A stretch of DNA of 64,000 nt from positions 48,711,813 through 48,775,812 of the forward strand of contig CM046855.1 in assembly GCA_025617745.1 (NCBI GenBank), written 5' to 3'. Source of the DNA: Heliocidaris erythrogramma (taxonomy: Eukaryota > Echinodermata > Echinoidea > Camarodonta > Echinometridae). This document shows, in pieces, positions 1 to 64,000 of the stretch. The position numbers were made by a program, and so were the translations under genes. The notes under the pieces were generated by a model. The model was given only the letters and a program-made list of their open reading frames with translations, was not told where the DNA came from and made no database searches. Position 1 is the first letter of the stretch. Each line of letters opens with the position of its first letter.

Positions 1-80
1 GATGGCCGTTTGGCTTCGTCAAATGGAGGGTTCCTCAGTGTGCGCCCCCCCCCCCCTTCTGAAAATCCTGTATCCGCCCC
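1..80. mobile_element. Non-autonomous hAT-like element, cut by window edge
   Basis: This is the right-hand part of a short element that recurs at 12556-12718. It shares the sequence around a long C run and ends near CCTGTATCCGCCCC. The family has terminal inverted repeats of the type CAGGGGCGGATCC. The left end lies outside the window, so neither the length nor the target duplication can be read. Confidence 0.6.
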
Positions 81-87
81 AGATCTG

Positions 88-1380
88 TGTCTATCAGTAA
101 TTAATTCAGAATACAACAATTGCCATTGAGCATTGCCGCTGAAATTCCCGAACACCTTTTCAATCCAGAGTCATGAATCATGGATGATACTGGACAGCAA
201 AGGGTTGCCAGAAATGACAGCTGCAACACACAATGGCAAATAATGTGTTCTGAATTAATTACTATTACCAACAGATTTTTTGGCCTTGATTTTTCAAAAA
301 TTGAAATATCTAATTAAACATTCAGATCAATATAGTAACAATAATGATAGCTACATATTGCACACATATCCACACCAGGGGATGCTCAAGGCGCCTACAA
401 AGTACGACTATGCACCCCAAGAAAAATACAATACTCAGCATTGTACTATGTAAATTTGATCTGAATTGAATGATATACTTTGGAGTTATTAAGGTTGTAA
501 TGCCAACATTATGGTTTTTCTCTACATCCAGAGCATTTTGGGCAACAAGCTTGGTTTAGAGACACTTTGGCGTTTTTCCAGGGGCGTGTTTACACCCTCT
601 TCCCGATGGAAATTTTTGTCAATTTTTTACATTTATGTAATGTACACCCATACCTCTCCTGACAAAGTTTGGTTTATGGGCGTAAAGGGTAAAAATTTTC
701 CCCAATTTGTAGGGACCGTCTAACAACCCATCCCGACGGAAAATTTTGTACGTTTTTGTGTTTTGGTAATGTATAGTCATACTCCTTCCTTCTGACAAAC
801 TGTGGGGCAGATTTATGTTAGATGGGTTGAAATCGACCCGATTTGGAGGCCCTTTTTTATGGGGGGTCTTGGGGCCAAACCCAGCGGCTTCGGCTTTTTG
901 TGAATGACATGAATGGTCTTAGTAATTTTAAGGGGTAAAATCTCATATGTAACATGCGGTGACTATTTCTGGGCATCTTTGAGGGTATACCATAATCCTG
1001 ACCGTTGGGCATACACCTCTGATGGAAGGAGGAAGGAAGAGTCTTGTCTCTCTGCAGTCTCTGGTGAGATTGATCTCATAGAAGACTATGCTCGCAATTT
1101 TTATTTAACAACAAAATACATATCAGATCAAACAACCCTAACTGCGTTGCTTTTAGCAATATGCACAATGGGCTACAATACACCATTGATTGGCAGAAGA
1201 AATATGAAAAGGGAAATTCATTAAATACCTCAAAAAGTCAAAATGATCATTAATTTATTAAAGAAATGTGAAGCTACTATACTTTATCTTAAAATCTGAT
1301 AGTTAAAATGTTGAAAAATCTACGAGTAGAACTATTAAATAACGTTTCAGGTGTTCCAAAATATCAACTATCCAATCATC
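88..1380. other. Gene-free stretch with a two-copy degenerate repeat
   Basis: No coding region could be supported here. Two diverged copies of a block of about 90 bp lie at about 590-680 and 722-810, with similar words such as CCCGAYGGAAA, TAATGTA and TGACAAA. The open frames in this stretch are short and look like no family I know. Confidence 0.4.
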
Positions 1381-1382
1381 TA

Positions 1383-3392
1383 AACCCCTCAAAAAAAAGT
1401 TCTACAATTCAACTTTGAGCCTTGATATCTTTTTGGCGGCTTTTTAATCATTCTTGATTTTTAGATCATTGGAAAGTTCATTTATCCCCCTTCACATCCA
1501 TGCCCCATTTGTAATGGTTATGTGATCCTTGAATGCACAGCACCCCTGAATAGAGGGCAAAGTCAAAAGTGAAAAGTTGTAAATTGAATGGCTATCTTGG
1601 CTATTGTCTGTTGCTTTTGCTGCAATGTCGGGTGTGTGTGAATGATGTTGAATGGGTCAGGAATGATTCAACAAGTTTATTTCCTGTTTAGTAGATGAAA
1701 TGTGCCTTGCACAAGCTTTATGCTTGGCAGTGCAGGGCTTACTTTTAAAGAGTAGCTGTTCGCGTATGTTAACATGCCACGTCTATCAAATGTTGAGAAG
1801 GCTCGAGCAATCGGCCAAATCGAAGCCGGTATTCCCCAAAGAGAGGTTGCTGCTCAATTTGGAGTGAGTCCCAGTACCATCTCCAGATTATTGGCAAAGT
1901 TCCTGGAAACTGGGGATGTCAAGGACAGATCAAGGAGTGGTCGTCCAAAGAAGACAACCCAACAAGAAGACCGCTTCCTGACCCTTTCTGCCCTGCGGAA
2001 TCGAAGGTTATCTTCCAGGAACCTGCAAGGACGATTTGCTCGAAGATTTGCCAAGCGACTCTCCGACCAGACCATCTGGAACAGACTTCACGCAGCCAAT
2101 TTAAGAGCTCACAAAGCAGCAAGAAGACCTGCACTTTCGGCCTAGCATCGTCATTCCCTTCAACGCTGGTGTTTGCAACATCTTCGATGGAGCCGGGAAA
2201 TGTGGCAGAATGTCCTTTTTACAGATGAATCCAGATTCTGCTTGAGGAAACTGGACGGAAGGGTGAAACTGTGGCGTCGCCGTGGGGAACGCTTCGCTGA
2301 CTGCTGCATCGACCGGGTAACAGCGTTTGGAGGAGGCAGTGTTATATGGTGTGGGGTGGCATATCTGCTGAGGGAAAGACACAGCTTATCATCGTTGATG
2401 GAAACCTGACAGCAGAGAGATACCGAGACAACATTCTTCGGCCAGAGGTCATCCCATACATGCGCAATCTTGGACCAAACGCCATCTTCCAAGATGACAA
2501 CGCCCGCCCACACAGAGCAAGGATCATCACCGAATGCAATCGAGCACTTGTGGGACCAGCTTGGCCGTGCTGTACGCGCCAGAGTGACAGATCACACCAC
2601 ACTGGCTGTATTCGGATCTTCTACTCGCTACTGAACTTCTGATCCTTTGCTATTCCACATTTGATTTGCATGTTACTCAGTAAAAAGTGCCAAACATTTT
2701 GCCATTTGCGAATTTGTGTATTTGTGTTTGTTTTTGTTTCGTTAGAGAGGGGAGACAGAGTTAAAGAACATGAGTTCACATCAAGAAAAGGGAATGTGTT
2801 TGTTAAAGTGAAAAGCAATCCAAGAGAAGAGGAGAGTTTGTGTTGCTTATGTTTCTGTGATAGGGTTACATGGCTGAAAATTTGATAATTTGCTGAGGGG
2901 AGACTTTTTTTCCCCACCGCAGTTGTGTACTGCTAAGGTGGAAACTTGCAATATTCTGCATGAAACCAAAACACAATATTAATGTTATCACAATCAGTTG
3001 CTGATTAAAACACATTCCATCTTAAAACAAAAGAATAATTCCACTTCAAAATCACTGAAAACAATATTTGTCCACCAAACAAGGGATTACAGAAACATGC
3101 ACACCTAATACAAAATTCAACAAACCAAAAGGAACAAAAACAAAGAAACATTCATTCCAGTTAAGAACTCAGTGTGAACAATAACAATGCATTCTGCAAC
3201 TTTTCACTTTTGACTTTGCCCTATATTTAGGTGCACTGCACATTCCGTGATTACATAATCAATACAAATGTGGTATCATTGTGAAGGTGAATAAACAAGC
3301 TTTACAATGATATCAAACTTGATGATGATCATACAGTTACTAGAGAGATATAAATGCTTAAACTTGAATTGCAGAACTTTTTTTGAGGGGTT
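1383..3392 (+). mobile_element. Tc1/mariner-type transposon with about 200 bp inverted repeats
   Basis: Long inverted repeats bound the element. The left end begins AACCCCTCAAAAAAA and the right end finishes with its complement TTTTTTTGAGGGGTT. The inner part of the repeat is visible at 1558-1590 and 3195-3222 (AGTCAAAAGTGAAAAGTTG and its complement). A TA dinucleotide flanks each end (1381-1382 and 3393-3394), the standard target duplication of this superfamily. The element is 2,010 bp and holds one broken transposase reading frame, so it is non-autonomous now. Confidence 0.85.
1774..2600 (+). pseudogene. Tc1-type transposase, broken
   Basis: The N-terminal 123 codons are open and begin MPRLSNVEKA. 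They encode a paired-type helix-turn-helix (around VAAQFGVSPSTISRLL) followed by a GRP linker. A stop at 2143-2145 ends this frame. Reading resumes from about 2173 with the first catalytic aspartate in FTDESRF. It shifts frame again near 2340 (GGGSVIW, then VWGGISAEGKT) and reaches the second aspartate in DDNARPHRA. Sequence after about 2535 no longer matches the family, so the third acidic residue is lost through deletion. The gene once catalysed cut-and-paste transposition; this copy cannot. Confidence 0.85.
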
Positions 3393-3545
3393 TATAATAA
3401 GCTATATCGACTTTTTTTTCAAATGACATCGTCATCCAAAAGACACAGATGAGAAGGAACTTGAATTTTAGATGTAATGTTAACGTTTGAACATGGTGAG
3501 AAAGGTGCACCTATGGATATTGTGACAGATATAATGTAAGCCTAT

Positions 3546-3742
3546 ATACAGTCAAAACCTGCTTTAGCGACCACCTGTTTTGAAGGACCAATTGTCTATA
3601 GACAACAATTTTTGTTTCCCTTGAACAGCATTTCTCAATGAAACTTGTATTAAAGGAACCTGTCCATAAAGACCACCTGCTCATAAACACCGCTTTTCTT
3701 GTTTCCTTTGAGTGGTCTTTATAGACCGGTTCCACTGTATAT
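3546..3742. mobile_element. MITE with TATACAGT inverted ends
   Basis: The block starts TATACAGTCAAAACCTG and ends GGTTCCACTGTATA, inverted repeats of one another. Inside, the word GACCACCTG occurs twice and related words occur in inverted form. The element is about 197 bp and has no coding capacity. It lies about 230 bp upstream of the TRIM-like ORF. Confidence 0.6.
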
Positions 3743-3973
3743 ATTACTATCTTTCATTTGGTCAAACGGTATGTTTTTCAGCACAAAAAAAAGTCTTCTT
3801 ATTTTCATAATGACCTCCATATTATCGAAAAAAAGACGGGGATTAATTCTATCGAGAAAGGTTAAAAAGTGATGATTAACGCCTAATGAATTCTATTTTA
3901 TATATAGACTAATTAATCTTTTCTTTTTTTTTAACCTTTTTCCCATTTAGAATTACCATAATCGAGACCTGCT

Positions 3974-5008
3974 ATGGCTACCAAGGTGTTGGGTAAACAA
4001 CACCAAGATTTGTTATGTCCTATGTGTCAAGGTATCTTCAAGAATGCTACTCTCCTTAGCTGTGGACATACCTTCTGCAAGGAATGCTTAGAAGCTTATG
4101 ATGAACAACACTATGACCTTTATAATATAGCCTGCCCAGTGTGTAGGAAAACTACTAACCTAAGTCAAAATCGAATTGCTGATCTTGCACCAAACTTGTC
4201 AGCCCTAGGAATTCAGGATCAATTACCCAAAGCTGCCCTATCACCAAGCTTCTGTCCACTGCATAGTCTAGTTCACAACGACATACATGTATTTTGTGAA
4301 GACTGTGAGGAGGGGTTAGAAGAATTGAAAAAGAAGGGAGCTTCTCTTATTGAGGAAGGTGATATCGACATGAGAAAAGTCCAAATTGAAAAGTCTGTAA
4401 ACAATGCTGAACAACAAAAAATAGATATACATTGTCACTTAAGTACTTTGGAGAAAGCAATTCAAGATGACTTTGCTAAAAGGGTCACAATACTTCAGAA
4501 AAATGAGGAAGAACTACTACAAAAGTTAGATCGTATTCGGAAGGACACAGAAATTCAAGTGGAAGGTTACATTGCAAACCATAGAAAGGAAATGCATCAC
4601 ATAAATAGCTCCATCCCAGTACTAAGAGGCTATACAGGAAAGAACTTAGATTTAGACACAATGAAAGCACAGTATTTGCAATGTAGTGATCTAGAAAAAT
4701 CATTGAAGGAAATAATAGACGAGGAGTCCATAATCCGTGTCAAACAATCAGCAGAAAATACACGGTTTCGTCCCTCGGATGAGAATCTTCTTGCCCTGGG
4801 ACATATAGAGAAGGATGTGAAAGAAACAACGAGTAACACTGTGCAGACTACTGCTAGTGCTCACAAGAAATCAGAACAGGTGGAATCAAGTAGAAAGGTA
4901 GCAGCCTCAGAAGAGAATAAGTCGTTGAACAGCATCGTAAGAAAGGTTGATGATGTAACAAATGACATATGGGGAATATCACCTCTATACCAGATGCCGT
5001 GGTGTTAG
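3974..5008 (+). CDS. TRIM-like RING/B-box/coiled-coil protein, truncated
   Basis: The 344-codon open frame begins at an ATG 24 bp after a good splice acceptor (CCCATTTAG at 3941-3949), so it is probably the coding exon of a gene with an upstream non-coding exon. Residues about 15-58 form a C3HC4 RING (CPMC, CGHTFCKEC, CPVC), the module that recruits E2 enzymes in ubiquitin ligases. Residues about 93-112 start a B-box 2 (CPLHSLVHNDIHVFCEDC), but the second half of its zinc ligands is missing and the frame passes straight into a coiled coil (about 113-260). This looks like an in-frame internal deletion. The usual C-terminal sensor domain is absent: the frame stops at 5006-5008, and matching sequence continues out of frame. 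It may be a pseudogene or encode a short TRIM protein. Confidence 0.7.
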   Translation: MATKVLGKQHQDLLCPMCQGIFKNATLLSCGHTFCKECLEAYDEQHYDLYNIACPVCRKTTNLSQNRIADLAPNLSALGIQDQLPKAALSPSFCPLHSLVHNDIHVFCEDCEEGLEELKKKGASLIEEGDIDMRKVQIEKSVNNAEQQKIDIHCHLSTLEKAIQDDFAKRVTILQKNEEELLQKLDRIRKDTEIQVEGYIANHRKEMHHINSSIPVLRGYTGKNLDLDTMKAQYLQCSDLEKSLKEIIDEESIIRVKQSAENTRFRPSDENLLALGHIEKDVKETTSNTVQTTASAHKKSEQVESSRKVAASEENKSLNSIVRKVDDVTNDIWGISPLYQMPWC

Positions 5009-5160
5009 GATAAGGAATGTTCAGACATGGCGCTGATTGCTTGTCTGTGCCTGATGAGAAGAAACAAGAATCATCTAAAGAGTAAAGTAGGTAATTTGGG
5101 GGACATTGCAGTCCTGACCGATGGTAGATCAGTAAGGACATCGCCGTCCTTACCGATGAT
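5009..5160 (+). pseudogene. Decayed C-terminal region of the TRIM-like gene
   Basis: Past the stop codon, coding-like stretches lie in different frames: GVRIRNVQTWR, then DCLSVPDEKKQESSK, then KVGNLGDIAVLTDGRSV. The last resembles the start of an NHL/beta-propeller repeat (DIAVLTDGR), a common C-terminal domain of invertebrate TRIM proteins. At least two frameshifts and several stops separate these pieces. No further propeller repeats can be recognised downstream. Confidence 0.55.
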
Positions 5161-5569
5161 CGATCAGTAATATCACAGGATACGCATACAATATGTGTAG
5201 AGGTCACAAGATGCACAGAGTAAAGGTATGCAATACACATGCGTAAGGGAGGGGATTTTCCTGTTAGATTGGTTGTGTAGGGACCAGCATGATGAAATAC
5301 ACATTGTTAATGCATGGTAATCCATAGATATCCATCTTTCATGATAGCAACCCTGAGTCTGACCCACAGAGAGTAGTCTAGTCCCTATTAGTGATATCCA
5401 ACCAAGACAGATCTCCGTAACCAAGGCAAGTGTATATTAATCACCAGTACTTGTAACACTGCACCTAGTGGTATACATTTCGGTGTTAAATACAAACGAA
5501 ACTAGAAAGGCCGTCAAAGGCGGCAGACCCACACCTTAGCGGCGCTACAGATCGAGTAGTTGCATTCTT

Positions 5570-6300
5570 TCCCTAATCGATTCTTTCCTGTCACTATATT
5601 TTATATTTTATATTTTTCTCTTTTTTTATCGCAATAAAGACTTTCGTGTGTGTAATTGGGTTTTTACAGACGTGTATCAATCAGATATGATTATTTACGT
5701 CTGGGACCGACCTTTAACGTCACCATCCGAAAGACGTGACTCAATCTTCCAGATTTGGCATAATCTACTATTTAATACATGCATGTAAAATATTATGGTT
5801 ACTTATTGTTATTATTATGTAATTTGGCACAATGATACTGCATGTGAATATATTTGTTTGTGTATTTTACCTTGATTATTGTGAAAAATGTTATTTTTAA
5901 AAAGGAAGTAATAAAATATTCTTTAAAAAAAAAACTATCCGAAATGAAGTTCCTATAACCGATCATCACCAAAAATCTAATCGATTCTTTCCTGTCACTA
6001 TCCGAACTAAAGTTTGGGTCAAAATTTCAAGGTCACACAGAATTTGCAGGGGTCTACCGATCATCACCAAAATCTAATCGATTCTTTCCTGTCACTATCC
6101 GAACATTCCCTGAAAATTTGGTGCAAATCCGTTCACCCGTTCTCTAGTTATCTTGTACACAAACAGACAAATAAACACACAAACAAACAAACAAACATAC
6201 GGAGCCCTTTACATAACCCTGCCGATTTTATTGGCGTGGGTAAATACGGAGCCCTTTACATAACCCTGCCGATTTTATCGGCGTGGGTAATAATACTCAG
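5570..6300. repeat. Clustered short repeats downstream of the TRIM gene
   Basis: The word ATCGATTCTTTCCTGTCACT occurs three times, near 5577, 5981 and 6077. The last two lie in a longer direct repeat that begins CGATCATCACCAAAA. A 42-bp block at 5652-5693 is repeated exactly, in inverted orientation, at 21280-21321. At about 6198-6290 a unit of about 49 bp (ACGGAGCCCTTTACATAACC and following bases) is present twice in tandem, after an (AAAC)n tract. No gene is supported here. Confidence 0.65.
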
Positions 6301-6308
6301 TAAAGTGG

Positions 6309-6449
6309 CCCTCTTGCATAAAAAGTTGTTTAATTGCAAGTCAAAAAAGTAAACGAAAGTCCCAAATACTCGATCCTGATCCTGGTTGAAAATCCTGTTG
6401 CGTTTAATTTTTGACTTCCGTTTAAATGCAACTTTTTTATGCAAGAGGG
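6309..6449. mobile_element. Fold-back MITE, CCCTCTTGCATAAAA family
   Basis: The 141-bp block starts CCCTCTTGCATAAAAAGTTG and ends CAACTTTTTTATGCAAGAGGG, and can fold into a nearly complete hairpin. A second, more diverged copy lies at 9538-9670. Confidence 0.75.
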
Positions 6450-7077
6450 TGTAGCGGCACATACGGTTCTCCGGCAGATACCGTATCCGCCGGCAGATAT
6501 CGTTCTACCTCGGAACCATATCTGCCGGGCATATCTGCCGGATTTGACGTTTGTAGATTTGGTTCCACGGCGCTGCAGATAAGGTGTATTGTATATTGGC
6601 AGATTTGTACGAGACACTCTCGTGCCTAATAGACCTGTTTACCAAGTGATTCAAATTTATGGATGTTTCTTTCCTGGGGACCTAGTCAGTGGCGTATCCA
6701 GGGGCCGGGTGCAAAAAACTAGCAAAAAAAAAAAGTTGTTCATTAAATAGGCTTCAAAATTGGTCACATATAGGATTATTTTACATCTCAGCCCTTCTTC
6801 AGAAGCAAAAAATTTCCAAAGGGGAGGCTTAGACCCCTCCCCCAGGACGGCAATCAATAATGCCTGGCGCCCCCCTCCCCCTATTGGGAAATCCTGGATA
6901 CGCCCCTGCTAGTAACGAGGTATTCCATTAACATGTTATTAATGAACTACAATACTTGGAATCCAGTTTGCATACATTATTTGTTGCTATGTCTAGGTAC
7001 GGTATCTGCCAGGGTTGGAACATGATCCGCCGGCAGATAGTGTTCTATCTGCCGATCCCCGTATCTGCCGCTACAAG
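6450..7077. mobile_element. Fold-back element rich in ATCTGCCGG words
   Basis: The left arm starts TGTAGCGGCACATACGG and the right arm ends in the near-complement CCGTATCTGCCGCTACA. Both arms carry many copies of the word CGGCAGATA or its complement. The 6687-6908 element has inserted between the arms. It has no coding capacity and its left edge directly abuts the preceding MITE. Confidence 0.6.
6687..6908. mobile_element. Non-autonomous hAT-like element (222 bp)
   Basis: Ends are CAGTGGCGTATCCAGG and CCTGGATACGCCCCTG, inverted repeats with few mismatches. It is flanked by the direct repeat CTAGT at 6682-6686 and 6909-6913. It belongs with the copies at 12556-12718 and 14981-15096 and lies nested in a fold-back element. 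Confidence 0.75.
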
Positions 7078-7764
7078 GGCCAAGGAATTTTATTGCCAGG
7101 TCGTACTTAAATTTTTTCACCAAGAAAAAGAAATAGGATAAAGGGGAATCATCATCTTTGGAGATTTGACGACAGCGGCCCTTAAAAATTTCGAATTCAG
7201 TTGGCAGCAAAACATTTTGGTTAATCGGGGTATCACATGTCACACTCCACCCCGAGCGATGTCCATGATCAAGAAATCTGATAGAAATGAATACCAACTC
7301 AAATTTCTCTCTCAGTCATGCAACATGTCACGTAGAGATGACTCTGACATTTTCCGATAATTACATTTTAATCATGTTAATGCGACACTCACCGTGAAAT
7401 CAAATGAATAAAAAAGAGGCAAAGGTCTCTTTTAAAACAACAGGCAAAAATCATCGTACCTGAATATATCTTAACCATGTTCATGTTTACTTAGAAGGGT
7501 AAATAACCCTTACAGGTTCAAAAATTTTCTTATCATATACTGTTTACTAAACTGAAATGTGACAAATGACAATTTTACTGGAAGTAAATAGAAGAAAATG
7601 ATAAACAGATGCTAGAATATGGTACTTGAGCTCGTCGAGCCTGAGACTATAAATCGATTTATACCCCAGTAACACGTTTCTCGCTTTTAAGCGATAAATG
7701 TGTTAAACGTGTTAAACGTGTATTAAATACGCATTGCCTGTGTATATTCACTACTTAAAATGAA

Positions 7765-8180
7765 TTATGTACTGCAATATTATATGGGGAAATTGTTCAA
7801 AATATCTTTTAAATCGTATTCATATTCTTCAGAAACGTGCAATCAGCATAATTACGAACTCTAAGCCTCACACTCATTCAGATCCTTTGTTTTTAAAAAA
7901 TGAAATTATTAACTAATATGATATTCATAAATTTGTAACCTGCACATTTATGCATCAGTATATCAATAACACCTTGCCAAAATTTCTGGGTAATTGTTAT
8001 ATTAAGAAATATATGTATAATATTAGAGAGAACAATAATTTGTATGTTCCTAATTATAAAGATAATTTGGAAATGTTTCAATAAAAGGTCAATCTTTCCA
8101 TCCTGGTTCATTGTCATTCTGTGTCTCTCAATATAAATTTGATATACCATTATAAAGTCGTGGTTACTTTTTATTGTGGG
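7765..8180 (+). pseudogene. C-terminal remnant of a non-LTR retrotransposon reverse transcriptase
   Basis: One frame reads YCNIIWGNCS, then ILQKRAISIITNS, then DPLF and, after a stop, YDIHKFVTC. This follows the thumb/C-terminal pattern of CR1/Jockey-like reverse transcriptases (YCNxIWG, LQKRAIRII). Several stops interrupt it, and no polymerase core (YADD) precedes it, so it is a short 5'-truncated relic. Confidence 0.6.
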
Positions 8181-8189
8181 TCAGTATAG

Positions 8190-9530
8190 AAACTTGGAAC
8201 TTGAATTAGGCAATCATGAATATAAGCATTATGAGAAAATGCTTATTCAAGAAATCATGTTATTCAAAACACATTTTAATCGGCTATAAAAGCTTCATAG
8301 AATTCCGTGCTCAAAAATATTTCCTTTTCACCTTGGCGCCTTGGTCCTTCGCGTACTTTGTTTCTTAATTAAAATTGTGCTCCACGAATTCAGGATAAAA
8401 TTAATCAAATACAAAATTCGTCAAGGCCCAAATTTCAGATTTTATTCTAACCTCTCACGAAGATCCTTACTTATAAGCCCAAATAAAAAAAAATACATGT
8501 TTAGCGTCCTGCCTTTTTGGAAAAAAGGAAGGAGGCCCTTTTTTTCCAAAATGGCCGACCGACCCATTTATCCAAAGCAACCGGCCGGGCCGGGCTATTT
8601 TTCCAAGATGGCCGCCATTTTTTTTTTAATCACCACTTTGACTTAGGAAATGACGCCAGCTTTTACATAGGCTAGATGCAATGGATAGTGACCAATTTTT
8701 CTCGAAAAAAAATCATGAAATTTACACTTTTGGGGGGTTTAACACCCCCCCCCCCCCCAAAAAAAAAAAAAAAAAAAAAGCAAAAAGGAAGAGGGCGGTG
8801 ACGCTAAACATGTAATTTTTTTATTTGGCGTAAAGGTATGTCATTTTAAAGGTGTGGCGTAATCCAAAGTAAAAGAAGTAAAGTATTTTCAAAAGTTCTT
8901 AACAGCCGTCGCTTTGTTTCCCATTTTTGTGTGTATTCTGGATTGTGTCTGTGTGAAGGCGGGTGTGGGCAGGTGTGCATTTAAGCAAGGCAGTTTATCT
9001 ACATACTCTATATCGTACATTAAATAAATGGTGGTTGGCATATTGATACGTGTGTGAGTGTGGATGTGTGTGTATGTGTGTGAGAGAAAGAGAGAGAGAC
9101 GGGACGCTATGAACATATCCTTACTATATATGTTGGCTTACAAAGTGAAGCTGCGAGCGGCGCCATTTTTAATAGGATTTGAAAAGTGTCTATACCTCTT
9201 TTTTCCCACCATGCCCCATTCTAGTTTGTAGAAGCTTAGAATGTACCTGAAGGCAATTTTCCACATTTGCAAAGGCAAAAATAATAATTTGAAATATAAA
9301 AAGGGCTTATTATCCAAACAAGCTGTTTATCAACATTCAAAACAAAATGAAATTCATTTTTTACAAATTAGGATCTTAATTTAGCAATCACTGTAAGATG
9401 GCGCTGTTCAAGTTCTACTAGTTTAATGCCACATAACAGATCCGAGTTTTTGGCTTTGTCGGTAGAGCGTCTATTTGCGTGTCGAGCCAAAGGTCATGGC
9501 CTCATGGGTTGCAAATTTGCAATCTAGCCC
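8190..9530. other. Gene-free stretch with low-complexity tracts
   Basis: This stretch holds a C run followed by an A run (8745-8780), a GT/GA-rich microsatellite (9045-9100) and AT-rich sequence. I saw no coding region or intact element. Confidence 0.5.
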
Positions 9531-9537
9531 AGGGCGC

Positions 9538-9670
9538 GGGCCGTCTTGCATAAAAGTTGCGTTTAATCGTAACTCAAAAAATCAAACGCTAGTCCCAAAT
9601 ACGTGATCCTGATTGGTTGAAAATCAAGTTGCGTTTATTTTGGACTTTCGTTTAAAAGCAACGTTTTTCC
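9538..9670. mobile_element. Second copy of the CTTGCATAAAA fold-back MITE
   Basis: Compared with 6309-6449, the left end CTTGCATAAAAGTTGCG, the middle word CCCAAATACGTGATCCTG and the right-hand word GCAACGTTTTT are conserved. The terminal GCAAGAGGG of the right end is lost. Confidence 0.6.
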
Positions 9671-9799
9671 CCTCCCCCGTGGAAAAAAAGTCGTTCCTCG
9701 GTACACATGTTCATCCAAAGCACTACAACCCGAGGGTCACTGCTCGCCATTTCTCTCTCGGGTAAAAATCATATACTTTATTACGATTAAATAGACATA

Positions 9800-11492
9800 C
9801 ACTGTTGGTCATAATGGTAGCATAATACTTTTTCTACCTTTCGTACACTATTGACAACAATACGAGTCATTTTTTTGCAAAATAAAGCTTATATCTTCAC
9901 CGATTTTATTGATAAATCTGTTCTCAACATATGAAATAAAAAATATAAGACAAAAATTAATTCATACAAACTTCATACACTGGTTTAAACCACTTTTGAC
10001 AAAAACAATCATCCAGACCTTGGATTCCTTGAAAAAATGTATCGTTTTGGTAAATGTTTAACCATGATAATTTTATCGTGAAAAATAAAATCTTGGGATC
10101 TTTTGATGATTGAAGGGAAGTGTTCCTCTTTTTAATCTTGTTGGGTCACTTAGTACCTGGTATGGCCACCTCTGGCATGCACCAGTGCCTCCACACGCCG
10201 TGGCATACTGTCCACAAGGTTGTTGATGGTGTTCAAGGGCAGTGCATCCCACTCTTCGGTCAGTGCCTGGGCTAACCCCTGATCATTTTGAGGATGATTG
10301 TTTCTCTCATTGATGGCACGGCCCAATGCATCCCAGGCGTGCTAAATGGGGGTTCATGTCGGGGGAACAGGCAGGCCAAGGCATCTGCTGCACGTCCTCT
10401 GCGTCAAAGAATTCCCTCACCAGACGTGCCCTATGTGATCGAGCGTTGTCGTCTTGGAGCTGAAAGTTATTGCCATATACTCTTCTCGCGTATGGAAGAC
10501 AATGGGGTTCCAGGATATCGCGGTACACGACGGCGTTGACGTTTCCTTCAGGTGCAGCCAATGGCGTTTTTCCGCCATAATGTATTCCGACCCATACCAT
10601 CACTGAGCCTCCACCTGCTTGATTGGTTTCCTGGACACGGTCATTACGGAGGTTCTCGCCCCACAATCGTCGAACCCTCTGCCTCCCATCGGTGCGGTCA
10701 AGGATGTACCGGCTTTCATCAGTGAAGATTACATGGCGCCAGTGACCAAGCTGCCATCTCCTGTGCCTCCTAGCCCACTGGAGTCGAGCAACCCGGTGGC
10801 GAACAGTGAGAGGTGGAACCTTGGTCATTCGCCGAGCTCTGTAGCCATGTTGGACAAGTCTCCTGTTTACGGTTTCCCGTGAAACATTCACTCCGAAGTG
10901 CCTCCTCCACAAGTGGCAAAGACGACTCGCTGGCATTCTCCGGTTCCTACGGCACATGTTCAGCAGTTGACGGTCATCCCGTGCGGATGTTCTTCGTGGT
11001 CGACCTGTAGATCTCTCTGGACTCAAAGTACCCGCCTCTCGATATCTTCTGAGGATGCGGCACACACAACTCTGCGATAGTCCAAGAATATCTGCAATCT
11101 GGGCTTGTGTCCGTCCATTCCGTCGGAGTGCAAGGACCCTCTGACGAATTGCAAGTACCGTTGGGCGAGGCATAGTGTAAGGAATCAATGTACCAAATTT
11201 GGTAGGAATTGATCAAGCTAACTCTGAAAACAGGCTGTTAACACACGTAGGCTTTCTGCACGAAATGGACAGCAAAACAACAGCAGAAAGGAGGCTCTGC
11301 CTTTCATAGCACCAAACAATAAGATAGGCCACGTTATGGAATGTTTCACTTGATCAACTTTTACCTCGACAATACAAAATCATTATGTAATGAATGAACC
11401 TGGTCAATATTATCTATTTAGGCTTTTAAATATAATTAAATCAACGGATGACTATGAAAATACGAATTATGCTAACATTATGACCAACAGTG
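9800..11492 (-). mobile_element. Tc1-type transposon, 1,693 bp
   Basis: Inverted ends CACTGTTGGTCATAATG (left) and CATTATGACCAACAGTG (right) are flanked by TA at 9798-9799 and 11493-11494. Size and structure are typical of Tc1. The single gene it carries, on the minus strand, is broken near its 3' end. Confidence 0.92.
10150..11188 (-). pseudogene. Tc1-type transposase with one frameshift and one stop
   Basis: Two in-frame starts are possible; MPRPTVLA at 11173 is the likelier. Residues about 15-55 form a helix-turn-helix (IADILGLSQSCVCRILRRY) and are followed by a GRPRRTS linker. The first two catalytic aspartates lie in FTDESRY and DDNARSHRA. At about 10358 an extra C shifts the frame just after the DMNP motif, and the codon for the third acidic residue region reads TAG. 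The C-terminal part then continues in another frame through a sequence ending GGHTRY and a stop at 10150-10152. Otherwise the protein is nearly full length, so this copy died recently. Confidence 0.9.
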
Positions 11493-11782
11493 TAGTATCC
11501 TCGCAGATCCTCGCAGAAGCATAATGAGAAAGGAAGAGGCAAGAATATGAGTTCATGATTTTCGATGATAGGCCTCTAGAATCAAGGGTAACATAATAGC
11601 CTACATTAATCGTTGTTCACATATGCTTTAAAAAAAAAATTAAGCGTATAATGCGCTTCACATTTTGTGTATCTTATAGTAGGCCTATATTTATAAAGCC
11701 CACCACACACTATACGATGGACTGCGATCCGATTTTGGAAATAGGCCTAGATATAGATTGCAATAGCGTGTCATATGGGAAT

Positions 11783-12083
11783 ATTAAAGGGATACGCCAC
11801 CAAGCGGCCGTGGGGAAAGTCAGGATTGCGTAAGTCCCGTTCACTCGTACACAAGTTTGTGCGTCGAACGCGTCCGTCGGACTGCTGGGATTACATTTCG
11901 GTTTGCACGAAGCCGAACGAAACTCGCACGAGAGCTCGAGCTCAGGCAGAGCGTGCGTGTTGTGCGGCGACCAGTCTGGCCGAAGTTTGCGCCCCGCGGG
12001 GAAACGGAATGATCAGGTAACGATCACGGTGCCCTATCGCGGCACAAAAACGTCCACAATCTGCGGTTGAGTATCCCTTTAAT
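11783..12083. mobile_element. GC-rich MITE with TTAAAGGGATAC ends
   Basis: The 13-bp ends ATTAAAGGGATAC and GTATCCCTTTAAT are perfect inverted repeats. The 300-bp interior is much richer in GC than its surroundings, with many CpG. No frame in it resembles a known protein. Confidence 0.7.
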
Positions 12084-12291
12084 AAATTAAATCTACCTGA
12101 TTCAGGTTCTAAACAATAATATAGATACTAAACATATACAGTTTGGGTGCGCTGTCAGCCTTATACCCAGAATAAGGGTCAAATCAGTTTCAAATCGTAG
12201 ACAATCGTATAGGACTGCCCTGACGCCGTCACTACGACTAGGAGCCAATGTACCTCCGACTAGAAAGCTCGAAATATGCCGTATTTTCTAT

Positions 12292-12486
12292 TTAATTATC
12301 AATAAGACTATTCAGAACCTCAATAAACAATATCTTATGTGTTAAAATGGTTACATCAAATGCTATTCCATTTCCTTCCGAAATCAGATCACAGGCCGAT
12401 CGTATGTGTGCGGTGGTAAGTGAGTACCCGTAACCTTTGTTGCGGGCAAATACTACATGTATTTTTTCATCCCCATTTGCATTCAC
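12292..12486 (-). other. Candidate non-FReD exon after FReD copy A
   Basis: On the minus strand a polypyrimidine tract and CAG acceptor precede a 65-codon stretch starting VNANGDEKIHVVFARNKGYG and ending at TAA (12292-12294). The acceptor is in phase with the end of the FReD exon at 12721-12860, so the two could be spliced in frame. The encoded peptide is not the next part of a fibrinogen domain, and I do not recognise it. The plus strand also has a good splice donor at 12413, so the exon could belong to something else or be chance. Confidence 0.25.
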
Positions 12487-12555
12487 CTGCACATAGAAAA
12501 AAACAACACTGAATATGTGAACGACTCCTCAATAGTGCCCTTTTTTACTGACCGT

Positions 12556-12718
12556 CAGGCGCGGATCCAGGGGGGTGGCGCAAGGGGCGTGCGCCCCCCG
12601 TTTTGTCTGACAAATTATGCCCCCGGACCCCTTAGATGGCCGTTTGGCTTTGTCAAACGGAGGGTTCCTCAGTGTGCGCCCCCCCCCCCCCTTTCTGAAA
12701 ATCCTGTATCCGCCCCTG
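12556..12718. mobile_element. Non-autonomous hAT-like element at a splice donor
   Basis: Ends are CAGGCGCGGATCCAGG and CCTGTATCCGCCCCTG. The direct repeat ACCGT flanks it at 12551-12555 and 12719-12723. Its interior has a long C run and nearly matches 1-80. It sits at the 5' splice site of the FReD exon of copy A (minus strand): the first two intron bases, GT, are in the target duplication and the next bases, CAG, are the end of the element. Confidence 0.85.
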
Positions 12719-13256
12719 ACCGTCCAATCAACATCGTCATTTTCCATGTCGCAGGAGACAAAGAAGGGACTACCGCCACCATCAGGGTAGATGGGATAGA
12801 CTCCACTGATGTTCACACCACTGGCTTGAATCTCGGAGCAGTCCCGTGGACGGTCAGACGCTTGTGAGAAAATAAGAAATAACTCATGCTTGTGAAAAAC
12901 GCTTGATAACATGTCTATAATAAGCAGGCCCTCCTTGATTTTTAATTTCAAATTCAGCTGCCGAAGGAGCCATTTGAATCGAATACATTTAAATGATATG
13001 TGAATTACATCGAGGGCAAAGTAAGTGAAATTGATAGGTGAAACAAGGAGGTGGAAATAGCGGCGCTAATTAATCGCCTAGATGATAGTAGCTTTGCACG
13101 AAACAAAATCACTGCATATTTTGCTTTGCTGTGTCTTCGCAACAACCAAATTTCAAGTAATTGTACTTTCTTCTATTCATTATTCTTGTGCCAAGACTTT
13201 TGACACCAAGATTTTGAAAATCGGCAGGATCGTCGGAGTCATGTGATTTCTATATA

Positions 13257-16009
13257 TCGTCGGTGATATGACGAAGTGACACTAACCTCAATTCTGGGTT
13301 AGACTTTCGATTTTGAGATTTTCTCAAAAATGGATAGGGCTTACTCTGATTTACCGATTAGCAGAATTTTAATTCATAATAATGACGAATTTTGGAAAAA
13401 ATAAAGAAAATAAAAATTAACAAAATCCTCATTTTGCAAATCGGGATTTTTCGAACTGGCGAATATGTTTTCGTCACTTCGTCGTATCTTTCTTACTTGC
13501 ACACGTATCTTTCTTACCTGCACACGCATCGTATCTAATATCTGACGAAGTGACGAATACTGTGCGCGCAACTCTCCGGACGCGTAAAAAGTACATAATA
13601 TCGCCTACGCGTTGTACGCGCGCGCGCACACGCAGTAAGTAGTACTAGTAAACTATTATAGATTTCACGGTCTCATCGGGCAACTTTCCTACTATTCTGT
13701 AGTCTTACAAGAGTCCAAACTAATGGAAAATGCGTGAGATTCTCGGGTAATCTGTAAGTATGAAATATAGCATATTATATTGGGGTTGCACGTAGACAAG
13801 AAAATGTTATCATAACGGGAAAACAAAAAACACATGTATATCTCTGTGTGAAATATAGATCCCCAATCAGATAAAATGAGAAACAAAAATACATAAATAA
13901 ATTAAAGATTACAAATTAAATTTTAATCTCTAAGAAAAAATAAAAAATGCAAGTATTTTCCCTCATATCTCAATTGTGTGTTGTTGAAGGACGATGGATG
14001 ATAGATTATAATCCACGAAGAAAACATCTGAAGACAAGATCGAATAAAGTGCCAATCATTTAAATTAAACCCTATGCAAATGTTCCTCCTCAATATGTTT
14101 GTACTTTTTTTTTAAATGAACGTGACTGATATTGGTGTATTGATGGATGACATTAACAAATCATCTACCAATGCAACAGGTAAAATGTTGATAAGATTAA
14201 ATTCCTTGCAAGTTTGTATAAAATATTACCAGCATATCACTACACTGTGTATAAAGTAGCTTGTATATTGAATTGAACATTGATGTAGGTCACATTAATA
14301 TTACGTTAATGTTGGGTTATAATGGGTATTACACAAATGAAATATATCCTAACAATTCAGTGATTGGTGAAATTATAATAATTGGAAGTATAAAGAGATC
14401 ATCACATCGTTAATCTGTATCATTCTATGTTTTTATTGATTCTACTATTTATAAGTGATACATGAAATTCACAAAATGCTAATGATTTCCACGTGAATGT
14501 GAATTGAATATACACCAGCTGTGCTGGTGGAGTATTGCCACTTTTTATGCCTCTGAATTTGATGGGTAAAATATTTCCAAAATGTGTATATAACAGTTAT
14601 TTAAATTTATGCACTTTGTACAGGAGCAAATAATGATAATGTTTACTTCTGCTACGATATTACAACTCCATGTCTTATTAACATGAATTGAATATTACTG
14701 GATGCCAACTTGGCAGTGATGGATTGGAAGTAAGAAGTAAACACATTATTATTGACCATAATCCTAGATTATATAGATATTATTTCTATGTTGGTGATGA
14801 ATGAAATTGTCATGTGACAGCGAAATAAAGGAATTCTTCCAAGTACGACTTTCAATGTTTTGGTATGTTATATGTGATATACTGTCATTAAAACTGAAAT
14901 GTACTGGCACATCAGTTTAATATTTCTCTTAATTTTATTTCCCTTGAGATTATTACACCGAGGTAACATATCCTTTTCTTCAGGGGCGGATCCAGGATTG
15001 AGTAAAAGAGGGGGCACAAAAATGAAAGTTTGTGAAAAGGTAGACCCGTATTTTTTTTGGTCTCCCCCCCCCCCCCCCCCCTTGGATCCGCCACTGCTTT
15101 TCTTCATCCCAACATGATCAATGCTTAGCAGTCACTAATGAATAATGTATAATGATTTCTAGCAATAAATTATATGTACACTATAAATGATTACGTGTTA
15201 GTGTTCCTTTTCAGAATTATTACTAGTATACAGTTATTTGTGGTGCATGCACAATGTAGGTGTGTGTATGTATTATAAAAACAGCGGTGAAATAGGGCCT
15301 AGACCATATTTTTATGATTTCAGTTGGTATAATTATTTTAACTACTGATCACTGATCTGAATAAGCGGTAATACTGCATGGCTACAGTAATTGCGATCAC
15401 TACTCCAATAAGCCGTTTAAATTCAATTATTATGAGTACCAAGGAACTGAGAAATCATTGTATGGATGATTGTTTTAATGATTTTTATAGTAATATGCAG
15501 TTCCCGGTATAACACCCCGAAAATGATACTGTTATTTACAGGAAAGTTTCGTTTTCCCTCTGAAAGTATGGGTTGCATAACAGTCATTAGCAAGTAAGGT
15601 GACGAATATCATCATTAACAATGCGGTGAGTGCACTCAACCTCGCGCTTGTGATTTGACGAACTGACGCTAGTTACTGCGCGCACGCGCGCACTGGTATT
15701 CGTCACTTCGTAAACCTCTGCGTTCAGCACATTACATACGGTAAATGGGAGAAGGGTGGAATTTCCGAAGTGACGTTAGACATTTGTGGAAAACAATTAG
15801 AAAAACTAATGATTTTTTTTGTATGCGGGTAATATTTTCTTAAAGAACAGCTCTTACTCTTGCTACCTACTATAAACCACATTAAATGAATGCGGCTAAG
15901 GTGTGCAATAAATGGAATGACGCTAACCATTTTTTCAAATGCGATTTTCTCGGAAATGTGTTTTTGCGCAGCGCGTCGGTTAGTGTCACTTCGCCGTATC
16001 ACCGACGAT
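13257..16009. mobile_element. Possible 2.75 kb DNA element with subterminal GAAGTGACG repeats
   Basis: The sequence ATCGTCGGTGATATGACG at about 13257 is repeated in inverted form near 15978-16009, about 31 bp with three mismatches and ending CACTAAC. Inside each end the word GACGAAGTGAC or its complement recurs (near 13270, 13472, 13541, 15702, 15764 and 15984), as do CG-rich GCGCGCAC tracts. No transposase frame is present. It occupies an intron of FReD copy A and contains the small hAT-like element at 14981. Confidence 0.5.
14981..15096. mobile_element. Non-autonomous hAT-like element (116 bp)
   Basis: Ends are CAGGGGCGGATCCAGG and TTGGATCCGCCACTG. Perfect 8-bp duplications CTTTTCTT flank it (14973-14980 and 15097-15104), the length expected for hAT transposases. 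The interior has a run of about 18 C. Confidence 0.85.
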
Positions 16010-16834
16010 ATGACCTCACTGTTGGAGTGTTGGTCCGAAAATGCAGTATTGCTGTTTAGTTTCAGACGAGAAAAATCATTTGTCTGTTCATTTTGTTGTC
16101 AAAACACATAATTTCTCCGTCCCGGCCCCTAGAGGTATTTTGATGCATGTTCCCACCCTCAGCATTCCACTCCAGGGTACATTACATTCTGGCTATAATA
16201 ATGTGCTTATTATCTGGCACCAAGTTTATGAGGAAAAAAAACATTACTTGAGACTGCTTTTTGTGATACTGACTAGAAATATAAAAACATTAAATGTCTT
16301 TCCCTTTTATTGGCTCAAAGCAATTTGTAGGCCATTTGCTTGCAAATAAGTGAAATGACTGATACACATTTAAACCACTATGGTCGTTTTACTCCACGCA
16401 TTAGGTAAAAAGGACACTCATTTAACATGTGATAAACTTATATTGGTTATTTACTCAAAATGAATATGTTTTGTGTGTATTTCAGAGGAAGCCTTTAAAG
16501 TTTTACACGGATGATATTCAACGTAACAGAATGAGTCCCAACAAAATTTAATTTTCAAATTGCAGAGGATTTTGGTCTGTCTTGCCCCGAGTCCGTCTTT
16601 CCTTTCTTTACTTCAAAATGGTATTGTTTTTAAATTATTTATTCACAACTTTGCTATATTTCCTAATTTGATCAACCAACCTAATTATTTGAAAACATGT
16701 GGGACTCCACAGAGTAGTTGTTGTACATGATTAATAATATAGTCAATAACAGTGCTCAAGATGAGTTCCGTTTTTCCCAACGGGACGCCCCCCCCCCCCC
16801 TCCCACACACACCCATCTGAACACACATTGATTT

Positions 16835-16930
16835 GTGGGGGAACTGTATTGTTTTCTCCTATTGTATTTTGTACCCCGCAAGCAATATTTTGTACCCCAC
16901 AAGAATGACGGAATAAAGCACGCGCGCGTA
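16835..16930 (+). repeat. GACGGAATAAA element, copy a
   Basis: Copies of the word TTTTGTACCCC lead up to the core GACGGAATAAAGC at 16907-16919, followed directly by a CG/CA microsatellite. It shares its design with the copies at 29640-30785. Confidence 0.6.
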
Positions 16931-17459
16931 CACACACACACACACATAAGCACACACACCCACTCATGCTGTCTCCTATACTTACTGGTGCAGGAGTGTT
17001 GCGTGGTGTGCACTGCAGTGGGTAGTTTGGTTCCTCGTTCTGAAGGATGTCTAAAATGGTTCGAGTCATGGTCAGTAGGTTGCCATGATCAAGTGCTGAA
17101 GTATACTGTCCAATTGTTCTTGTCATATTCAGCAGCCGGTCAAGATCAGATGCCGAAGTGATGCCGGTATCACAACACCCTTGTCAAATACATACATTAA
17201 CTTTCCCTTCACAAAACTCCTCAAGTATCCCCATTATAAAGATATCAACTCTTGTACAAGCGCTTCGATTATTCTAGCGTGCCCGGATCATACCCGGGTC
17301 GCTATACACACCCTTCCTTGACTTTTGTATTTTCTTGTATTCTCTCATTCCTGCGTTGTGACCCGATGAGTGCAGGTCGAAAAGCTTTGTCACTATAAAT
17401 TTGTTAAATGTTATCTTTAAGTTTTGTAGTACCAATCGTCTGTTCGTACAAGACTAGTG

Positions 17460-17594
17460 TGTAACTTATTTATAACAACAACAACAACAACAACAATAAT
17501 AATAATAATGATAATCATTGTAATAGAAATAATAATAATAACAATGATAATAATAATGAAACAAATAATGAACATAACAAAACAATGATAAAAC

Positions 17595-17632
<38 letters not shown>

Positions 17633-17640
17633 CAACAATT
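17460..17640. repeat. AAC/AAT microsatellite
   Basis: Long stretches of AAC and AAT triplets lie in intron 1 of FReD copy A. A comparable triplet microsatellite (27299-27410) lies at the matching place in copy B, so the tract predates the duplication. Confidence 0.9.
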
Positions 17641-18689
17641 ATAATACGTCTTGTTTACGTGAGTGTCCTGCAATCACATTATTACCCTGGCATTAGAAAT
17701 CATGTTGTTTCATTGATGTTGGTCAAGAATATCATCAAATTTCAAAGACACCTACTGAATCACCATCAAAACAGTTCTAGACTATTTAATTTACACAAAT
17801 GGATATAGGGACAACGCAAACAAGAGGCACTTGTTGATGACCGTCCCTGTCGACGCAAAACTTAAAAACTTGTATTCCTCGGTAACTGGTGGGGTTTTTT
17901 TCTCTTTGGAAAGTGGATGAATGGGAAAATTGTTACACTGTAGAAATAAAATGACCCCTAGACACATGTAAGCTAAGCAAACAATACAGAAAGAAAATAT
18001 AAGAAGAAAGTAAACAAATGCCGTTATGCCGATGATTTGGCATGCTCTGTCTCTGGACCCTAAGCCCAAAAAGATTGTATGGGACGAGTTGAAGGGAAGG
18101 TCTATGCAACATCCCTGGACCTATCTGATAGAATACCGAATTGACATTTCTTTTGACAAGATTGTTTTCAATATAGTGAGAATGAAACTGTTCACATTAT
18201 AACAAAAAAATATTATAATATGGATTTGGAAGAAAAAAAATACTCACTTGAATATTATGAACTGAGTGGAAGTGAGAATTCAAATTAGACTCATGTGGCT
18301 CCCCGTGATTTTCAGCTCCAGGTGTTTCAGTGAAACAGTTTCACTGTTTAGTTTGACAGTTTGACTAGAATTTGAGGAAGATACGGTAGGCTCTGTGGCT
18401 AACGAATTCGCCATCTTGGCAAAGATTAGGACAGTCAACAAGCGAAAGGACATTTTGGAAGATGATTGCAATTATTTCGAAAGACAGTCAATATACGTTG
18501 ACAAACTCCAGTCGACGACGTCTATCGAATACATCTTCACTTTTCAAAATTGAATGAATGAATGAAATTGAAAGAAATGTAGATTATAGTTACATGTATA
18601 TCTTATACGTCACACGTAAGTTCATTACCTTATAAGTTAATGTAGGTGGTGCGCGTATTCATTTAATCTATCTTATTTTAGTATACGAG

Positions 18690-18785
18690 AGTAAGATAGA
18701 GAGAAAGAGAGAGATAAAGAGAGAGGGAGAGAGAGAGAGAGAAAGAGAGAGAAAGAGAGAGATTAACAGCGAGAGAGATTAACAG
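18690..18785. repeat. GA microsatellite upstream of FReD copy A
   Basis: An imperfect (GA)n tract. Copy B has its counterpart at 27826-27895, each just after the words TTAGTATAC. Confidence 0.9.
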
Positions 18786-18789
18786 GTAT

Positions 18790-21060
18790 AAAACTAGATG
18801 AAGCGTCCTGGCCAATAATAAGATTAAAATAAATATCAAATTAACGTAATTTTAGTTCCTCTTACATTACTGTTTTCCTGTAGGAAAGAAAAGCAGGGTG
18901 CAAACAGGAAGAAAATGAGGAACAAAGCCACCAAAATATACAATCTTTTGATTTGACGAAGATTCCAATAAATAAGTTTACAAGTCAGTCAAACACAAAT
19001 TGGTATAACTCTTCGATTTCCCTTTCGAGCAGCTCTTCATACTGAATATTTCAAACAATTTCCCTTTTCTCTTGAGATAGTATCTGTTTCCTAGATTTAT
19101 TAATGGATACATGGTTTGCACACCCCTCCATATCATTGTTTTCAAACTTTCACTGTCTGTCTGTATTTTTTCTCAGGTTCTTTTTATTTAAACCGAGTGT
19201 GGAGTTTATGTTTACTTTGATTGCAAAGTTAAACAAAGGGCAAATAGCTTATTCGCTTTCAATATAATAACAGGCCTTTGAACTTTGAACTTTTTTGGGA
19301 GGGCGAAGTCTCATCAATATTAATACTGTTCTCCCTGCAATCATATCTCTGACGTCCTGTATTACTTAGCACCAGTGTTTTGATGCCAACGTCAGCTTCT
19401 GCCAAGTTTGCATGGACGTCGGACATGCAAATTTTTGCCGAGCAACAGCGGTAGGCCTAGCAAAACTGAAAGTATTCTTCGATGTTTCGATGGATGACTT
19501 GTTTACAGAGAAAAAAAGCAACAGGGATTTGGAATGTCGAAGATGTTTGTTCAGTGGAAATGAATTTAAAAGCCATATATATAGCAAGAAGAGATTCACC
19601 AACCACAAAACAAAATGAGTAGAATATAAGCATGATCGGTGATTTTACAGATACATGTACTGGCAAAAAGGCCATCAGCATGAAGTGGTGATCAAGACTG
19701 AGACTGCAATGACCGTGATCCATTTCGTCCTCATTCAGTTTTGTCAGCCTCTGTTTGTTTGTTTGTTTTTAAATAAGCAAAGATATAACAATGTCAAGAT
19801 GATTACCTAGTAGGTGCATTTTGTTTTAGAACAATCTACACGGCAGATATTTACATGTGTCCCTATTACCCCCCCCCCCCCACACACACACACACACCCA
19901 GGTACACACAGACACATTATTAATCACACACACACCCTCTCTCTCTCTCTCTCTCTCCTCACTTTTACCAGGTTCACTTTGTTTCATCACTTTGACATAG
20001 AATGTAAAAGTTGAAGTATAATTATTTGTTGTTTTTTTTTAATCCTCCCGAAACCAATTAGAAAACTGCACACGTATAGTTCCAGTTTTCAGTATTATTT
20101 CAATATATTTGACATATCTCGATTACAGATAAAGTGAATCATCATATCTTTCGTTATACCAATAGGTCACTTTGTATGTTTTTTTAAAACAATTTGCATT
20201 TAACTGGACATGTTAGACGAGTATCATCTTACCAATTCTAGAATTAGAATAGCATCAGTGCTGAATAGCCTATTATAGGAGTGTGAACTTTTCGAAATGA
20301 AACATTTTCGCGTCTCAAAATTAATGTCATTTACTAATGCCCTGTACCAAACTTTACTTCACAATGACAGCTGTGCCGTCAAATTTCAAAATATTCTACG
20401 TATGAAAAGGTGAATCCGTTACTACACCTACCAGATCGTTGGGTATGAATAGTTACCTTTCCTTCTTGTATATGTGACCACGTTATTTTAAAGAAGCGTT
20501 GTAACAAAACGTCTACATTGGTTTCGTATTATACTCAGTTTTTTCAGACGTGAGAAGATCATGACTGTATTATGATGTTTTACAATGTTCAGTATGATGT
20601 CAGAGAAGTATGACCCCACCCTCACCCTAGGAAATTGATAACGTAGCATTTACCCCCCCCCCCCCCCATTCTCATGGCTTAAGTTCAGTGGTTTTGCTAG
20701 TGTGTCATTGAGATGATGCCATTAAATGCTTGAAGATTGCGGAGTGTCATGAGGATACTGAGTTACACATCTTCGATAATGCTTGCTTTGACAATGCTCA
20801 CAGTCTTCTATTCTGAACATATAAAATATTCCGTCACAATAACAGCTAAACAAATACTTGTGGATGATACTCACATCCCTTTTTTACAAAACCGATTAAT
20901 CCAGTGGAGTCTCAAACGATACTTTTGTGTACAATTATGTTTACTAAATTCAAGAGTCAATACTCCCTCACAGGACTAATAGCGACCCTATTAAGCATGT
21001 GGTGAACAGAATTAAATTTGTAATGGTAGCTATGACGTACATGAACTATATAGGCCTATA
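18790..21060. other. Upstream flank of FReD copy A, shared with copy B
   Basis: No gene is supported. Blocks at 18895-18935, 18990-19035, 19310-19400 and 19810-19865 have recognisable counterparts upstream of copy B at 28030-28075, 28250-28300, 28715-28820 and 29440-29500. They define a segmental duplication of about 9 kb offset. C, CA and CT tracts lie at 19869-19957 and a C run at 20653-20667. Confidence 0.6.
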
Positions 21061-21317
21061 TATAAAAGCCAAAAACAAATTTACCGTCTGCTAAACTTGA
21101 TTGATACACGTCTGTAAAAACCCAATTACATATTACACAAAACAACATCACATCACTACTTATTGTGAATAACATTGTAAATATAATTGTATACAAGAAG
21201 GGCACGAGCGTATTTAAAGGGGAAAAGGGGCCGGGGCAACGGCCAAGGGGAAATTTGTCAGGGGAGCATGGGGCGCAAATAATCATATCTGATTGATACA
21301 CGTCTGTAAAAACCCAA

Positions 21318-21445
21318 TTACCTTGCAACAATTCTCCCACTTAGTTGAAAATTAAGTGATAGGGGAAATTTGCGCCCCATGCTCCCCTGACAGATTTCCC
21401 CTATCACTTAATTTTCAACTAAGTGGGAGAATTGTTGCAAGGTAA
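21318..21445. repeat. Perfect 52-bp palindrome with 24-bp loop
   Basis: The arms 21318-21369 and 21394-21445 are exact reverse complements. The loop (GCGCCCCATGCTCCCCTGAC) is itself the inverse of sequence at about 21255-21276. The 42 bp at 21280-21321, overlapping its left edge, is an inverted exact copy of 5652-5693, and most of it is also found at 21098-21131. Confidence 0.92.
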
Positions 21446-21906
21446 ATAATCGTCAGATTGCTTTTAAAACCATCAAATTTTGCTTTTATTTTCTCTCGCA
21501 AAATAAATTTCTGCTCGGTCCCAATGTGACCTCGCAGATGATGATATTAAGCACAGTTTATGTTTTTGTGGTCAAACTTCATGAATGTATAGAAACGGGA
21601 AAATGTGGAATGGGGCACATTAATTATTGAACAGGCTACATATTGCTGTTGCTTATACTACCACACTGTACAAGTAACAAATCGAAATAAACATACAAAT
21701 AATAAACAAAATTACGAAGAGATAGATAGGAATGTCCCTCGCCTTGCCCACGGGAAATTTGGGTCTAGAAACGTGATTATCTTGCTAAAATGAATGCATC
21801 ACCATTGGCTCGGATGCTTTAATAAAAATAATATATAGCATTTAAGGTACGCCTTCTATCTAGTTTCCTATTCAGAGGCGCAGAGGGATGTAATAAGGAA
21901 GGGGGT

Positions 21907-23150
21907 TCATTTGAAATATGATGAGAACAAACATGTTTTAAGACCGGACTTGAATGATTCTACAGAATTTGCATTGCGAACACTTGAAGGAAGTGCATTC
22001 CACAGAACAGGAGCACTAGTAGCAAAAGCCTTTTCACCAAATGAACATTTGACTCTACGGGGTGTCAACAGCCCAATTCCTGAAGATCTCAGATTTCTAG
22101 TGGGAACATATTCTGAAATCAGATCATCAAAATAGTGAGGAGCACAACCATTAACAATTTTCCATGTAAGCATCAAAATCTTGAATTTAATACGCTCCAC
22201 AACAGGCAACCAATGAAGTTCTTTAAGAACAGGCGTTATCGGGGTATATTTCGAAGTCTTACTGAGAATTCGGGCAGCAGCATTTTGCACTCTCTGTAAC
22301 TTAAGAATTTGATCACTGTTAGCATTGAACAACAATGCATTACCATAGTCTAAACGAGAAATAATGTATGAATGTATAACAGATGAAGTTACTTTATCAG
22401 ACATAGATTTTCTCACACTATTAATATTACGAATTTGGAAAAATAAATTTCTACATGTTAAATTCACATGGGCAGACATTGACATCTCAGAATCGAATTG
22501 AACCCCAAGATTACGTACACTGGGCTTTGCGTTAATAACAGAATTACCAACATGCAAAGAATGACATTGAATTTTAGACAATTGTTTTCGTGATGCTATA
22601 ATAAAAAATTCACGCTTGTCATCGTTCAACTGTAATTTATTACAAATCATCCAGGTTTTCATTTCTGCTATGCAGGCTTCCATAATGAGTTCTTGCACGT
22701 GACTCACTGTGCGGATCAGATGAATTAAATGATGTATACAACTGCGTGTCATCTGCATAGAGATGCACATCAATATTTTGGGATCTGGCAATATCTGCAA
22801 GCGGAGATGCATACACACTAAAAAAGGATGGACCCAAGACCGAGCCCTGAGGCACACCATATTTTAATTCACATACAGAAGAAAAAGAATTATGTATTTT
22901 AACGGTTTGTGATCTGGAACTTAGATAAGAAGAAATCCATGAAAGCGCAGAACCTCTTACTCCACGTTTCCTAAAACGATCGACAAGAAAGTTACGATCG
23001 ATCGTATGAAATGCTGCACTGAGGTCAAGCAATACAAGAAACACAGTCTTTTTGGAATCGAGTGCAAGGAGAATATCGTTATGGACTTTAACAAGAGCTG
23101 TCTCAGTACCATGATATTTCTTGTAAGCGGATTTATGTAGCATATGTTAG
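21907..23150 (-). mobile_element. 5'-truncated non-LTR retrotransposon (CR1/L2/Jockey-like)
   Basis: The minus strand encodes the reverse transcriptase core in two overlapping frames. The first (23143 down to about 22690) has LLDLSAAFHTID, YGVPQGSVLGP and the catalytic box YADDTQLY. After a frameshift near 22690 the second frame (to a stop near 21907) has LNDDK, VRNLGVQFD, SRLDYGNALL, LQRVQNAAARI and LKELHWLPV, the usual thumb and C-terminal motifs. No endonuclease domain precedes it, so it was truncated at insertion. It lies between FReD copies A and B, in the same orientation. Confidence 0.9.
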
Positions 23151-23324
23151 AAGCATAATTAATTATGTTACAAGATCTGCTTTGGAGATCATGGTAAAGT
23201 GAGCGAGATAGACTTGTTGAATGCCAAGGTTCAGATACGCCACGGCATCAGTAAGCTTATATATTTACAAACAGATCCCCTATTTTCAATGCTGCATGCA
23301 TGTGTATCTTATTCATCAGCCTAT

Positions 23325-26300
23325 TCACACTGGTCGAATTTTCATCTCGGCCTTCTTGAGAGAGTACTCATGGCCGCGCCAGTGGCTCCACACGACACTA
23401 CTGTAGTATGTCCCTGGGCTTTCTCCCACGAGATAGCGCCCGTTGAGGTTGGAAAATGAGCAGTTGTTATACCACCACGCCCCAGTCCTTGCAACAGCGC
23501 ACGTACTTGGACCGTTATCATTGTCGCGTTCCTTGGTGCTGAATTGGGACCCCGCGTTATGCCTCAGACCGTCACCTAAATGTCGGTGAAGAGTTACAAA
23601 CTGAGATGTAGTGCGATGTTTGAGAGCAAGTGAGAATGTATTTTATACAATTTTAATTCGTTGTGGTGCGTGAAACCGATTAAACACCCACAGACAAAAT
23701 ATCAAAGCAACACAAAACAAAGATGTACGGAGAAACAAAGACATAAAACCGAAAAAAAGGTTTACAGTTCAGCTTTTTAATGGGAGTGGGGGGGACTATG
23801 GTGGTCCTGATGGGACATGACATCGTAAATCGTTAATGTATCTTCGCTAATATCCACGATATTGGCGCAGATATTTGCGACTAAATGTGCGATGTCGCAG
23901 AGTTAGTCGTGAATATTGGCGAAGATATTCCCGATTTACGATGTCCCTTCAGGGCCACCATATGGAACCGTTACCGTATCGTCACTACAACTATTTTGGA
24001 CATATCCAAAATGCTCATAAGTCACTACGAGTTTCTACGATTCATGCCTAGAGGCGTAGCGTGGGTCCAGACATTGGGGGTAACACGGGTCTTACTTGTT
24101 AGATGAAACGCGATTTAACAGGACCGCCGATTGAGGGAACGTTATTGGGAATAGATCCCGTGACATGCCTTGCCTGCAGAGTTTGTTTGGGTTTTTTTTT
24201 TTTCCTTGACGAGCTAGGTAGGGCTCCAGCTCCGCATCCAACTCCTCCCGAAGGCGCGGCTGACACGAGGCGTCATTTCGATTGCGTCAGTACCTGTGCT
24301 AATCGAACCTATGAAGGAAGTTAACCCATATGCCAGCTATTAGATGTATTTTTTGCACTTTTCATTTTTCAATCACATTTTCAACGACATCACCCTTTCA
24401 CGACGCGCAAATGACCTTACCAGTCCCCGACGCGGTCCTGAGGTCGACGTGAACGCCGTCCTAGATCCTCCCAGTTACAATGGACTGCTTTGTGACCGCG
24501 CTTTGTCCAAGGACGGCTCACCTGTCCACTGGCTTCTCCCTCGTTCATTAGTCAGATCGAGAACGCGTCAAACATGGTATTGCCGTCTTCTCTTCTCTTC
24601 ATCCGTTGTTAGCTTCATGCTTCGCCTACTTTGTGTGCAGTTAACACAAAACAGTCCATTGTCGCTGGGAGGATCTAAGACGGCGTTCACGTCGACACAT
24701 TCGAAAACTCCCTAATGACGCCTCGTGTGAACCGGGCTATATACTCGCCAAAGATATTCTAAATGAGATCCTACTACATACCTGCGTCCCCAGAATATTC
24801 TCCAACCGTTAGCGCGTAATTAGCGTCTTCATCACCGATTTGGAAATTGCTGTAGAGGGCATAGCGTGTTTGTCCCTCGAAGTCTTCGAGATCTATACGT
24901 AGTTCATATGTCTTCTGTATCGCAAGCCGGTGGATGTTGTCATTCCCAAGCCAGTGTTCTGAAGTGACGTTTCCGAAACCGTGTTTGTAATCGGCCCATT
25001 CAAGATAGAAGTCAACAGAACCATCCTGTCTGCGCTGGAAGACCTGTAAAGTGTAGGAGAAGGGAGGAGTGATGGAATTTCCATTGCATCAGTACCTACG
25101 CAAAACGTGCCTGAAAAGGCCATTAGTCCATGCACTGGCCATTAATTAAACGCAATGTTTACTTTGTACATTTTGCAATCACTCTTTGTACGAATCAGTA
25201 CGATATCACTCTCACATGGGGTGTCAAAGGCCGCAACAGCCTTTGACGCAGCCCTACGTCAGGCAGATGACGCCTCGTGTGCAACGAACATACAAAATAA
25301 TTATTGAGATGCAGAGAGCAAGAGAGAGAGAGAAACGGTGAGAGGTGAGACAATTCTTTCGGGTTTTTTTTCAATTCCCCTCTTGTTTATTTAGTGTCTT
25401 TTCCGGTGATTTATGAGATTATAAGGATCAAGTAAGCTTAAAAGTACAACAGTCATACTTGTGTCTTTTTTCACTTACCGTCCACCCACCACCGTCAGTC
25501 TCCATATCGCAGGAGACAAAGAACGGATCACCGTCACCATCAGGAGAGATAGAGTAGACCCCGCTGATGTTCACGCCAATGGCTTGAATCTCGGCGCAGT
25601 CTCGTAGATTGTCAGGAACTTTAAGAGAGGAAAATTCATACTTTTAAGTATGATTACAGTCAGGGGCGGCCGGGGGGGGGGGGGGCACAGTGCCCCCACT
25701 TTTTCATGTACCTCAAGTAGCTTTCTCTCTGATAAGTGCCCTTTTTTACTACTAAATGTGCCCCTTTTCCTTTCTAAAAAGTACACTTTCCCCTTCTGAT
25801 AAGTGCCCTTTTTTCTCCTTCTGAAAAGTGCTCCTTTTCAAATCAGATAATTGCTATACCTTATCTCTCTAATAAGTATCCTTTTCTCCTTCTGATAAGT
25901 GTCCATTTTCGAATCTAAATATTGCCCTCTTTACTTTCTAATATATGCCCTTTTCTCCTTTGATAAGTGCATGTTTACTTCTGAAAGGTGCCCCTTTTCC
26001 CTTCTCATATTTGGCCTTTTCCACTTCTCATAAGTTCCCCTTTTCACCTGTTATAAGTGTCCCTTTTCACCTCTGATATGATCCCTTTCCTCTTCTTATA
26101 AGTGCCCCCCCCCCCCCCTTTACCTATATTTCCAACTGTTGTTTTTTTTTTTAAAGGGCCATATCTTACGTCAAATAATCGGTGCGGCTTTACAGGTACC
26201 CATATTAGTACAACTCCAATGTAAGGCAGCGGAGCCCGGGGGGGGGGGGGGGGGGGGTATGTGTCATTGAGGCCTGGACGGCATCTGCGTCCGTGACTTT

Positions 26301-27627
26301 CTGAAAAGTACCCTATAAACGAGGATTTTAGTGGAAGATATTTGATACCCTATTCAGGGAAAACCGCGACAATTTTCAGATTTTTTTTAGATCCTTAACA
26401 GGAATTTTTTAGATTTTGCAAAGTATTGTACACCCTATTCGAGCCGGAGCTGGAGGCAAAAGGGGCTCAATGCCCCTTTTGAGAAAAGGGTAGGGTGAGA
26501 AAAGGGTAGGGTGGGATAAAGTTGTCTCCGGAGTTGTCTCAAATAGCGGAGTGACATTGACATACGTGTAGTGGTGCTGCGGGAATCGGTGATTAGCGGC
26601 TCTGTTCGTGGCGGATCTGTGCTTTGCGAGTCTGTGCTTTGCTGGTCTGTGCGTGGTGGGTCTGTGCGTGGAGGGTTTTTGTGTGGCGGGTCTATAAGTG
26701 GCGAATCTGTGCATGCCGGGTTGCATGGCGGGTTTGAACATAGTGGGCAGCGTGGTTCCTGGTTTCGAAGGAGCTCCAAGATGGTTCGAGTCAGATGCAG
26801 GAGGTTATCAAGTGCCGATGTAATTCTGGAATCATAGCATCCTTGTATCTAGGAAATACAACGTACAATTTTAGTTCTCTCTTCAGTCACCTTGCATCTA
26901 AATAATATACTTGGAGCACGAAACGCTTTAAAAATTTAGGGCAACTTCACTACCCCTAACCTATTTTCCATATAGAAATCATGTTAAGATCATAATCATG
27001 ATAATACAAAAGCAGTGTAATTTTCGCACGTTATTATGATGGGCGATGCGCCAGTGACATGTCGCTTTGAAAATGCCTAGCTGTTGTTCAGCTCGTATAA
27101 ATCTTGGTGATGTTTATTAAGTTTTGAAATAGTCAGCATGCTGTGACATCTGTTTGATGTCTAGATTATTCTATTTAGTTAATTTCATTTGATGTATAGG
27201 CTACAGATTTCTTTTGGCGATCATTGGTAAATAGTGATAATACTTGTTTATCGAAAAAGTGGGACATAATTCTCAATTGTCATTGTTCTTTTCAATTTCA
27301 TTATTATTATTAGTAGTAGTAGTAGTAGTAGTATTATTATTATTATTATCATTATTGCTACTATTACTATCATTATTATATTATTATTATAGTCATCATT
27401 ATCAATATTATTTTTCTACCTACTTGAATGTTATTGACTGGGTGAAAATGAGGCCTCCCACAAGAATCCTTGGGCTCATAATGATGTTCATTACAAGACG
27501 TTTGGCTTTTCAGTGGCACATCTTGACTAGGATTTGAGGAAGATGTGGTGGGCTCGACTCGATCTTGGGCCAACGAATTTGCCACCAAGGTAACAAGTAA
27601 GGAAGAAATAAACCAGCGACAGAACAT
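23325..27627 (-). CDS. Secreted fibrinogen-related (FReD) protein, copy B
   Basis: Five exons join in phase: 27627-27424, 26848-26566, 25618-25479, 25043-24782 and 23575-23325 (TGA), giving 379 aa. All borders are GT..AG. Residues 1-20 form a signal peptide ([20 protein letters not shown]), so the product is secreted. Residues 69-95 form a short amphipathic helix ([19 protein letters not shown]), followed by a Pro/Thr/Asp-rich linker with repeated PPRTD. Residues about 165-379 are a complete fibrinogen C-terminal domain: four cysteines (RDCAEIQ, VSCDM, STCAV, YNNCS), the calcium site region ERDNDNG, and the [15 protein letters not shown] ending. Such domains bind carbohydrates or acetylated groups; in invertebrates many FReD proteins act as pathogen lectins. 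The ligand here is unknown. The gene has a damaged tandem paralogue to its left. Confidence 0.88.
23796..23965. mobile_element. Fold-back element in FReD-B intron 4
   Basis: Left-arm words TATGGTGGTCCTGATGGGAC and ACATCGTAAATCG recur as the inverse CGATTTACGATGTCCC and GGGCCACCATATGG. The inner arms also pair partly (TTCGCTAATAT / ATATTGGCGAA). It is about 170 bp with no coding capacity. Confidence 0.65.
24253..24741. mobile_element. Large fold-back element in FReD-B intron 4
   Basis: Outer ends TGACACGAGGCGTCAT and ATGACGCCTCGTGTGA are inverted repeats. Inner arms pair over about 50 bp: GTCGACGTGAACGCCGTC at 24443 with GACGGCGTTCACGTCGAC ending at 24696, plus AGATCCTCCCAG with CTGGGAGGATCT. 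A fragment with the same end (ATGACGCCTCGTGTG) lies at 25268-25282 in intron 3. Confidence 0.7.
25733..26110. repeat. Degenerate tandem repeat, about 28 bp, about 14 copies
   Basis: The unit is close to CTTCTGATAAGTGCCCTTTT, repeated with many substitutions and ending in a run of C. It fills much of intron 2 of FReD copy B. A poly-G run (about 25674-25685) and a partial hAT-like end (CAGGGGCGG at 25660) precede it; another long G run lies near 26238-26257. Confidence 0.8.
27299..27410. repeat. ATT/AGT microsatellite in FReD-B intron 1
   Basis: Triplet repeats of ATT and AGT, at the position matching the microsatellite of copy A. Confidence 0.9.
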
Positions 27628-27825
27628 TGTGTAAGATGAATGCGATTGTTTTGGAAGACAGTCAATATATGCAAGGTAAACTGCACGGGAATGTGTCCTC
27701 TGAATACCCCTTTCACTCCGTGAAATTAGTTGTAAGACTGGGGACCTGATGGTACATGTATTCATTAGTATTACTATACGGTCATTACCTCTTGTTATTA
27801 ACCTTGTTCATGCTATATTAGTATA

Positions 27826-29600
27826 CAAGAGAGAGATAGAGAGAGGGGGAGAGAGAAGTGTGTGTGCGTGTGCGTGAGAGAGAGAACGAGAGAGTTGGAC
27901 AGTATGGGTTGAGGATGACTGACAACACGACCACATAGCTATAAAAAGGGATAAAACTGAATAAATACCCTGACCGCTAATGAGATCAAAAGAAATATCA
28001 AATTATAGTTCCTCTTCCTATAGAATATAAAAATAGGTGCAAACAGGAAGAAAATGAGGAACAAAGCCCCGAAAAGTATACAGTCTTTAGTGGCCTTGCC
28101 GTAACGGAGCCTAAAGTGGAAGTCTACCATGCAGGCATCACGTTGATATTGATAGAAACAGAAAACTAGAGATCATAGTCGAGATCAGTGAAAAATGTTG
28201 ACGAATATCCGATAAAGGAGAAGACAGTTATCAAGTTTTAACATTTTAATCGATCAAACACAAATTGGTAACTCTGCGATTTCCCTGTAGAGCAACTCTC
28301 CATACTAATCATTGCTTGAAGTTTAATTTCCTCCACAGATAATAATTATACGTGCGTTGTAGATTCATTAACAGTTAATGGATGGTTGTACGACACAGTC
28401 ATGCTTCGGCGACAATTGCTCCACGGTCCTTGGGAATTTCGTACACTAACCACCGAATTCTAAATTTCAACCCTGGACCAAGAACCGTATAACTAAACAC
28501 AAACCTAACCCGGAACCTAACCTAAAATAATTCGACATTGCTAACCCAATACCTTTGACGAAATAAAGCTCGGAGCAATTGTCGCCGGATTATAATGTCG
28601 GAGCATAGTAAATAAAGATAGAATAGATTATTTGCTTTCCAGTGTACTTTCTATAATAATAATATGATAATAATAATATGATAATAGGCCTTTTGGTCTA
28701 TTTTTACTCGGGGTAACCTCATCAATATTAATACTGTTTTCCTTGACGGCCCTGCATTGATCTGTCGTCTTGGATTACTTAGCTCCAGTGTTTTGATGCC
28801 AAAGTCATCTCCTGCCAAGCTTGTTTTGTTTGTTTGTTTGTGTAATAAGGAAACACATTTCAGTGTCAAGAAGATTACTGTAGGGTGGCCTGGAGCTGGC
28901 TTTAGGCGTGGTCACTTACAGAGCTACAAACATGACATGTTCACTCCTTGCTTGCCTGTGGTAATCTGCCTTGAGGTGGTGTACTTATCTCAACCTCAGG
29001 GTTTATTTGTATATATACATTTGTTTAACAATTGAGAATAAATATTCAAATTATACAATTTGCATATAAAAGGAAGTACATCAATATACAGAAGTTTCTA
29101 ATAAATATAAATGTGTTTCTATGAATAAACATTCCTTTCACTAAATACACAAGAGGCTAAACCATTCAGAGTTATGTGCTGATCCATGAAGTGTACATGG
29201 AACAGAGGGATAAAAGAACATTGCAAAAGTAATGTACAAGGAATGTAAACATGAGATGAAGTAAGAGTAGTTCAAATAGTGATATAGAGGGAATGTAAAG
29301 AATGAGATGAAAGTGTAAAGCATGAGATGAATGAAGGAACAAATATATAAGAAGGGGAGATCACAGGAAGTGTAAGATAGTAAATATAAACATTCAATAC
29401 TTTGTGTTCAAAATAAACTCCTACATTACCAAATAGGTACATTTTGTTTTAAAATGATTGACACCTCAAATAAGAGATATTCACGTTTGTCCTTATTTTT
29501 TATTTATTTATTTTTTTGTATATAACATGCAAAGTGTGAACAATAGCCAGCCAAAACACCAAGGATCCAGAAGGCTAATCAATGGTTCACTGCAACTCAT
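27826..29600. other. Upstream flank of FReD copy B
   Basis: A GA microsatellite (27826-27895) is followed by sequence also found upstream of copy A. On the minus strand, 28130-27939 can encode a hydrophobic segment starting MVDFHFRLRYGK with ALFLIFFLFAP in the middle. The same ALFLIFFLFAP is encoded in the matching place of copy A (near 18925-18890). It may be a leftover or alternative first exon; no clear donor follows it. The rest is AT-rich with short GAGATGAA-type repeats at 29230-29335. Confidence 0.45.
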
Positions 29601-29639
29601 TTAAAAAATGCTCACACATACACACACACCCCATACACC

Positions 29640-30058
29640 CTGTCTTGTATTGCTTTATTTCCGAGGACAAGTATTGTTCCTCTATTGTTCCTCGTCCTCG
29701 GACAGTCGACGGAATAAAGCACAAATTCATTGTTCGACGTTCGAGGACTATTGTCCGGCTTCCGAGGACCATTGTTGTCATTATTTTTTTTTTGTTCTCT
29801 GTCCGAAAATGTCCTCGGACATACTGCTAAACACGCCCACACACACACACACACACAACTCTACATGGCTTTATTTCCGCGGACAAGTATTGTTCCTCTA
29901 TTGTTCCTCGTCCTCGGACAGTCGACGGAATAAGGCACAAATTCATTGTTCGACGTTCGAGGACTATTGTCCGGCTTCCGAGGACCATTGTTGTCATGAT
30001 TTTTTTTTTGTTCTCTGTCCGAAAATGTCCTCGGACATACTGCTAAACAGACCCACAC
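29640..30058 (+). repeat. GACGGAATAAA elements, tandem copies b and c
   Basis: Two almost identical units of about 190 bp, offset by 216 bp, each sit between CA microsatellites. Each has the word CCGAGGACA or its inverse several times (CCTCGTCCTCGGAC, TTCCGAGGAC, ATGTCCTCGGACA) around the core GACGGAATAAAGC (29708 and 29924; the second reads AATAAGG) and a following CATTGTTC. Confidence 0.8.
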
Positions 30059-30089
30059 ACACACACACACACACACACATTCACATACA

Positions 30090-30235
30090 TGCACTTGTGG
30101 GGAACTTTATTGTTTTTTCCTATTGTATTTTGTACCCCGCGAGTACTTCTCCTATTGTATTTTGTACCCCACAAGCATGACGGAATAAAGGCCATCATTG
30201 TGCTCTTTTGTTCTCTGTACCCCACAACTGCATAT
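30090..30235 (+). repeat. GACGGAATAAA element, copy d
   Basis: The arm word here is TTGTGGGG and its inverse GTACCCCACAA (30094, 30163, 30223), around the core at 30179-30189, followed by CATTGTGC and TTGTTC. CA microsatellites flank it on both sides. Confidence 0.75.
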
Positions 30236-30556
30236 AATAATGTAAAAGCACACACACGCGCGCAGACGCCCGCAATTTGCCTCTTTAAGGATTATAGTAA
30301 GGATTTACCCCGTCAAAAACGTTCAGTCAAGTCAAAAAATTTCTTTCGCTGAATTGCTATTGAATTCAACGTATGATTATTGGAGATGGAACATGCATGC
30401 ATGCTCGGTTGACAAAACATATCAGAAGTCAAATCAAGTCTATCCAAAAATGAGGTGAACAGTGGAAAATGTATAGAAAAATTAAAACATAGATCATTAG
30501 CCGTTTGCGAATAAGATTGTCATGCGGTACCAACTGATTTATTGCTTTTACCTTTG

Positions 30557-30559
<3 letters not shown>

Positions 30560-30627
<68 letters not shown>

Positions 30628-30640
30628 TATATTAATAACT
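30560..30640. repeat. TA microsatellite
   Basis: A nearly uninterrupted (TA)n tract directly upstream of element e. Confidence 0.9.
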
Positions 30641-30644
30641 CTAT

Positions 30645-30785
30645 ATGGTACCTTAGCAGGACAGTGCTTTGTTAGGAGCATTGTCTGAATGTCCTGCTAA
30701 TGTCCGCGAGTGTCCTGCTAATGTACAGCAATGTATTGTGACGGAATAAACCTCATTGTTCACTGTCCCGCTAACGTACCATCCA
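30645..30785 (+). repeat. GACGGAATAAA element, copy e
   Basis: The arm word is AGCAGGACA and its inverse TGTCCTGCTAA (three copies), around the core GACGGAATAAAC at 30740-30751, followed by CTCATTGTTC. It lies between TA-rich tracts. Confidence 0.75.
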
Positions 30786-30799
30786 GTGTTGTATATATA

Positions 30800-32464
30800 C
30801 AGTTAACAACAAAATTATTCATACCCCTTGGAAAATTCTAGTTTTTTGCATTTTTCCTAAAAATGAATGGTTAAATGAAGTTACTTGTACTTCACTTGAA
30901 TACATTTAGTTATCATCTGCAAATGAATGCCGTTTCCGGTTTCACCTCATTTGCATAACAATAGAAAAGGTGAGTTATCCAAAATGGGCGATGTTCAAAA
31001 TTATTCATACCCTTGGTGATTTATTGACTTTGTCAATCAGTATGAATCCGATCGTTGTGATTAATGCTTGTAATTCACTTTATTTTAATACACCGTCACA
31101 AGGCTTCCGGGGAGGGGTCTCTGCTGGGATATCAGGCCAGTACCTGTTCTCAAATGGCTCCTTGAGGATGTTGTCCACACATGCCTTCACCTGACCTTCG
31201 GGGAGTTCATTAGATTTCGTGTCCTACAGGTGATGCAGTTATCGACTTCATGATGAGAGGACTATGATATTGAAATTTTCGGTCATTTATTCCATGCATT
31301 TTAATGAAAATTCTGTATCTACTTATGAAGCAAAGCACCATTCCTGAAGAGCCCTTCCATTTTGCACTGCCTGTGGGAGGGTTCACCTTTATTCATTGGC
31401 CCCATTCTTAATCAGAGTGGTCAGGAAGGCCATGTTGGTGATATTAAAGTCATTGCATGACTCTAACGTCAGGTCACCATGAATAACAGTATGTAACCTT
31501 TGAGTACCATACACATCCCACATTGACTGTTACTGTATATTATTCTTCATATGGTATATTCTTTGTATCTTTGGTATGAAAGCTACAATCCTTGATATCA
31601 AAATGAATGTAAACCAAATTTATACCATATGCCCTCCATGTTACCAGCTGCAGTGCACAAAATGCTACCACTTTGACAGTGCACTGGAACATAAAGATCA
31701 GTATTTTAAGCTTCACTCGAGTACCCACTTGCAGGTGTCCATATCAGAAATGTGTCAATCAGTGTAACTGAATAAACTGATAAAATTGGCACCATCCAAC
31801 CTTTAGACAACTACCATGGCCTCCCTAAACATTCTTAATAATAATGGAACAAAAGTATCAGGAAATACCTTCCCTTGACAGTGCAATAGTGAAGGCCTCT
31901 AGGGAAGTCCCTCCAGGAAGAGTGCTTTGTTTCAACTTAGAAATACAGAATTGTCATTAAAATGTAAGGAATATTAACGAAATATCAATATCATAGTTCT
32001 ATCCTCATGACGTCTAAAACTACACCACCTGCAAACACAAAATCTGCTTTAAATCCACCAAATCCCCTGAAGACCAGGTGATGGCATGTGTGGACAACAT
32101 CCTCAAGGAGATTGGGCCTTTGGAGACCAGGTATTGGCCTGATATCTCAGTAGAGACCTCCAGAAGCATTGTGACAGTGTGAAGAAAGTGTTACGAGCAT
32201 TAATCACAAGGACTGGATTCATACTGATTGACAAAGTCAATAGATCACCAAGGGTATGAATAATTTTGAACATCACCCAGTTTGGATAATTCACCTTTTC
32301 TATTGTTATGCAAATGAGGTGAAACCAGAAACAGCATTCATTTGCAGATGATAACTAAATGTATTCAAGTGATGTGTAATTAAATTCAGTTAACCATTCA
32401 TTTTTAGGAAAAATGCAAAAAACTAGAATTTTCCAAGGGGTATGAATAATTTTATTGTTAACTC
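30800..32464. mobile_element. 1.66 kb fold-back DNA transposon with very long arms
   Basis: The left end CAGTTAACAACAAAATTATT and right end AATTTTATTGTTAACTC are inverted and flanked by TA (30798-30799; 32465-32466). Pairing continues far inward: the words near 31225-31280 (CAGGTGATGCAGTT, ACTATGATATTGA) and 31300-31350 match in inverted form near 31870-32030. The arms are at least 600 bp, so most of the element can fold on itself. No transposase frame is recognisable. The ends resemble Tc1/mariner elements of the TATTCATACCCC type. Confidence 0.8.
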
Positions 32465-32482
32465 TATATATATATTTATAGA

Positions 32483-32732
32483 TATAGATAAAAAGAGAGA
32501 GAGAGAGAGAGATAGAGAGATACAATGAATGAATTCCAGAGAAGACATTGGTAATGCATTGAATTCCAACTTTTTAATTTATTTTCACCAAATTTTCGAT
32601 CCTCACGGATCTTCCTCAAGGTAATGAACAAAGTGAAATGTGTATGTGAAGCTCTGCTCAGAAAAAGTTGACAATGTAATATACCATGGTAACGCGCTTA
32701 GTTGCTAGGTAAAGGTTTGAGATCTTAATTTT

Positions 32733-32766
<34 letters not shown>

Positions 32767-35009
32767 ATATATAATAGGCGCACTTCCATAAATATTACGA
32801 AGTCCGATCGAGCAAACACGGCATGGGGGGGGGGTGGGGGATGTTGTGAATATAACAATTTTGCATTATATGGCGAACAGGGTAAATGGCGGGCCAGTGT
32901 GTTTTGCTGAAGGTTATTTATTGCTGCTTATTTCTTATGTTCATTAGCAGGCCCTCAGAGCACAAAGCGACCAGCCCTCAAGCTCGAGCGGCTTGTGGGG
33001 TAAAACTACCCGTGCAAGCTCCGCAGGTTCGTAATTTCGGAAATGAATATAGGGTTCCGAATTCAGAAGGTTCGCAATTCCGAAATGAAAAATAGTTCAT
33101 GATTCCGAAGTTTCATATTTCAGAAAATGAAAGAGGGTTCATAATAATAATTCCGAAGGTTTGTAAATCCAAAAGGTTCATTACTCCGAAGGCCACTTCC
33201 GAAAATGAAAAAAGGTTCATTGAATTCCAATGGAATGTTAACAACCATATGAATTTGTTATGAATTTGAGTTTATTTGAAAGATCCCTTTATGACATATT
33301 ACACGTACAAAAAGTGTGTAGAAATAGAAATAGACAAAATGCCGTGATTATTACAAAATGGTGCCCTAGATGATGTCACGATCCCATTTCATTTTTCATT
33401 TCATTCATTTTATCAGGGTAAAAACTCACTTCAGCCGGACGGCTGTTCTTCAGTACTAAGTCCGTGAGACGGAAATAACGAAACTCATTGAAAAAGTTAC
33501 AGTGCCGAGACAATACGAGACTTTTAAAAGCATTTAAAGTCAAAAACAAATTCTGTCCATGTGCAGATAAGACCTCCTGGTATGCCGGTTTGAGCCCTGG
33601 GGAGTGTTTCATCAAGTGTTTTGTCAGTGATTTTTTACCGACAACCGTTATAAGCTACAGAAATCCATGCATCTGATTGGCTGAGAGCAAATTTGTCGGT
33701 AAAAAGCACTGACAAAACACTTGATGAAACGCTCCCCTGAAGTCAGTTTGGAAGTGGAACACTAATATCCAGAGAAAAAAAAGTTTCGGCATGTGCCATG
33801 AGAGTAAAGGGCAACTCTCCAGTTTTTCTTTCTCATACAGGTCATTATTTTGTTGAAATTTCATACAATATTTTTAAAAGCATTCAAAGTTAAAAACGAA
33901 TTCTGTCCATTTTGATGTGTAGTGGCGAGTGCCTAGTGTGGGGGAAAAGGGCTCTAATAACAAAGCCAGGTTGAGCCCTGGTTTCAATTGAAAACAGTAG
34001 GCTTAACACCAAGACAAAAACTTTCAGCATGTGACATATGAGAGTAAAGAAAAACTGTTCAGGTTGTATCACATGTAGGTCATTATTTAGTTAAAATGTC
34101 ATGTGTACGATACTTCAGGGGGCGGCGGAGCGTCTTTCATAGTGCGGGGGGTCTAAAAGAGCAAGAGGGTGAAAATTACCGTCGCGTCATCGGAAATATT
34201 TTCTTATTCCTTTGCGATTGGACTCTTTTACAACACTATAATCTCGTCAGTCTAGTAGAATAATTGACATGATTGAGGAGTAATTTATGGCTCGTTTCTG
34301 AAACTTGGCCAATATTTTTCCGCTCAATCTGTGAGAGGAGGCTTGTATTAGCCAAAAGGAGCTGGACTAGGGACTCGTTTGACTCTTTTCACTGACATTG
34401 ACAAGTCTGTAGCGGTGCAGATATTATTCTGTAGTCTGCTGATTTTCAATCAAGGTAGCTCAGTGTCTGGTGAGTACCTACTTCATGCTCAGGCTCTGGC
34501 TCTGGACAGCCAGGCAGGAGAACCAGCGAGCACTGTCGCCTTCGTATGACCGTACCCAGGTACCGGGGACTGACGAGCATTGGCGAGGTTAACTAGCACT
34601 GTCGCGAAGCGACAGCGCTCACTCATAGTCATAGGTACACGCCATTGCCGACTGTGTAGGAATGTGCACAGCCAACACACATAGCCAGGATTGGCTTCGT
34701 GAATGTAAAAAAAAAAAAAAAATTGGCTATACGCCTTCTATATCACGAAGCCAGGCGTTCTTACCCAGCAATCTAACTGCGCACGGGTTAGCAGGACTGG
34801 AAAATGCCCTGAAATATCACTTTTCTGATAACTCTCGCGACCGACGGCTCCTTCAGTCACCACAGCGTATCCTCCTATGAAAACATTTAGAATTAGAATG
34901 TCTTTTTGATCGTACATATTTTTACCAAAAAATCAAAAAAAGATCGTAAGAAATTTCCGAAAACTCGCCAGTGTTTGTGTGTATCCATGCCTCCTCTTGT
35001 CATGCAGAT

Positions 35010-35012
<3 letters not shown>
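32483..35012. repeat. 2.56 kb tandem duplication, copy 1
   Basis: This segment and the next are nearly identical at an offset of about 2,556 bp, differing by scattered substitutions and small indels. The unit begins in TAGATAAAAAGAGAG, has an internal TA microsatellite and a G run, a degenerate repeat of about 45 bp at 33025-33235 (GGTTCGTAATTCCGAAA type), a fold-back MITE (33597-33738) and the hairpin CTGTCGCGAAGCGACAG near 34595. Short open frames shared by both copies look non-coding. Confidence 0.9.
33597..33738. mobile_element. Fold-back MITE, TGTTTCATCAAG family, copy 1
   Basis: Ends GGGGAGTGTTTCATCAAGTG and CACTTGATGAAACGCTCCCC pair, and the arms continue inward (TTTTGTCAGTGATTTTTTAC / GTAAAAAGCACTGACAAAA). 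Other copies lie at 36153-36294, 39971-40109 and 40153-40293. Confidence 0.85.
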
Positions 35013-35042
<30 letters not shown>

Positions 35043-35049
<7 letters not shown>

Positions 35050-35295
35050 TAAAAAGAGAGAGAGAGAGAGAGATAGAGAGATACAATGAATGAATTCCAG
35101 AGAAGACATTGGTAATGCATTGAATTCCAACTTTTTAATTTATTTTCACCAAATTTTCGATCCTCACGGATCTTCCTCAAGGTAATGAACAAAGTGAAAT
35201 GTGTATGTGAAGCTCTGCTCAGAAAAAGTTGACAATGTAATATACCATGGTAACGCGCTTAGTTGCTAGGTAAAGGTTTGAGATCTTAATTTTTA

Positions 35296-35328
<33 letters not shown>

Positions 35329-37563
35329 ATAGGCGCACTTCCATAAATATTACGAAGTCCGATCGAGCAAACACGGCATGGGGGGGGGGGGTGGGGGATG
35401 TTGTGAATATAACAATTTTGCAGTATATGGCGAACAGGGTAAATGGCGGGCCAGTGTGTTTTGCTGAAGGTTATTTATTGCTGCTTATTTCTTATGTTCA
35501 TTAGCAGGCCCTCAGAGCACAAAGCGACCAGCCCTCAAGCTCGAGCGGCTTGTGGGGTAAAACTACCCGTGCAAGCTCCGCAGGTTCGTAATTTCGGAAA
35601 TGAAATAGGGTTCCGAATTCAGAAGGTTCGCAATTCCGAAATGAAAAATAGTTCATGATTCCGAAGTTTCATATTTCAGAAAATGAAAGAGGGTTCATAA
35701 TAATAATTCCGAAGGTTTGTAAATCCAAAAGATTCATTACTCCGAAGGCCACTTCCGAAAATGAAAAAAGGTTCATTGAATTCCAATGGAATGTTAACAA
35801 CCATATGAATTTGTTATGAATTTGAGTTTATTTGAAAGATCCCTTTATGACATATTACACGTACAAAAAGTGTGTAGAAATAGAAATAGACAAAATGCCG
35901 TGATTATTACAAAATGGTGCCCTAGATGATGTCGCGATCCCACTTCATTTTTCATTTCATTCATTTTATCAGGGTAAAAACTCACTTCAGCCGGACGGCT
36001 GTTCTTCAGTACTAAGTCCGTGAGACTGAAATAACGAAACTCATTGAAAAAGTTACAGTGCCGAGACAATACGAGACTTTTAAAAGCATTTAAAGTCAAA
36101 AACAAATTCTGTCCATGTGCAGATAAGACCTCCTGGTATGCCGGTTTGAGCCCTGGGGAGTGTTTCATCAAGTGTTTTGTCAGTGATTTTTTACCGACAA
36201 CCGTTATAAGCTACAGAAATCCATGCATCTGATTGGCTGAGAGCAAATTTGTCGGTAAAAAGCACTGACAAAACACTTGATGAAACGCTCCCCTGAAGTC
36301 AGTTTGGAAGTGGAACACTAATATCCAGAGAAAAAAAAGTTTCGGCATGTGCCATGAGAGTAAAGGGCAACTCTCCAGTTTTTCTTTCTCATACAGGTCA
36401 TTATTTTGTTGAAATTTCATACAATATTTTTAAAAGCATTCAAAGTTAAAAACGAATTCTGTCCATTTTGATGTGCAGTGGCGAGTGCCTAGTGTGGGGG
36501 AAAAGGGCTCTATAACAAAGCCAGGTTGAGCCCTGGTTTCAATTGAAAACAGTAGGCTTAACACCAAGACAAAAACTTTCAGCATGTGACATATGAGAGT
36601 AAAGAAAAACTGTTCAGGTTGTATCACATGTAGGTCATTATTTAGTTAAAATGTCATGTGTACGATACTTCAGGGGGCGGCGGAGCGTCTTTCATAGTGC
36701 GGGGGGTCTAAAAGAGCAAGAGGGTGAAAATTACCGTCGCGTCATCGGAAATATTTTCTTATTCCTTTGCGATTGGACTCTTTTACAACACTATAATCTC
36801 GTCAGTCTAGTAGAATAATTGACATGATTGAGGAGTAATTTATGGCTCGTTTCTGAAACTTGGCCAATATTTTTCCGCTCAATCTGTGAGAGGAGGCTTG
36901 TATTAGCCAAAAGGAGCTGGACTAGGGACTCGTTTGACTCTTTTCACTGACATTGACAAGTCTGTAGCGGTGCAGATATTATTCTGTAGTCTGCTGATTT
37001 TCAATCAAGGTAGCTCAGTGTCGGGTGAGTACCTACCTCATGCTCAGGCTCTGGCTCTGGACAGCCAGGCAGGAGAACCAGCGAGCACTGTCGCCTTCGT
37101 ATGACCGTACCCAGGTACCGGGGACTGACGAGCATTGGCGAGGTTAACTAGCACTGTCGCGAAGCGACAGCGCTCACTCATAGTCATAGGTACACGCCAT
37201 TGCCGACTGTGTAGGAATGTGCACAGCCAACACACATAGCCAGGATTGGCTTCGTGAATGTAAAAAAAAAAAAAAATTGGCTATACGCCTTCTACATCAC
37301 GAAGCCAGGCGTTCTTACCCAGCAATCTAACTGCGCACGGGTTAGCAGGACTGGAAAATGCCCTGAAATATCACTTTTCTGATAACTGTCGCGACCGACG
37401 GCTCCTTCACCACAGCGTATCCTCCTATGAAAACGTTTAGAATTAGAATGTCTTTTTGATCGTACATATTTTTACCAAAAAATCAAAAAAAGATCGTAAG
37501 AAATTTCCGAAAACTCGCCAGTGTTTGTGTGTATCCATGCCTCCTCTTGTCATGCAGATAAGG
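35043..37563. repeat. 2.56 kb tandem duplication, copy 2
   Basis: See copy 1. Here the right end runs into its own inverse (37566-37676), while in copy 1 it runs into a TA microsatellite (about 35016-35046) that also marks the start of copy 2. Confidence 0.9.
36153..36294. mobile_element. Fold-back MITE, TGTTTCATCAAG family, copy 2
   Basis: The same MITE as at 33597-33738, carried along by the tandem duplication. Confidence 0.85.
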
Positions 37564-37676
37564 CATGACAATGGATACACACAAACACTGGTGATTTTTC
37601 GGAAATTTCTTACGATCTTTTTTGGATTTTTTGGTAAAAATACGTACGATCAAAAAGACATTCTAATTCTAAACGT
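37433..37676. repeat. Inverted repeat of about 115 bp at the end of the duplication
   Basis: The left arm starts ACGTTTAGAATTAGAATGTC and the right arm ends GACATTCTAATTCTAAACGT, with a turn around 37557. The arms differ at a few sites. Only the left arm exists in copy 1 (34882-35010). Confidence 0.85.
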
Positions 37677-37679
37677 ACC

Positions 37680-38545
37680 AAAAAGAGGGCTGTAAATGTA
37701 AGTTTTTATAACTTTCTACATTTTGTATCTTAACGAACTGATAACTTAAAATCTAAAGAATGATACTTAAGTATCTGTTTGCCCACAAAAACCTCCATTT
37801 CAAACAAAATTACATCTGTATCCCCAATACCCAGTATACACACATGTATATGATCCTAATGGTCAATATGACCATTGCTTGCTGATGTGGTTCTGGTCAT
37901 ATTCGACCTAAAATTACAACAATCGACCTTGCACATGTCGTCAGTCAATTACTATTTGCATGCCTCGGGTCAGCACTAGTCTAGCTTATCTAGTCAGTGG
38001 ATATATGAGGTTAAGACCAGAACTCAACTTTATCTTTAAGAAAATCAAATCTTGCAAGAGCAGTTTTGTTGTCTGTATTTGACTGCAACCGTGAATGTTT
38101 GACACAGTGCCACATAGGCATGGGCCTATGAGTGTGTGTGAACAAGCCTTCACTGAGTTACAGTAGGTGATGGGAAGAGTAAGAACAACTGAGGCTGAGC
38201 AGCTAAAAGGCTATTAACGCTAAAAGGCTAACGCTAAAAGGCTAACTCCATACAGGCTTTCTTTTTTTTTCCTATCTCACCAATAGAACAGGCATTTTTA
38301 GAATCAAAAGAGCCTCTTGACTGTTGAAAATCACTTTTATCATTATGCATTAACCAGCTTCTTTCATCTCCTCGGAAAGACTTCCTTTTGTACCTCCGTA
38401 ACCTAACCGTAGCTCTTACCTTATCCTTAGACCCTACGAGTGCTGCAAACATGACTGCCATGGCTGCAAAGGTTTCCTTTTCGGTATTTTTTAATTTGAG
38501 GTAAGGAATCGTGTTTAAATCTATGTTGAAGAGGAGATGAAAATA
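37680..38545. other. Gene-free stretch; possible small minus-strand exon
   Basis: Three copies of a short GCTAAAAGGCTAAC word lie at 38203-38247. On the minus strand 38466-38418 reads as a short frame MAVMFAALVGSKDK, bordered by CAG upstream and GTAAGA downstream. That could be an exon, but nothing joins to it within the window. Confidence 0.3.
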
Positions 38546-38547
38546 TA

Positions 38548-39393
38548 CTGAACTACAAAAGAAACGTCACACTTTTCAAATTGATATCTTTTACACATGA
38601 TATTGGAATTTGATACGTAAAATCACATTTTATGCTTTTTTAACATCACAGATATGGCATTGACTGTCCATAACACATCATCATAACAAAATGTGATTTC
38701 TGTGTAGGATTAAAACTCATATCCTTTCCGTGAACATGGTAGTGCACATCCTCTATCCAGTGGGTTTAAAAGGGACCCAAAAGCTTCATCCTGTCATTCG
38801 TTTCCTGAGCGCTGTCACCATGCCACGTCTGACTCGAAACCAGAGGGAACAAGCCATCGGACGTCTTCATGCTGGCCAACGTCCTAGAGTCATTGCCAAC
38901 GACTTCAATGCAGCGTTCGGACAGTAGAGAGACTGCGGGAGCAATACAATGCAACCAACCGCACCAACGATCGTCAGCGCAGTGGTCGTCCCAGGGTGAC
39001 AACAGCACGTCAAGATCGCCATCTTCACCGGGACCACTTGCAGGATCGCTTCCGCAGAGCAACAGAATCGGCTCTACAGACTATTGGCACACACAACAGA
39101 CCAATTTCTGCAGCAACTGTTCGTCGTCGGCTGAGAAGCTTCAACTTGTCTTGTCGGCGTCCTGCTCGGGGCCCTATCCTCACCGTTCGACATCGTCGGG
39201 AACGTCTCCTGTGGGCCCAACAACGTCAGAACTGGCGCTATCAACGACGAGAGTCGTTATTGCACATCTGTACTTGTTAATCAAAACAAAGCAAAACATT
39301 TTCTCAGTTTTCACTCTTGAATAAAGAATATGTTTCATTGTAAATAAAACAGTTTCAAACACATACATGTGTGACGTTTCTTTTGTAGTTCAG
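38548..39393 (+). mobile_element. Tc1-type transposon, internally deleted (846 bp)
   Basis: Ends CTGAACTACAAAAGAAACGT and ACGTTTCTTTTGTAGTTCAG are perfect inverted repeats flanked by TA. The element contains only part of a transposase. Confidence 0.9.
38821..39280 (+). pseudogene. Tc1-type transposase N-terminal fragment
   Basis: The start MPRLTRNQREQAIGRLHAGQ opens the DNA-binding domain. A frameshift near 38920 moves the continuation (GRPRVTTARQDRHL, ISAATVRRRLRSF, PILTVRHRRERLLWA) to another frame. Sequence after RQNWRYQRR is missing, so the whole catalytic DDE region has been deleted. Confidence 0.88.
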
Positions 39394-39639
39394 TATAGCT
39401 TGTTAACGGTAAAAATGACCTTGAAGAAGCTCTTGATTTTAAAAATGCCTGCTCTGTTGGCAAGATTTTTTTTACTCTTCCATAGAGGCAGGCACTGGTA
39501 AAGGATTCCAATTTTCATGTGCAAGATTATCTATCCTAACAATAATCTCATACATTGGTAAGTGCATGTATTTGTGCATGAATCTAAACAGTGGATGGAA
39601 ATTGTCTCATTGCATCCTTTTTTAGCATTCCAGAAAAAA

Positions 39640-42600
39640 ATGGATGAGCCATCAAGTCCAATGGGGTTAGAGGTCATAGATGCAGAAACCCCTGGTGGCT
39701 CCACTGTGACTGGCCAGAAGGAGTACACCCCTATTCTCAGCTTTACACCTAGACAATATCAGGTAAGCATTATGATATCTACCAAGTGGTGCTCTGGCAT
39801 TTGCTCCGGCAACAATTGCTCCATTCCCATATTTTGTCAGATGTGTAGGGTTTGAGTCATGGTTACAATAGGGTTTTATGTTCGCCTTTTTTTATGTTAA
39901 CCTCATACTTCGGATGGGTGGATTAGGCTTAGGGTTACACGTGAAGATGTAGTGTTTGGTGACCTTGGTCCAGGGGAGCGTTTCATCAAGCATTTTGTAA
40001 GTGATTTTTACTGAAAAATTTACTCTCAGCCAATCAGATGCAAGGATATCAGTAGCTTATAACAGTTGTCGGTAAAAATCACTGACAAAATGCTTGATGA
40101 AACGCTCCTCAAGGTTGAAGCTAGGAATTTGGTTAGTGGAGGATACTGACTGCAGGGGAGCATTTCATCAAGTGTTATGTCAGTGATTTTTACCGACAAC
40201 TGTTATAAGCTACTGAAATTCTTGCATCTGATTGGCTGAGAGCAAATTTGTCAGTGAAAATCACTGACAAAACACTTGATGAAACACTCCCCAGAGCAAT
40301 TGTTGCCAGAGCATTTGTGGTATTTAACCCTTGCTAAACATGTCTTCTTTTTTCTTCAGTATAGGTAAGGTCATTGTATACCAGACCGCGATCAAAAGGT
40401 CCCAGCTCTTCTACTTTAGATACATTGTGGAAAACACATATGTGTACAGTTTGTATGGGACCAGTCTAATTCTTATACTAAATCTTGTCTTAATTACCTT
40501 AGAGTATTAAGCTGTTAGGAAATTGTGAAACACAGCAAGAACTAATTTAATTGAGTCAGAGGTGGAATCCTATTATGGAGATGCTATCATAACATAACGT
40601 AACATGAAATAGTTGTTCATCTGGAGTTCTTGAAATACTAAGTTGTAACATTTTATTAAGTAGTTTTCAGTAATTTTGATATCAGTATTGTAAGATATTG
40701 TTAAAAGATACTTCATGAAACTGTAACATAAACTGAAATTGCTCCACAACAGTGCCATTAGATTTGAAATGTTTAAATTTGTTGAATTTTACCAGACAAT
40801 ACACTTGAGGTTATTGTTTAAAAAATGAAATATACTTCTACTAATTTCATTGATATTTATTTTGTATTTTAGTATTAACCCCTTCTGGGCCACCAAGTTT
40901 TTTTAGACAGATGTCGTGAATGAACTTTCAAGGATGGAATTCTGACTTGAAGTGCTTGGTTTTATTCATGAAATGGGTACAAATCATCTTCCATGGATCA
41001 TATAAACTTTATGACAGAGGTATCACGTAACTGGTTCTGTGTCTGGAAAAAAATGTAGACCTTCTTTAATAAACAAACACATTGTTGAACACTCAGGTTC
41101 ATTGGTGGGAATTGCTGCCCATAACACAGGAAGGGGTTAAAATATTTGTTTTTTTAATATATTGTTACAACTTATGAAGAGGCACTTTATAATTGAAATA
41201 TTGCTAAAAATATGTCTAGTAAATTTTTGATAAATCAAATTTCTTATGCACTATTGCAGCTTGAATTACTGGAAACAGCCCTGGAGCAGAACACAACAGT
41301 ATGCTTGCAATCAGGAACAGAGAAGACATTCCTAGCAGTTATGCTAATCAAAGAGCTCTCGGAGTCAGTGAGGATGCGTTTAGAGGATGGAGGAAAGAGA
41401 ACCATCTTTCTGGTCAATTCAGGTAATGAATTCTCTCTACCAGTAAAACAGACCGTCCAGGCAACAATTTGGCACTTAGATGTTTTTGGGATGATAAGAA
41501 GGTTACTTTGTTTGTACTCCAAGATTTCTAGATGGAAAGTGTGAGCGGAATTGAATTAAAGAAGTATCTTTCCAAACTGTGAATGCAATTTAGCATTTTG
41601 ACTTGTTACGCACTAGAATCAGGTAGTTCCTGCATTAAGTCTATAGGAATAAAAAAATTAAATCTAATTGGACACAAGTTTGTCAATAAACAGTAAATGG
41701 ACCTCTCTCATAGAGGCACTTGATAGCATCATTTGGAAGGTCTACAACTATGAAATCTTGTTGTGTTCTTGAGATATGTTGTTAATCATTGTCATTTTCA
41801 AAAATCGTGCAGAGCTTTGATATATTTCTGATTATGTTTACTGTAAACAAAATGGGGACTGCATTGTGTCTTAATTTTTTATATTTCTTCTGAGAAAAAT
41901 AGGATTGGCGATTTCAGTCAGCTTTTTCCTGTACAAGTCTGTATCATGTACACATACTGGTAACTAGTCTGTGACTTTGCTTTACCTACAGAATCCTGCA
42001 TATCAGAGTATGGAAATGTGATCCGCACCCACACTGATTTAGACGTAAAAGAATATCGGAATGGAGAAGAGACAATTTCATGGGACCAAAGAAGATGGCA
42101 GGAAGAAATTGAACATTGTCATGTTGCTGTGATGGACAGTGAGATCTTCCTCAAGCTTCTGCAGACGTCCTTCATGAGACTGTCCTTGGTCAATCTGCTC
42201 ATCCTTGATGAGTGTCATCTCACTCTTCAACAACTTCATCCATACCACCAGGTCATGCTAGAATTCAAACGGTGTCTCGGCAACGATCACCCTAGAGTTC
42301 TGGGGCTGACCGAATCGATTCTGAAGGGGGCATACCAGCCTTGTGCTCTAGAGAAGCAAATAGATATGTTAGAGAACTCGCTCCAAAGCACAGCAAAAAT
42401 TGCAACAAGTTTGACCAGCATCAGCAAATATGGCACCAAGCCCAAAGAAGCAGTCATCGTCTGTCAGAACTACGAGGACTGTGTTGAGTTGGTATCAAAA
42501 CTATCAAAGCTCCTAACAGATGGTCTTGACCAACTCGACCAGTTTGAATACTTGTTCAAAGCCAGGGACTTTGATGGTGAACTTGTAGATTGCAAGCGTG

Positions 42601-45600
42601 ATCCTGTACTGCCTGCCAGACAAGCCCTTGCGGAATGCCTGTCAGCTCTAACAACGATTGGCCCTCTGGGGGTCAAGATTCTTATCCCCATGCTGGTAAG
42701 AGAAATACTGAAGCTTGAGAAACATGAGTTCCTGGACATTCACCTTTTATTCCTGCAGCATGCGACTACCCAGCTCAGGATGGTTGAAAGGATATGTGAC
42801 AATGCCCTCAGGGAAGGAGGCAATTTCTTCGACCTGAAATTTCTGACTCCCAGAGTGAGGAGGTTGTTGGAGGTTTTAGCTGGATTCAAACCCAAGGAGG
42901 TGAGCCCCGAGGAGAAAGCTCAGCAGAGTGTTCATCGGGAGAGAACCAACAAGTATGCATCACGCAGGAAGACACACAGATCCCACAAGGACATGAAGAA
43001 GTATGTAACTGATCACAATGCTGCGGATGAAGTGGATATAAATGGTGATATCGACTGTTATCATATTTTTTTTTCAGGATCGAAATATTAGACTACAATA
43101 ATATGAATTTTTGTTACCTTGAATTATTTTTTTGATAATAAGAAATTTTCGAGGTCTTTAAGAAATTCCAACACTGTTTGCTATCATTAATTAGATTCAA
43201 TAAAATTCACACACATTTCATTGTTCAAACAATAGAAGGAGTTTGATGGCATTCTGTCTTAACATGTATTAACATCAAATTTCATAAGTTTTGTTTTATG
43301 CACAGTGATGGTCATATATAAATTAACTTATTTGAAATCATGACTACTTGAGCAGTGGCAAGATGAGAATAGGAATCATGTGGATGAAATTCAGGAGGCA
43401 TATCAGAGATGTGTTTGCTTTGAAATAGCAATATATCTTTATACTCTAGATCTTATAATACAGAAAACCTGGATATAATGTTGATTTCTCCACTTGTTCC
43501 CATGACCAGTCCAAGATGGAGACCTTTTGTACAAGAAGACCAAGACGAGGATGAAATGAGCGACGAGGAAGAAGAAGAGGAGGAGGATGAAGACGATGTG
43601 GGTGTCCAACAAACTGGTCGCTCGACCACGAACCTGTGCGGCATCATCTTCGTGGAGCAACGGTACACAGCAGCGGTGATGAGCAGGCTCTTCAAGAAAC
43701 TCTCTAAGAGGGATCCCAGGCTCCATTTTATCCTCTGTAGCTGCATTGCCATTGGGAGTGGGAGGCTAGGGGTAGCCAAGAAGTCTCCCGCACAGGTCCA
43801 GAACCAACGGAGGAAGCATGAAGAGGTACTGAGGAAATTCAGGAGGAGAGAGGTCAACGTCTTGGTTGCTACCAGCTCTGTGGAAGATGGTGGGTATTGC
43901 TCTTTATTTGAGTAATAGAGTTAAAGGTATGAAACATGTCCAGGAGTTATGACAGAAAATCACTCTATAGATTTGTAGGCATTATGTGAATAAATGAAAT
44001 ATTTGGTGCATGAATTATTACTACAAAATTGTTTAAGGTACATGTATGTACATGCATGCACATGCCAAATAGAATTGAATATTTATGAAACAAACTAGAG
44101 ACATTCCTCCCTAGATATTATGCAGTGCCAGGTGGTGTTCATCAGTTGTGACAGAATAAAATAGCTGCACTTTGCAGGGTAAAAAAGTATTTTGTCAAAT
44201 TTTTCTTATTCATTTGAAAATGTCAACTTCTAAGGGAAGTTTATTTGCACTTGACCTGTTGACCCCGTGACATGCATCAAACCCCATATAGAGCTGCTTC
44301 AAGCTCTCTGTGATTTACGGTAGCTGTTGAAGATTTGTATGATACTATTGTACCTTGGATATTACATAGAAGAGTGAATATTGTACTACATGAATATATA
44401 GCGTATGATGACTTGATGAAATTGTTATTTTGTGTATTTTGTGCTGCCAGGTGTCGAGCTTCCCCGCTGCAATGGCTGCAATCTTGTGGTGCGGTTTAAT
44501 CGACCAACCAGCTACCAGTCCTACATGCAGTCCAAGGCCAAGGCTAGAGCACCGACATCTCACTACCTCATGCTGATAGATGAACCTGATCTACAACCGT
44601 TCCTTAAAGATGTGCAAAGCTACCAGGAGTTTGAAAGGGTGAGTGATGTTTCTTATTTCTTTGCAAGTCCATACAGGGGCTATCTGGTTCAGTCAGTAAA
44701 AAAAAAAATTGTGGCAAGCTATTTAGCTCTGGAAAGTCCAAATGAGACCTGGTTAACGACAAATGAGCTCTGGTAAAGAACAATATGAAAATAGCGAATC
44801 CGGAAAGAGCTCTTTCAGTTTTCTAAAATGGCTTACTTCTCCACCTTTCTCTGTCTTTGGCCTTCGTGTATTTTGCACCATTTATCTCTGTTCATTAAGT
44901 ATTTCATTAAGTTCTCTTTAACAATTTTATTGTCTCGCCCACCGAAGGTGGAGGCAAGACTACGGGATCCAAATGGCGTTGTCCACCACAAATGTTAAAT
45001 TTACCTGCAAGACTCCCTTGTGACAAGTAATTTGGCATCTGTTAATCCCATTTGACCAAACTTGGGTCAGAGATGCACTTGGGCCCTTTATGGTGCTGTC
45101 GAGGGTCACATGATAAGGTCACAAGCCATTTGAGATTATATGTTAAAGTTTCCCTGCAAGACTTTTTTTTTCTCTCTCTATAGTATTGTTATCATAGAAG
45201 TTTTTAGCTGGAGTATATCATGGGGGAAATGAAGATAATCATTAATGGACCACATACTTGTCTGAAAAATACATGAACTGTACAGTTACAGTGATGGACT
45301 TTTCTTGGTGTGAGACCAAACTAAAATCAAGAGCAAACATCACATGCTCAGGAGAATGACATCATTGTTGCCTTATGGGGGCAGTTTTAGGCCAGAGAAC
45401 ATGGAATTCAAGATACATGTATATAGGGACCAGTCCTTCTGGACTCCCTTTAAAGAAAAAGTACAGCTCAATTACACATGGATGTGGGTAGTTTGTTCCT
45501 GTCATTGTGATGATCATGAATGTTGGAAATCATTTCCTCTAGGGCAGAAAGTTCAAACATGATGCAAGATACAGATGAGACAGAGCTTTAAAAAGGCCTT

Positions 45601-48600
45601 GGGGGGCAAATCGCAGTGGATTTAAAGTAAGCGTGCTTTGCATCTCCAGGGATTAGCTTGACTTTGCTTCGGGAGTATGCAGTTTCCTGTTTAAAGCTGA
45701 TGCAGTGATTTCAAAGACAATTCTCTTTGTGGTTGGACTTGTTTGATAATGGGAATCTCAGACTCTGTGTATTTTGTAAGGAGATGACCTGTTGCATGAG
45801 GAGAGATGTTACGTTTAAGTGTTAGCTGCTTGCTTAGCAGAGCTCAGGTCTGTTTGGTTCCTGTCAGATTTGCTAAGAAAAAAACGAAGAAACCAAAGGT
45901 ATGGATATACAGGTTTGAATGCAAGTGATGATGGTCATGTATTTGCAGAAACTGTAAATGACTATCTAGCTCAGATTGCTTGAAGCATCTGATGGAAGAA
46001 GTAAATTTAAATCATATTGTTCATGTTTTGCAGCAAATGAAACCTCAAATTGTGAATCCCTTTCTAATAGGTGATCAGTTTCCAGTTTTCAGAATTTTTA
46101 TTATCACCCTTTATTAATCTTAAAAATTGTGTAAAATTTTAATTGTAAATAGTAAGTAGGCTTTGCAAGTTTGTTTTTTTTTCCATTTGTGCTCTTAGAT
46201 GACAATTTTATTAAAGCTCACATACAGGTTTGGTAGCAATAAGGAAATTGTAAAGAAATGTGTTAAATATAGTCCCATCATGTTGTTCTCCTTATATAAA
46301 AAGATATATCTACATTGTATGAGATCATTGGGTATTCCATGCTTGATTTCCGGTGAATTATAGTGTAAATATCTGTGAGGAACGCTTCCTCACGCTAGGA
46401 CCCTTCCACCCCACAGCTCCTCGCACAACAATGCGAGGGCTTTGCACTTAAATAATGTGTGTGTAGCATACACAGTCCTCGATAGATTTTACACATGTAT
46501 ACACATTGTAGTACAACTTGCCGTTGTAGGAGTTTACATCCCTGATCTGGTATCTAAATTATTTTTTACTTCCCGTTTGTTTAATGTTTAACTTGAGGAG
46601 GAAAAAAGCAGCTTAGTATTGCTAGTATCTTGCTATTTATCATCTAAAATCAAAGAAATCTGATTAACAGATTTTGAGGGCTTACCAAAACCAGACATTA
46701 CCTTTAAGCTATGCATTGCATAAACAGCCTTTGTGTAAACAAGCAACTGCAAAGTATTGCGCAATATTTCAGATGGTAGAGGAATGAAGCCTACCATTGC
46801 GAAATACTTCAACCAAGGTACCTGCTCATCAGTGGTATTGCGCAATACCTCCACTAATGGTATATATTGTTGAGAGTTTATTGCGCAATATAGGTGAATG
46901 AACAATCTGTTTTTGTCAGCCTCTGGCAGTAAGCCAGAGTTGCTGAAGGAGTCATTGTTATTGTTCAGTAGCTGTTTTTAAAGGGAGTGTAGAGAATATT
47001 GAATTACAGAAAGACTGAATTAGAGAAAGACTGAATTAGAGAAAGACTAAGTGTTTCAGGAGATATTGTAGATGAGAAGATCAAAGTAAATCAAAATTTT
47101 CAATATTCAGATTATTTACTCATTTATTTCTTTATTTTTTCATAATGATCTATAAAGCAGTCATGCATTGCAACATGCAATTGGCATTGAAGCATGTATT
47201 TTCTTGTGCTCAATAGAAAAGAACAAACCATTGACAGTTAATGTGCACGGGCTATGCATTTAAAAGAACAATTTCCATGAGTAGGGATGAATAATGACAG
47301 TTAATAGTTAACATTTTTGAGAGTGCCATACATAAAAATACAAACATTAGTAACTGAGATTACTAAATGTACAAAATACAGTAACCAAAATGCTTGCAGG
47401 TAAATATCTTTTGCACCTTTTCAATTTTATTATTTATTTTTTTTATTAGACTTGTGTGCTACTCAAGTAAAAAACTTCCATTTTGTTTATGTGTCAAGAG
47501 CTTAGAGACTTCTGTAGTTTCAAAGCTTGAATCACCACAGTAATAATAATGATATATACAATTCGTAAGGTGCCAAATCCATTTGATATTGAATGCTCAA
47601 GGGGCACTAAGTGCAAAGACGAAGTCATAAGAAACCACATATACAAAAGTACAACATGAGCGGATAGAACGTAGAAAGGAAAGAAGCAATTAGGCAAAAT
47701 TGAAGAGATAGTACTGTATACACTATATATTTCATGGCAGATTGCCAGCAGAAGTAGTCAGTTGAATTTGTTGTCTCCTGGTCCAAAAATTGACCACTTA
47801 GCTTTCCAAAAGTACATCATCATTGCTGTTTGAAGACTGAAAATTTCCCGATCGCAAATTCAACCACTCGCGAAAGTCTGGCTAGTCCGATTCGCGAAAA
47901 TTTATGGAGTATACAGTACTCATTTTTATGCCTCCGCCCACTGTAGGTGGTGCCGGAGGCATTATGTTTTCGGGTCGTCCATCCGTCCGTCCCCTTTTCG
48001 TTCTCGCGATAACTTCAAAACCGTTTGGCGGATCAGCTTCTAACATCAGCTTCTAACTTGGCACATGTATTCATATGGGAGGGACAATGAACTGATTAGA
48101 TTTTGGGGTCTCAAGGTCAAAGGTCAAAGGTCACAGAGGTAATTATGTACATAAAAATGGTTCGTTATCGCAATAACTTCAGAACTGTTTGATAGATCAG
48201 CTTCTAACTTGGCCCATGTATGCATATGTGAGGGACGATGAACTGATTAGATTTTACGGTCTCAAGGTCAAAGTTCAAAGGTCATAGAGGTCATTATATA
48301 CATAAAAATGGTTCGTGATGTATGGAGTCTAGGCCTACCTACATGTATTTTAGAAATTTCAAGGGGAGAGTGGTCTATTTGCTATAAAATATCTATTTCC
48401 TTGGTGTATTTGATGATTGTAAGTCATCAATGGTAAGTTTTTTATTTGTACTGAAATAAATTTTCTGTCTCCTGTGCTTTTTAAGTGAAAAGATTTGTAA
48501 TTTTGTTGGACCAATCCGTTTTAGAGTGTACATGTATGCCATACATTTCGAATCTGGTGATGGCGGAGGCATAAATTCCGACCGCGCACGGTCGAAGATT

Positions 48601-51600
48601 CATCTAGTTAGATTATGTTTTAAGACTGCAACTGATCTCCTGTTTCTAAGCTCTCGAGGGTATTCCACAGCAAAGGCCCGGCATTAAAGGCCTCCCCCCA
48701 CTTAGTGTTAAGCGTAGAAAAACCAAGTAATCCACAGTTTTGAGAATGTAACAATCTAGACGGAATAAAAAGCTTTATCAAACTACTTGTAATATCATAC
48801 AGTGGAACAGAGCTGTGCACACATAATTATTCTCTAATTTTTATTCATTCATCTGAAGGTCTTGAATAGGAAGAGTAAAGGTAAGACCCAGCCAAAGGAA
48901 GAGGAAGTAAACCTCCTGATAGCTGACAAACAGATGCCTGCATATGTGCCCAAGGATGAGGAAGGATCACCCAGGGCCTCCATGACCACTGCCATCCAGA
49001 TTATCAACAGGTAAATCTAATCTGATCTAATCTAATCTTATCCAGTCCAATCTAATATATTCGAGGAAAATCTTTTAAAGTTTGAAATGAGGTCATGAAT
49101 TGCAAAGTGAGATATGAGTTAGATGTAAACAATGTTTATATCCGTGTGAATAGTGAAAAATGGCTACAATTTGTCTTATGAAAATCTTGTTTATCACCTT
49201 AAAGAGAAGGTTGAGTTCTGGTAAAGGGGGAAAATAAATTGTAAGCTTTCTCATTTTTATGTCAGTAGGAGAAATGTCCCTTTAAAAGGATTGCTCTTGA
49301 AATGCCCTTATACCGGTATTCGAAATATGACAAGAAATAGCTGAAAAGTTTAAATCAAATTCTCATGCCACGTGTGTGTAGTCCTTATACACATTTCTAT
49401 GTGCAGCACATGTGATTTTGAGCAAGACTGAGTCAAGTTCTTATTTTAATAATTCTAAAGCCTCACAGTATACACCAATTCTTTTGTACTACATGTACAT
49501 ATTCAACCTTTCCCAATTGCTTCCAGACAGTTTTTTTTCGCAATGTAATCGCATTATGAGCACTCGAGTTTCCAGCATTCTCGCCAGTTACATAACACCC
49601 TCCTGTTGATACCAAGGGTGAGGAATTTCAGAAAATAAAAACCATGTGTAGATTCCTCCAACAAGGGTACCGACAAGCGTAATAAATCAGTCAATGCCTA
49701 CCTTCAATCTCCAAAGTTGTTTTGGTCCTCCCAAACCACCCCCCTGGGATGTCATCAGGTCATATTTCACTTGATTTTCACTTTTCTGCTGAGAAGCCTG
49801 AACTCAACGTTATCTTATATTTGTGAAAAGGGTTACATCCTCTTGTCTGTTTGGCACCCGTACATGTAGATACTGTGCCAAGCTGCCTAGTGATGTCTTC
49901 ACTCATCTCACTGCCTCCTGTAAGATGGACCAAAGGGAGGGTGAGGTCAGTCCAGAATTCCAGGCTACTCTTCAGCTGCCCATCAACTCACCCATCAGAG
50001 AGCCCATTACTGTGAGTCATTCATTTCATTTCATTTACTTATTCCATCAATACGTGTATGTAGTTTAAAAAATACATACAAAACCAAATCAGAGCAAAAT
50101 ATAAAATTACAAGATAGAGGAGACGGCAAGAAAACCAAGGAGCTTTATAGAAAGCTGCCACCTTTGGTGTATACATAAATAAATACATAAAATGGCCATA
50201 CTGGATGGATAGAATGTAGATACATGTATATATGGCCAGTAATATAGGATTTGAAAGAAAAGTTAATCAACCAGGACAAACCCAACACAGACAATGTATG
50301 ATGCCAGACAAATGCCTAACATTGTTCGAGTAAATATGATTTATAATTGCATTTGAGTGAGTTTAAAGATGGACTTAATTTTATATCTGGGTGCAATTCA
50401 TTCCCTATAAGATACACTTACTGAACTTTCATTATGAAACTTTTTTCAAATGACCAAGTGACAGTGAAATAGTTCAAACAAAATTATCAAAGATGGGTAG
50501 GGATAGTGATTGTCTAACTTATAAAAGAAAAAGATCCTAATGAGTTACACATTTTGAAGAAAAAAATGACATTTTAGTCATTTTGTGTGTTGGAGCAAAA
50601 GGGGGGTGAGTTGTCGGGGGGTGAGTTGTCTGCCACTACATCACAGTAACATTACCAATTCGGCCAATTTGAGAAATTCTCATATGTGTAGTGATTACAA
50701 CTTTCCAAAATTCATAACTTTCTTATTGCTTGTCCGATTTTATTCACACTTTCAAAACAACTTGCCATTAAGGTTGGATTTCCCTTTGAAGTTCAATATA
50801 TTTTGTAAAGCAGGTGTTAAGTGTAAATTTGACCAATTAAGTGTGAAGAAAAGAAGCATATATTGGGATTGTCATCATTTTGGCATGATATCATATTTTG
50901 AGTGTATGTGTGTCATTGTTTGTAATGTAGTTCTTTTAGTGATCCAAAATAAGCAGATACATGTGACATGAAATTTTAAGATGACAGAATTTTCAGTGTT
51001 ATATTAGACATGAATACATTCACTGACTTACGAGAATATTATTTGAATCATTTATGCGTTATATAACTCATGTACAGAGAATATTCTGAATACCTTGGTA
51101 CAGGTCATCTCTGAACAAAAAGAAGAAACAAAATATCAAGGGATATGTTGTTTATTTCTCTTGTGAATGTAACTTCAATCCCACCCAACCAAAATGTAGA
51201 ATCGTCTTTTCTTTGTTTCATAGGGTCCATGGATGAAACGTAAGAAGTGGGCCACGATGGCAGTGGCTGTCAGAGCGGCTGAGATTCTACATAAAGCAGG
51301 TGCACATGTAATTAATATCAAACATGATATGTACTTCTATCATCTATAAATGTAAACAAGCAATGCTGCTGAAAGAAGTCATTTAGATATATTAATGTCG
51401 GTGATATAGAATATTGGATTCAGGAGAAAACTGTTTTTGTTCGAGATGCGAATGGATATATTTTAACAAAGAAGACATCTGATCTAGATCCTATTCAGGT
51501 GCTATAGTAGTATATTTTAAAATACTTGTACTGCGAAATTTGCAGCATTTAAAGAGATGGAGATAAGGTCTCAGCATTTTGAAGAAAGAAAAAGATCCTG

Positions 51601-54600
51601 ATAAACGCAAGGTTTATGGATTAGGAATTCACCACAACCTTGTCCCAAAACAGAGTGATACTTAGGAAGAAGCAATATTTTCAATATCATTGTGCATTAA
51701 AATTCCCATGACCTTGCCAAAATAGAACCCACAAAAACATAAAAACTGAATTATATTTATATAAGGTATAGTTCTCAGATGCAGTATTGTAGTTGTAGTT
51801 GTATGAATGCTTGTTTATTCTCCAGGAGAGTTAAATGACCACCTGCAGCCAATGGGGAAGGAATCCGTCTTGAAGGCCACTGATAATGCATTCAATCATC
51901 TATTTGCTGATGGTCAGACACGACCAGGAACAACTAAGAAGAGACAGTACTATGATAAAGAAGTAAGTATTCCCCCTCCCCTCTATCTTCATGTCTTTAA
52001 ACTAATGCTTTTTGCATTCCGTTGATTTGACTGGAGGTCCACAATCTATAGTGATAAGAAAATTATGGTGGAAAAAAAGACAAGAATTTCAGTAGAAAGA
52101 AACGTTATGTAGTCAACTATCATACAGAACTTGTTAGCATTATCTCTATAGCCTCATTCATACATGACGAGGTATACCGCCGCAGCACAATAAAACCATT
52201 TTATGTGTAAATGAGCAGCAAGGGAAGGTGAAAAAAAAATTAGCTATGCACAACAAAGGACCTTAACTACTCTCACCTATCTTATATGTGTTGTAAGAAG
52301 CAGAAATATGAGGTGCAGTTTTCTGTATCATGTAGTTTTGCCAAAGTGCTTTTGTTTTTAAATAGCAGTTTATTGCATCATGCGTGAACAAAGTGTAAAA
52401 CTACCCAATCATCATCCTCTTTGACCAGGTTGCCAAGTGCCTGCAGGGATGCCTGCCCAGGGCAGATCAACCTTGCTACCTGTACAGCATAGACATGACC
52501 CTGGCCTCGCCCCTACCGGACATCCTCAACATACGAGATAGGAAGCTCCACAGACCAGAGGAAACCCAGCAGTGCTTTGGCATCATCACCTCAAAGCAAA
52601 TACCAAGGGCAAGTAATAGGTTGAGGATCACCTGGACTGCTATAGATGCACAATTGTATACTCATAATTAGGTAACCAGGGACCTATGGCTTTAGGTCCT
52701 ATCCGAGGGACTTGGAAATGATTATTAATGCTTACCAAAGGGTACTAGCTCATTGCTAGGTTTTGAACCCTGGGCCTGCTGGTTATGAGAACACTGCTCT
52801 ACCACTAAGCAGTTGCCTCCTCTTCATTCCTGGACTCAATACTATACCTAGCTTTAAGCGGATCCCTAAACCTAACCTAAACCTGATTTGAAATATATTG
52901 TGGATAGTAAGTCCTTCAAAAAGAAAAAAATTATACTAAGTAAATGCATTTTGAATGACTAACCTTTTCATCATTTTGTGTGTTGGAACAATGGGAGAGC
53001 TGTCTGCCGCTTCATCACTGTGACATTATCGATTTGGCTCATATATGTATAATGATTACAACTATAAAAAAGTCCATAACATTCATACTGCTTATCTGAT
53101 TTCATTTAAACTTTCTCCAGTCTGCTTCTCTAATTTTTCTGCCTTCTTTCAGAGCAACTTGCCTTGAAGGTTGGATTTGCCTTTAACGGTTCTCTTGAAA
53201 TGCATCATTTCTACCTTGCAGTAATTCCAGATTACATTCAATTGATTGGTTACTATTTGATTTTGGTATATAACATACATTTTTCAAAGACTCTGGGCAA
53301 AGTCATCTCAGGCTTAGTAATCAACAGGTTTAAGAGTTTTGTAATGATCATATTCGTCTTTTCTTCAACCAGGTCCCTGGATTTCCAGTGTACACCCGGG
53401 CGGGAGAGCTTGCCGTTTCCATCAAGCTTCAGTCGGATGAGATGCGACTCAGTGGCACCCAGATCAGGAAAGCTCAGTCTTTCCATGGCTGCATGTTCTC
53501 TGAAGTGCTACGGTTGGACAAGCCTAATCTAGAGCTGAAACCCGAGAAGAGTCCAGCAAATTATCTCATTGTGCCTCTCAAGGAAGGTGAGAGATCGCAA
53601 AAACTGATGTTTCAGATCTTGTTAGGTAGTATTTCATTCCACATGTCTTCTGTAGAGAACAGTGATTATGGTGTGTGGAATTTCTTTTGTATTCTGATTC
53701 TTATTAATGGAGTAATCAGCAAAAATTGTTTTATATTTGGAATACATTACACAAAGAGTAATTTTATAGATCCAGGGGGTGTTTCATAAAGCTGTTCGTA
53801 AGTTACGCACGACTGGTGATCAGTTCTTGCGCTAAATGATTGAGAATCTGATTAGTATAGCACCCAAGAACATGTTCCAGTCGTTCGTAAAGTCATTCGT
53901 AACTTTACGAACAGCTTTATGAAACACCCCCCTGCATATATTGCACATGCATTACCAATAATCACATGTACATGTATACTGAAGACTCATTTACTTCAAG
54001 TTGTTCTCCAATGTGGTTTCCCATTTATGTTTTTTATGTTAATTATCATAAAGATATGTATGTCTAAATACACTTTTGGAATGAGATAAAACAACAATCC
54101 AAAAGATATGTATGTCTAAATACACTTTTGGATTGTTGATTACCCAGCAGGTTCTGCAAATGGTCCTTCTGTGATTGACTGGTCATTCCTTGAGGAGGTC
54201 AGCCTGAGCTCTGGTCATCTTGACCAACCTCCCCAACTCCCAGACTACAGCCAGAGCCAGTTTGAGTTTTCCACAGACATCCTAGCCGATGCTGTGGTCA
54301 CACCCATCTATAGGAACATTGATCAACCCCAACGATACTTTGTGGCTGACATCCTCTATGACTTACCTGTGACCAGTTCTTTCCCATCTGAGAAATATGA
54401 GACGTTTGTTGACTACTACTTTGAGCGATACGACATCCAGATATCCAACTTCCAGCAGCCGCTGGTGGACGTTGACTGCATGTCGTCCAGGCTGAATCTG
54501 TTGACCCCGAGGTACCTGAACCACAAAGGGAAAGCACTACCCATCAGCACGGGTCAGAACAAGAAGGGTAACCTACAGAAGAAGCAATACCTGGTGCCTG

Positions 54601-57600
54601 AGCTCTGCTACATTTACCCAATACCCGCATCACTGTGGAGGAAGGCAGTGTGCCTCCCATCCATCCTCTACAGACTGAATGCTTTGCTGATTGCGGAGGA
54701 ACTCAGAGTACAGGTGGCCATGGATGCTGGTATTGGCTTGATGACACTTCCACTAGAGTACCCTTACCCGAACCTAAGCTTCGGATGGGAAGGACTTGAC
54801 TTAGAGGCTCTTGAGAGACAAGATAAAGAGGCTAAAGAAGCAGCTGGATGTGAGGATGAAGTGAATGCAATACATGTTGAACCAAAGTGCAATAACAAAG
54901 AGCAGCTGAAAGGAAAGGAATGTGCAGCTGAGTTTGAAGTGATGACGAACAAGAGTAAGGACTGTGAAGTGAATGAGCAGCTGAAATCACTCTGTAACTC
55001 AAATAGAGGGGAACATTCTAGGAGTGATATGAATGTAAACAGTACTACTGAGAGCAAAGAGAACTTTGATGATGGAAACTTTCACCTTGATGATGATGGT
55101 AACGACCCAAAGATGTGCCTTGGACCCAGTCCTACCATTATATTGCAGGTGAGGATGACAAGATTTGTATCAGAAGAGATTTTCATGAGAAAGCTTGTAT
55201 AGTCATTACCAGTGTAGTAAATGTGCATAGGAACCCCTGAGTCGAATTTTGCCACATATTCCAGACTACCACACTTTGTGACTTTCTACTTTCCACTCTT
55301 GCACATCTTTGGTCATCAACTTATCGAAATGGTTTATTCTGTTATTGCGTTAAGTAACCTTTCGTAACCTCGGGTCTCCAGTATTCAGCATCAATATATC
55401 TAAGTACAAAACCTATTTGTTTTTGATCCATCTGGTGGAGTTTAATATTACCCAGTTCACTGAAAGTAAATTCAATGAAGCTTCCATATAAATTGAATTT
55501 AGGGCTGTGTCTGTTGTTCACAAGTATATTTTGAAGCACGGAAATTTCATTTAGGGAGTGGATTTGGAAATTATGACTTCTGATCAAGATCTATACTCCT
55601 ATAAACATTGATAACTTTTTGATGTGTTATTTCTGCTTCAGTCTTTGACCATGTCCAATTCCAGTGACGGTTTCAACCTTGAACGACTAGAGATGCTAGG
55701 AGACTCTTTCCTAAAGCAGGCTGTGACTGTCTATCTGTACTGCACGTACCCTCATCTGGACGAGGGCAAGCTGTCATTTCTTAGAAGTAAACAGGTCAGG
55801 CAAATACATATTTACATATTCATTCAGAAGTTCAGAATTTGTTTCATATTAATATACACTTCTACTTCTAAGACAATACTCAGCAGGACTCATAACTGAG
55901 GATGTAGTGGTAAGGAAGTGAATTTACATGCTCATTTGCAGTGCATGCATGTTAGTGCATTAAAATGTTGTGCATTTAGAATTTTTTTCTCAGTCAAGAT
56001 GCCAAGTGAAAGTGGAAGAAATTCTTTGAAGGTCACCAATGATATAACATCACAAGTGCTTTTGGAAGCCTCTTTCTAGCAGTTGCAAGTGTGCTTAGTT
56101 TATGAACGTTCAAAGATTGTTCAAGAAGCTGTGTATTGGAAGGTTTAAGATAAATATATTCAATACGGTAGCTTTTATCTAATCATCTCATTTTCATAAG
56201 TGTTTGTTTAGAAATTAATTCAGCGTCATTCACTGTCACTTGGGTGTATTATGTACTCAAAAACCATTCAAATATAGATTATACAGTCTTTAAGATTGTC
56301 TTAACTAGGTCTAGGCTGTGTCATGGGTAGCTAATATCACCCAAGAATGTGACTGTTCAACAATGTGTTTGGACTAATAAAAAGAAGATCAACATTTTTC
56401 CTCCAGAAGCAGAATCAGTATCCTATCCTCTATCCTGTAGTTTATATTCATGGAACAAATTTTATGCTCAGTTTATCAATGAAACAAAGCACTGTAACTC
56501 AAAATGTCAGTCTTGATATTTCATTTATAAGAAAGGGTCAGTATAGAGTATACAAAATAGCTATCCAAGATGCGAGGTGCTTTGTGGTGTAGAAATGTTT
56601 TTCAAGCATCTGTTAAGATGAGATTACGTGTGTGATGTCTGTCATTTTAAGTTCATGAATTGTATCCCCTTATTCTGCACAGGTTAGCAATTTCAACCTG
56701 TACTGCTTGGGTGAGAAGAAATCACTGGCTCATAAGATGCAGGTGTCATTGTTTGATCCATCCATCAACTGGCTTCCTCCCTGTCTGCTAGTCAAAGAGA
56801 GTTCCAAACCTGTTGTTAAGGAAGAGACCGAAACCGACCAGGATGCAGGATTTGTCATCGATACTTGGGATCCCTCAACCGTTGAAGGGCTTGATGACTT
56901 TGATGATGATGACTTTGACAGTGATCAGGGTTGGGAAGAGAACAGTGATGATTTTTCTGATGAGGAGATCGATGAGACCAAGGCAGAATGTCCAGATGAT
57001 TTCTTTGCCCGAGAAGAGAAGGAAGAGGAGCAGTGGTCATTCTCCGTCGGCGATCCGGATGATGTTCCAGGTTTGACGTACACCGGTGCCAAAGCCCAGG
57101 ATGTCGGGAGTGTCCCACAACTGCCGTACGAGATTCACACCCAACACAGCATGTCAGACAAGAGCATTGCAGATTGTGTGGAGGCCTTGATTGGTTGCTA
57201 CTTGGTTTCCTGCGGCTTCCGTAGTGCCCTTCTCTTGATGGCCTGGATGGGGTTGGACGTTCTTCCAACCATCAAGGGTCAATCCAAGAAGCAGAGTGAC
57301 CAATCCACTGACCCTTCCACTGATCTTCCAGTGTCCTGCCTCTATGGCTACCTCAAGCAACCAAAGTCTCCTCTCCTCAGGAGTGTGCCAAATGCAAAGG
57401 ACTTGTTGCAACAGCAGCTCCTGGGCTACGAGGGCTTTGAGAACACCATCAACTATCGCTTCAAGGACAGGGCTTACTTGTTGCAGGCCTTCACCCACTC
57501 ATCCTACCACCGCAATAGCATTACTGACTGTTATCAGAGGTAATTGTGTGTTTGTCTTTTTCATTTCCGTTTATGAAAATAACACATATGACATGGGTAG

Positions 57601-60600
57601 GATGGAAATATCAGACAGTGGTGAAATTTTTAATTTGTAAACAAATCTTTCGGCATATCCAGTGGTGAAATTGTTTGAGAAAAAGCATAAAGTTCCTCGA
57701 ATGAAATTTGTTACTATTTCAGTTTAGTCTGATAATCAACCCGATGTATTAGGAATATATTTTAAGATTTGATGGTGAGTCAGGACTAAAACACAAACAC
57801 ATGCCTTTTAGTTTAGTATTAAGCTTGTAGTTACAGTTTGTATCAAAATTGAATACTTTAATTTGCATCCTGAAACCACATCATGCTCAAGCAGAATGAT
57901 TGAAGGGTTATTCCAAACCTTTTCATTTTAATTATGCATGTCAGCTTTACTTATTGAATTGGAAATAAAAGGTTTGCTTTGTGTATACATGTATGTCCAT
58001 GCTTAACATCAAATAAAGCCTTATAAGCCACTCTTCCATCTGTAAAATCTTCCCAGACTTGAATTTCTTGGAGATGCCTTACTGGACTACCTCATCACTC
58101 GCCACCTTTATGATCATCACACCAACCTGTCTCCCGGGGCCTTGACCGATCTCCGCTCGGCCCTGGTCAACAACACCATCTTTGCTTCCCTGGCCGTCAA
58201 GTTCAACTTCCACAAGTACTTCAAGGCCTACACCGCCAACATGTTCCAGGTCATAGATAACTTTGTGACCTTTGTCAATGCCAAGAATGAAGCATTGGGA
58301 ATGGACTCACAGGTAGATATGCTCTTATCATACAAGTCATGTAGTTGACATGAGATGAACAGTGTGTGGAATTGATTTATATAAGTGCATTCTATTGGGA
58401 TATTGATAACTTTTGAAAGACACTGATCACTCAAAAACTATTTTGCTCTGAATGTGAAAGTTATTCCAATTTCCGAACCAAACGTAACATTAAATCAGAG
58501 TATTCAAACCGGATATATTTCCTTGAAAATGTGTCCTACGCCTTATGGTATGATATTGATGATAATAAATGTGATTTCCAAAGCACATATTAAATGAACT
58601 GGAGAGTTTCTCAATGCACTTAACAAGGTAAATACAATGATTAAAAAGTACTACTTTTCATTCTTGTAATTTTGACATGGCTATGATTTCAGCTCAAGTA
58701 CAGTGAGATGGATGGAGACCAAGAGGAGTCTGAAGATATAGAAGTCCCCAAAGCTCTGGGAGACATCTTTGAATCAGTGGCAGGTGCTATATACCTTGAC
58801 AGTGGCATGTCACTCAATGCTGTGTGGAAAGTATACTATCCTATGATGAAACAACAAATAGGTGATTGATGATGTTCCTCTTTTTTTTCTGATTTTTCTT
58901 GTTTTTGTTTTTGTTTGAATGGTTGTAATTTCTTATATGTTCATTGTTGTCATTGTTTTCTTAGTTGGCTTTATCTTTTTTTCTTGCTTGATCTCATTGT
59001 TTCTCTGTCTCCTTTTTCGTCTCCATTTTCCAGTTTGACTCGATTTTCATATTTTTTAAAATTCATTTTCCTGTTCTCCTTTACTTTTCTCTTGCTTTTA
59101 ATTATCATATGTGACCCGCGGCCTCAAAACCTACAATAAGTCGCACGGACCACAACGTAGCAAACAGCCCAAAGTAGTAAATTTTCTTGGGTCAGTCGAT
59201 TTTCTGTTTTTGATAGAAATGGGTAGTTTCGTTATCATTCTATCATGTCTCAAGTTTGTGAGTCGTAATTCGACTTAGAAATGTGTTTTGGGGGCATTTT
59301 AAAATGACTCCTTTTTTCACCTGTCGAGCTAAAATATTGAAATCGCCGAAATTTGTAATACTTTCATTCAATGCCAAATTACTACTTTACCTCTAAAGGT
59401 ATTAAATTGATTTTTTGAGTGAGTAAGGAATATGTGCTCCAGGGGCAGCGTGCCAAAATTCAGCCTAATCTGATAATCCCTTCATACCGGTTGCTATGGC
59501 CAGTTTTATACCCAGTTTTACTTGGGCGCACACAGAGAGTGAAGGTTTGGCACTCTTTTGTTCCGAACGTTAAATGACCATTTTATCTGAATAGGAGTTA
59601 TTGATTGCTGGTTACATACTGATCCGAAATGTGATATTTTAAGGTGTTATCACTGAGTAAACTAGGCAAGTGATATACCATTGGAAAGCTGAGAATCTTT
59701 ACTTTCAGAAAATGTATAAAACAAAAAAAAATAATTTTGGCGACTTATTGTAGGTTTTGAGGCGTCGGGTCACATATTCTTAATTCCACTTTCTCCACCT
59801 AAAAGTCCATAATATGCTCAGTTTCCTCTGCGAAGATCTCATGCAATATATTCCATCAACCATTTCCTTTAAGTAGAGTTGTTTATATTATTTTCATCCA
59901 GAGATTCTTTCCACAGAGACTGACATATTTTTATTTCTCTTTTCACCTTTCAGAGCAATATGCCTCAGACCTGCCAATATCTCCTGTGCGAGAACTGCTT
60001 GAGATGGAACCAGAAACAGCTCGATTTGGGTAATAATCTCTTGCACCTAGATATAATATTTGCTAGTGATATAAATAAGAGATTGAAAAATAGACAAGCT
60101 TGTATTTGTGACCCTCCACCACAAAATGACCAATAAGTCGGAAATTTGGGGTTTTCAAATTTCAACACAGTTTGAAAGCTTAGATTTTAAGCTTTAAAAT
60201 GATTTGTAACTTGTCTTGTATGGACAAAGCAAACCCTAAAATTACAATGAGAATGTCTACGTGTCAGACAGGCTAATGACCAAAACAATAGAGAAAACAG
60301 GCTCTAAAGAAGAGTGACTATTTAACAGCGCCTAATCTGTGTCCTATGGCTTGTCTCGCAAAAAGTTGAGTCAAAACTCCCTACCATATGCTGGAAAGTA
60401 CTAATTGAATTGGATTGAAACTTTCCATACCTTCAGAATATATATTTGTTTCTGAATTTTGAATATCAGACAGTGCATAGTTTTTAAGCTATACCAGAAA
60501 AGCGATGTGAAGTACAATCCCAGCAGTTTGGCACACAAAGTTTGAATGTCCAGGAAAACATGGTCATTTTGAATGAGAGTAAAAACATATTTTGACATGG

Positions 60601-61403
60601 TATTTTACCCTGAAATTTTGTCAGATGGTAGATTAATAAATGAACTTTCCGATGATACAGAAAACTTAAAATCAAAATTGCCACCCCGAAACCTCCCTTT
60701 TCAGCTGTTTACTCTAAAACTCCCATTTCGACTTATTTCGTCGTTTTGTGGTGGAGGGTCACATATTATAATTTGCTTAAGATCAATGTTTCAACAAAAA
60801 CAGGTATACGATAGCTGTGAACAATACATGCACAAGTCCAAAAGATCTGTGACAATCTGTGAAATGGTTATCAAATTTTCAGGTGCATATTGGGCTGTAA
60901 AATTGCTGCAAGGGGTTGGGTACAAGGAAGGGGTGCATTTTGTTGTTTATTTATAGGTCATGTATAGCTTCAGTAAGCCCTCAAAATCTTTTTGTCAGAT
61001 TTCTTTGATTTTAATTGATAAATAGCAAGAACTGGCAATACTAAACTAGTACAGTACCAGTATTATTGTCGAACACTTTAGCCAAGTGCTTTATTTCTCC
61101 TTTATCCTGTTCCTCAGTAATTTGCAATGACATCTTCCAAAGAAGTTTGATGAGGTCTCTCACATGACCTCTCTCACATGACCTCTCTCCTTCAAATCAT
61201 AGTTTCTGTAATATGTGATTGTTTCTGCCATTTTCTGTTCTCCTCGTAGGCCTCCAGAGAAGACCATCGATGGCAAGACAAGGGTCACCGTTAATGTGGT
61301 GGGCAAAGGGCAATTCAAAGGCATCGGACGGAACTACCACATCGCTAAGGCAACAGCTGCTCGTTTTGCTCTCCGTCTTCTTAAGAGCCAGCCTAAGAAG
61401 TGA
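39640..61403 (+). CDS. Dicer: Dicer ribonuclease (complete, 18 coding exons)
   Basis: Exons: 39640-39762, 41260-41422, 41992-43000, 43510-43889, 44451-44638, 48859-49010, 49870-50011, 51224-51299, 51826-51962, 52429-52608, 53373-53586, 54151-55148, 55642-55794, 56683-57539, 58057-58312, 58693-58861, 59954-60029, 61250-61403. They join without a frame break into 1,808 aa, near the usual animal Dicer size. Domain order is helicase (1-620), DUF283 (about 660-745), platform (about 790-920), PAZ (about 960-1075), RNase IIIa (about 1255-1530), RNase IIIb (about 1575-1735) and dsRBD (about 1745-1808). Dicer cuts pre-miRNA and long dsRNA in the cytoplasm into short duplexes for Argonaute. The catalytic acids are all there (E1271, D1275, D1469, E1472; E1593, D1597, D1700, E1703). 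The helicase motifs are altered. The start ATG follows a splice acceptor, so a 5' non-coding exon lies upstream. Intron 10 has a GC donor. It resembles vertebrate Dicer1 more than arthropod Dicer-2. Confidence 0.97.
39971..40109. mobile_element. Fold-back MITE, TTTCATCAAG family, Dicer intron 1
   Basis: Ends AGGGGAGCGTTTCATCAAGC and GCTTGATGAAACGCTCCT pair. The interior is in inverted order relative to the next copy. Confidence 0.85.
40153..40293. mobile_element. Fold-back MITE, TTTCATCAAG family, Dicer intron 1, second copy
   Basis: Ends CAGGGGAGCATTTCATCAAG and CTTGATGAAACACTCCCC. It lies only 43 bp from the previous copy. Confidence 0.85.
44935..45175. repeat. Dispersed repeat fragment in Dicer intron 5
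   Basis: It begins with an inverted pair, GTCTCGCCCACC and GGTGGAGGCAAGAC, followed by text of the type CTTGGGTCAGAGATGCACTT and AGGGTCACATGATAAGGTCA. It resembles the start of the larger element at 47931-48606 in design only. Confidence 0.4.
46756..46889. promoter_or_regulatory. Cluster of three ATTGCGCAAT palindromes
   Basis: Perfect ATTGCGCAAT occurs at 46756-46765, 46837-46846 and 46880-46889, with a one-mismatch copy (ATTGCGAAAT) at 46796-46805. This 10-mer is the classic optimal C/EBP-family bZIP site. The cluster is in Dicer intron 5. The surroundings also form short hairpins (GATGGTAG / CTACCATT), so it could be a repeat element rather than an enhancer. Confidence 0.35.
47931..48606. 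mobile_element. TIR element with internal tandem repeat in Dicer intron 5
   Basis: Ends ATGCCTCCGCC and GGCGGAGGCAT are inverted repeats. Inside are a GTCCATCCGTCCGTCC tract and two tandem copies of a unit of about 135 bp (GATCAGCTTCTAACTTGG, TGAACTGATTAGATTTT, CTCAAGGTCAAAGGTCA). This repeat style is common in marine invertebrates. No transposase is encoded. Confidence 0.75.
50580..50795. repeat. Dispersed repeat, copy 1 (Dicer intron 7)
   Basis: It starts CATTTTGTGTGTTGGAGCAA, continues through GTAGTGATTACAACT and ends AAGGTTGGATTTCCCTTTG. A second, diverged copy lies in intron 10. Confidence 0.7.
52665..52840 (-). mobile_element. tRNA-derived SINE, minus strand, Dicer intron 10
   Basis: On the minus strand, CTTAGTGGTAGAGCAG matches a pol III A box and GGGTTCAAAACC a B box. 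The anticodon-loop-like CTCATAA lies between them, as in a tRNA-Met-like head. A non-tRNA body follows toward 52665. It is inside a protein gene, its stems are imperfect and it has a body, so I call it a SINE rather than a tRNA gene. Confidence 0.6.
52970..53190. repeat. Dispersed repeat, copy 2 (Dicer intron 10)
   Basis: Matches 50580-50795 at TTTTGTGTGTTGGAACAA, CTGTCTGCC, AATGATTACAACT and CTTGCCTTGAAGGTTGGATT, with an insertion before the last block. Confidence 0.7.
53773..53933. mobile_element. Fold-back MITE in Dicer intron 11
   Basis: Ends CCAGGGGGTGTTTCATAAAG and CTTTATGAAACACCCCCCTG pair, and the arms continue through CTGTTCGTAAGTTACG and CGTAACTTTACGAACAG. It is 161 bp. Confidence 0.85.
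54051..54133. repeat. Direct repeat of about 31 bp in Dicer intron 11
   Basis: AAAGATATGTATGTCTAAATACACTTTTGGA occurs at 54051-54081 and 54103-54133 (first 20 bases AAAGATATGTATGTCTAAAT). Each is next to CAATCC/GGATTG words. It ends 18 bp before exon 12 and overlaps the branch-point zone. Confidence 0.8.
54151..55148 (+). other. Dicer: Dicer exon 12: PAZ domain and connector
   Basis: This 998-nt exon encodes residues 922-1254. The PAZ domain (about 960-1075) holds the RNA 3'-end pocket region with [30 protein letters not shown] and [13 protein letters not shown]. Then come [20 protein letters not shown] and [14 protein letters not shown], the connector helix leading to the RNase core. From about residue 1130 the sequence turns acidic and low in complexity, as in other Dicers before RNase IIIa. 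Confidence 0.9.
59109..59775. mobile_element. TIR element (667 bp), Dicer intron 16
   Basis: Ends ATGTGACCCGCGGCCTCAAA and TTTGAGGCGTCGGGTCACAT are inverted, and pairing continues through ACCTACAATAAGTCGC / GCGACTTATTGTAGGT. There is no coding capacity. It is a relative of the element in the next intron. Confidence 0.85.
60107..60763. mobile_element. TIR element (657 bp), Dicer intron 17
   Basis: Ends TGTGACCCTCCACCACAAAA and TTTTGTGGTGGAGGGTCACA are inverted. The inner words AATAAGTCG / CGACTTATT are shared with the 59109-59775 element. There is no coding capacity. Confidence 0.85.
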
Positions 61404-64000
61404 AATACAATAATATAAGAATAAGGTGGTAGAAATACTCTTGCATGTACAGGGCTTGAAAAGTTTGCAGGTTGAGTACTTGTCATGTGATTGCATTTGC
61501 TCATCAAAGGGTCCCATAAAGTATTTGTGAAATTCCAACTGTGCAGAATAGTAATTAGTAATTGTCTTGGTGAGCTATACAAGAACCCTCTATATTCATT
61601 ATCATATATGTGCAAGTACGAGTGTATGATGAGGGTTTTTTTATGTCTGGAGAACTTGTCAGTACTCCAAAGTGGAATTCGAATGGAAAAGAGATATCTG
61701 GATTAACATCCAGTTTCTGGATTCTGTTAGTTTTTTTTTAATGCAGCTGGTCATATAAAGTGTGTGTTCATGAGACGTAATTAGTCGGAAGTATATTAAT
61801 AACATGTTGCAGTTGGTATATTGTAATATGCAGAGTGTTTGCATACATAGTTATACCCAGAGATCATGCTTTTACTCTTCCATCAGCATTTGTCATCAGA
61901 GAATTGTATTAGAATCATGTGCAGCTACAGATCATGTTGAATTGAAGTTCATCATATGGGAAATGTATATTAACTTTATCACAGAGTGAATTTAATGCTT
62001 TAATAGATATGTGAGGAGGATTTCTTAGATGTATTGCAGTAAATAGTAAAATGTTATGTTTCTCATCATAACTTGAAGCTATTTTGTGATATTTTATAAG
62101 TGCTGTTAAACTATTTCATACACATTTACATTATATATTCTTTAATGAAATAATGCAGAAGAAAATTATGAAAAACAGCCAGTTTTGTGTATTTTTATCA
62201 GAGACTGCCCTTCAATGACCAAAACATTTTATAACTTCATCATGTGCATCATAAAAATGCCTTTCTGTGCATGCTTGCTTCACTGCCATGTAGAACTAAA
62301 TCTTGTAGTACTATGGGATGCAATACATAAATTGAAGGGGGAAAAATTAAATCAATTTGTCATATACAGTTTACCGATGTTGTATAGTGCAATTTATTAA
62401 TTGAGAAATAATGTTATGCTTTTAGAAGAAAAAGAAAGTTATATATTGCAGAAAAATCTAGGTGTGAATTGCAATCTCTTTGTAAATGCATCAGACGAAC
62501 TGAATTGATATTGTGTAAACAGCTGAACTTGTCTTCGTTTGATATGCAAAGAAAGTGGCAAAACATTTGGAAAAAAACCACAGACTCTTCCATTATTGTA
62601 CTTCTACCTCTGTCTCAGACTTCTTTATGGAGAATGTTTTTTTGCCTTGTTGTTGTGGAAATGTTCTTATAATGTGATAATAATGTAAGAACCACATACC
62701 CTGGTCAGGTTGTGTAATTTTGTCTTTTCTGGAGGTGTCATGGTACAGTGGTTCATTCACTTGACTCTCATCCAAGGGTTGATGGTTCGAATCTCAGCCC
62801 AGCACTAGTGTCTTTTGGCAAGACATTAATCCACGTTGCCCACTCTTCATGCAGGTGTTAAATCGGTCCCTGGCGCTGATTACAGCCGCTGGAGCTAAAG
62901 CCAGGGTAATATCGAAACCCTTTGGAATCACGTAGGGACCTTATATCTTAAGGTGATAATATGCGCTGTACAAGAATGATTTATTTCATTATTATTATTA
63001 TTATTATCCTTATCCTTCTGTTTTCTGAGAAGAATCTCTTTTAAGTGGTTTATCTGCTGAGAAGCAGAAGGGCACTAACTCTTATAATTTTACATTGAGT
63101 TAAAGCCCTTCTGGCTCTCAACAGGCATCATGCCCGTCTCTAGATAAGATTAAATATGTGCAATATAAAATTACAACAGTATTTCAGTGCATTAGATGTT
63201 TTATCTGAAACATGAGAAATAACTTCATATTTAGTGTTTTTCTTTTTTTAAACAAAATCTTACAATTTTCAAAATAAAATAATGTAATGGTTTATAACTT
63301 TCATTGATTTGTCATAATTTGTTACATCACAATCATTGCATGATTAATGTATTTTTCAAAAAAATTAATGATAAATCAATAATGAAATTAAAAATGCTTA
63401 CACAACAATGTAAACATTTGCACAACTCACTCCCTGATGTTATCAAGATTCATTTTATGATTTCGTATATTGATATCTGATTTGTTTTCTTTCGTTTCAT
63501 GGAAGGGGATTGCGAAATCAAGTCTTATTAATCAAATTCATACTTATTGAAGAATTATTTGGAACTAAAAAATGGAATCGGTGGTTGTATGTGAATCAAC
63601 CTGCATATTTTTGAATATTTATATTAAACTAATTTCAATCATTGTCGCAAACGTGTCTATCATGTAATTTGCAATTTTCCATTTGTACATCAGGTAACAA
63701 TGAAGAGATTCACTGTTCATTCATTCCGGTTATATCGTAACATTTGTGCCTCTTCATCTCTGCCTCCTGTGTATTAGAATTCAATATTGTACCGGTACTT
63801 TATTTTTGATTCAATGCATGAAATTTTGTACGATTGACTTTCTGAAAGCTGATTGATCTATTTGACTTTTGAGTTTGTTTTATTCCCTTTTTTTTTGGGG
63901 GGGGGGGGGTGGACGACCCTGAAAAACTCTCTTGCATGTATATTTTTCCTTGGTGCTCTGTAATTTCAGTATATACATGTGTGTTTTATATCATCTCTGT
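61404..64000. other. Dicer 3' flank
   Basis: AT-rich sequence follows the stop codon; part is 3' UTR but its end could not be fixed. AATAAA-like words occur late (about 63272-63282). Apart from the SINE and a G run at 63897-63909, I see no gene or element. Confidence 0.5.
62731..63005 (+). mobile_element. tRNA-derived SINE with ATT tail
   Basis: A pol III A-box-like TGGTACAGTGGTTC and a B box GGTTCGAATCTC lie 40 bp apart in a tRNA-like head, followed by a body with GGTCCCTGGCGCTGATTACA and AGCTAAAGCCAGGG. It ends in (ATT)n at 62990-63007, the usual SINE structure. Confidence 0.8.

What the first reader, a model, noticed from the sequence alone, without database searches (positions are those of the whole stretch)
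41320..44551. Dicer with three altered ATPase motifs in an otherwise intact helicase
Seen: motif I is GTEKT (E62, GAG at 41320-41322), motif III is TES (E203, 42312-42314), and motif VI is QSKAKAR (585-591, 44528-44548), while DECH is intact and the fold is well conserved. Known: in SF2 helicases the motif I glycine-lysine loop binds ATP phosphate and the motif VI arginine completes the site; Drosophila Dicer-1 has a degenerate helicase and works without ATP on pre-miRNA, whereas Dicer-2 needs ATP for long dsRNA. Inference: this Dicer keeps the helicase as a scaffold for pre-miRNA loops and is a poor processive dsRNA enzyme, which raises the question of what senses viral dsRNA in this animal.
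Basis: partly seen in the sequence, partly recalled or inferred. Interest (0 to 1): 0.8.

Follow-up and report, generated by a model that had tools for sequence, protein, structure and literature searches.

The report
Echinoderm Dicer with decayed ATPase motifs
The only Dicer gene found in this echinoderm genome looks intact, but several of the helicase motifs that normally bind and burn ATP are altered, so it is probably a microRNA-making enzyme that cannot power its way along long viral double-stranded RNA.

Summary
GAG 41320-41322 (E62), GAA 42312-42314 (E203) and QSKAKAR 44528-44548 lie in splice-consistent exons of an 18-exon Dicer gene (39640-61403, +, 1809 aa, no internal stop). Pfam finds its platform, PAZ, RNase III and dsRBD parts. 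The decay is wider than reported: motif V (D to E plus three extra residues), Ia and IV also differ. The strongest change is E62, at the Walker A glycine directly before the lysine. No second Dicer was found with three different domains; one of these searches recovered Drosha. Best reading: an ATPase-dead or crippled helicase kept as a structural module in a sole, miRNA-type Dicer, parallel to but different from Drosophila Dcr-1. ATPase loss is inferred, not measured; no other echinoderm Dicer could be compared here.

The parts
39640..61403 (+). Dicer gene, 18 coding exons, 1809 aa
   Evidence: Joined model with open frame and a terminal stop; GT-AG splice sites, except a GC-AG donor after exon 10; exon 12 acceptor could be 54148 or 54151, one residue apart; Pfam domains
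39640..39762 (+). exon 1, N-terminus through TPRQYQ (Q motif kept)
41260..41422 (+). exon 2, holds motif I
41311..41328 (+). motif I SGTEKT (human TGSGKT); E62 at 41320-41322 replaces the glycine before the Walker A lysine
41992..43000 (+). exon 3, rest of Hel1 and Hel2i, motifs Ia, II and III
42207..42218 (+). motif II DECH, intact
42306..42317 (+). motif III LTES (human LTAS, Dicer-2 LTGV, Dcr-1 LAGP)
43510..43889 (+). exon 4, acidic insert and first half of Hel2 (motif IV FVEQRYT)
43874..44482 (+). motif [17 protein letters not shown], split by an intron (43890-44450); D to E at 44456-44458 and three extra residues relative to human Dicer
44451..44638 (+). exon 5, second half of motif V and motif VI
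44528..44551 (+). motif [10 protein letters not shown] (human QSKGRARA): G to A588, R to K589, R591 kept
54148..55148 (+). exon 12, includes the PAZ domain region
55642..55794 (+). exon 13, RNase IIIa signature [13 protein letters not shown]
56683..57539 (+). exon 14, rest of RNase IIIa ([10 protein letters not shown]) and start of RNase IIIb
58057..58861 (+). exons 15-16, RNase IIIb signatures [10 protein letters not shown] and [11 protein letters not shown]
61250..61403 (+). exon 18, C-terminal dsRNA-binding domain and stop

Best explanation
This is probably the animal's single Dicer (Dicer-1 type). It keeps a complete platform/PAZ, RNase IIIa/b and dsRBD measuring-and-cutting machine. Its RIG-I-type helicase keeps recognisable DEAD and Helicase_C domains but has probably lost efficient ATP binding and hydrolysis: the Walker A glycine before the lysine is glutamate, motif V has Asp to Glu plus a short insertion, and motif VI has GR to AK. 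Shown: the sequence, the intact rest of the protein, and no second Dicer detected. Inferred: the enzyme measures pre-miRNAs from their ends through platform/PAZ, and the helicase acts as a static wall or loop-contacting module. It would then be a poor, non-processive cutter of long dsRNA, and viral dsRNA sensing would fall to the RIG-I-like genes of the same genome.
For: Gene model and codons. Pfam: nine families above their cut-offs, among them DEAD, Helicase_C, Dicer_PBD, Dicer_dimer, platform, PAZ, Ribonuclease_3 (two stretches) and Dicer_dsRBD. Identity to human per domain, over aligned residues: Hel1 93/199, Hel2i 48/152, Hel2 79/161, PAZ 74/149, RIIIa core 70/113, RIIIb 115/159, dsRBD 48/66; the RNase III signature stretches are conserved. 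Human and Dicer-2 both have GSGKT, V/ID in motif V and QSKGRAR in VI, where this protein has GTEKT, VE and QSKAKAR. Dicer_dimer matched this locus only (the 14 control genomes did not ring, so this gene is its only positive control). Hel1 gave 10 matches at E up to 10: 2 are this gene, the other 8 have E 0.3 or worse. RNase IIIb gave 3 matches: 2 are this gene, one at E 0.03 reads as Drosha (by recall). RIG-I C-terminal domains: 7 matches over cut-off, 3 near full length. Six of six DECH-bearing helicase regions among 15 fetched also have canonical GxGK[TS]. Literature: loss of the putative ATPase function is tolerated in mice while loss of the domain is lethal (PMC9645528, passages).
Against: K63, T64, DECH, the Q motif and R591 are retained. 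Motif columns are not preferentially lost: of 44 motif columns identical in human and Dicer-2, 33 are kept, against 40 of 69 other columns (Fisher P 0.07; Dcr-1 26/44 and 31/69, P 0.18). Human Dicer, long called ATPase-dead, was reported to hydrolyse ATP under low-turnover conditions (PMC11658451, passages), so sequence does not settle activity in either direction. No transcripts, no biochemistry and no other echinoderm sequence were available.
Confidence: 0.7

Rival explanations
1. The helicase still binds ATP and hydrolyses it slowly: the retained lysine, DECH and second motif VI arginine suffice for a weak ATPase or an ATP-gated conformational switch.
For: K63, T64, DECH and R591 retained; motif III varies even in active Dicer-2; motif columns are somewhat better kept than the rest; human Dicer activity under low turnover (PMC11658451, passages).
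Against: Glutamate in place of the Walker A glycine next to the lysine should clash with and repel the phosphates (established P-loop knowledge, recalled); changes in I, V and VI together.
Confidence: 0.2
2. ATP-driven handling of long dsRNA is supplied in trans by an RIG-I-like partner, as C. elegans Dicer works with DRH-1, so the animal keeps antiviral dicing although its Dicer helicase is dead.
For: RIG-I-like genes with canonical motifs I and II exist in the genome; the DRH-1/Dicer precedent (PMC11095941, search listing with start of abstract only).
Against: No physical or genetic link tested; C. elegans DCR-1 itself keeps a functional helicase (PMC10328071, passage).
Confidence: 0.1
3. 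Assembly error or a non-functional allele: the true coding sequence has canonical motifs.
For: Each named substitution is explainable by one nucleotide; no reads available.
Against: 1809 codons open, consistent splice sites and strong conservation elsewhere; changes spread over separate exons, with a whole-codon insertion in motif V; no frameshift or stop.
Confidence: 0.05
4. A second, intact Dicer exists and takes the long-dsRNA role, as in insects.
For: The search works exon by exon and could miss a highly diverged gene; the assembly may be incomplete.
Against: Dicer_dimer, Hel1 and RNase IIIb searches find only this Dicer, and the last was sensitive enough to recover Drosha; Asterias rubens is reported with DICER1 and no DICER2 (PMC11114477, passage).
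Confidence: 0.05

Closest known systems
Drosophila Dicer-1 (PDB 8dfv)
   Same: Dicer-1 type enzyme with degenerate helicase motifs and ATP-independent miRNA role
   Different: Dcr-1 lost motif I (RSSKE), II (EDCH) and III (AGP) but keeps the motif V Asp and motif VI GRAR; here I, V and VI are changed while DECH is kept. Dcr-1 has Dicer-2 beside it; here no second Dicer was found.
Human/mouse Dicer (PDB 5zak, 7yym)
   Same: Single Dicer in an animal with RIG-I-like receptors; same domain order; helicase thought to be structural in miRNA biogenesis
   Different: Human and mouse Dicer keep the canonical ATPase residues (GSGKT, VD, QSKGRAR); here the residues themselves changed.
Mollusc and annelid DICER1 with diverged DECH box (PMC11114477; PMC10159624, passages)
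   Same: Sole Dicer-1 with altered ATPase motifs
   Different: Reported there for the DECH box, which is intact here.
Drosophila Dicer-2 (PDB 6bu9, 7w0a)
   Same: Homologous helicase architecture
   Different: Canonical motif I, V and VI and ATP-driven translocation; motif III TGV.

Membership tests
Animal Dicer | Helicase, Dicer_dimer (DUF283), platform, PAZ, two RNase III domains and dsRBD in order | tested here: met
   Pfam scan of the 1809 aa model
Animal Dicer | RNase IIIa and IIIb catalytic acidic residues | tested here: met
   [33 protein letters not shown] and [11 protein letters not shown] aligned to human; that these hold the catalytic residues is recalled
ATPase-competent SF2/RIG-I-like helicase | Walker A GxGK[TS] | tested here: not met
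   GTEKT, K and T kept, glycine before K lost
ATPase-competent SF2/RIG-I-like helicase | Motif II DExH | tested here: met
   DECH 42207-42218
ATPase-competent SF2/RIG-I-like helicase | Motif VI QxxGRxR with two arginines | tested here: not met
   QSKAKAR, one arginine kept, one replaced by lysine
ATPase-competent SF2/RIG-I-like helicase | dsRNA-stimulated ATP hydrolysis | not testable with these tools
   needs purified protein
Degenerate-helicase Dicer-1 (Dcr-1 type) | Substituted catalytic helicase motifs with intact nuclease | tested here: met
Degenerate-helicase Dicer-1 (Dcr-1 type) | ATP-independent pre-miRNA processing | not testable with these tools
   needs biochemistry
Degenerate-helicase Dicer-1 (Dcr-1 type) | Same motif pattern as Drosophila Dcr-1 (I, II and III lost, VI kept) | tested here: not met
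   different set of sites
Arthropod-like two-Dicer system | Second Dicer locus with intact helicase | tested here: not met
   a highly diverged or unassembled gene cannot be excluded

The most novel reading that the evidence does not exclude
In this echinoderm lineage the only Dicer independently lost its ATPase by direct mutation of the nucleotide pocket, after a deuterostome ancestor that still had some activity (ancestral reconstruction, PMC10159624 abstract) and by a different route from vertebrates, which keep the residues. Together with the RIG-I-like genes in this genome, this would make it another case of RLRs replacing processive antiviral dicing.
Probability: 0.5. Interest if true: 0.6.

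Novelty: new member of a known kind. Interest (0 to 1): 0.45.

Why it matters
A sole Dicer with altered pocket residues gives a ready natural variant to assay, and predicts that these animals lack processive siRNA production. A published virus-small-RNA survey that includes a starfish detected no RNA viruses in that sample, so it could not decide this for echinoderms (PMC6085071, abstract and passages).

Tried and rejected
Close relatives in other collections: the Hel1 query in viral contigs and the RNase IIIb query in genome contigs gave no relatives, so whether the changes are shared by other echinoderms could not be tested. Apart from the window's own genome and PDB sequences, the collections I could search are of viruses, plasmids, bacteria and archaea; metagenome scans were capped at zero.

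Alternative exons carrying canonical motifs were sought in window 36000-64000: none in Dicer-like context.

A test that losses are concentrated in motifs failed: motif columns are kept at 33/44 against 40/69 elsewhere, P 0.07. The claim is therefore about specific catalytic residues, not a general motif-directed decay.

RdRP search: no match, but the tool warned that nothing rang anywhere, so no conclusion is drawn. The motif search in RLR regions used canonical patterns for motifs I and II, so a decayed RLR without DECH would not have been seen. A QSKGRAR-type motif VI in helicase context was seen in one of the 15 fetched regions (L034). Helicase and C-terminal-domain exons were not joined into gene models, so calling them one gene is inference; the two C17 regions have no C-terminal-domain match.

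Structure prediction was not run: only single-sequence input was possible, which would be unreliable for this domain.

I then compared the two translations of cox1 with PDB sequences: code 9 scores 932.2 bits and code 5 919.7 bits against bovine COX1 (1occ). I also corrected the coordinates of the repeat noted in passing.
Full report
What was checked. The window lies in a 1.06 Gb genome of 26 contigs. COX1 sits on contig C24, 12,905 bases long, of which I fetched the first 10,000. Along it lie, named from their translations by recall except for COX1 and the tRNAs: the end of nad2, a gap where 16S rRNA is expected, cox1, tRNA-Arg, nad4L, cox2, atp6, cox3, reverse tRNA-Ser, nad3, nad4, tRNA-His, nad5. 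Recalled from general knowledge, this is the sea urchin/sea cucumber order. The frames are open under both code 9 (echinoderm) and code 5, but cox1 read with code 9 fits bovine COX1 better than with code 5 (932.2 against 919.7 bits).

Gene. tblastn of human Dicer located the exons. Splice sites were chosen at GT-AG boundaries with one GC-AG donor, giving 18 exons at 39640-61403, an open frame of 1809 residues and a terminal stop. Non-coding 5' exons were not sought. Pfam finds nine families above their cut-offs: DEAD, Helicase_C, Dicer_PBD, Dicer_dimer, platform, PAZ, Ribonuclease_3 (two stretches), Ribonucleas_3_3 and Dicer_dsRBD. Identity to human is 820 of 1742 aligned residues overall. By domain (boundaries set by me) it is 93/199 in Hel1, 48/152 in Hel2i, 79/161 in Hel2, 74/149 in PAZ, 70/113 in the RIIIa core, 115/159 in RIIIb and 48/66 in the dsRBD.

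The motifs. Motif I is SGTEKT against TGSGKT in human and Dicer-2. The lysine and threonine are kept, but the glycine directly before the lysine, the fixed glycine of the Walker A loop (recalled), is glutamate. Motif II DECH is intact. Motif III is LTES, but this position is LTGV in ATP-driven Dicer-2 and LAGP in Dcr-1, so it carries little weight alone. Motif VI is QSKAKAR against QSKGRAR: one arginine is replaced by lysine, the other kept. In RIG-I both arginines flanking G731 of motif VI are described as coordinating ATP phosphates (PMC12976907, preprint, passages seen). Motif Ia lost its QQ and motif IV has R to Q; both are also lost in Dcr-1.

Result against a simple story. Of columns identical in human and Dicer-2, this protein keeps 33 of 44 in motifs and 40 of 69 outside (P 0.07). 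Dcr-1 keeps 26 of 44 and 31 of 69 (P 0.18). Motifs are thus not preferentially destroyed. The case rests on which residues changed.

Other genes of the pathway. Dicer_dimer gave one match in the genome, in this gene; none of the tool's 14 control genomes rang. Hel1 gave 10 matches, two in this gene and eight at E 0.3 or worse; four of those eight (L004-L007) translate to DECH-containing helicase stretches. RNase IIIb gave three matches, two in this gene and one at E 0.03, which reads LEFLGDAVIEFLSSTHLYHLFPDLEEGGLATYRMALVQNQHL, recognised by recall as Drosha. The RIG-I C-terminal domain gave 7 matches over its cut-off, 3 nearly full length. In the 15 regions fetched around such places and around the C17 helicase hits, the six with a DECH box all also had a canonical GxGK[TS] (L025, L029, L031, L033, L034, L036). 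The patterns sought were canonical, and helicase and C-terminal exons were not joined into genes. Piwi-domain exons gave 22 matches in three clusters on C4 and one each on C9 and C20; the C4 ones read as AGO type (by recall).

Mechanism. Shown: sequence and architecture. Inferred: ATP binding is lost or crippled, so the enzyme does not thread long dsRNA, and the helicase remains as a structural module. The best precedent is mouse Dicer, where loss of the putative ATPase function is tolerated but loss of the domain is lethal (PMC9645528, passages). That paper also says the closed-state lock residues are conserved in vertebrates but not in invertebrates, so the exact vertebrate lock cannot be assumed here. 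Human Dicer was reported to hydrolyse ATP under low-turnover conditions, with K70A reducing it about 400-fold (PMC11658451, passages), so a residual activity remains possible.

Known or new. Degenerate Dicer helicases are known in Drosophila Dcr-1, and altered ATPase motifs or DECH boxes are reported in molluscs and annelids (PMC10159624, PMC11114477, passages). PMC10159624 reports some ATPase activity in the reconstructed deuterostome Dicer-1 ancestor and none detected in the vertebrate ancestor, and asks for study of echinoderm Dicers. A sea urchin Dicer of 1850 aa, 41% identical to human, is tabled in PMC2686710 (passages), without its motifs in what I saw. My ten paper searches listed no paper whose title or shown start of abstract describes these motif changes in an echinoderm Dicer; some lists were shorter than the number of papers found (12 of 25, 10 of 14), and subscription papers are mostly not in that library. 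I therefore file it as a new member of a known kind, with a different set of altered motifs and apparently without a second Dicer.

Noticed in passing
G000:C4:37414802-37651382 (L037-L042, L047, L048): Three AGO-type Argonaute clusters (by recall) within about 240 kb, two of them nearly identical in the exons seen, besides two further Piwi-domain clusters on C9 and C20. Recent AGO copies, or an assembly duplicate, in an animal where I would expect one AGO (recalled).
   Followed up: partly
G000:C5:50774212-51364395 (L018-L021) and G000:C16:3161524-3291484 (L016, L017): Four near-identical partial RIG-I C-terminal domain exons within about 590 kb on C5, and two near full-length ones about 130 kb apart on C16: a locally multiplied viral-RNA sensor family.
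   Followed up: partly
window 32801-34600 and 35356-37155: A stretch of at least 1.8 kb repeated at 99.3% identity, the copies starting about 2.6 kb apart, upstream of the Dicer gene; the ends of the repeat were not mapped.
   Followed up: partly
window 1756-2639 (+), 10310-11212 (-), 38888-39277 (+): ORFs resembling Tc1-type transposases (by recall), one just upstream of Dicer exon 1.
   Followed up: no
window 21910-23146 (- strand): Reverse-transcriptase-like ORFs of non-LTR type (by recall), in two frames.
   Followed up: no
window 3962-5005 (+) and 12532-13065, 23328-23642, 24777-25088 (-): A RING/B-box (TRIM-like) ORF and fibrinogen-domain-like exons (by recall): possible innate immunity genes beside Dicer.
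   Followed up: no
window 52609-53372: Intron 10 of the Dicer gene appears to use a GC-AG donor (AGG|gcaagt), needed to keep the frame.
   Followed up: yes
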